Shown here piece after piece: positions 1 through 34,644 of a DNA stretch of 34,644 nt. The position numbers were made by a program, and so were the translations under genes. Source of the DNA: Ignavibacteria bacterium (GTDB lineage: Bacteria > Bacteroidota > Ignavibacteria > Tepidaquicellales > OLB5); NCBI GenBank assembly GCA_030835025.1, contig JAUQWS010000114.1:1-34644 (forward strand), written 5' to 3'. Positions within the stretch are counted from its first letter, which is position 1. Every line of letters begins with the position of its first letter. The notes below the pieces were generated by a model, which was not told the origin of the DNA, ran no database searches, and worked only from the letters and a program-made list of their open reading frames with translations.

Positions 1-762
1 ATGTATTTGATATACGAGATCTTGCGCGGTTTGAGAAAGAGGAAGATATTCATAACCTTTGGTTTTTTTCTGCTTAAAATCTATCGCATCACCTTTAATA
101 TCTTTCCATTCCAATTTTCTGATATCTGATATCCTTAGCCCAGTGAAGCAAGAAAAGAGAAACGCTCTTTTGATCTCGGGATGTGAGCACGCGGTTTTGG
201 CAAGTGCTTCAATCTCAGGTAGGGTCAAATACTCTTTCTTCGGTTCGATCCTTTTGACATTCTGCCTGAAGTAATGAAGTGGATTCATTTGAATCAACTT
301 ATCTCTGTAAGCCTTATTTATACCCGCCTTCAGAGTATTCATATAGGTCCACACTGTGTTTTGAGACACGAATCTGAGCATGTATTTCTGAAAATCCTCT
401 ATCCACTTCTCATTTATCTGTGATATCTGAATATGGTTGTCTGTAAATTCTCTTAGATAGTTGAGAGTGTTTTTGTAAGTTTTGCAGTTCTTGCGGTCTC
501 TTTCTTTAGCCATTTCTTCAAAATACTCAACGAAATTGACCTTTGACTTGTGGATAGGTATGAAGCCATGCTGGGTGTTCTGGTACTCCAGCTCCCTCTT
601 AGCCCGGATGCTTTGAGCCAGACGCAAGACTTCTTTGTTATTATTTTTATCATTATCTAGCCGGAGGTTCAAAAATTCATAATGTCTCTTCCCTTCAAAG
701 TAGATATCCAAATAAAGACTTGTGTTCCCACTGCCGAGTTTTTTCTTTCTTAGTTTTACCAT
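1..762 (-). CDS. Tyrosine recombinase/integrase, C-terminus cut by the window edge
   Basis: An uninterrupted reading frame of 254 codons runs from the ATG at 762 to base 1 without a stop, so the gene continues beyond the left edge. Residues 1-70 look like a beta-rich arm-binding domain (SLYLDIYFEGKRHYEF). Residues 75-175 form a helical SAM-like core-binding domain. From about 178 the catalytic domain begins, with the first catalytic Arg (R210 in FTGLRISD) and the beta-hairpin Lys (about K235 in KKTKGYEYLPLS). The HxxR box and nucleophilic Tyr would lie outside the window. It resembles integrases of Bacteroidota mobile elements and phages (family knowledge). Four direct repeats lie directly upstream. 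The fold and family are clear; whether the enzyme is intact, and which element it moves, cannot be seen. Confidence 0.88.
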   Translation of the reverse strand, partial: MVKLRKKKLGSGNTSLYLDIYFEGKRHYEFLNLRLDNDKNNNKEVLRLAQSIRAKRELEYQNTQHGFIPIHKSKVNFVEYFEEMAKERDRKNCKTYKNTLNYLREFTDNHIQISQINEKWIEDFQKYMLRFVSQNTVWTYMNTLKAGINKAYRDKLIQMNPLHYFRQNVKRIEPKKEYLTLPEIEALAKTACSHPEIKRAFLFSCFTGLRISDIRKLEWKDIKGDAIDFKQKKTKGYEYLPLSQTAQDLVYQIH

Positions 763-793
763 GACCTTAGTAATTAGTTTTGTTTGTTTTTGT

Positions 794-836
794 GAGTAAC
801 AAATGAGTAACAAATGAGTAACAAAAAAGTAACAAA
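794..836. repeat. Four 11-bp-spaced direct repeats (GTAACAAA core)
   Basis: The core GTAACAAA occurs at 796, 807, 818 and 829, exactly one helical turn apart; the first two full units are identical (GAGTAACAAAT). Two inverted copies of the core (TTGTTAC) follow at 901-907 and 910-916. The array sits between the integrase start codon and its candidate promoter. Short phased repeats of this kind are typical of integrase arm-type or excisionase binding sites, but that role is inferred. Confidence 0.7.
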
Positions 837-862
837 CATATGCAATTAAGCACAATCACAAA
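833..862 (-). promoter_or_regulatory. Candidate Bacteroidota-type promoter of the integrase
   Basis: On the minus strand TTTG (862-859) is followed after 18 bp by TATGTTTG (840-833), which fits the Bacteroidota TTTG / TAnnTTTG consensus with spacing one base short. The -7 element overlaps the fourth GTAACAAA repeat, so a protein bound to the repeats could block transcription. Confidence 0.35.
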
Positions 863-977
863 TACGAAAAACACACAAAATGATACCATTTTCGTATCTT
901 TTGTTACTCTTGTTACCCTATGTTTTCAATACTAAAGTAGGGCAACAAACCCGCAATAGAGAGTTTTTCAATCATTC

Positions 978-1001
978 GTTGTTGGTGTTTTCACCAGCAA
1001 C
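978..1001. other. 10-bp hairpin in the 763-1157 intergenic region
   Basis: GTTGTTGGTG (978-987), a TTTT loop and CACCAGCAAC (992-1001) form a 10-bp stem with one G-T wobble. No U-run follows on either strand, so it is a weak terminator candidate. It could be a protein-binding dyad or an attachment-site element of the adjoining integrase. Apart from this hairpin, the repeats and the terminator at 1111-1136, I see nothing in 763-1157. Confidence 0.4.
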
Positions 1002-1110
1002 ATACATTTAATTGAATCAAGTATGTAATAACTGCCGTGAATACGAAAAATTTAAACAAAAGGTTTTCACTAAATTTGATTTCTAGAGTTACTAATTTTA
1101 TTATAACATA

Positions 1111-1136
1111 AAAAAAGCGGTCGATTGACCGCTTTT
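1111..1136 (-). terminator. Rho-independent terminator
   Basis: AGCGGTC (1116-1122), loop GATT and GACCGCT (1127-1133) are flanked by A-run and T-run, giving a stem extended by A-T pairs and a U-run in both directions. It lies 22 bp downstream of the stop of the secreted propeller gene at 1158-2819 and ends that minus-strand unit. Confidence 0.85.
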
Positions 1137-1157
1137 TCTTTATGAGAAAATATCTCT

Positions 1158-2819
1158 TTATTTTACCAGCATCATTTTCCTGGTATCTGAATAATTATCA
1201 GTTTTTATAGTATAAAAGTACACGCCGCTGGGGTAGCCCGATGCATTCCAGTTAATTTCATAACTCCCCGGGTTTAACCGCTCGTTTACCAGTTGTTCAA
1301 TTTCTTTTCCTAATTCATCATATACAGAAAGTCTGACATTCTGGGCATTATCGGGAATATCAAATTTAATTCTTGTTTCAGGATTGAATGGATTGGGATA
1401 ATTTTGAGACAGGGAAAATCTGTCAGGGGTCTCAGGATTTGAACCATTCAAAGGTTTGCCGTTTAAAGCTTGTGAATATTTGATCGTGGTGTAATTACTG
1501 CCATTTTGAGAACCATAACTGAAACCTGTTACATATACATTTCCTGAGTTACTTACAGCTATTGATACTGCACCATCTTCTCTGGCAAGATTACCGGACC
1601 CGTTATATGCAATGTTCCACTGCTGAGTACCTGAAGAATTATACTTTATGGTAATATAATCAGTGCCTGATAAACTGGCAATACGGCTTCCGGTTACATA
1701 AGTGTTTCCTAAAGCATCAACATACATATCTCTTACATAATCGCTTTTGTTTGCTTGACCATTGTATCTGTTAACCCATTGCTGGATACCTGAATTATTT
1801 AATTTTATAGTGACTAGATCCCTGGATGTTCCTCTTCCGAAACTGGTTCCTGAAACATATACATTCCTGTATTGATCTAAACCAATAGAAGTAATCTCAT
1901 CAGTGCTGTCACCTGATCCGTTATAAACATTAGACCACTGAAATACACCGGTTGAATTGTATTTTATTACAAGGAAGTCGTCCCGATTCGTTAAGTTAAA
2001 ACAGTCTCCTCCTATATATACATTCCTGTCACCATCAACAATTATATCATTGCCATTGCCTTCAGTATAACCGTTTTGCTTATATTTTCTCACCCATTCT
2101 ATTACGCCCGAGAAATTGTATTTTATTATAATTACACTGCCGTCATCCACAAAACCGGTTATATACGCATTACCAAGATTATCGGTAGTAATTCTTTTTA
2201 TGTTTGGAATATTAAAATATGGATATGGATTGTAATTTTTCATCCACTGTAATACGCCAGAAGCAGAATATTTGATAGTTATTATATCAGTTCTCCCATA
2301 TCCGCCGGTTGTTTGTGCCATGCCGGTGACATATAAATTTCCAAAAACATCAAGAGCAAGTGATGTTGCGACATCATGGTAAGCATTTGATGTATAAGTC
2401 CATGTTTTAGACCAAACTAATGTACCAAATGTATTGTATTTCATTATTAAGAAATCTAAACCGGTATTGGTATTCCTGATTCGTCCGCAGATATATACGT
2501 TTCCTGCATCATCCGTTATCATTTGAGAAACGCTGGCTTCATCATTATTTGGATTCTGAAAAACCCGGCTCCAAATCAAAATGCCTGAGGAATTATATTT
2601 TAGAGTTAATATTTTATTTGGATAACTGGGTCCAATATAATTACAGGTAACATAGACGTTCTCCGCTCCATCTATCCCAACTGAGTTAGGTTTATCTACA
2701 ACATACGAAGAGCAGACAAAATCTTTCACCCATTCCTGTGTTACCTGTGCCATCGAAATATGATTTGCTGCAAAAACAAGTGTTACGAAAACTGCGATTT
2801 TCAAAAAGTAATTTTTCAT
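1158..2819 (-). CDS. Secreted SBBP-type beta-propeller protein with T9SS sorting domain
   Basis: The 553-residue product begins with a signal peptide (MKNYFLKIAVFVTLVF...MAQ, about 1-24). The body is a series of repeats of about 50 residues with the pattern IKYNSSG..QW...YNGSG, then D..GNVYVTG, matching SBBP/beta-propeller repeats. The last 80 residues or so start with LSQNYPNPFNPETRIKF and end in SDTRKMMLVK, a type A sorting signal for export and surface attachment by the type IX secretion system. A good ribosome site (AAAGGAGA) precedes the ATG. It lies 45 bp downstream of a paralogue of nearly equal length, probably co-transcribed, and ends at a strong terminator. The ligand or partner is unknown; an adhesive or scaffold role is only a guess. 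Confidence 0.9.
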   Translation of the reverse strand: MKNYFLKIAVFVTLVFAANHISMAQVTQEWVKDFVCSSYVVDKPNSVGIDGAENVYVTCNYIGPSYPNKILTLKYNSSGILIWSRVFQNPNNDEASVSQMITDDAGNVYICGRIRNTNTGLDFLIMKYNTFGTLVWSKTWTYTSNAYHDVATSLALDVFGNLYVTGMAQTTGGYGRTDIITIKYSASGVLQWMKNYNPYPYFNIPNIKRITTDNLGNAYITGFVDDGSVIIIKYNFSGVIEWVRKYKQNGYTEGNGNDIIVDGDRNVYIGGDCFNLTNRDDFLVIKYNSTGVFQWSNVYNGSGDSTDEITSIGLDQYRNVYVSGTSFGRGTSRDLVTIKLNNSGIQQWVNRYNGQANKSDYVRDMYVDALGNTYVTGSRIASLSGTDYITIKYNSSGTQQWNIAYNGSGNLAREDGAVSIAVSNSGNVYVTGFSYGSQNGSNYTTIKYSQALNGKPLNGSNPETPDRFSLSQNYPNPFNPETRIKFDIPDNAQNVRLSVYDELGKEIEQLVNERLNPGSYEINWNASGYPSGVYFYTIKTDNYSDTRKMMLVK

Positions 2820-2864
2820 TTGTTTTCTCCTTTAGTTTATTATTTGTTGGTCCTTATTTACTAT

Positions 2865-4520
2865 TTATTTTATCAGCATCATTTTTTTGGTATCGGTAAA
2901 TCCCTCAGCTTCAATTCTGTAAAAGTACGTCCCCGAAGGCAGCGAGTTTGCATCAAAATCCGATTTGTAAGTACCGGCCTGCATAAATTGATTAGCAATA
3001 ACTGATACTTCTTTCCCAAGCATATCATAAACAGATATCTTTACATTTCCGCTTACAGGCAGGCTGAACTCTATATTTGTTGTTGGGTTAAAAGGATTAG
3101 GATAGTTTTGCGATAAATTGAATTTATCCGGGATTATTCCCGAAATTGGCTCAATACCGGTTGTTTGACTATATTTTACTGTTGCATAATCCACAAATGT
3201 TCCGATTCCAACGCTGTTTCCCGTCACATAAACATTTCCGGCATTATCTACAAAAACATCCGACGGTGAGTCTGGTCCATTTGCCGGTCCGTTGTATCTC
3301 TGAGCCCATTGCTGAACCCCGTTCGCATTATATTTAACGGTTGCATAATCATAACCGGAACTAGGCCCTGCGCTATAGCCGGTAGTGTAACTATTCCCGG
3401 ATCCATCAACAAAAATGTCGGTTGCTGCATCTGTTGAATTTCCGGTGCCGTTATAGTTCTGTACCCATAACGAGTTACCTGAAGTATTATATTTTATGGT
3501 AGTAAAATCAGAAGCTGTTGCTGTATTAAAGGTGTAGCCTGTTACATATATGTGCCCGGTACCATCAACATCAATACTTACAGCTTTATCTACCAAGTTT
3601 GCATTACCGTTATAAGTTTTTACCCACTGGAATACTCCCAATGAACTGTATTTAATCGTTCGCCATTCGCTGTTTGTTAATGAAGTATATGACTCTCCTG
3701 TTACAAATACATTGCCTGAACCATCTATTGCTATATCATTTGGTCTTGAATTATAATTTGCATTTGCAATATTATATTGTGCCCATTGCAGGTTTCCAGT
3801 TGAATTATATTTTAAAGTAACATATTGATTGCTTCCATTAACATCTGATTTACCTGTTCCGGTTACATAACAATTTCCTGAAGCATCAGTTATTATCTTT
3901 CTTCCATAATGATTCCCGCTCCAGCCGGTAACAAAGTATGTTTGAGCCCATTGAATATTACCGGATGAACTATACTTTAAAGTTGCAATGCGGCCAAATT
4001 GTGCATTATTGTCGCAGCTTCCCGTTACAAATACATTTCCTGAAGCGTCCAGTGCAATAGAACTTGCAATATCATTAGAATTTGATGTAAGAAAAGACCA
4101 GGTTCTGAACCATAATAAAGTGCCTGAATTACTATATTTTAAGATCAGGAAGTCATAACCGGATGGCAGTGGATTATCATATAATCCTGCGATGTAAACA
4201 TTTCCTGAGTTATCAGTAACCATTTGATTTACTCTTACGCTTCTGTTATCAAAGGGATTTAAAAAATTTACCGACCATTGCACAGTACCGGAACTATTGT
4301 ACTTAACAATTGAAATACCGTCATAATTTGATGTTGTTTTGATATTTCCTGCAACGTAAACATTTGATGCTGCATCTGTTTTAACAGATACAGCATTATC
4401 GTCTTTGTTGTATGCTGAATTATACCTGCCGGCCCATTGCTGTGTTACCTGCGCAACAGACGCCAATGTTATTAAAAACAGCATTGTTATAACCGCCGAT
4501 GTTTTAACAGAATGTTTCAT
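2865..4520 (-). CDS. Secreted SBBP-type beta-propeller protein with T9SS sorting domain (paralogue)
   Basis: I place the start at the ATG at 4520. It opens a signal peptide (MKHSVKTSAVITMLFLITLASVAQ) and is preceded by AAAGGAGA at good spacing, although the frame stays open upstream to about 4817. The resulting 551-residue protein matches its downstream neighbour in layout: repeats with VKYNSSG..QW and DGSGNVYVTG patterns, then a type A T9SS domain (LSQNYPNPFNPTTNIEF ... GFTDTKKMMLIK). The pair probably arose by tandem duplication and forms one minus-strand unit. If translation began at 4814 instead, the signal peptide would be internal behind an FN3 domain and export would be hard to explain. 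The function is unknown beyond surface or secreted location. Confidence 0.88.
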   Translation of the reverse strand: MKHSVKTSAVITMLFLITLASVAQVTQQWAGRYNSAYNKDDNAVSVKTDAASNVYVAGNIKTTSNYDGISIVKYNSSGTVQWSVNFLNPFDNRSVRVNQMVTDNSGNVYIAGLYDNPLPSGYDFLILKYSNSGTLLWFRTWSFLTSNSNDIASSIALDASGNVFVTGSCDNNAQFGRIATLKYSSSGNIQWAQTYFVTGWSGNHYGRKIITDASGNCYVTGTGKSDVNGSNQYVTLKYNSTGNLQWAQYNIANANYNSRPNDIAIDGSGNVFVTGESYTSLTNSEWRTIKYSSLGVFQWVKTYNGNANLVDKAVSIDVDGTGHIYVTGYTFNTATASDFTTIKYNTSGNSLWVQNYNGTGNSTDAATDIFVDGSGNSYTTGYSAGPSSGYDYATVKYNANGVQQWAQRYNGPANGPDSPSDVFVDNAGNVYVTGNSVGIGTFVDYATVKYSQTTGIEPISGIIPDKFNLSQNYPNPFNPTTNIEFSLPVSGNVKISVYDMLGKEVSVIANQFMQAGTYKSDFDANSLPSGTYFYRIEAEGFTDTKKMMLIK

Positions 4521-4814
4521 TTTAGTTTCTCCTTTTTTGATAATTAATTTTTTTTTTATAGTCTTACTCCATTTGCTTTGGCCATTAGAATTTAAAGCTG
4601 CTACCCTGAAACAATAAAAAGTGTTGTTTTTCAGACCGGTTATTGTACATTTAGGGTTAATTACAGTATCCGCAACTATCCAGTTATTTGCAGTCTCTGT
4701 TTTGAATTCAATTATGTAAGTTATAGCTCCCGGTACAGAATCCCATTGTAAATTAACCTCTCCTTCGAGGTCTCCATTGCATACCGAAACTGATTGCGGA
4801 GTATCTAATAGCAT
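4521..4814 (-). other. Fibronectin type III segment in frame upstream of the propeller gene
   Basis: The frame of the 2865-4520 gene stays open upstream and encodes about 98 residues with a recognisable FN3 fold pattern: EVNLQWDSVPGAITYIIEF, then CTITGLKNNTFYCFRVAALN and GQSKWSK near its end. Its possible starts are ATG at 4814 or TTG at 4817. No stop separates it from the signal peptide at 4520, and its last codons overlap the ribosome site of that gene. In family knowledge, FN3 modules like this often end small stand-alone proteins of Bacteroidota. Here the module may be a truncated remnant, a leader whose translation runs on, or a read-through fusion. I cannot tell which. Confidence 0.5.
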
Positions 4815-4850
4815 CAAATTTATCTTTCTAAGAATTTGCTTTTTAATTAT

Positions 4851-4950
4851 GCCAAAATTAACATTAAGCCCTTACCGGTAACAAGTAAACTTTCATAAAA
4901 AAGTTACACAGCAAAAAATTTGAAAAACGCCAAAAATGTTAATTTTTGGC
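4851..4950. promoter_or_regulatory. Hairpin and long inverted repeat in the divergent intergenic region
   Basis: GCCAAAAAT (4929-4937), loop GTTA and ATTTTTGGC (4942-4950) make a perfect 9-bp stem. In addition GCCAAAATTAACATT (4851-4865) is the inverse of AATGTTAATTTTTGGC (4935-4950) apart from one extra T. The two structures share an arm and are mutually exclusive. The region separates the divergent FN3/propeller unit and the gene at 5012, so a two-site operator or a structured leader is plausible. Confidence 0.45.
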
Positions 4951-5011
4951 TATTTTTAATGAATCTATTTATTAATATGTTACAAATAAGATAAAGCTAT
5001 TCTGCTGGAAA

Positions 5012-6445
5012 TTGATAAATAATAAGCTTATTAATCTGTTTAAGTCTTTTAGTGAGAATGAAATTAAGGTATTTGCTGATTTCATTGCTTCACCCTACTT
5101 TAATAAAAGGCAGGGAGTATTAAAACTATACAAGTTATTAATACTGTACTATCCTGAGTTTTCAGACAGCAACCTTAGCAAAGAAAAAGTATTTTCAAGT
5201 TTGTTCCCGGGGAAACATTATAACGACGGAACTTTGAGGGTGCTGGTCCACTATCTTACTGACCTTGCTGAGAAATTCATTACGTTTGAGAGATTTGCAG
5301 GAAATAAACCGGATTACAATTTCCATTTGAAAGAAGCCTTCACAGAAAGAAAACTCTATAAACAGGCAATAGGCGTTTTACGGGAATCGCTGGGAAAATT
5401 CAAGAATATGGATATAGAAACATCAGAGAGGATGTATCTTAATTACCGCCTGCATAACGAAAACCTTATGCTCCTTTCATACTCTAATACCGGTGTTTTT
5501 GATAAATTTCTGGATAATGCGAATATGGATGTTGTTTTAGATGATCTGCAGGATTTTTACGTTTTTAAAACAATGTCAATTTACCTTAACATACTGAATG
5601 TAATGGTGATATTCAAAAAAGAATATCCAACTGTGTATTTTGATAAAGTTCTTTCGCTTATTACGAAAGAGTATTATCGTGATAAACCTGAGATCGGGAT
5701 CTATTATAACCTGATCAAAATGAACCTGGAAAAAAACGATGTACCTTTTTACCGTGATGCCGTAAAGATCCTGAATGCAAACAAAACCACAATTCACCGA
5801 TTGCAGTTGAACGAAATCTATATCAATCTTGAAAACTACTGCACAAGAAAAATACGCGAAGGTAAACAGAAATTTTTGAAAGAACGTTTCAGATTATTCC
5901 GAGAAGAGCTTGAAAATAAGCTGTATTTAGTTGAAGGGAATATGCCCACAGTTTTATTCAGGAATATTGTTCTTTCGGGTCTGGAGTTAAGGGAATATCA
6001 ATGGACCCTTAATTTTATGCATACATATAAAAAAGAGCTTCAGGCTGAATCAAAAGAGAATACAGGTAATTATTGCCTTGCATTGTACGGATTCTACACC
6101 AAAAAGTATGATGAAGCTCTGAGTTATCTGGCTAAAATAAAATATGATGAACTGTACTTGAAAATAGATGTGAAGATCCTGCAAATAATGCTTTATTATG
6201 AAATGAAACATGAGGAGTCATTAGAATCCAATTTAGAATCATTCAGGCATTTTCTTGCCAAGAATATTCTGATTCCGCATAAAAGAAAATTAATATTCCA
6301 GAATTTTCAAAGATACATTTCAAAAATAGTTTCACTAAAATACAAGTATGACCCGATCAAGAAACAGATACTGGCTGATAAGATCATGAATGATAAAACC
6401 AGCATAAATAAAAAATGGTTGCTGGAAAAACTGGAACATCTGTGA
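5012..6445 (+). CDS. Helical protein of unknown function with an N-terminal SPYFN motif
   Basis: The 477-residue product has no signal peptide or membrane segment and is predicted from composition to be almost wholly alpha-helical, perhaps TPR-like. The N-terminal stretch FSENEIKVFADFIASPYFNK (about 13-32) resembles a motif I associate with uncharacterised proteins of Bacteroidota and Ignavibacteria; no function is known to me. The start is TTG at 5012: the next in-frame ATG lies far inside the conserved region, and the frame is blocked by TAA at 4973. A weak CTGGAA precedes the start. It is divergent from the secreted propeller genes and co-directional with the activase gene 188 bp downstream, with no terminator in between. 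Confidence 0.7.
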   Translation: MINNKLINLFKSFSENEIKVFADFIASPYFNKRQGVLKLYKLLILYYPEFSDSNLSKEKVFSSLFPGKHYNDGTLRVLVHYLTDLAEKFITFERFAGNKPDYNFHLKEAFTERKLYKQAIGVLRESLGKFKNMDIETSERMYLNYRLHNENLMLLSYSNTGVFDKFLDNANMDVVLDDLQDFYVFKTMSIYLNILNVMVIFKKEYPTVYFDKVLSLITKEYYRDKPEIGIYYNLIKMNLEKNDVPFYRDAVKILNANKTTIHRLQLNEIYINLENYCTRKIREGKQKFLKERFRLFREELENKLYLVEGNMPTVLFRNIVLSGLELREYQWTLNFMHTYKKELQAESKENTGNYCLALYGFYTKKYDEALSYLAKIKYDELYLKIDVKILQIMLYYEMKHEESLESNLESFRHFLAKNILIPHKRKLIFQNFQRYISKIVSLKYKYDPIKKQILADKIMNDKTSINKKWLLEKLEHL

Positions 6446-6609
6446 TAATGTAAGATCAAAGAAATCACAAAATTGGAGGAATGCTCAATTTCTCGTAACA
6501 GGATTGTATTAAGTCATCAGATTTCTATTTAGACTTCATAGTGTAAAATAACAGACTAAAAAGCCCAAAATTCAATTTTTAAGTCATTTTTCTTTAACTT
6601 TTACATCAT

Positions 6610-6617
6610 TAAATTTG
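6610..6617 (+). promoter_or_regulatory. Candidate -7 promoter element of the activase gene
   Basis: TAAATTTG at 6610-6617 fits the Bacteroidota -7 consensus TAnnTTTG; the matching -33 position reads TTTT rather than TTTG. Transcription would start close to 6624, leaving a leader of about 10 bases before the ATG at 6634. That would fit the absence of a Shine-Dalgarno sequence. Confidence 0.3.
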
Positions 6618-6633
6618 CGTTCAGCTATTTAGA

Positions 6634-9600
6634 ATGATAAAAGCTTCGGTAGGTATTTGTATCGGAGCGAGCAGCATATCAATAGTACAGGCCAAGAGGC
6701 GCGCCGAATCCATCCAAATAACAGATGTAAGAACTGTTTCCCATGAGGGAAATCCCGGGAAAGTTCTTGAGGATTTCTTTGGGCAAAATGATCTTACCGG
6801 CTTACCTGTGGTGGTTACCGGGCGTAAGTTCAGGAATCTGATAAACGCAGTTTCCATCTCCGAGCCCGAAGCAATAGAAGAAACCCTTGCTTATCTAAAA
6901 TTACAGGGAAAATACCGCGCAATTGCCTCTCTTGGGGGCGAAAATTTCATTGTCTATTGCATTAACAATAGCGGTGGAATTGATAAAGTCCTCTCCGGCA
7001 ATAAATGCGCATCGGGCACAGGTGAGTTCTTCCTTCAGCAGATAAGAAGAATGAATATCTCACTCTCTGATGCACTCCGCCTTGCCGATGAAGAAAAATA
7101 TTATGTTGTATCCGGCAGATGCAGTGTCTTCTGCAAAAGTGACTGCACTCACGCTCTGAATAAAGGAATTGAAAAAGGGCTGGTTGTTTCGGGTCTCTGC
7201 AAAATGATAGCCGATAAAACTATCGAGCTGCTTGCAAAACAATCCTCACGCAGAGTCCTTCTGATAGGCGGTGTATCCCAAAACAAAAGAGTAGTCAGGT
7301 TCATAAACGAAAAATATCCCGAATCATTTGTAATTCCCGAAAGCGCTCATTTTGAAGCTCTTGGAGCTGCGCTGAAAGGATTAAAAGAAGATTCCCTTTT
7401 CAGCGGCAAAAATATCTTCAGGGATAATGTACGAACTTTTGCTTCACTCCCCCCGCTTAAAAGCTCAGAAGGCAAAGTAATATTTAAAACTCTCAGCAGG
7501 GCCGTTGCTTCCCCCGGGGATGAATGTATTCTTGGACTCGATGTAGGCTCAACAACTACGAAAGCTGTGATTATCAGGGCTCACGATAATGCGCTTTTGG
7601 CAAGTATATATTTGCGGACTAATGGTAACCCAGTGCAGGCATCGGTAAATTGTTATAAAGCTCTCAGGGAGCAGTTGAATGTTCCCGTAACTATTAGCGG
7701 CTTGGGAACTACAGGCTCAGGCAGGCACATTTCCGCACTCCACGCTATGACGCACGGAGTTGTAAATGAAATTATCGCGCATGCCGTTGCTGCCGCTCAT
7801 TTTGATAAAGACGTGGATACAATATTCGAGATCGGCGGGCAGGATGCAAAATATACTCACCTTACTAATGGAATCGCCAGCGATTACGCAATGAATGAAG
7901 CATGTTCTGCAGGCACAGGCTCATTCCTCGAAGAATCAGCAAAAGAAACCCTTAACATTTCATATACGGATATTGCTGATATTGCGCTTACTGCAGAATC
8001 TCCGCTAAACTTTAATGACCAGTGTGCGGCGTTCATTTCAAGCGATATAAAAACAGCAAGCCATGAAGGTGCAAACAGAGAAGATATCGTAGCAGGATTG
8101 GTTTACTCTATTTGTATGAACTATGTTAACAGGGTTAAAGGGAATCGTCCGGTTGGCAGGAAAATATTTATGCAGGGCGGCGTCTGTTATAACCGCGCTG
8201 TTCCTTACGCAATGAGCAATCTTGTCAATAAGGAAATAATCGTACCGCCAGAGCCGGGTTTAATGGGTGCTTTCGGGGTTGCACTCGAGATAAAGAACAG
8301 GCTAAACCTTGGATTTTTGGAAAGAAAGAACTTTGAGCTAAGTGAGCTTATCGAAAGAAAATTCCATCACGAAAAAGATTTCATTTGCGCGGGCGGAAGC
8401 GAGCATTGCGATAGGAAATGCAGAATTGCAGTAATAAAAGTCGGCGATAAAAAATACCCGTTCGGCGGCGCATGCAGTAAATATTACAATGAAAGGTCAC
8501 ACGTAAAAACCGAACCTGCAAAGAACAATTTCGTTAAGATAAGGCAGGAAATGGTGTTTAACACTCCCGATCCGATTCCTGAAAAATATAACAGACCTTA
8601 TATCGGTATCATCAAAAGCTTCCAGGTTAATTCATTATTCCCGTTTTACCAAAAGTTCTTTACTCTTCTCGGATTCAATGTTGTTCTTTCGGATAAAGTT
8701 GATCCCGAAGGCATGGATAAAATGTCTTCATCTTTCTGCTATCCTGTTGAAATTGCTTATGGAATGTTCCATAACCTGCTGAAGAAAAATCCCGATTATA
8801 TCTTCATTCCGCATATTACCGAAATGGATTACAACGACGGTCACAAGTATAAACGCCTTTGTGTATTCGTTCAGGGAGAAAGTTATTACCTCCGCTCAGC
8901 TTACAGCAGCGAAAAACTTCCGCCGATACTTTCGCCAATTCTGAATTTTAAGGATAAGAAAGAAAATGTAAGGAGATCATTCAGGGATATAGCTCTGCAG
9001 CTTGGCAAAAGGGCATCCGAAGGCGAAAATGCTTTTGATGAGGCCTGGACTGGATTTGCCGAAATGCAGGATAATTTCAGGTCACTCGGAAAAAAAGCGC
9101 TTGCGGAGATAGAAAGCGATAAGTCAAAGTTCGGCATAGTCCTTTTTGGGAGGCCTTATAATGCTTTTGCCGCAGAAGCGAATCTGAATATTCCTCATAA
9201 ATTCGCTTCAAAAAATATTGTTGTGATTCCCCATGATTTTCTGCCGAATGAAAACTATCACTCATACGATAACATGTACTGGTACAGCGGGCAGCAGATA
9301 CTCCGCTCGGCAAGATTCACAAAGGAGCATGAACAGCTCTTCGGTGCTTATATTACCAATTTTTCCTGCGGGCCTGATTCATTCCTGCTTTCCTATTTCA
9401 GGAATATTATGGGTACAAAGCCCTCACTTACACTTGAGCTTGATAGCCACTCCGCAGATGTTGGTGTTGATACAAGAATTGATGCAGCTTTGGATATTAT
9501 CCGTAATTATATAGAACTGAAAAAGCAGGGTTTAATTGCTGAAAAATCAAATGGTTTTTCTCCGCTTTCAATAATATCAAAAAACAAAAAGACTCTTATC

Positions 9601-10944
9601 GTAGATAATGCGGGAAAGGAACATGAGCTTACTTCTCCCGAAGTGGAAGTCATAATTCCTTCAATGGGTAATTTCAGCACGGAAGCATTCTCTGCTATTT
9701 GCCGCTCTGCCGGAATGAACTCACGTTCTTTGCCTGTGCCAACAACGGAAACTCTCAAGCACGGCAGAGGCAATACAACCTGCAAAGAGTGCCTGCCGTT
9801 TATCTTAACAACCGGCTCGCTGGTTGAATACTGCCGTAATAAACACACAAACGGAAATGGTATTCCAAAATCTGATTCCTTATCTAACGGTAAGAATGGA
9901 AAGAAGATACTCTTCTTCATGCCGCACGGCTACGGTCCCTGCAGGCAGGGCCAATACTACATCTCACTTAAAGATATCATCAGTAACCTTAAGCTAAAAG
10001 ATATTGGAATACTTTCAATGGATGACGAGGCATCATTTGAGGATCTTGGGACTGACTTCTTCCTTAAAGGATGGCTTGCAATATCAATTGCAGATGTTAT
10101 TCACGATATTGAAAGCGTAATTAAGACGCTGGCTGTAAACAAGACTGAAGCTTACAAAATTCTTAACGAAGAGTGGAGCAGGATCTTATTTTCTCTGGAG
10201 AACGAAAACAGAAAGGGTATCTTCAGGCAATTAAAAGAATCCGCAAAGGAACTGGCTTCAATAGAACTTAAAATGCCGCTTGAAGAAGCCAAAGTTGTAT
10301 CACTAATCGGGGAAATCTACGTGCGGCGTGAGGAATTTTCGCGGGGCGATCTTGTTCAGACACTCGTATCAAACGGTTTCGTTGTAAGAACAGCGCCAAT
10401 ATCGGAATATATCTATTACAGCAATTACCTTATCAAAAAAGGAATTGTCGACGGCTCTGATTACAAAAGCAGGATTCAGATAACGATTAAAGATAAATAC
10501 CAAAGGTATTATGAAAGAAAGATAAAGAATATATTCGCAGTTACCGGATTGTTTAAGCCCGAAATGGTGGAGATAGAAAAAACAGTTGACTACGCAAAAG
10601 AGCTGATATCAGAAAAACTGGTCGGTGAAACGATCTTGACAACGGGACTTGCCCTTCGCGATATTCTTGATGAAGCCTGCGGTGTTATTTCCATCGGACC
10701 GTTTAACTGCATGCCTAGCCGTCTTTCTGAAGCTATTTTAAACAAAGAAATGACTTTGGAAGGCAAATACAAATACGGTAAACTAAAACGCAATGGTTAC
10801 CCCGAAGAAATATCATCATTGCCGTTCTTATACATAGAAAGCGACGGCAATCCATTCCCGCAAATAACTCAATCACGCCTCGAAATATTTATGATGCAGG
10901 CAGAAAAGCTCCACAAGGCGATGGCTCTGCATAAACATGTTTAA
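6634..10944 (+). CDS. Fused 2-hydroxyacyl-CoA dehydratase activase-type protein (two BcrA/BadF ATPase domains + DUF2229 + HgdB-like domain)
   Basis: This 1436-residue protein joins four parts. Residues 5-250 are an ASKHA ATPase domain of the BadF/BcrA/HgdC family, with C125 in KCASGTGEF and C163 in GRCSVFCKSDC at the positions of the bridging [4Fe-4S] cysteines. Residues 298-555 are a second copy (LGLDVGSTTTKAV, EIGGQDAKYT, C424 in ACSAGTGSF, C464 in DQCAAF). Residues 580-960 include a Cys-rich entry (CAGGSEHCDRKC) and a DUF2229 region (FGIVLFGRPYNAF). Residues 1000-1420 resemble the dehydratase D component (CKEC 1050-1053, GPFNCMPSRLSE 1355-1366). Members of this family inject electrons, driven by ATP, into radical dehydratases or reductases; the substrate of the giant fused forms is unknown. 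No separate dehydratase subunits lie nearby. Domain calls are firm, physiological role is not. Confidence 0.88.
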   Translation: MIKASVGICIGASSISIVQAKRRAESIQITDVRTVSHEGNPGKVLEDFFGQNDLTGLPVVVTGRKFRNLINAVSISEPEAIEETLAYLKLQGKYRAIASLGGENFIVYCINNSGGIDKVLSGNKCASGTGEFFLQQIRRMNISLSDALRLADEEKYYVVSGRCSVFCKSDCTHALNKGIEKGLVVSGLCKMIADKTIELLAKQSSRRVLLIGGVSQNKRVVRFINEKYPESFVIPESAHFEALGAALKGLKEDSLFSGKNIFRDNVRTFASLPPLKSSEGKVIFKTLSRAVASPGDECILGLDVGSTTTKAVIIRAHDNALLASIYLRTNGNPVQASVNCYKALREQLNVPVTISGLGTTGSGRHISALHAMTHGVVNEIIAHAVAAAHFDKDVDTIFEIGGQDAKYTHLTNGIASDYAMNEACSAGTGSFLEESAKETLNISYTDIADIALTAESPLNFNDQCAAFISSDIKTASHEGANREDIVAGLVYSICMNYVNRVKGNRPVGRKIFMQGGVCYNRAVPYAMSNLVNKEIIVPPEPGLMGAFGVALEIKNRLNLGFLERKNFELSELIERKFHHEKDFICAGGSEHCDRKCRIAVIKVGDKKYPFGGACSKYYNERSHVKTEPAKNNFVKIRQEMVFNTPDPIPEKYNRPYIGIIKSFQVNSLFPFYQKFFTLLGFNVVLSDKVDPEGMDKMSSSFCYPVEIAYGMFHNLLKKNPDYIFIPHITEMDYNDGHKYKRLCVFVQGESYYLRSAYSSEKLPPILSPILNFKDKKENVRRSFRDIALQLGKRASEGENAFDEAWTGFAEMQDNFRSLGKKALAEIESDKSKFGIVLFGRPYNAFAAEANLNIPHKFASKNIVVIPHDFLPNENYHSYDNMYWYSGQQILRSARFTKEHEQLFGAYITNFSCGPDSFLLSYFRNIMGTKPSLTLELDSHSADVGVDTRIDAALDIIRNYIELKKQGLIAEKSNGFSPLSIISKNKKTLIVDNAGKEHELTSPEVEVIIPSMGNFSTEAFSAICRSAGMNSRSLPVPTTETLKHGRGNTTCKECLPFILTTGSLVEYCRNKHTNGNGIPKSDSLSNGKNGKKILFFMPHGYGPCRQGQYYISLKDIISNLKLKDIGILSMDDEASFEDLGTDFFLKGWLAISIADVIHDIESVIKTLAVNKTEAYKILNEEWSRILFSLENENRKGIFRQLKESAKELASIELKMPLEEAKVVSLIGEIYVRREEFSRGDLVQTLVSNGFVVRTAPISEYIYYSNYLIKKGIVDGSDYKSRIQITIKDKYQRYYERKIKNIFAVTGLFKPEMVEIEKTVDYAKELISEKLVGETILTTGLALRDILDEACGVISIGPFNCMPSRLSEAILNKEMTLEGKYKYGKLKRNGYPEEISSLPFLYIESDGNPFPQITQSRLEIFMMQAEKLHKAMALHKHV

Positions 10945-11023
10945 GCGAATTTCCGCACTGAGCAATTACCTCCTTTTAAGTTAATCCCCTAAAAAACACT
11001 CTTTGAAATATTGAGTTTTATTG

Positions 11024-11055
11024 GCGCAAATCAGGTAATTCGAACCTGATAGCGC
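11024..11055. other. Imperfect hairpin in the 10945-11374 intergenic region
   Basis: GCGC, then ATCAGGT (11030-11036), a 7-base loop, ACCTGAT (11044-11050) and GCGC form an interrupted stem of 11 pairs. No U-run follows, so it is not a standard terminator. It lies downstream of the activase gene and about 170 bp upstream of the promoter of the next gene. The rest of this 430-bp gap holds only that promoter and a leader of about 115 bases. Confidence 0.4.
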
Positions 11056-11221
11056 GCTTAAACATACCTGTTTTTCAAAACAATCCTCAAAATTCTTCCT
11101 GAATCCGCTCGCTGCAACATCAGTAAATATCCTTCTGTAAAAAAAGCCAAATTCGCTATTAAACGAGGGATTTTGAATTATTCGAGCCTGTTCTACCCGA
11201 TAATTTCCGAAATAACTTTCC

Positions 11222-11252
11222 TTTGCCAGGGTGATTTAAGAAACTATTTTTG
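11222..11252 (+). promoter_or_regulatory. Bacteroidota-type promoter of the secreted repeat protein
   Basis: TTTG at 11222-11225 and TATTTTTG at 11245-11252 are separated by exactly 19 bp, an exact match to the TTTG / TAnnTTTG consensus of the Bacteroidota housekeeping sigma factor. The start of transcription would fall near 11259, giving a 5' leader of about 115 bases before the ATG at 11375. Confidence 0.5.
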
Positions 11253-11374
11253 TTACGAAATTGATTTGTGGTACCCTTAAAGATATTAGTCGTAAGCACG
11301 AAGTTCAAAGATCAGGCAAAAAATAAGTAAACTAAAATTAATAAAATCAATATTAACAAAAACTAAAATAGAAA

Positions 11375-12985
11375 ATGAAAAACAAAGCAAAAGCAGTCTT
11401 TTTATCGGCAGCAATACTCATCTTCCTGCTGTTTGGATCCTCAAATGCCCAGTTTAGACTGGCAGTTGGCGGACCGTTTACCGATGAATCTCATTCATTA
11501 GTTCAGGCAACTGACGGCGGAATTGTAGTAGCTGGCAATACTCAATCATATGGCATCCCAAGCCAGAATTCTTATTTGGTAAAATTCACAACCGGAGGCG
11601 CCCTTCAATGGAGCAAGGCTATCGGCGGAGTTAGCACTGACGAGGCATTTACTATAATCAAAACTTCAGACGGAGGGTATGCTACGGCAGGCTGGACTTT
11701 TTCATACGGGGCCGGCGGTTATGACTTTAACGTTATGAAGCTTGATGCATCCGGAAATCTTCAATGGTATAAAACAATCGGTGGAGCAGGATCTGACTAT
11801 GGCTGCTCGATCGTTCAGACCTCTGACGGTGGATACGCTGTTGCAGGCCATACAAACTCTTTCGGTATGGGAAACGTAGATGTAATGTTAGTGAAACTGA
11901 GCAGCAGCGGTGCTTTACAGTGGTGTAAAACAGCGGGCGGACCTGCAGCTGATTACGCTTATTCACTCACCCAATCCTCAGATGGGGGGTTTGTTGTTGC
12001 AGGCTCTACTATGAGCTATGGTTCCGGCAGTAATGACATTTATGTTGTAAAATTTAATTCAAGCGGTATAGCAGAATGGGGCAAAACAGTTGGCGGTTCA
12101 AGTACCGATGCCGGGATTTCGATCAAACAGGCGTCTGACGGCGGTTACATAATTGCCGGAAGTACAATGTCTTTTGGTGCAGGAAATTTTGACATGTATA
12201 TTGTTAAAATTAACAGTGCCGGTACCCTGGCATGGACAAGAACTCTTGGAGGTTCAGTTTATGAATTTGCCAGCTCAGTTGTTCAAACCTCAGATGGCGG
12301 CTATATTGTTGCCGGCTCAACCGAATCGTTTGGAGCAGGTGCCAGCGATATATACATAGCTAAGCTGAATTCAAGCGGCGTATTACAATGGCAAAAAACC
12401 AGCGGAGGTTCAGGTGATGACTATGGATTTACCGTTATTCAAACCACAGATGGCGGTTACTGCGTTACGGGAAACACCGAGAGTTATGGAACCGGCAATA
12501 CTGATATTTTCCTGCTTAAATTCGGTTCAAACGGAACCATATGCGGCAGTTCTCAAACCCCGTCAGGCACTTCAGGCAGCGGAGGAGCTTTATACACTTT
12601 ACTTCCCGTATCTCTGACTTATACGCCAACAGTTACATCCCCTGCCCCGATTGTTCTCAGCGGCGGGTCAGTTACAGCTCTTTGCCTCACCGGAATTGAA
12701 TATGCTTCAAATGAAATTCCGAATGACTACTCATTATCGCAGAACTATCCTAATCCGTTTAACCCCGTGACCAATATCAAGTTTTCAATTCCCAACAGCG
12801 GTATTGTTACTTTGAAAGTTTACGATATTACGGGAAAACAAACTGCGGAATTAGTAAATCAGAACCTTAACGCAGGTTCATATACAGTGGATTTTGATGC
12901 TTCACATCTTTCATCAGGTACGTATTTTTACAGGCTAAGCACAGAAGGATTTACCGATGTGAAAAAAATGATACTGGTAAAATAA
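11375..12985 (+). CDS. Secreted repeat protein (DGGY/VAG propeller-like repeats) with T9SS sorting domain
   Basis: The 536-residue product has a signal peptide (MKNKAKAVFLSAAILIFLLF...NAQ). About seven repeats of roughly 51 residues follow, each with QTSDGGY.VAG.T.SFG, then D....KL.SSG.LQW.KT.GG; they span about 30-385. A low-complexity Gly/Ser/Thr/Pro linker leads to the C-terminal type A T9SS domain (LSQNYPNPFNPVTNIKF ... GFTDVKKMILVK). The repeat type differs from the SBBP repeats at 1158-4520, although the sorting domain and overall layout are the same. No ribosome site is visible before the ATG; the leader is A-rich. It is a stand-alone transcription unit with its own promoter and terminator. 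Surface or extracellular location is well supported; the function is unknown. Confidence 0.9.
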   Translation: MKNKAKAVFLSAAILIFLLFGSSNAQFRLAVGGPFTDESHSLVQATDGGIVVAGNTQSYGIPSQNSYLVKFTTGGALQWSKAIGGVSTDEAFTIIKTSDGGYATAGWTFSYGAGGYDFNVMKLDASGNLQWYKTIGGAGSDYGCSIVQTSDGGYAVAGHTNSFGMGNVDVMLVKLSSSGALQWCKTAGGPAADYAYSLTQSSDGGFVVAGSTMSYGSGSNDIYVVKFNSSGIAEWGKTVGGSSTDAGISIKQASDGGYIIAGSTMSFGAGNFDMYIVKINSAGTLAWTRTLGGSVYEFASSVVQTSDGGYIVAGSTESFGAGASDIYIAKLNSSGVLQWQKTSGGSGDDYGFTVIQTTDGGYCVTGNTESYGTGNTDIFLLKFGSNGTICGSSQTPSGTSGSGGALYTLLPVSLTYTPTVTSPAPIVLSGGSVTALCLTGIEYASNEIPNDYSLSQNYPNPFNPVTNIKFSIPNSGIVTLKVYDITGKQTAELVNQNLNAGSYTVDFDASHLSSGTYFYRLSTEGFTDVKKMILVK

Positions 12986-13000
12986 CCGATTAATAAAACA

Positions 13001-13031
13001 AAATGGAGCGCAGGTAAAATGCGCTCCATTT
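13001..13031. terminator. Bidirectional terminator between convergent genes
   Basis: AAATGGAGCGCA (13001-13012), a 7-base loop and TGCGCTCCATTT (13020-13031) make a perfect 12-bp stem. T-rich sequence flanks it in both directions. It lies just after the secreted repeat gene and 44 bp beyond the end of the minus-strand PEP/pyruvate-binding gene, so it can serve both. Confidence 0.85.
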
Positions 13032-13074
13032 ATTATTATTGAGACTATTATCAAGCTGCTAAACAGCAATAGGC

Positions 13075-16029
13075 TTATGGTTTGATTATCAAGCTGATAC
13101 CCTGTTTGCCGTCCATAAGCACATTGAACGGTTTATCAGTTTTCACGTGGATGTAATGATCCGTCTTTTCTTCAGGGTTTATGTTTTTCAAAAAACCCCA
13201 ATCGATGAAATCTCTTCCGTTGTTCTGGTGGACTGTAAGATAACCAACATTCATCGAAGTAATATTATGGAAGAAGTGAGAGCCAAGCGAAGCATCAACT
13301 TTGAAATCATCCAGGTCAGTTTCTACAATTATTTTCGCATTCGATATCTGCGCCCACTGAACCGGAATACCAAGCCAGCGGTCGCGGGTTCCCCACCTGC
13401 CCGGCCCGATCAGAATATAGGCACGGTTAAGCTGGCGCATTTTACTGTTCAGCAGTTCTATTTCGTGCGCCATTTCCCTGGTTTCGGTCTTGTTGAATTT
13501 CTCAGGGTCTACATAAATAATATCCGAGATATTTTCCAGTTTTCCGTTACCCATCCCCCTTTCTGTATACAGCACAAGATCAGTTTTATCGATATCCTGC
13601 AGGTCAATAGAAAAATATTCTGAACTTCTTATCAGGGGCTTTAACTGGAGAATATAGAAACCGGGATTTTTTTCATCAAGGTTCGCGGCAAATTCAATTT
13701 CAACAGGCAATCCCATTGAACTTTCGATAATTTCAAGCAAACGGCTAAGTAATTTTGCCAAAGGAAATCCGTCATACTTAAGCACACCGGCAAAGTTAAT
13801 CACTCTTGGCCCCGGGAGGTTAAGACCTGCCTTAAGCATATTGTTCTGCGTATCCCAAACAGAAGCGACCTCATTAAGTACACCGAGTTTTTCGGCATCC
13901 GAAATATCCACCCTTTTAAGTGTGATATCTTCTCCTTCTGCAAGATCAGATATATTCCTCTTCATATCTATTCCATACAAAAAGGACTGTGTATCACGAA
14001 GCTGGGATTCAGGGTCAATAATATCAATTTTAGGAAATTTCGGTGAGAACCTGTAAGCCTTTTCTGCATCTATGACATATTTGCCAAGCCCAACAGCCGC
14101 AATGCAAATGCCGTCTTCAGGCTTGAAACGGGATATCGGATAAAAATTATATGATTGTGCTACACCCGAAACATGCGGAAAGAAAACATCACCAAAATTA
14201 CTGCCTGCAATTTCCTGTATTACCACAGCCATTCTTTCATCATCCAGCCTGTAATTGATCGCATCAAAATAACTGCGCGCATGTTTAGAATAAATTGATG
14301 CGTAAACCATTTTAATTGCATCGGTCAGGTTTCGCAGTCTTTCTTCAAGTGACGGGTGATTATTGGGGATCAGGAAAGTCTGGTATATCCCCGAAAATGA
14401 CTCCGATATTGAATCCTCGTACATCCCCGAAGACCTTACGGCAAGTGGGACTTTTACTTTCTTAAGGTATATTCTCAGCTTCCGCATAAGCTCCTCTGAG
14501 AGCTCACACTCAATGAATATCTTCTTTACTTCTTCATGGTCGTTATCAAGATGGATCTTGCCGAGCGAGTTTGCATCTATAAAATTGTCAAATTCTTCAA
14601 CACCAATAATTGCTGTACGCGGTATTCTGATAGCTGCTCCTTCGATACCTTCAAACAGTTCTTTGGATTGCAGCAAGGTGTTAATGAATGCAATTCCCCT
14701 TCCTTTGCCTCCAAACGAACCGCCGGCAAGTCTTAAAATCAGATTCTCTTCGTCAAGGAACCTCGCATTGAAATCAACAACTCCCCCGCGCGAAACCGAT
14801 GTTTCCACGTTTTTGGTAACATTGATAATATAATTCCTTATCGCATCTGCATTGGGAAAATCAGTAACCTTAAGCTGTTCCAGATGCTCTGCTATCTGAA
14901 TTTCTCCCCTTGCCATCAGCCAGGCAGAAAAGTGATTTCTGCTGCCGTGGTAAAGCACAGAGTCCGAAGGCACAACCCTCAGCAGGTCCTTGAATTCAAC
15001 TATTGAAGCTGCCCTGCTGATCTCATCTCCGTCTTCATCCCTGAAGATGAATTCACCGAAACCAAGATTGTTCAGCACGAAATCCGTCAAATCCTCAGAA
15101 AGTGTTTCGGAGTTCTTGTTGATAAAAGAAACACCAAGGTTCTTTGCAACATCTTCATATGCGCTTTCAGACGACTGCAGCAGGTATGGCAGGTCGCTTT
15201 CTTCGTTCTTGATCCTTTTATAAAGTTTTATCCCTGCTTCATCATCTATCTGTCCCCCGAGCGGGAATTTAATATCAGATATTACACACAGCAGGTAATC
15301 TTTGTATTTCTCATATATCTCTACAGCTTCTTCGTAGCTCACTGCCATAAGCACTTTGGGCCTGGCGCGCATTCTTAGGACCTTTTTAACGCCGTCAAGG
15401 TTATCTCGGGTAATCAGGCTTTGAGTTTGTTTAATGATCTCGTTGTAAAGTATAGGGAGATAGCGCGAGTAATATCTTATGGAATTTTCGACAAGCAGAA
15501 TAACCCTTACAAGACCCACTTTCGTATCATTTGTAACATTCATCTTGTCTTCAAAATACTTTACAATGGCAAGAAAAACTTTGGTATCCCTGTTCCAGAC
15601 AAATACTTTCTCGAAAACATCTATCTTGTCACGCATCTGGTTCAAAAAGGCTATATCACTGTTATCATACAGGAGCAGGAAAACAGGCAGCTCCGGTTTT
15701 ATTCTCCGTATAAGAGATGCAAGTTCAAGCGGTGTAAGGTTCTGGTTGCGCATTGTGATTATGGCAAAATCAAAATACTTCTTGCTGAGAAGCTGCTCAA
15801 CCTCATCTTTATCTGACGCATTGGTTATCCTTGGAACATTTGAGAGGTCAAGATTGTAATACTCCCCGAAAATTCTTTCATTAAGCTTTTCTTCTTCTTC
15901 AAGTATGAATGCATCGTAAAGGGATGTGACAAGCAGTATCTCACGAACATGGAATTGCGCAAGATCGTGATAGATCTCGTTATCACTCTTGTGCTTTTTG
16001 AATATCGATTTAAGTTCTTCTTTCAGCAT
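13075..16029 (-). CDS. PEP/pyruvate-binding domain protein with two N-terminal receiver-like domains
   Basis: The 984-residue protein starts with a degenerate receiver-like fold (about 28-160). A better REC domain follows (170-320) with an acidic E181 (LLVENS), the probable phospho-acceptor D252 (ISDIKFP), S286/S287 and K305. Residues 434-800 form a PPDK_N/PEP-synthase ATP-binding domain: GGSFGGKGRGIAF (436-448), VRSSGMYEDS (531-540), YILQLKPLIRS (792-802). The phosphohistidine domain and PEP-binding barrel of PEP synthase are missing. Instead residues 835-984 form a different C-terminal module with GPGRWGTR (875-882) and SLGSHFF (914-920). A paralogous core lies at 24252-27476. The gene starts 22 bp downstream of the NamZ-like gene and is probably in its operon. 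I infer an ATP-dependent phosphotransfer or regulatory role, not PEP synthesis. Confidence 0.85.
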   Translation of the reverse strand: MLKEELKSIFKKHKSDNEIYHDLAQFHVREILLVTSLYDAFILEEEEKLNERIFGEYYNLDLSNVPRITNASDKDEVEQLLSKKYFDFAIITMRNQNLTPLELASLIRRIKPELPVFLLLYDNSDIAFLNQMRDKIDVFEKVFVWNRDTKVFLAIVKYFEDKMNVTNDTKVGLVRVILLVENSIRYYSRYLPILYNEIIKQTQSLITRDNLDGVKKVLRMRARPKVLMAVSYEEAVEIYEKYKDYLLCVISDIKFPLGGQIDDEAGIKLYKRIKNEESDLPYLLQSSESAYEDVAKNLGVSFINKNSETLSEDLTDFVLNNLGFGEFIFRDEDGDEISRAASIVEFKDLLRVVPSDSVLYHGSRNHFSAWLMARGEIQIAEHLEQLKVTDFPNADAIRNYIINVTKNVETSVSRGGVVDFNARFLDEENLILRLAGGSFGGKGRGIAFINTLLQSKELFEGIEGAAIRIPRTAIIGVEEFDNFIDANSLGKIHLDNDHEEVKKIFIECELSEELMRKLRIYLKKVKVPLAVRSSGMYEDSISESFSGIYQTFLIPNNHPSLEERLRNLTDAIKMVYASIYSKHARSYFDAINYRLDDERMAVVIQEIAGSNFGDVFFPHVSGVAQSYNFYPISRFKPEDGICIAAVGLGKYVIDAEKAYRFSPKFPKIDIIDPESQLRDTQSFLYGIDMKRNISDLAEGEDITLKRVDISDAEKLGVLNEVASVWDTQNNMLKAGLNLPGPRVINFAGVLKYDGFPLAKLLSRLLEIIESSMGLPVEIEFAANLDEKNPGFYILQLKPLIRSSEYFSIDLQDIDKTDLVLYTERGMGNGKLENISDIIYVDPEKFNKTETREMAHEIELLNSKMRQLNRAYILIGPGRWGTRDRWLGIPVQWAQISNAKIIVETDLDDFKVDASLGSHFFHNITSMNVGYLTVHQNNGRDFIDWGFLKNINPEEKTDHYIHVKTDKPFNVLMDGKQGISLIIKP

Positions 16030-16051
16030 GCTGCCTGCAATTTAAGTATTT

Positions 16052-17290
16052 CTATTTATAAAGCAAATATTGATTACGCACAGATTTGAAAGTTTCCAGC
16101 TCATCCTGCCATTCTGCAATAATTTCTATCATAGATAAGCCTCCTAAAATGCCTTTTCTCAGACGGTCTGTCCCGGCAAGTTTATCAATGAAATTGTCTT
16201 TATTCAGCCTGAATTCAGGGCAGAGCTTTCTTAACGCCGCAAGGATGGCAATTCCCGCTTTGACCGGTTCAAACTTCCTCTTATCTGTAACGCTGATGAA
16301 AATACCATTACACTCCTGATTAAAAAACTTCGGGGGATACGCCGAGATCTTTTCTGAAGGGGTGAAAGTAACTGGTTTGAAAATTACCCCTGAAAGTCCG
16401 TATGAATTAAGCTCATCAGCCAAAGCCTGCTTATCAACCCATGGCGCACCCAAATATTCAAACGGTTTATCTGTCCCTCTTCCCTCGGAAACATTTGTTC
16501 CCTCAAGGAAACAGGAGGCAGAATAGCAAACTGCGGTCGATGGATAAAACATGCTTGGTGAAGGCTTCACCCAAAGTAGCCCTAGGGAATCATAATCCAT
16601 GTTCCTTTGGTAACCCTGCATTCTGCTTACCTCAAGCGTGCACTTGCCGCCGTACACCACAGAGTTAAGGTACAGAGCAAGCTCTCCGCAAGTCATTCCG
16701 TAAACTGCCGGTGCCGGTATAGTTCCAACAAATGAGGTGAAGCCTTCAGAAAGAACATAGCCGTCAACGTAATCCGGATCAATGACCACCGGTCTGTCAC
16801 ATACTATCAGCTTCACATTATTTTCAGAGCAGGCTTCGATAAGGTAATATAGTGTCGAAGTATATGTATAGAACCTTGCACCAACATCCTGGATATCATA
16901 AACAACTGCATCAATTCCGGCAAGATCTGATGATGTTGGTTTGTTCTTCCCGCCGTAAAGTGATATAATTGGTTTACCTGATTTTTCATCAACATCTGAA
17001 TAATTTTCATCACCCCTAATACCGTGTTCAGGAGAGAATATCTTAGCAACGTTGATCCCTTTGGAGATCAAAGCGTCAACAATATGAGTTCCATCCCGTG
17101 TAATTCCGGTTTGGTTGGTCAGAACGGCAATATTCAAACCTTTTAATACATCAGCCCTGTTCAGGAGATACTCATTGCCAAGTGTGAATTCTGTAACAGC
17201 TTTGTTAGCTTCCGCTGAGCCGAACATGCTCCGTGACGGAAAAAAGAGCAGTAGGCAAATCAGAATGGATTTAATCATCAAAAGCGGCAT
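16052..17290 (-). CDS. namZ: DUF1343 family protein, probable exo-beta-N-acetylmuramidase (NamZ-like)
   Basis: The 412-residue protein has an N-terminal signal sequence (MIKSILICLLLFFPSRS, with ATG choices at 17290 and 17278). A typical DUF1343 body follows: VLTNQTGITRDG, FSPEHGIRGD (85-94), YDIQDVGARFYTY (131-143), VCDRP, and PAPAVYGMTCGE (192-203). DUF1343 founded glycoside hydrolase family GH171, whose characterised member NamZ removes terminal N-acetylmuramic acid from peptidoglycan fragments; the role here follows from the family. The location would be periplasmic or secreted. A 28-bp perfect palindrome ends 15 bp before the start codon. The 22-bp spacing to the next gene suggests co-transcription with the PEP/pyruvate-binding protein, but no link in function is evident. 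Confidence 0.87.
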   Translation of the reverse strand: MPLLMIKSILICLLLFFPSRSMFGSAEANKAVTEFTLGNEYLLNRADVLKGLNIAVLTNQTGITRDGTHIVDALISKGINVAKIFSPEHGIRGDENYSDVDEKSGKPIISLYGGKNKPTSSDLAGIDAVVYDIQDVGARFYTYTSTLYYLIEACSENNVKLIVCDRPVVIDPDYVDGYVLSEGFTSFVGTIPAPAVYGMTCGELALYLNSVVYGGKCTLEVSRMQGYQRNMDYDSLGLLWVKPSPSMFYPSTAVCYSASCFLEGTNVSEGRGTDKPFEYLGAPWVDKQALADELNSYGLSGVIFKPVTFTPSEKISAYPPKFFNQECNGIFISVTDKRKFEPVKAGIAILAALRKLCPEFRLNKDNFIDKLAGTDRLRKGILGGLSMIEIIAEWQDELETFKSVRNQYLLYK

Positions 17291-17304
17291 TGATATTATT
17301 GTCC

Positions 17305-17332
17305 CATTTATCCATAAATTTATGGATAAATG
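17305..17332. promoter_or_regulatory. 28-bp perfect palindrome upstream of the NamZ-like gene
   Basis: CATTTATCCATA-AATT-TATGGATAAATG is perfectly self-complementary over 28 bp and ends 15 bp before the start codon at 17290. As DNA it would suit a dimeric regulator. As RNA it would form a 12-bp hairpin immediately before the coding region, covering the position where a ribosome site would lie. Confidence 0.6.
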
Positions 17333-17368
17333 AATTCAAATAATATTGATTTGCGGGGATAAACTGCG

Positions 17369-17597
17369 ATGACTGTTTGGAGTGAAAAAGGGAACCGGCT
17401 GTTTGGTGGATATCCCGTATCAGCCGGTCAAAAACTAACTAATTGGAGTCAAGGGTTAGCACTTCTTGTTCACGCGGATGAACTTCTGTTAAAAGTTCTG
17501 AGTCTGCATATTCATAAGGGTAAGTTACTTCTTATCAATTAGGGAGAAACTCAAAAAATCACAAGGGGGTGTCTATTTAGATGTTCATTTCATCTAA
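17369..17597. other. Hairpin-rich intergenic stretch, function unknown
   Basis: The 445-bp gap 17333-17777 holds no convincing gene. It contains three dyads: ACCGGCTG (17394-17401) with CAGCCGGT (17421-17428); GTTCA with TGAAC around 17469-17484; and TTAGATG (17577-17583) with CATCTAA (17591-17597). A 57-codon frame (17369-17542) is present but has unconvincing composition and no clear ribosome site. An untranslated structured RNA is possible. The remainder, up to the rhodanese-like gene, shows nothing I recognise. Confidence 0.3.
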
Positions 17598-17777
17598 CGC
17601 TACAAAGTTAATATATGAAGTCCCTCTTACATATAGTACATTATATGAAAGGCTTGTAGTCGAAATAATTACATTCGGGTATGAGCTTGTAGTGCCCATT
17701 TTTGCGTTCTAAGTTGAATTTTCAGGAAATTTAAGTTAAACTTGTCCGGGGGCAATCAAAAATCCTCCGTTTACGGT

Positions 17778-18206
17778 ATGAAAATACTCCTCAATAAAAT
17801 GAAATTTAAACTCTTCTGTTTGCTTTCCGTAATCCTGATATTGGTCTCATCATGTGATTACTTATTCCCTCCTTTCAGCGGTGAAAGGATTACGGTTGAG
17901 GAAGCTTATAAATATATAAGCAAAAACGAAAAGTCAGAAGATCTTATGATAATAGACGTAAGAAATGCTGCAAGATACAACGAAGGTTATATCCCCGGAG
18001 CTGTAAATTATGATTATGATTCAACCGGTTTTCCAACCTGGATAGAGAAACTCGATAGGTCCAAAGTCTATATAGTTTATTCCGAAGATGAACGAAAGAG
18101 CTTCAATACACTTGAGTTGATGCTTGAACTTAATTTCGGGAATGCTCACGCCATCAAAGGCGGGCTTCAGCAATGGAAGAAAATGGGTTACCCTCTCAGA
18201 AAATAA
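17778..18206 (+). CDS. Rhodanese-like lipoprotein lacking the catalytic Cys
   Basis: From the ATG at 17778 the product has 142 residues; an ATG at 17799 is equally plausible and the TTG at 17742 is unlikely. A lipoprotein signal ends in LVSSC (C26), so the protein is probably membrane-anchored. Residues 36-142 form a rhodanese fold: ITVEEAYKYI, MIIDVRNAARYNEGYIPGAVN, and IKGGLQQWKKMGYPL. The active-site loop reads IVYSEDERKS where active enzymes have a Cys (IVYCxxGxRS), so residue S102 replaces the nucleophile. Sulfur transfer is therefore unlikely; a binding or sensing role is inferred. It lies 108 bp upstream of the histidine kinase gene on the same strand and could be co-transcribed. Confidence 0.75.
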   Translation: MKILLNKMKFKLFCLLSVILILVSSCDYLFPPFSGERITVEEAYKYISKNEKSEDLMIIDVRNAARYNEGYIPGAVNYDYDSTGFPTWIEKLDRSKVYIVYSEDERKSFNTLELMLELNFGNAHAIKGGLQQWKKMGYPLRK

Positions 18207-18314
18207 CGATATTCGGTCCGTAAACCTGTTTAAATAGTTCCTGATCTGTAATAGCGTTTTAGGATTATATTTTCATTTCGTAATTGATATATTCAGGCAA
18301 ACGCAGGGGCAAAA

Positions 18315-19397
18315 ATGGAGTATAAATCACTCGGTTTGAATAAAGCAGTGATTTACATGATCGGCGGTGCTTTAGTAACTGTGATCGGACTGATTGACCA
18401 CACTACCGGCGAAGAACTTTCTTTTTCAATATTTTACCTCATACCGATAGTATATGTAACCTGGTTTGGAAAAAGACCCTTTGGATATTTTTTTGCACTG
18501 CTGGGTGCAGCAACATGGTTTTATGTTGATTCTCTGAGCGCTCCCCAATTTTCATTCCCGGCAATTCCTTACTGGAATGCTGTTGTAAGGCTAGGATTCT
18601 TCCTTATCGTGGTGTATCTTACCGGGGAACTTAATGATTTTAAGGTGAATCTGGTCAAAAGAATAGATGAGAGAACAAAGGATCTGCTTAATGAGATTGA
18701 AGATCATAAACGCTCAAAAGAAGAGCTGATGCAGAAGAGCGAATTGCTGAGAAAACTCACCGGCAGGATTGACAGGATAAAAGAGGAAGAGAATACAAAG
18801 ATTGCCCGCGAAATCCATGACGAGCTTGGACAATATCTTACTGCGATCAACCTGGAAATAAACTGGATAAAGAAGAAGTATTCCGGCGTTCCTGATTTAA
18901 CCGCAAGATCAACAAACTTGAGCGAAATGGTGAATGAAACCCTCAAGTCAGTGCGGAAGATCTCTTCGGAATTAAGGCCAAGACTGCTTGATCAGCTTGG
19001 TGTTTTTCCTGCAATCGAAAGTTCGTTAAGGGACTTGCAGAAACGGACCGGTATAAAGTGCCGGTTTGATATGGAAGCTGATGATGTGCAGCTTCCTGCA
19101 AACGTTTCGACATCATTCTACAGGATCTTTCAGGAAGCAATTACAAATGCCGCAAGACACTCGAAGGCAAAGAGCATAAATGTGAGGATATTTTTGAACG
19201 GCAGCAAAATGCTTCACATGACAATTAAGGATAACGGGACGGGTTTTGTACTTCAGGAAAATCAGAACGGAGTTGATAAGTCTCTCGGCTTAATCGGAAT
19301 GAAAGAAAGAGCACTCATAATCGGAGGTAATCTGGAGATCGATTCTGCCCCGGGCAAGGGCACAGAGATCAAGTTGAGTATTCCTGTTCAAAATTGA
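18315..19397 (+). CDS. Membrane sensor histidine kinase, NarL-partner (HisKA_3) type
   Basis: The 360-residue protein begins with about four membrane segments (12-27, 37-50, 56-70, 86-104) and only very short loops, so it probably senses within or at the membrane. A coiled-coil linker (115-160) leads to the HisKA_3 dimerisation domain with the phospho-acceptor H168 (REIHDELGQYL). The HATPase domain follows: N278 in EAITNAARHSKA, the G1 box DNGTGF (306-311), and GLIGMKERA. This is the DegS/LiaS/NarX-type class that pairs with LuxR-type regulators, and the response-regulator gene follows 15 bp later. The signal is unknown. The start ATG is preceded by a weak GCAGGGGC. Confidence 0.9.
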   Translation: MEYKSLGLNKAVIYMIGGALVTVIGLIDHTTGEELSFSIFYLIPIVYVTWFGKRPFGYFFALLGAATWFYVDSLSAPQFSFPAIPYWNAVVRLGFFLIVVYLTGELNDFKVNLVKRIDERTKDLLNEIEDHKRSKEELMQKSELLRKLTGRIDRIKEEENTKIAREIHDELGQYLTAINLEINWIKKKYSGVPDLTARSTNLSEMVNETLKSVRKISSELRPRLLDQLGVFPAIESSLRDLQKRTGIKCRFDMEADDVQLPANVSTSFYRIFQEAITNAARHSKAKSINVRIFLNGSKMLHMTIKDNGTGFVLQENQNGVDKSLGLIGMKERALIIGGNLEIDSAPGKGTEIKLSIPVQN

Positions 19398-19412
19398 TAA
19401 ACTAATTCGCAT

Positions 19413-20054
19413 ATGATCAAAATTCTTATAGCAGACGACCACTCAGTCGTAAGAAGGGGCATTAAACAGATCCTCTCTGAAGAATCAGATTTTGAAGTCC
19501 TGGGTGAGGCTTCAAGTACTGATGAAGTATTTGAGCAGCTTGATGACCAGGATTGGGATATTCTGGTACTTGATATAACTATGCCCGGCAAAAGCGGACT
19601 GGATTGCCTTCTGGAGGTAAGGAAGAAGAAACCGGAAATGAAAGTGCTGATACTTTCAATGCATCCTGAAGAAGAAATTGCCATTACTGCACTTAAAACG
19701 GGTGCCTCCGGTTACCTGAACAAGGACAGCGCACCTGAAGAACTTATCAAAGCTATCAGGAAGGTCCATGAAGGAGGCAGGTATATCAGCTCGACACTTG
19801 CCGAGTCAATTCTGTTTTCAAGTGAAAAAGGCTCAGGCCAGGAACCGCACGAGACACTTTCTGAAAGGGAATTCCAGGTCTTCTGTCAGCTTTCATCCGG
19901 AAAAACATTGACTGAAATCGCCGAAGAGCTCTCACTGAGTATTAAAACAATAAGTACATACCGCTCAAGGATACTTGAGAAGATGAATCTCAAAACAAAT
20001 GTCGATTTGACCCACTACGCAATAAAACACAAGCTTGTATTGAACAAAGCGTGA
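19413..20054 (+). CDS. NarL/FixJ-family response regulator
   Basis: The 213-residue protein has an N-terminal receiver domain with acidic D8/D9 (IADDHS), phospho-acceptor D54 (LVLDITMPG), S82 and K104 (GYLNKDS). A LuxR-type helix-turn-helix follows at 146-205 (LSEREFQVFCQLSSGKTLTE, then SIKTISTYRSRILEKMNLK). It starts 15 bp after the kinase gene, forming a clear two-component pair. The last codons overlap the terminator stem at 20046-20077. Targets are unknown. Confidence 0.93.
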   Translation: MIKILIADDHSVVRRGIKQILSEESDFEVLGEASSTDEVFEQLDDQDWDILVLDITMPGKSGLDCLLEVRKKKPEMKVLILSMHPEEEIAITALKTGASGYLNKDSAPEELIKAIRKVHEGGRYISSTLAESILFSSEKGSGQEPHETLSEREFQVFCQLSSGKTLTEIAEELSLSIKTISTYRSRILEKMNLKTNVDLTHYAIKHKLVLNKA

Positions 20055-20077
20055 GCAGTTCATCATGCTCACGCTTT
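20046..20077. terminator. Terminator hairpin overlapping the response-regulator stop codon
   Basis: AAAGCGTGAGCA (20046-20057), an 8-base loop and TGCTCACGCTTT (20066-20077) form a perfect 12-bp stem. The TGA of the response regulator lies inside the left arm. The U-run is short. It stands between convergent genes and may end transcription from both sides. Confidence 0.7.
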
Positions 20078-20102
20078 AGGTGCCGCTGTTTTACAAAGTC
20101 TT

Positions 20103-21557
20103 CTACTGCATTATGTAGCTTTTATGAATTGTCCTTACTTTACCGTTTATATTGATTCTAAGCACTGCTGTTACATTTGTACCTTTCGGCGGCAATCCCT
20201 GTTTATCCCAGATGATACTCAATTGATATGACTTCATTATCTGGTCGTAAATGCTTCTGTAAATTGTTTCAAGCATCTGCGCATCCGATGCCCAATAATA
20301 AAATCCGCCTGTTCTTTGTGCAATTTCCAGCAGATCACTTTCGGCTTTGCTGTTAAGTCCAAGCGGTACTGAATGAAACTTCGGGATTATCAGTCCAACA
20401 GTATAGACTTTCACTCCTTTTTCTTCACTCAGCCTGTAGATGGAGTCCTTGGTTATCATACCTGATGAATTCTCTTCACCATCAGTAAATGCAATTACTG
20501 TTTTTATTATCGAAGGATTTGATTCATATGTCCTGTCAAGCAGTGCTTCGTACACTGATTTGTAAACTGCAGTCCCTTCTCTTGGGAATGAGCCGTTTTT
20601 AATTGCACTCATCATTAATTTCCTGTCCAGTGTAAATCCCTGCACTACATTTATCACTTTCCCGAATTTGATGAACTTTGCAAGGTATCTCTGGTCCATA
20701 TTATTCACAAAGTACGAAACGGCTTTCTCCATCTGGATGATCTGCTCGGTCTTAACTGCAAGCTTGTCAAAACTGCCGTTGAACATGCTGGGGCTGTAAT
20801 CCATTGTGAATGTAAAGGCTATTTTTCTCTGATTATCTATCGGTATTAATCTCGGAGTGCCGCTCACTGAATCGACACTGGTTTCAGTCTTCCATTTTAA
20901 AGTCGCACTGATATCTTCTTCAGCAATGTTTGTGATAGGCTCTCCAAGAGTATCTCTGACTGAAAGATCCATTTGCAGAGTATCACTGCTGCGCTTAAGG
21001 ATCGAAGCATTCAGGAAGGTTTCTGTTTTCTCCTGCGGTATAGGTCCGCGCTGCAGTCCGCTTACTCTGAACTCAACTCTTCTGTTCCTGGCGCGGTTTT
21101 CGTCATTTAAGTTATCCGCTGCAGGTTCGGAAAAACCTTTTGCAGAAATCTCCATCCTTTCTCCATTAATGCCTTTTGTCATAAGGTACGCCTTCACCGA
21201 TTCTGCCCTCTTTTGAGAGAGTTCCAGATTGAATCTCTCACTGCCGATATTATCTGTGTGCCCTGTTATCACTATTTTTGAATCAGGGTTCTCAGTAAGT
21301 ACTGCCGCAAGCCCGTTTAGAACAGTTATGCCTTCTTCGGTTAGTTCCGGACTTCCGAACTCGAAATAAACTGCATTCCCTCTGTTCAGCGTATCAATAT
21401 ACTGCTGAACCATGTTATCGGAGCCATATGCAATTCTTATGATGGAAATGAGTGAAACCAAGAGTATTCCGATTATCAGAATTGTCAAGTAAAGATAGCC
21501 TTTTTCGGATATTCCCGGGATTTGGGTATGTGTAGAGTTTTTTTCCTGCTTTTTCAT
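20103..21557 (-). CDS. Membrane-anchored OmpA-VWA fusion protein
   Basis: The 484-residue protein has one membrane segment (about 20-43). An OmpA/MotB-type peptidoglycan-binding domain follows (60-165: VITGHTDNIGSERFNLELSQ, ENRARNRRVEF). Beyond a beta-rich linker lies a von Willebrand factor A domain (245-440) with an intact MIDAS site: D253/S255/S257 in DYSPS, T329 in GTAVY, D359 in FTDGEEN. It most likely sits in the inner membrane with the OmpA and VWA parts in the periplasm. VWA domains bind protein partners through a metal ion; the partner is unknown. A strong AGGAGG precedes the ATG. The gene is divergent from the WYL regulator and convergent with the response regulator. Confidence 0.88.
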   Translation of the reverse strand: MKKQEKNSTHTQIPGISEKGYLYLTILIIGILLVSLISIIRIAYGSDNMVQQYIDTLNRGNAVYFEFGSPELTEEGITVLNGLAAVLTENPDSKIVITGHTDNIGSERFNLELSQKRAESVKAYLMTKGINGERMEISAKGFSEPAADNLNDENRARNRRVEFRVSGLQRGPIPQEKTETFLNASILKRSSDTLQMDLSVRDTLGEPITNIAEEDISATLKWKTETSVDSVSGTPRLIPIDNQRKIAFTFTMDYSPSMFNGSFDKLAVKTEQIIQMEKAVSYFVNNMDQRYLAKFIKFGKVINVVQGFTLDRKLMMSAIKNGSFPREGTAVYKSVYEALLDRTYESNPSIIKTVIAFTDGEENSSGMITKDSIYRLSEEKGVKVYTVGLIIPKFHSVPLGLNSKAESDLLEIAQRTGGFYYWASDAQMLETIYRSIYDQIMKSYQLSIIWDKQGLPPKGTNVTAVLRININGKVRTIHKSYIMQ

Positions 21558-21612
21558 TTCTGCCTCCTGTTAATTTTATATACTAAATTAACCAGCCTGA
21601 AATTCAGAATCG

Positions 21613-21627
21613 TATCACCACGTGATA
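21613..21627. promoter_or_regulatory. Operator-like dyad TATCAC-N3-GTGATA
   Basis: A perfect 6-3-6 inverted repeat lies in the 180-bp divergent region between the OmpA-VWA gene and the WYL regulator gene. Local autoregulatory operators are common for such regulators; the assignment is inferred from position and symmetry alone. Confidence 0.4.
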
Positions 21628-21737
21628 TTAATTGAAGTTTTTCTAACACTGGATACTAACTGAAATGCCCTATGAAATTTACCGTATTTACCTTAAGATT
21701 ATGCATTTAAACTTCAAGCGAAAATTGCTAATTTGGT

Positions 21738-22604
21738 ATGATGCAGGATTCAAGAAATAAGCTTAAAAGACAGCTCGAAATACTCGGTATCATCCTTTCA
21801 CAGGACTATTCAGGGCTCATCAGGACATTTGACCTGGCAGAAATGTTCAGGGTCGAAGAGCTCACCATAATGCGTGACCTCCAGCAACTTAGGTCTTTCG
21901 GTATTGACATTCACTCCACAAAAAAAGAGGGCATCAGTATTGAAGGCAAAATTGAAGATGAGAAGCTGAGAGAGTTCATTCAGCAGTATTCCTCATTATG
22001 CATCGCTCCATCGTTTGTGGATAAATCCACTTCTCTTCTTGTAAGCAGGCTTGGCGAAAAATCGCTTGCAAACCTTGTTGTCCTGCAGCTTTCCATTGAG
22101 CAGAACAGGGTGGTACAGATAGATTATGAAAAAGAGAACGGAATGCTTGATTTTGCCAGGGAGATCTGCCCCATATTGATATTCCAGCGCGAAAATTACT
22201 GGCGGGTGCTTGCTTCGTTCAGCAATTCGCTGCGGCAGTTCCATCTTAACAAGATCCTCGAAGCAAGGACAACATATAAATCGTTTAACCCGGTTCAGAA
22301 CGAAAGGCTTGAGGACGTATTCAGGTACACATGGAAAAGCTGGATAGGCGAGAACAAGTACGATGTGAAGCTCCATTTTACCAAGCTTTGGGCTGAAAGA
22401 ATTAAGCCCAAACAGCTTATGGATATTGAAAAATTCACAGAGGATGCAGATGGTTCTGTAACTTACGAGACTACTGTTAACTCCCTGGATGAAATTGCCT
22501 CCTGGATAGTAAGCCGCGGAAAAGGAGTGATAGTTCTGGAACCCGCTGAGCTTAAGGAAAAAGTTCTGAATCTTGCAAAAGAAGCACTCAGTAATTACGA
22601 TTAA
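21738..22604 (+). CDS. WYL-domain transcriptional regulator with DeoR-type winged helix
   Basis: The 288-residue protein has an N-terminal winged HTH (8-70: RTFDLAEMFRVEELTIMRDL, then LRSFGIDI). A WYL-type ligand-binding domain follows (about 120-200: VVQIDYEKENG, NYWRVLASFSNSLRQFHLNKI) with the C-terminal extension found in this family. Such proteins sense nucleotides or other small ligands and act as repressors or activators. Two tandem ATGs open the frame; no ribosome site is clear. It is divergent from the OmpA-VWA gene and lies 244 bp upstream of glutamate dehydrogenase on the same strand. A role in controlling either neighbour is possible but not shown. Confidence 0.85.
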   Translation: MMQDSRNKLKRQLEILGIILSQDYSGLIRTFDLAEMFRVEELTIMRDLQQLRSFGIDIHSTKKEGISIEGKIEDEKLREFIQQYSSLCIAPSFVDKSTSLLVSRLGEKSLANLVVLQLSIEQNRVVQIDYEKENGMLDFAREICPILIFQRENYWRVLASFSNSLRQFHLNKILEARTTYKSFNPVQNERLEDVFRYTWKSWIGENKYDVKLHFTKLWAERIKPKQLMDIEKFTEDADGSVTYETTVNSLDEIASWIVSRGKGVIVLEPAELKEKVLNLAKEALSNYD

Positions 22605-22848
22605 GTTCTGAAGATCTAAGCAGAAAAACCGGATTTTCAGGCTCAAAAACCACCCGATGAAACAAAGTTAACTGATGAAATAATATGACAATTATCAATT
22701 TATTTTAATTAAAAAAGTGTGATATTTGTATAAGCAGCAAAATGTTACATTCCGCAAAAACACATATTTATAATCAATTAATTTCTGGAAAACGTGAAAT
22801 ATGCCCAGACAAAGAAGGCAGTTCACACAAAAACAATAGAGGTGTAAG

Positions 22849-24135
22849 ATGAGTGACAAGAATTTCAATGCTTTTCAGATGGCACAAACCCAGTTTGATA
22901 AAGTTGCTGATATACTTTCTCTTGATGATGCAACACGCCACCTGTTACGCGAACCTTTGCGCGAATATCATTTCAGCATCCCGGTAAAGATGGATGATGG
23001 AACAACAAAAATATTCAAAGGATTCAGAGTACAGCATAACGATGCGTTCGGCCCAAGCAAAGGCGGAATAAGATTCCATCCGATGGAAACTATCGATACG
23101 GTACGCGCTCTTGCAATGTGGATGACATGGAAATGCGCAGTTGTAGGTATTCCGCTTGGCGGCGGAAAAGGCGGAGTGATCTGCGACCCCCACAACCTGA
23201 GCATGCGCGAGCAGGAAAGCATCTGCCGCGGCTGGGTTAGACAGCTTGCAAAAAATGTCGGTCCCATTAATGATGTCCCCGCTCCGGACGTAATGACCAA
23301 TGCACAGCATATGCTGTGGATGCTTGATGAATTCGAAGTTATACACGGAGGTAAACACCCCGGATTTATTACCGGCAAACCTGTCGGCATGGGCGGCTCT
23401 CTTGGAAGAACAGAAGCTACCGGCTACGGAGTTGTTTATACGCTCAGAGAAGCATGCAAGAAGTTAGGTATTAAGATCGAAGAAACAACTGCAGCATTCC
23501 AGGGATTCGGAAATGTTTCGCAGTATGCATTGCAGCTTTATACAAAGCTGGGCGGAAAAGTCATTTGTGTATCTTGCTGGGATCAGAAGGACCAGACCTC
23601 TTATACATTTCAGAAAGAATCAGGTATTACTTTTGACGAGCTTATGAAAATAACCGATAAGTTCGGCGGAATAGACAAGGGCGAGGCTAAAAAGCTTGGA
23701 TATGAAATGCTTGACGGCGATGCATGGATAGAGCAGAAAGTTGATATACTTGTTCCGGCCGCTTTGGAAAACCAGGTTAGAGCAGATAATGCAGTTAAGA
23801 TAGCAGATACCGTTAAAGTTATGGCAGAAGGTGCCAACGGTCCTACAACCCCCGAAGCTGACAAAATCCTTAAAGATAAGGGAGTATTTGTAATACCGGA
23901 CTTCCTGGCAAATGCCGGCGGAGTGACTTGCAGCTACTTTGAACAAGTACAGTCCAATATGAACTATTTCTGGACAAAAGAAGAAGTGCTGAGCAAGCTT
24001 GATAACATAATGTCTTCAGCATTCCTTGCTGTATATGATACATCAGTAAAGAACAAGCTTTATATGAGAGATGCAGCTTATGTGATATCTATCAGCAGAG
24101 TGGCACACGCCTGCAAGGATAGAGGCTGGCTGTAA
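22849..24135 (+). CDS. gdhA: Glutamate dehydrogenase
   Basis: The 428-residue protein matches the hexameric Glu/Leu/Phe/Val dehydrogenase family over its full usual length. The dimerisation/catalytic domain contains FGPSKGGIRFHP, K95 (MTWKCA), catalytic K107 (GGGKGG) and D147 (PAPDVMT). The Rossmann domain has AFQGFGNVSQ (216-225), and ANAGGVTCSYFEQVQS comes near the end. The enzyme interconverts glutamate and 2-oxoglutarate plus ammonium. Cofactor preference (NAD or NADP) cannot be read safely here. A ribosome site (AGAGGTG) precedes the ATG. The 244-bp upstream gap suggests its own promoter, and a hairpin at 24157-24178 follows the stop, so the next gene is at most partly co-transcribed. 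Confidence 0.95.
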   Translation: MSDKNFNAFQMAQTQFDKVADILSLDDATRHLLREPLREYHFSIPVKMDDGTTKIFKGFRVQHNDAFGPSKGGIRFHPMETIDTVRALAMWMTWKCAVVGIPLGGGKGGVICDPHNLSMREQESICRGWVRQLAKNVGPINDVPAPDVMTNAQHMLWMLDEFEVIHGGKHPGFITGKPVGMGGSLGRTEATGYGVVYTLREACKKLGIKIEETTAAFQGFGNVSQYALQLYTKLGGKVICVSCWDQKDQTSYTFQKESGITFDELMKITDKFGGIDKGEAKKLGYEMLDGDAWIEQKVDILVPAALENQVRADNAVKIADTVKVMAEGANGPTTPEADKILKDKGVFVIPDFLANAGGVTCSYFEQVQSNMNYFWTKEEVLSKLDNIMSSAFLAVYDTSVKNKLYMRDAAYVISISRVAHACKDRGWL

Positions 24136-24156
24136 TTTCTGAATTCGTTTTGGCAG

Positions 24157-24178
24157 GATAGCCGCTTGTGCGGCTATC
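24157..24178 (+). terminator. Hairpin terminator after glutamate dehydrogenase
   Basis: GATAGCCGC (24157-24165), loop TTGT and GCGGCTATC (24170-24178) form a perfect 9-bp stem. It is followed by TTGTCTCATTTTTT, a delayed T-run. It lies 22 bp after the stop codon and may act as a terminator or attenuator before the next gene. Confidence 0.7.
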
Positions 24179-24251
24179 TTGTCTCATTTTTTCCGCTTAT
24201 ATTTCTATCCCTGCACCAATTGAAGAGTTTATTGAACAGGAGCCTAACAAC

Positions 24252-27200
24252 ATGCCCGATAGATTACAAACACCACCGATAGATAACATATTAAAGGAAC
24301 TTGAAGAAAGAGCCAAAGAGCTTAATTGCCTTTACAGGATCGAAGATGCACTCAATCATTCGGATATTACGCTGGAAGATGCCTTCAAAACTGTTGTTGA
24401 GGTCCTCCCCGGCGGGTGGCAGTATCCCGATTTAACCCGTGCAAAACTTGAATATAAAAAAAAGGTCTACAAGAACACAGAATTTGAAGAAACTATCTGG
24501 CAGCTCAAGTCCGATATTGTTATCAGTGATGAAGTTGTCGGCTCTATTTCGGTATATTACCTTAAGCCTACCCGCCAGTTTGATGAAGGTCCGTTCCTAA
24601 AGGAAGAAAGAAAACTGCTCAACACAATTTCTGAAAGACTCGGGCATTTTATTTTACATAAGGATTCCTTTGCTTTTATTTCAGAGCTGGATTCTATACG
24701 CGGCGTTGATTCAGGTGACGTAAAGCATAAGTGGCAGGTTGTCCTGGATATGCTGAGAAAGACCGATAAGCCGCTCTTCAATACAATTATCCGCAAACTG
24801 CTGCACAATCTCTGCTGGCAGGAAAATAAGGAGGCACAGGACCTGCTTAAGGAAGCCGGAGCCGAACCGGAAGACCTTGACGGGAATGAAGAGCTGTATG
24901 ATGAAAATAAGCCGCTCAAAAAGAAATCGCTTAATGATGAAGATTTTGTAGAGGCAGTTATCAGGCTTGCTGATGAGAACCTGAGCGACGATGAAATTCT
25001 GGGCAAACTTCAGAAATGGATATACGACGATAAGTGCAGCGGACTTGTTAAAGCTGTCGAAACGCTGGATACACCGCTGAACGAGATAGCAGAAGCTTTG
25101 CGCAAATACTATCCCCTGCTTTCAAACGGCGAGCTTTCACCTTCTATCGAAAAAGGACTGAAAGTATCACTGCTGCGCAGATTTTTCACCGATCAGACTG
25201 AGTTCATTTCAATTGCAAAAGAGTTTGTGGATATACACGATTTTTATGAGCTCACCGACAGGATAATACTGCCTACAAAAACATACGGTAAATTAGGCGG
25301 CAAAAGCGCTGGCATGTTTATTGCATCAAAGATAATCCAGAAGAAAGCCCAAAGCTATGAACCGTTCAGGAATATCAGGGTCCCAAAGACATGGTATATA
25401 CCTTCTGACGGAATAATGAATTTCCTCCATTACAATGAGCTTGAAGAGGTCATTGAACAGAAGTACAAGGAAATAGAAGAGATAAGAAGAGAATACCCGC
25501 ACATTGTCCAGCTCTTTAAGAATTCTGTATTTGCACCTGAATTCATCAGCGGAATATCTGTTGCTCTGGATGATTTCGGCGAAACTCCGCTTGTAGTAAG
25601 AAGCTCCAGCCTGCTTGAAGACAATTTTGGCGCAGCATTTTCGGGGAAATACAAGAGCCTCTTCCTTGCAAACCAGGGCAAGAAGAGCGAAAAAGTGGCA
25701 GCACTGTTGGACGCTATTTCGGAAGTATACGCTTCGACTTTTGGGCCTGACCCCATCGAATACCGCGCAGAGCGCAACCTGCTTGATTTCCGCGAAGAAA
25801 TGGGAATTATGATACAGGAAGTTGTAGGCACAAGAATTGGCAAATATTACATGCCTTCTTTTGCTGGTGTGGCCTTCAGTAATAATGAGTTCCGCTGGTC
25901 GCCAAGGATCAAGCGCGAAGACGGACTTGTGAGACTGGTTCCGGGCCTTGGTACACGCGCAGTTGACCGCTTAAGCGATGACTATCCCATACTGATTGCC
26001 CCGGGGCAGCCAAACCTGAGAGTGAATGTATCTCTTCACGAAAAGATGAGGTATACTCCTCAATTTATAGATGTGATCGATCTTGAAACAAACGAATTTG
26101 AATCACTGAAGCTTGAAGATGTTATTAAAGAATGCGGCGATGAATATCCCGAAATAAGAAGTCTGATATCTTTGGTAAAGGATGACAGGATAGTTCAGCC
26201 TTTCGGCCTGAATCCTGATTTTCATAATGACCATGTAATTGTAACTTTTGAAGGCCTAATCCAAAAAGGTCCCTTTGTACAGCAGATCAAAATGCTGCTT
26301 GATACCCTGCAGGAAGGAATGCGGAATCCCGTTGATATTGAATTTGCATCAAACGGAAACCAGTTCTACATACTGCAGTGCCGTTCACAAACACAATCCA
26401 AGGAGATCCAGCCGGATCCTATTCCGAGAGATATTCCGAGGAACAAGATAATATTTTCGGCAAACAAATATGTATCAAACGGAAAAGTGCCCGAGATATC
26501 ACACATTGTATATGTCGATCCCTCGAATTACAACAATATCTCATCACGCGAAGAACTCATAGAAGTCGGACGTGCTGTCAGCAAGCTGAATAAGATACTT
26601 CCAAAACGCAGGTTCATCCTCATGGGGCCGGGCAGATGGGGCAGCCGCGGCGATATCAAGCTTGGAGTGAATGTTACTTATTCGGATATCAACAATACTT
26701 CTATGCTCATTGAAATTGCAAAGCAGGTGGGTAATTACACACCTGACCTTTCATTCGGCACGCATTTCTTTCAGGATCTTGTTGAATCTTCCATTAGGTA
26801 TCTTCCGCTTTATCCCGATGAAGACGGTGCAGTGTTCAATGAAGTGTTCTTCAGGAAATCCGATAATATTCTGGGGCATTTGCTTCCGGAGTACAGGCAT
26901 CTTGAAGACACATTGAAAGTAATAGATGTAACCAATGTAACAGACGGATTGATACTCAGGGTTCTGGTCAATGCCGATATAGAAGAAGCGGTAGCGTTCA
27001 CAGATGAGCCTAAGCTTACTACTATACGCCAGCTAGATACTTCGGAATATGTGGAGTGGCAGCCAAGCAATTACTGGCAATGGCGTTACAAAATGGCAGA
27101 AAAAATGGCTTCAATTCTGCCGGCTGAAAAAGTTGGTGTTAAAGGAATGTATATTTTCGGCAGCTCTAAAAATGCCAATGCCGGCCCGGGTAGTGATATT

Positions 27201-27476
27201 GATTTGCTAATACACATTGACGATAAGAAAGCAGATACCGAGAAGCTGAATCTCTGGTTTGATGGGTGGAGCAAATGCTTAGCCGAGCTTAATTATCTAA
27301 AGACAGGTTACGTTTCGGACGGTTTGCTGGATCTGCATTACATCACAGATGAGGATATCGAAAAGAAGACAAGCTTTGCAAGCAAGATCGGTGCAATAAC
27401 TGACCCGGCTAAGCAGCTGAAGCTTGGAACAGATTCTGAACCCGCGGAGAGATCCAAACGGGTTCCTGCTAAATAA
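24252..27476 (+). CDS. GAF-PEP/pyruvate-binding-nucleotidyltransferase fusion protein
   Basis: I chose the ATG at 24252 (AGGAG nine bases upstream). The longer GTG start at 24168 lies inside the terminator hairpin. The 1074-residue product has a GAF-like sensory domain (10-135) and a helical, acidic region (155-300). A PPDK_N ATP-binding domain spans 340-715: GKLGGKSAGMF (346-356), VRSSSLLEDNFGAAFSG (449-465), FYILQCRSQT (705-714). The module shared with 13075-16029 follows (GPGRWGSR 792-799, SFGTHFF 834-840). A nucleotidyltransferase domain ends the protein (955-1040), with FGSS, then SDIDLLI (D982, D984) and a third acid near D1027. No phosphohistidine or PEP barrel is present. The GDH neighbour hints at nitrogen or carbon regulation (inference). 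Its last 8 bp overlap the convergent phosphoesterase gene. Confidence 0.85.
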   Translation: MPDRLQTPPIDNILKELEERAKELNCLYRIEDALNHSDITLEDAFKTVVEVLPGGWQYPDLTRAKLEYKKKVYKNTEFEETIWQLKSDIVISDEVVGSISVYYLKPTRQFDEGPFLKEERKLLNTISERLGHFILHKDSFAFISELDSIRGVDSGDVKHKWQVVLDMLRKTDKPLFNTIIRKLLHNLCWQENKEAQDLLKEAGAEPEDLDGNEELYDENKPLKKKSLNDEDFVEAVIRLADENLSDDEILGKLQKWIYDDKCSGLVKAVETLDTPLNEIAEALRKYYPLLSNGELSPSIEKGLKVSLLRRFFTDQTEFISIAKEFVDIHDFYELTDRIILPTKTYGKLGGKSAGMFIASKIIQKKAQSYEPFRNIRVPKTWYIPSDGIMNFLHYNELEEVIEQKYKEIEEIRREYPHIVQLFKNSVFAPEFISGISVALDDFGETPLVVRSSSLLEDNFGAAFSGKYKSLFLANQGKKSEKVAALLDAISEVYASTFGPDPIEYRAERNLLDFREEMGIMIQEVVGTRIGKYYMPSFAGVAFSNNEFRWSPRIKREDGLVRLVPGLGTRAVDRLSDDYPILIAPGQPNLRVNVSLHEKMRYTPQFIDVIDLETNEFESLKLEDVIKECGDEYPEIRSLISLVKDDRIVQPFGLNPDFHNDHVIVTFEGLIQKGPFVQQIKMLLDTLQEGMRNPVDIEFASNGNQFYILQCRSQTQSKEIQPDPIPRDIPRNKIIFSANKYVSNGKVPEISHIVYVDPSNYNNISSREELIEVGRAVSKLNKILPKRRFILMGPGRWGSRGDIKLGVNVTYSDINNTSMLIEIAKQVGNYTPDLSFGTHFFQDLVESSIRYLPLYPDEDGAVFNEVFFRKSDNILGHLLPEYRHLEDTLKVIDVTNVTDGLILRVLVNADIEEAVAFTDEPKLTTIRQLDTSEYVEWQPSNYWQWRYKMAEKMASILPAEKVGVKGMYIFGSSKNANAGPGSDIDLLIHIDDKKADTEKLNLWFDGWSKCLAELNYLKTGYVSDGLLDLHYITDEDIEKKTSFASKIGAITDPAKQLKLGTDSEPAERSKRVPAK

Positions 27477-28308
27477 GCTCCCTGGTAGAATCCTCAAGAT
27501 GCTCGGTATCAAATCTTACCACAGCAAGCCTGGAACCCTCGCATGCACCCGAAAAACAATAGGTGCTGCCTATTTTCTCACACCAGCTTCCCGATAGTTC
27601 TGATGACTCGTGGATATGCCCGTGCATTGTAACAAGCGGCTGGCGCTTTTCTATGAATTTCCTTATTGCAATACTTCCAATATGCTTTAATACAGGTTTG
27701 CCGTTGATATCTTTGCCGTCTATCAGGTCCAGTGCCGTATCACAGGGCGGCGAGTGGAAAAGGAAAATACTGTTTCGCAGGCTTTCTTCATCTTCTGTTA
27801 GCTTCTTCAGGTCATCTGAAATTGTAATATACTTTACAAGGTTCGGTGCTACGTCAAAAGTTCTTATTCCTTCTTCGGGTGAGACTGAATCGTGGGGCAC
27901 ATAGCGTGAAATATCATACTTCTCCCAGTCTTTCAGCAGAAAGGGCGTGGGCGGCACGTATGAATAACCGAATAACGATAGTCCGGCATACTCTGTTTTC
28001 TTTTCATTGGCATAAAAGATGAGCCCCTTTTCCTCTAGATCAATGAAGTAGTGCTCGGTTGCCCTCGGGTCGTCATTTCCGAGTATCAGAACGATCATAG
28101 GATATGCCTTACCTAAGGCAGATTTCAGTTTCACAAGAGAAGGTTCAAAAAAACCGTTAATAAATTCACCTGTATCTGATGCGTAGAAATTCGGAAGCAG
28201 GTCTCCCCCGAAAAATAAAGCGTCCGGACTTTCTGATTCAGTTATGCGGAATAATTTATCGTAATGGTCTTTGCTTCCGTGAATATCAGATACAAATATA
28301 GCGCGCAT
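27469..28308 (-). CDS. Calcineurin-like metallophosphoesterase
   Basis: The 279-residue protein carries the metallophosphoesterase motifs in order: SDIHG (D8, H10), GGDLL (D36), GNDD (N78, D79), a His in LFHSPP, and MHGHIHES. These ligate two metal ions in the calcineurin-like fold. There is no signal peptide, so it is probably cytoplasmic. It is the last gene of the minus-strand transporter cluster, 13 bp after the second ATPase gene. The substrate is unknown; phosphodiesters or nucleotides are usual for the family. Its last 8 bp overlap the end of the convergent 24252-27476 gene, leaving no room for a terminator. Confidence 0.88.
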   Translation of the reverse strand: MRAIFVSDIHGSKDHYDKLFRITESESPDALFFGGDLLPNFYASDTGEFINGFFEPSLVKLKSALGKAYPMIVLILGNDDPRATEHYFIDLEEKGLIFYANEKKTEYAGLSLFGYSYVPPTPFLLKDWEKYDISRYVPHDSVSPEEGIRTFDVAPNLVKYITISDDLKKLTEDEESLRNSIFLFHSPPCDTALDLIDGKDINGKPVLKHIGSIAIRKFIEKRQPLVTMHGHIHESSELSGSWCEKIGSTYCFSGACEGSRLAVVRFDTEHLEDSTRELI

Positions 28309-28321
28309 GCTTTATTTGCCT

Positions 28322-29326
28322 TCAAACATACGGGCATGCCGCAGTATGCCCCGGACTTTTTTCCTCAAGCTGCGGAATGAAGCTTGCGCATTCAGGTTTT
28401 GCGATCGGGCACCTTGTTCTGAACCCGCAGCCGCTTGGTTTCCTCATCGGTGTCGGCACATCACCTTTTAAAATTACTCTTTCCTTATCTCTGAATTTGG
28501 GATTGGGAAGCGGAACTGCCGAGAGAAGCGCTTTGCTGTAAGGATGAACGGGATGATGGTAAACTTCACTTCCATCACCAACTTCAACAATGTTGCCAAG
28601 GTACATAACAGCAATTCTTGAGCTGATGTGCTCCACTACCGAAAGGTCGTGAGCAATGAACATTATGCTGAGGTCAAACTCCTTCTGCAATTCCTGCAAA
28701 AGATTGATAACCTGCGCCTGGATAGAAACATCAAGTGCGGATACAGGTTCATCTGCAATTATGAGCATGGGATTTGTCGCAAGTGCCCTTGCAATACCGA
28801 TCCTCTGCCTCTGCCCCCCTGAAAATTCATGCGGATACCGTTTTGATTGTTCAGGCTGCAGCCCTACTTTTTCTAGTAGCCATGAGATCTTTTCCAGCCT
28901 CTCTTTTTTGGGCATGCTTGTGTGGTACAGCATCGGCTCTTCGATTATCTGTCCTACGGTCAATCTTGCATTAAGAGATGAATAGGGGTCCTGGAAGATC
29001 ATCTGTATAAGTCCCCTGTATTTCCTAATCTCATTTCTCGAAAGTCTTGTGAGTTCAATTTCCTCATCACCCGAACGCAGCAGTACATCACCTTTAACGT
29101 CAACATCAGGAGAAGAGAATTTAAGAATATTGATAATGGCTTTGCCTACTGTTGATTTGCCGCAGCCTGATTCACCAACAAGCCCCAGCGTTTCACCATG
29201 CTTTATCGAAAATGTGACGCCATCTACAGCCTTAACTTCGGCAACTTTACCTAAAAATACTCCGCCATGAACAGGGAATTTTACCTTAAGATCTTTTACT
29301 TCGAGTATGTTTTCTTTATTCATCAT
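28322..29326 (-). CDS. Peptide ABC transporter ATP-binding protein (OppF/DppF type)
   Basis: The 334-residue ATPase has Walker A GESGCGKS (51-58), a Q-loop (MIFQDPYSSLNARLTV), signature SGGQRQR, Walker B LIIADEPVSALD and the H-loop (MFIAHDLSVV). The C-terminal oligopeptide/dipeptide extension (from VHPYSKALLSAVP) keeps the Cys pattern GCGFRTRC...C...C, which in related DppD holds an iron-sulfur cluster (family knowledge). Two ATGs stand in tandem at 29326 and 29323. It follows the first ATPase gene by 5 bp. In YejF the two ATPases are one polypeptide; here they are separate. Confidence 0.93.
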   Translation of the reverse strand: MMNKENILEVKDLKVKFPVHGGVFLGKVAEVKAVDGVTFSIKHGETLGLVGESGCGKSTVGKAIINILKFSSPDVDVKGDVLLRSGDEEIELTRLSRNEIRKYRGLIQMIFQDPYSSLNARLTVGQIIEEPMLYHTSMPKKERLEKISWLLEKVGLQPEQSKRYPHEFSGGQRQRIGIARALATNPMLIIADEPVSALDVSIQAQVINLLQELQKEFDLSIMFIAHDLSVVEHISSRIAVMYLGNIVEVGDGSEVYHHPVHPYSKALLSAVPLPNPKFRDKERVILKGDVPTPMRKPSGCGFRTRCPIAKPECASFIPQLEEKSPGHTAACPYV

Positions 29327-29331
29327 AAATT

Positions 29332-30390
29332 TCAGACTAAATGGCAGCGTACTGTCCTGCCCGGTGCTATTTCTTTCAATTCCGGCTCAATTGTCCAGCA
29401 TTTTTCAATCACTTCAGTGCATCTTGTGCAGAACTTGCAGCCTTTTGGCAGCTCAAGTATGTGCGGAATGATGCCGGGTATAGCTTTTAGCGGCCCGCGG
29501 TCATCTTTGTACGGATCAGGCAGAGACTGCAGCAAACCCCTTGTATACGGGTGCTTCGGGTCATTAAAAATACTGAACACATCACCGACTTCCTGTATCT
29601 TGCCGCCGTACATAACAATTACCCTGTCGCACATTTCAGCTACTATGCCCAGGTTATGAGTGATGAGCACTATTGCCGCATCGTCCCTTTTCTTTTTGAT
29701 CTCCACCATCAGCTCAAGTATCTGCGCCTGTATTGTTACATCAAGCGCTGTTGTGGGTTCATCGGCTATCAGCAATGACGGATTGCATGCAAGGGCCATT
29801 GCTATCATTACTCTTTGCCTCATTCCCCCGCTGAACTGGTGCGGGTAATCCTTCATTCTTTTCTCTGCATCAGATATTCCCACTGCCTCAAGCATGTCAA
29901 CAGCTTTTTTCTCAGCCTCTTCGTTCGATATCTTTTCGTGGGTAAGTATAACCTCAGTTATCTGCTCACCTATTTTCATTACGGGATTCAGCGATGTCAT
30001 CGGTTCCTGGAATATCATTGCTATTTCATACCCGCGGTACTTCTTCATTTCTTCATAACTCAGCTTGAGCGTATCAACACCCCTGAACAGAACTTCTCCA
30101 GCCACAATTTTGCCCGGCGGATCAGGTACAAGCCTTGTTAGTGAATATGCAGTCACAGATTTGCCGGAGCCGGATTCGCCCACTATCCCAAGAACCTCAC
30201 CTTCAAAGATATCAAAGCTCACATCATCAACAGCCTTAGCGGGGAATTTCCCTTTTAGTTTCCTGTCTTCATCATAGAATTTCTTAAGGTATTCTTCCTT
30301 CATGTATTCCGTGTGCGCTTCGATCTGTTTATCGGTAGCCTCTACGAAGAAATATGTTCTCAGGTTCTTAACTTCTACTAATTTTTTCAT
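29332..30390 (-). CDS. Peptide ABC transporter ATP-binding protein (OppD/DppD type)
   Basis: The 352-residue ATPase has Walker A GESGSGKS (71-78), a Q-loop ([14 protein letters not shown]), signature SGGMRQR, Walker [13 protein letters not shown] and the H-loop (LITHNLGIV). The C-terminal region ends in KGCKFCTRC...C...C, the Cys pattern tied to a [4Fe-4S] site in this family. A charged insertion of about 33 residues (17-49) separates the first strand (RTYFFV) from KAVDDVSF, which is longer than usual. It lies 3 bp downstream of the permease gene and 5 bp upstream of the second ATPase gene. With that partner it powers the importer. Confidence 0.93.
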
Positions 30391-30393
30391 ATG

Positions 30394-31461
30394 TTATCTT
30401 AACCTCGAGTAAACTTTCGGATCAAATGCTTCACGAATTGCTTCACCGATAAATACGATCGCAATAAGAGTTAAAAACATTGCACCAAGCGGAACGGCAA
30501 CCAGCCACCAGTTGTTAATATCGGTCATTCCCTGCCTTACGAGCTGTCCCCAGCTCGGAGTGGGAGGCGGCAGACCGAAGCCAAGAAAATCAAGTGAAAC
30601 AAGTGCGCTGATATCGGCAACAATTGCAAACGGCGCAAATGATATGATTGGTGTTAACGAGTTGGGTAGAATGTGCTTGAAAATTATTATGCGGTTCTTG
30701 GCTCCCAGCGAAACGGCTGCCGAAACGTAATCCCTTGCCTTTTCCCTGTAAAACTCGCCCCGTACGTAATATGTAATTCCCATCCAGCTGAATGCCGTCA
30801 GTATAAACACAAGCAGTATAAAATTCGGCTGAAGTATCGAGCTCACAATTATCATTACATAAAGGAACGGAAGAGTGCTCCAAATCTCAATAAGCCTCTG
30901 GCCAAAAATATCCACTTTCCCGCTGAAAAATCCCAGCATCGCGCCGATGCTTACTCCGATGAGATAGGCAAAGAAAGTTACAACAAGAGCAAACGAAATA
31001 GAAATGTTAAATCCATACATTGTCCGAGCAAATACATCTCTTGCCCTGTCATCTGTGCCGAATATATGACCCGCAGATGGCGGGTGCGGCGGTGAACCCT
31101 CTGTTTCATCAAGCAGGTTCTCGTTCGGGCTGTACGGGTATATCGGCATAAGCACCCAATTATCGCTCTCGTCCTGCTGGAACTGGTATTTCAATCTCCT
31201 GTAATTCGTCTCGCCATACCCTTCCTGCCCGAATACGGATGGTTCATATATTCCGCTTTTGAACAGCGGGAAATAATAGTCACCGTTGTACTTAACCATT
31301 ATTGCCGTGTGGTTAATGAAAAGCGGAAGCATAAAGGAAATGGCATACAGCACCACAAGCACAAGGAAGGCGTAATAGCCGCGCTTAATTGTTCTGAACT
31401 TGCGCCAACGTTTCCTGAAAATCGAGATCGAGACGTTATCTTTATTTTTATCCTTCTTCAT
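30394..31461 (-). CDS. yejE: Peptide ABC transporter permease, YejE-like
   Basis: The 355-residue membrane protein has a cytoplasmic N-terminus (IFRKRWRKFRTIKRGYYAF), one membrane span, and a periplasmic loop of about 90 residues (KYNGDYYFPLF ... FGTDDRARDVFARTMYG). Five membrane spans of the BPD_transp_1 domain follow, with the EAA-type loop (SAAVSLGAKNRIIIFKHILP) that contacts the ATPases. The layout and motifs (YFPL in the loop, LDFLGFGLP, FIGEAIREAFDPK) resemble E. coli YejE more than OppC, judged from memory. It forms the translocation channel with the 31485-32522 product. Spacing is 3 bp to the ATPase gene downstream and 23 bp to the permease gene upstream. Confidence 0.87.
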   Translation of the reverse strand: MKKDKNKDNVSISIFRKRWRKFRTIKRGYYAFLVLVVLYAISFMLPLFINHTAIMVKYNGDYYFPLFKSGIYEPSVFGQEGYGETNYRRLKYQFQQDESDNWVLMPIYPYSPNENLLDETEGSPPHPPSAGHIFGTDDRARDVFARTMYGFNISISFALVVTFFAYLIGVSIGAMLGFFSGKVDIFGQRLIEIWSTLPFLYVMIIVSSILQPNFILLVFILTAFSWMGITYYVRGEFYREKARDYVSAAVSLGAKNRIIIFKHILPNSLTPIISFAPFAIVADISALVSLDFLGFGLPPPTPSWGQLVRQGMTDINNWWLVAVPLGAMFLTLIAIVFIGEAIREAFDPKVYSRLR

Positions 31462-31484
31462 AATATAGAAGTGTTTGCAGATGA

Positions 31485-32522
31485 TTATTTAAATCTTATT
31501 CTTGGGTCAAATACTGCATAAAGCATATCCGAAATAATATTGCCTATCAAGAGTAAAAACGAGGAAAGAACCAGAATTCCCATCGTTACCGGATAATCAC
31601 GCTGCTCTATAGAGCGGAAGCCAAGCAGCCCCATTCCGTTAATGTTGAAAACTGTTTCTATAAGGAAACTTCCTGCAAGAATAAGTGAAAGGAAATGCCC
31701 CAGTCCCGTTGCAAGCGGAATCAGTGAATTCCTTAAAGCATGTTTAAAAATTACTCTCTTTTCTGAAAGCCCTTTTGCAAAAGCCGTTCTTATGTAATCC
31801 TGGCTCAGATTTTCTATTACCGAGTTTTTTGTTAATATAGTAAGTGTTGCAAAGCTGCCTACCAGGTAAGATGCAACCGGCAGAACTGTGTGATAGAACT
31901 GGTCCACTATCTGACTGCCAAGAGTAAGCGATTCAAAATCCTCCGAACGGAATCCTCCCAGCGGAAATACATCCCAAAGGCTGCCGCCACCGAAAAGCAC
32001 CAGCATAATTGTACCAAATGCCCATCCGGGTATAGAGTAACCCATGAACACAAGTATCGAAGAAGCCAGGTCAAACTTGCTCCCGCTTTTTACCGCTTTG
32101 GCAACACCAAGCGGAATACATATCAAATAAGTTAATGTAAAGCCTATCAGCCCGAAATATATAGATATGGGAAATCGTGAGACAATTACATCCCAAACCG
32201 GCTCTGCATATACATAAGATCTCCCAAGGTCAAGCGTCAGCAGGTTTCCAAGCCATCTAATGTAGCGCTCGTGAATAGGAAGATCGAAGCCGTAGAATTT
32301 CTTCATCTCCTGAAGTGCAGATTCGGGAATCTCGATTCCACCCGTCTGCTGCCCCGAAGTTCCGACCTCGCCGCCCTGCATCTGTCCGCCCATTCTGAGC
32401 TTAAGCAGCTCCCTTTCAAGCGGCCCGCCCGGCACTATCTGTAATATAAAAAATGTTATGAGGGTTATACCCAAAAAAGTTGGTATGATAAGCAGGAACC
32501 TGCGTATAAAATATGATGTCAT
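31485..32522 (-). CDS. yejB: Peptide ABC transporter permease, YejB-like
   Basis: The 345-residue protein has six predicted membrane spans, starting with YFIRRFLLIIPTFLGITLIT. A Gly/Gln-rich loop (about 43-65) precedes YGFDLPIHERYIRWL, a YejB/DppB hallmark. The BPD_transp_1 domain contains the EAA loop (RTAFAKGLSEKRVIFKHALR) and ends in FDPRIRFK. Similarity to YejB, the permease of the microcin C importer, seems closer than to OppB (memory-based). It starts 75 bp after the binding-protein gene, beyond a hairpin, and leads the four-gene membrane/ATPase part of the operon. Confidence 0.87.
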   Translation of the reverse strand: MTSYFIRRFLLIIPTFLGITLITFFILQIVPGGPLERELLKLRMGGQMQGGEVGTSGQQTGGIEIPESALQEMKKFYGFDLPIHERYIRWLGNLLTLDLGRSYVYAEPVWDVIVSRFPISIYFGLIGFTLTYLICIPLGVAKAVKSGSKFDLASSILVFMGYSIPGWAFGTIMLVLFGGGSLWDVFPLGGFRSEDFESLTLGSQIVDQFYHTVLPVASYLVGSFATLTILTKNSVIENLSQDYIRTAFAKGLSEKRVIFKHALRNSLIPLATGLGHFLSLILAGSFLIETVFNINGMGLLGFRSIEQRDYPVTMGILVLSSFLLLIGNIISDMLYAVFDPRIRFK

Positions 32523-32550
32523 ATGTTTTTTTTGTTTACCTGGAGTAAGG

Positions 32551-32585
32551 AAAGGCTTCTGCTTTGTTTGACCGCAGAAGCCTTT
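32551..32585 (-). terminator. Intercistronic hairpin between binding-protein and permease genes
   Basis: AAAGGCTTCTGC (32551-32562), an 11-base loop and GCAGAAGCCTTT (32574-32585) form a perfect 12-bp stem. On the minus strand it is followed only by TTTCC. Such a hairpin just after a binding-protein gene often allows partial read-through or stabilises the upstream message, raising binding protein over permease. I infer that role here. Confidence 0.55.
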
Positions 32586-32597
32586 TAACTTAACTTA

Positions 32598-34529
32598 TTA
32601 TCTCCCAGCAGCTTCTTCCTGTTCTTTAACTTTTATCCAGTATTTCTGGTCTTCAGGTTTCACTTCGATCTTTTTGTTGGGGTCAGATTTTACTGCGTCA
32701 TATTCGGCAGCCTTTTCCGGATCGTATGACCACAAAACGCAAGTAAACAGGTAATCATAAGTTCTCGGCAGTATCCATTCAGGATATGCGAATTTGTTGT
32801 GGAAGCCTATCCTCTGGTAAGGTGCATACCAGCCGAATCCGTAGCCGTAATAACTGCATGCTATAGCGTCGATCTCGCGTACTATCTTTATTCTTTCTTT
32901 CTTATCATAGGTCACGTTATACAGATTGCATAGTTCATCTATTCTTGCATCTTTAATTCCCGGCCAGTTGGTCGTATTCGGAGAGTCTGCAGTGTTTGAT
33001 TTAAGCGAGCTTTCAGGATTCGGTACTCTCAAACCTGTCCACGCAGTAACCAGAATTGTGAAGTTCCTCTCATTGCCAAGCTTGAACCTTGTTGTGCCAT
33101 CGATCTGCTTCAGGTTCAGCTTTATTCCGGCTTTCTTAAGGTCTTCCTGGAAAATTGTCAGATATCTTTCCTGTCCGGGGCCGCCATCAAACGGCAGGTC
33201 AAGCTCAAATACTTTTCCGCCCTTAACCAGGTAACCTTCGGAGTTCTTCTCTTTCCATCCGGCTTCTTCAAGAAGCATTCTTGCCGAGTCTAAACTGAAT
33301 CCTATTTTAGGATTGCCCGGATTTTCGTATACTGAGCCCGGGAAATATGAATATTCAGGCTCGTATGAGTTAAAGAAAAGCTTCTCGTTGAACTTCTTTC
33401 TATCCCAAAGATATGTAACGGCTTTTCTTATTCTTATATCATCAAACGGGGGTTTGCGCATGTTGAAAACAAGACCCTGCACGCCGTTCGGGTTTTCATT
33501 GAATACTCTGTACCTTGCAACAAGTCCGCGTTTGAATTCATCAAAATCAAATCTTTCTGCCCACCACTGTGCGCGGTTAATACTGTACACATCTATATCA
33601 CCTTTTTTGAACTTCTCGAATGCAAGGGATTCATCCTGGATAACTTCAAGCTTTATCGCGTCGAAGTTATTTATTCCGGTATTGAATCTTTCCTTCTCTG
33701 CCCAGTAATCACTCCTTCTTCTGAAAGTAACCGATTGACCTTTGTTAATGTCTTCCTTCAGCAATGCGTACGGTCCGGAACCCGGTACAACTTCGAACTG
33801 GTATTTTTCAAGATACTCACCGCCCTTAATATTGCCAATGTGATGTGCGGGAAGTATTCTCATAGAGCCTGCAAAGTAGAGGAACTGCCTCCAGTTTTCT
33901 TCCTTTGTCTTTACCGATACAATATACTTGCTTTCGGCAACAGGCTGTTCATACGTTCCGTAAAGAATGTTTGAGTAAGCTTCAAGTATTCCCGGATCTA
34001 CCTGCAGCTTCCATGTTGCCACAACATCTTCTGCAACAACAGGTTTTCCGTCTGCCCATCGTGCATTTGGATTAAGCCTGAACCAGAATTGTTTTTTATC
34101 TTCAGATATTTTCCAGTGTGTTGCCAGAGATGGTATCCATTCTTCAGTAACAGGGTCCTGGTCAAGCAGTCCCTGGTAGATCAGGCCAAACTCCATAAGG
34201 TTATTAACGTATGAGTTCGCATCCTTACCGACATTTCTTAAAGTATTGGGAAAGTCAGGAATTCTCATTACAAACTGTCCGCCTTTTATGGCAGTTGAAT
34301 CACCTGCAATATTGTAATTAACTGCAGTCTGCCAGCCTTCGCCTTTGAATCCTTCACCGCCCTGTTCCGGAGGAACCGAAGGGTCAGCACCGGGAGGAGT
34401 GTCATATTGCTTAACTGAAACTGGTTTGGTATCTATTTGTTTTTTGGGTTTTGTCGATTTTCCGCAGGAGATAAAAAGGGCTGAAATGATTATTAGGACT
34501 AAAGCGCTTAAAAATGCTTTATTTTTCAT
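32598..34529 (-). CDS. Peptide ABC transporter substrate-binding lipoprotein, SBP family 5 (YejA-like)
   Basis: The 643-residue protein has a lipoprotein signal (MKNKAFLSALVLIIISALFISC, Cys22). A family 5 solute-binding body follows: LIYQGLLDQDPVTEEWIPSL, a WKISEDKKQFWFRLNPNARW strand pair, ADGKPVVAEDVVATW, and VFNMRKPPFDDIRIRKAVTY. Length and the GVQGLVFNMRKP region resemble YejA, which feeds peptides and microcin C to YejBEF, but the ligand here is unknown. A good AAGGAG precedes the ATG. It is the first gene of the importer operon, and the 115 bp upstream to the window edge should hold the promoter, which I could not identify. Confidence 0.9.
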   Translation of the reverse strand: MKNKAFLSALVLIIISALFISCGKSTKPKKQIDTKPVSVKQYDTPPGADPSVPPEQGGEGFKGEGWQTAVNYNIAGDSTAIKGGQFVMRIPDFPNTLRNVGKDANSYVNNLMEFGLIYQGLLDQDPVTEEWIPSLATHWKISEDKKQFWFRLNPNARWADGKPVVAEDVVATWKLQVDPGILEAYSNILYGTYEQPVAESKYIVSVKTKEENWRQFLYFAGSMRILPAHHIGNIKGGEYLEKYQFEVVPGSGPYALLKEDINKGQSVTFRRRSDYWAEKERFNTGINNFDAIKLEVIQDESLAFEKFKKGDIDVYSINRAQWWAERFDFDEFKRGLVARYRVFNENPNGVQGLVFNMRKPPFDDIRIRKAVTYLWDRKKFNEKLFFNSYEPEYSYFPGSVYENPGNPKIGFSLDSARMLLEEAGWKEKNSEGYLVKGGKVFELDLPFDGGPGQERYLTIFQEDLKKAGIKLNLKQIDGTTRFKLGNERNFTILVTAWTGLRVPNPESSLKSNTADSPNTTNWPGIKDARIDELCNLYNVTYDKKERIKIVREIDAIACSYYGYGFGWYAPYQRIGFHNKFAYPEWILPRTYDYLFTCVLWSYDPEKAAEYDAVKSDPNKKIEVKPEDQKYWIKVKEQEEAAGR

Positions 34530-34644
34530 ATATAATGCTCCTTAATTGTGTGTGAATTTGAATCTTAATTCATATACAACAAATATCATAAAATGAAACT
34601 ACATATAAAACCTCAAAATTTGGCATTATCATAAAGCAGAAGCC

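What the first reader, a model, noticed from the sequence alone, without database searches (positions are those of the whole stretch)
13075..27476. Two paralogous PEP/pyruvate-binding proteins without the phosphohistidine or PEP domain
Proteins at 13075-16029 and 24252-27476 share a PPDK_N ATP-binding core and then a common C-terminal module marked by GPGRWG[ST]R and S[LF]G[ST]HFF, where PEP synthase would have its swivelling His domain. Their N-termini differ (REC-REC versus GAF plus helices). The invariant His and Arg of the new module may be the acceptor site of an uncharacterised phosphotransfer. I recall similar proteins being widespread in Bacteroidota but with no known function.
Basis: partly seen in the sequence, partly recalled or inferred. 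Interest (0 to 1): 0.72.

Follow-up and report, generated by a model that had tools for sequence, protein, structure and literature searches.

The report
Dikinase-like proteins paired with glutamate dehydrogenase
Two related proteins in this window join an intact ATP-using domain of the PEP-synthase kind to an undescribed domain with an unchanging histidine and to sensor domains; one of them occurs together with a particular glutamate dehydrogenase, so it is probably an unstudied regulator of nitrogen metabolism.

Summary
P0002 (13075-16029, minus strand) and P0001 (24252-27476, plus) share a PPDK_N ATP-grasp core plus a module of roughly 160-190 aa absent from Pfam, with no PEP-utiliser or PEP/pyruvate domain. 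ATP-site residues and the module's Arg and His are invariant (71 of 71 type-A sequences covering the module).

The main new result is a partnership. In 198 genomes of the phylum, the 19 with a P0001-type protein are the same 19 with a glutamate dehydrogenase (GDH) at least 65% identical to the one beside P0001; the next-best GDH is 52%. Among 80 loci from many phyla and archaea, 36 of 39 copies with a nucleotidyltransferase motif and enough flank have GDH within 3.2 kb on the same strand.

I propose signal-gated, PEP-synthase-derived kinases that control GDH after translation. The partnership is shown; the chemistry (phosphohistidine, nucleotidylylation, target residue) is inferred. Whether the module is a diverged swivel domain is unresolved. 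P0002 is not beside GDH here, and short Chloroflexota/Planctomycetota forms are mostly unlinked.

The parts
24252..27476 (+). P0001, type A, 1074 aa: GAF-like sensor - helical region - PPDK_N ATP-grasp - GRWG/HFF module - nucleotidyltransferase
24279..24698 (+). N-terminal GAF-like sensor (about residues 10-149)
   Evidence: weak Foldseek match to the NifA GAF domain (E 0.1); about 120 aa of it recur in other Bacteroidota proteins; 3 of 3 of these that I annotated are PAS-containing histidine kinases (a fourth was fetched and not annotated)
25290..26432 (+). PPDK_N ATP-grasp domain of P0001 (residues 347-727)
   Evidence: Pfam E 4.9e-58; K351, R450, D695 and E697 invariant in 72 of 72, Q709 in 71 of 71 with a letter there
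26442..27005 (+). GRWG/HFF module of P0001 (residues 731-918); R795 codon 26634-26636, H838 codon 26763-26765
   Evidence: among 32 module sequences only 3 chance-level Pfam matches, one member each, best E 0.056; R795, E821, H838 in 71 of 71; codons
27072..27419 (+). C-terminal Pol-beta nucleotidyltransferase of P0001 (residues 941-1056); D982, D984, D1027
   Evidence: NTP_transf_2 E 4.6e-7; of 72 type-A rows 45 have letters there: D982 43 of 45, D984 37 of 45, D1027 40 of 42; weak Foldseek MNT matches
22849..24135 (+). glutamate dehydrogenase, 428 aa, directly upstream of P0001 on the same strand
   Evidence: ELFV_dehydrog E 1.9e-72; NCBIfam GdhA_Arch is the best hit, below its curated cut-off; conserved partner
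13075..16029 (-). P0002, type B, 984 aa: pseudo-receiver - receiver - DUF5752-like region - PPDK_N ATP-grasp - GRWG/HFF module
   Evidence: DUF5752 match weak and below cut-off
15055..15516 (-). second receiver domain of P0002 with acceptor D252 (codon 15274-15276)
   Evidence: Response_reg E 9.2e-7, just below the curated cut-off; Asp kept in the 10 type-B rows printed; codon
15580..15948 (-). first receiver-like domain of P0002, no acceptor Asp
   Evidence: predicted secondary structure; alignment
13615..14715 (-). PPDK_N ATP-grasp domain of P0002 (residues 439-805)
   Evidence: Pfam E 1.6e-35
13084..13578 (-). GRWG/HFF module of P0002 (residues 818-982); R878 codon 13396-13398, H918 codon 13276-13278

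Best explanation
P0001 and P0002 belong to a family of signal-gated kinases that arose from the ATP-grasp half of PEP synthase/PPDK and lost the pyruvate/PEP half. The ATP-grasp domain uses ATP to phosphorylate the invariant histidine of the GRWG/HFF module (H838 in P0001, H918 in P0002). The sensor at the N-terminus (GAF-like in A, receiver in B) gates this. The output of type A is control of the glutamate dehydrogenase encoded beside it, by passing the phosphate on or by a phosphorylation-dependent change. The nucleotidyltransferase of type A would add a second covalent modification, in the way GlnE modifies glutamine synthetase. Shown here: anatomy, conservation, partnership with GDH. Inferred: phosphohistidine, GDH as target, direction of regulation, role of the nucleotidyltransferase.
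For: ATP site intact across the family and aligned to PEP synthase (hhalign probability 99.6) and, by Foldseek, to RPH/PEPS/PPDK structures. Module Arg, Glu and His invariant in 71 of 71. The same 19 of 198 genomes hold type A and the GDH clade (Fisher 7e-27 without phylogenetic correction). They co-occur even where they lie on different contigs (G109, G160, G196; also G047, at contig ends), and mixed families f4, f13 and f35 vary concordantly. GDH within 3.2 kb on the same strand: 36 of 39 type A with a nucleotidyltransferase motif, 23 of 23 type C, 7 of 9 type B; counting only GDH of at least 54% identity upstream: 35 of 39, 21 of 23, 4 of 9. Signalling inputs. Precedent: VadK, a truncated PPDK relative, autophosphorylates on a His and is proposed to modulate metabolic enzymes (PMC13400623, abstract and sections on autophosphorylation and model).
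Against: No profile homology between module and known swivel His domains; the tail of the longer alignment sets the GPGRWG loop, not HFF, against the PEPS His motif. Type-A proteins without the nucleotidyltransferase motif are next to GDH in only 9 of 23 cases, and the Chloroflexota/Planctomycetota genomes among them mostly hold only a 49-56% GDH. Three genomes with type-A loci (G198, G202, G208) show no GDH above 49%. P0002 is not beside GDH here, and the genome's second GDH lies on another contig, C59. In some type A the nucleotidyltransferase is degenerate or missing, so it is not needed for the core role. No contact between A and GDH was modelled. Co-occurrence can also arise from a shared pathway.
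Confidence: 0.5

Rival explanations
1. Allosteric subunit: the ATP-grasp core senses ATP/AMP without net chemistry and binds GDH as a regulatory scaffold; the conserved His and Arg are nucleotide-contact residues.
For: GDH pairing; sensor domains; module unrelated by profile to known phosphohistidine domains.
Against: The ATP-grasp residues expected for ATP chemistry are invariant, and the module His and Arg are invariant across A, B and C.
Confidence: 0.17
2. Metabolic dikinase: ATP-dependent activation of a small molecule in the same pathway as GDH (glutamate, 2-oxoglutarate or a derived amide), with GDH supplying substrate or removing product.
For: RPH and HpeHI are small-molecule dikinases with a related ATP-grasp domain (Foldseek; passages of PMC4844700 and PMC12167813).
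Against: The recognisable input domains are regulatory (GAF-like, receiver), not catalytic; apart from the module there is no further domain of the substrate-binding kind described for RPH; type C (about 580 aa) consists of core plus module only.
Confidence: 0.18
3. The nucleotidyltransferase is the output and GDH is only co-regulated: P0001 modifies some other protein, and GDH sits in the operon because both respond to nitrogen.
For: Catalytic carboxylates kept in most copies that have the domain; MNT-like fold, weakly, a family one of whose members is solved with an AMPylated partner (title of 7ae9).
Against: Pairing is with one GDH clade, also across contigs; Pfam finds no nucleotidyltransferase in 33 B and C proteins, yet B and C are mostly beside GDH genes.
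Confidence: 0.1
4. Diverged PEP synthase that still makes PEP.
For: PPDK_N domain; the NCBIfam hits include many PEP synthase models, all far below their cut-offs.
Against: No PEP/pyruvate domain and no PEP-utiliser His domain; the genome has a conventional PPDK.
Confidence: 0.02

Closest known systems
PEP synthase (PpsA) and PPDK
   Same: ATP-grasp domain with conserved K, R, E and Q-x-R residues.
   Different: No PEP-utiliser His domain, no PEP/pyruvate barrel; sensor domains added.
VadK (Rv1127c), PPDK-derived autophosphorylating kinase (PMC13400623)
   Same: Truncated PPDK relative with ATP-binding and His domains, proposed regulator of metabolic enzymes (abstract and two sections read).
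   Different: VadK's catalytic His was found by overlay on solved PPDK structures; here the module is not recognisable as that domain by profile, and sensor and nucleotidyltransferase domains are added.
Rifampin phosphotransferase and HpeHI small-molecule dikinases (PMC4844700, PMC12167813; passages seen)
   Same: Among the best structural matches of the models (5hv1-5hv6, 9goj).
   Different: They have a small-molecule domain and a swivel domain with the T/S-x-x-G-G-x-x-x-H signature; the module's S-x-G-[ST]-H-F-F does not fit it.
Enzyme I-Ntr (PtsP)
   Same: GAF sensor joined to a phosphotransfer protein in nitrogen control (recalled; the start of one related abstract was seen in a listing, PMC4848567).
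   Different: EI-Ntr takes phosphate from PEP and has the standard His domain (recalled); here ATP would be the donor.
GlnE/GlnD regulators of nitrogen assimilation
   Same: Pol-beta nucleotidyltransferase in a sensor-bearing protein tied to an ammonia-assimilation enzyme (GlnE/GlnD architecture recalled).
   Different: No GlnE family match in the own genome; the partner is GDH, not glutamine synthetase or PII.

Membership tests
PEP synthase / PPDK | PPDK_N ATP-grasp domain | tested here: met
PEP synthase / PPDK | PEP-utiliser phosphohistidine domain (PF00391) | tested here: not met
   no Pfam match up to E 10 or in 32 module sequences; hhalign E 0.26-0.88 against swivel profiles
PEP synthase / PPDK | C-terminal PEP/pyruvate-binding barrel | tested here: not met
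   no Pfam match; the module is followed by the C-terminus (P0002) or a nucleotidyltransferase (P0001)
dikinase-type swivel-His enzymes (wider sense) | swivel domain fold carrying the catalytic His | tested here: inconclusive
   predicted strand/helix order looks compatible in both models (the comparison rests on recall), no coordinates were at hand, Foldseek gave no aligned ranges, the second aligner was unavailable, and profiles show no homology
regulatory PPDK-derived kinases like VadK | ATP-dependent autophosphorylation on His | not testable with these tools
   needs biochemistry; only the invariance of H838/H918 is known
Pol-beta nucleotidyltransferases | G-S ... D-x-D and third Asp | tested here: met
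   (above the Pfam cut-off) and for P0001 and most type A that have the domain; degenerate or missing in others
GlnE-type adenylyltransferase | GlnE family profile | tested here: not met
   no match at E 0.001 in the own genome, which includes P0001

The most novel reading that the evidence does not exclude
This is an unrecognised covalent control system for glutamate dehydrogenase found in bacteria and archaea: sensor-gated proteins that combine PEP-synthase-type phosphotransfer through a new histidine-bearing domain with a GlnE-like nucleotidyltransferase in one chain, dedicated to one clade of GDH.
Probability: 0.33. Interest if true: 0.85.

Novelty: new variant of a known kind. Interest (0 to 1): 0.62.

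Why it matters
Glutamate dehydrogenase sits at the carbon-nitrogen branch point. A family of at least 572 loci across many phyla, one branch of which has GDH as its steady partner, and with no function in print that my searches showed, turns an anonymous 'PEP/pyruvate-binding protein' annotation into a testable regulator. If the module is a true phosphohistidine carrier, it would be a highly diverged or new one.

Tried and rejected
Homology of the module to the standard swivel His domain: not found at sequence level (hhalign). Profile hit of the module to VAMP7 chains (best E 0.0016): judged chance, a 66-position match to a eukaryotic membrane-trafficking protein. GDH-type-A gene fusion in L124: rejected, GDH lies in another frame. 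Viral carriers: none confirmed in one scan. Type A as a stand-in for PII: rejected; PII is present in 14 of 19 type-A genomes and in 17 of the 31 other genomes given, although not found in the own genome. B. thetaiotaomicron locus numbers that I recalled as relatives were wrong (BT1971 is a catalase). Clade-specific GDH positions were found, but the comparison set was mostly another GDH class, so no site is claimed. The distance correlation between A and GDH (r 0.53, 43 pairs) has no control and is not used. Defence-system reading: only the nucleotidyltransferase stretch of P0001 matches a candidate family, weakly (best E 6.8e-6), and P0002 none. Neighbours of the unlinked short type A: no recurrent gene that explains them among the loci clustered.
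Full report
Check of the observation. Both open frames exist. The first, P0002, lies on the minus strand; the plus frame holds many stops. P0001 and P0002 align over 501 residues at 28% identity, E 2e-50, from the ATP-grasp domain through the GPGRWG and HFF motifs. Pfam finds PPDK_N in both and no PEP-utiliser or PEP-binding barrel, up to E 10. The own genome has a separate conventional PPDK and a PtsI-like protein, so these two are extra.

Family and types. Among 198 genomes of the phylum, 19 have a type-A protein (P0001-like; at least 43% identity over some 750 residues or more) and 26 have full-length type B (P0002-like, two receiver-type domains), some with two copies. A third type, C, is about 580 aa, core and module only; in the 8 cases of the phylum set it overlaps the start of the type-A gene by a few bases. 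By record title they come from Ignavibacteria, Bacteroidales, Acidobacteria, Calditrichota, Zixibacteria, Planctomycetota, Myxococcota, Spirochaetes, Chloroflexota, Syntrophomonadaceae, Kiritimatiellae, Thermoplasmata, Methanomassiliicoccales and others, most of them metagenome-assembled genomes. One viral scan confirmed no relative.

Active-site evidence. In 72 type-A sequences G349, G350, K351, R450, E456, D457, D695 and E697 are invariant, and Q709 and R711 are kept in 71 of 71 that have a letter there. In the module G792, G794, R795, W796, G797, G805, E821, S834, G836, H838, F839 and F840 are kept in 71 of 71; the 72nd is truncated. The same Arg and His hold in 54 of 54 A, B and C proteins of the phylum set and in the 32 module sequences of A4. 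hhalign aligns the core with PEP synthase at probability 99.6. PDB titles name K22A and R337A mutants of PPDK; that these correspond to K351 and R711 is my reading from general knowledge.

The module. Of 32 members scanned, three match one Pfam family each at chance level, best E 0.056; the sequence profile against the PDB gives only a doubtful VAMP7 hit and one to a plasmepsin. Against PEP-utiliser/swivel domains, hhalign gives E 0.26 to 0.88. In the longer alignment the tail sets GPGRWG opposite the PEPS GGRTSHA motif and stops before HFF. AlphaFold models (mean pLDDT 86.1 and 86.2) give for the module strand - long strand or strand pair - helix - strand (before GPGRWG) - short helix - strand - [S-x-G-S/T-H-F-F] - helix - strand - ... 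- strands. By recall this order resembles the swivel domain with the His at the start of a helix; [quoted passage not shown] Coordinates and aligned ranges were not available, so I leave the homology open.

Inputs. About 120 residues at the N-terminus of P0001 recur in other Bacteroidota proteins. Four of these regions were fetched; three proteins were annotated and all three are PAS-containing sensor histidine kinases, the fourth was left out. Foldseek gives a weak NifA GAF match (E 0.1). In type B the second receiver keeps its acceptor Asp in the 10 rows shown, and the first has none. In 3 of the 39 loci compared (L082, L083, L084) a gene of one cluster, annotated in L082 as a PAS-HisKA_3 kinase, follows type B, with a LuxR-type response regulator close by.

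The partner, locally. The gene directly upstream of P0001, 33 bases before the longer reading of the ORF, is glutamate dehydrogenase. In 39 loci (the window and 38 phylum regions chosen because they hold the family), GDH lies within 2.6 kb on the same strand for 12 of 17 A, 24 of 29 B (21 upstream, 3 downstream) and 6 of 8 C. The 12 misses are P0002 itself, four other B (L089, L094, L098, L105), A and C of L070 (where the order is GDH-B-C-A), A and C of L073 (cut by a contig end), and A of L079, L101 and L102. In the 80 loci, 112 of 126 family proteins have 500 aa or more; 18 of these have neither a near GDH nor 2.5 kb upstream and were set aside. Of the rest, GDH (any tblastn hit over 100 aa) lies within 3.2 kb on the same strand for 36 of 39 A with a nucleotidyltransferase motif, 23 of 23 C, 7 of 9 B and 9 of 23 A without the motif. 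With GDH of at least 54% identity and upstream only, the figures are 35 of 39, 21 of 23, 4 of 9 and 9 of 23. The motif is a regular expression: at least one short protein (L158, 777 aa) is probably put in the first group wrongly.

The partner, genome-wide. The 19 genomes with type A are exactly the 19 with a GDH at least 65% identical to the window's; the next best in the 198 is 52%. Fisher p is 7e-27 without correction for kinship. Families f4, f13 and f35 contain genomes with both and with neither. In G109, G160 and G196 the two genes are on different contigs, as in G047, where contig ends may part them. Fourteen of these 19 genomes also have PII, as do 17 of 31 others, so type A does not replace PII in general; the own genome shows no PII or GlnE (assembly 95% complete).

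Genomes where the local link failed. I searched the 35 genomes behind the loci in which no same-strand near GDH was seen. Seventeen have a GDH at 62% or more somewhere (two of these within the same locus, L147 and L162), and one more (G232) has a 65% fragment of 200 aa. The other 17 are three from the A set with at most 49% (G198, G202, G208; gaps or mis-binning are possible) and 14 Planctomycetota/Chloroflexota-type genomes with short type A, whose best GDH is 49-56% (43% in G229). So the strict pairing belongs to the sensor- and nucleotidyltransferase-bearing branch; the short branch may have another role or another GDH clade.

Interpretation. The parts read as sensor, ATP-using engine, His-bearing module and, in type A, a nucleotidyltransferase, placed next to an enzyme that such a system would be expected to control. 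VadK is the nearest precedent: a truncated PPDK relative shown to autophosphorylate on His and proposed to modulate methylcitrate-cycle enzymes (PMC13400623, abstract and two sections read). I give 0.5 to post-translational control of GDH with ATP-driven phosphorylation of the module, and 0.33 to the bolder reading in which the nucleotidyltransferase also modifies GDH. Searches of the paper library showed no description of the motifs (no paper) or, in the listings seen, of the pairing; the library holds open-licence papers only, and searches listed only part of their hits.

Noticed in passing
window 6634-10944: 1436-aa fused acyl-CoA dehydratase activase: BadF-type ATPase region (two matched stretches) plus DUF2229.
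   Followed up: no
window 18315-20054: HisKA_3 sensor kinase and LuxR-type response regulator between P0002 and P0001; regulators of the same broad sequence cluster sit near type B genes in several relatives.
   Followed up: partly
window 16052-17290: NamZ exo-N-acetylmuramidase 23 bases upstream of P0002 on the same strand, where most relatives have GDH.
   Followed up: no
window 27469-28308: Metallophosphoesterase converging on and overlapping the end of P0001; a gene of the same cluster follows type A in 9 of the 39 loci compared. A phosphatase partner is conceivable.
   Followed up: partly
L069, L070, L073, L075, L076, L077, L103: Histidine biosynthesis genes (HisG, histidinol dehydrogenase, aminotransferase; annotated in L069) lie downstream of type A in these relatives.
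   Followed up: no
window 11375-12985, 1158-4817: Repeat proteins; the one at 11375-12985 has delta-60 repeats and a type IX secretion sorting domain, and the other two cluster with it.
   Followed up: no
L177:9524-14220: Two short type-A genes in tandem in an Anaerolineae genome, without adjacent GDH.
   Followed up: no
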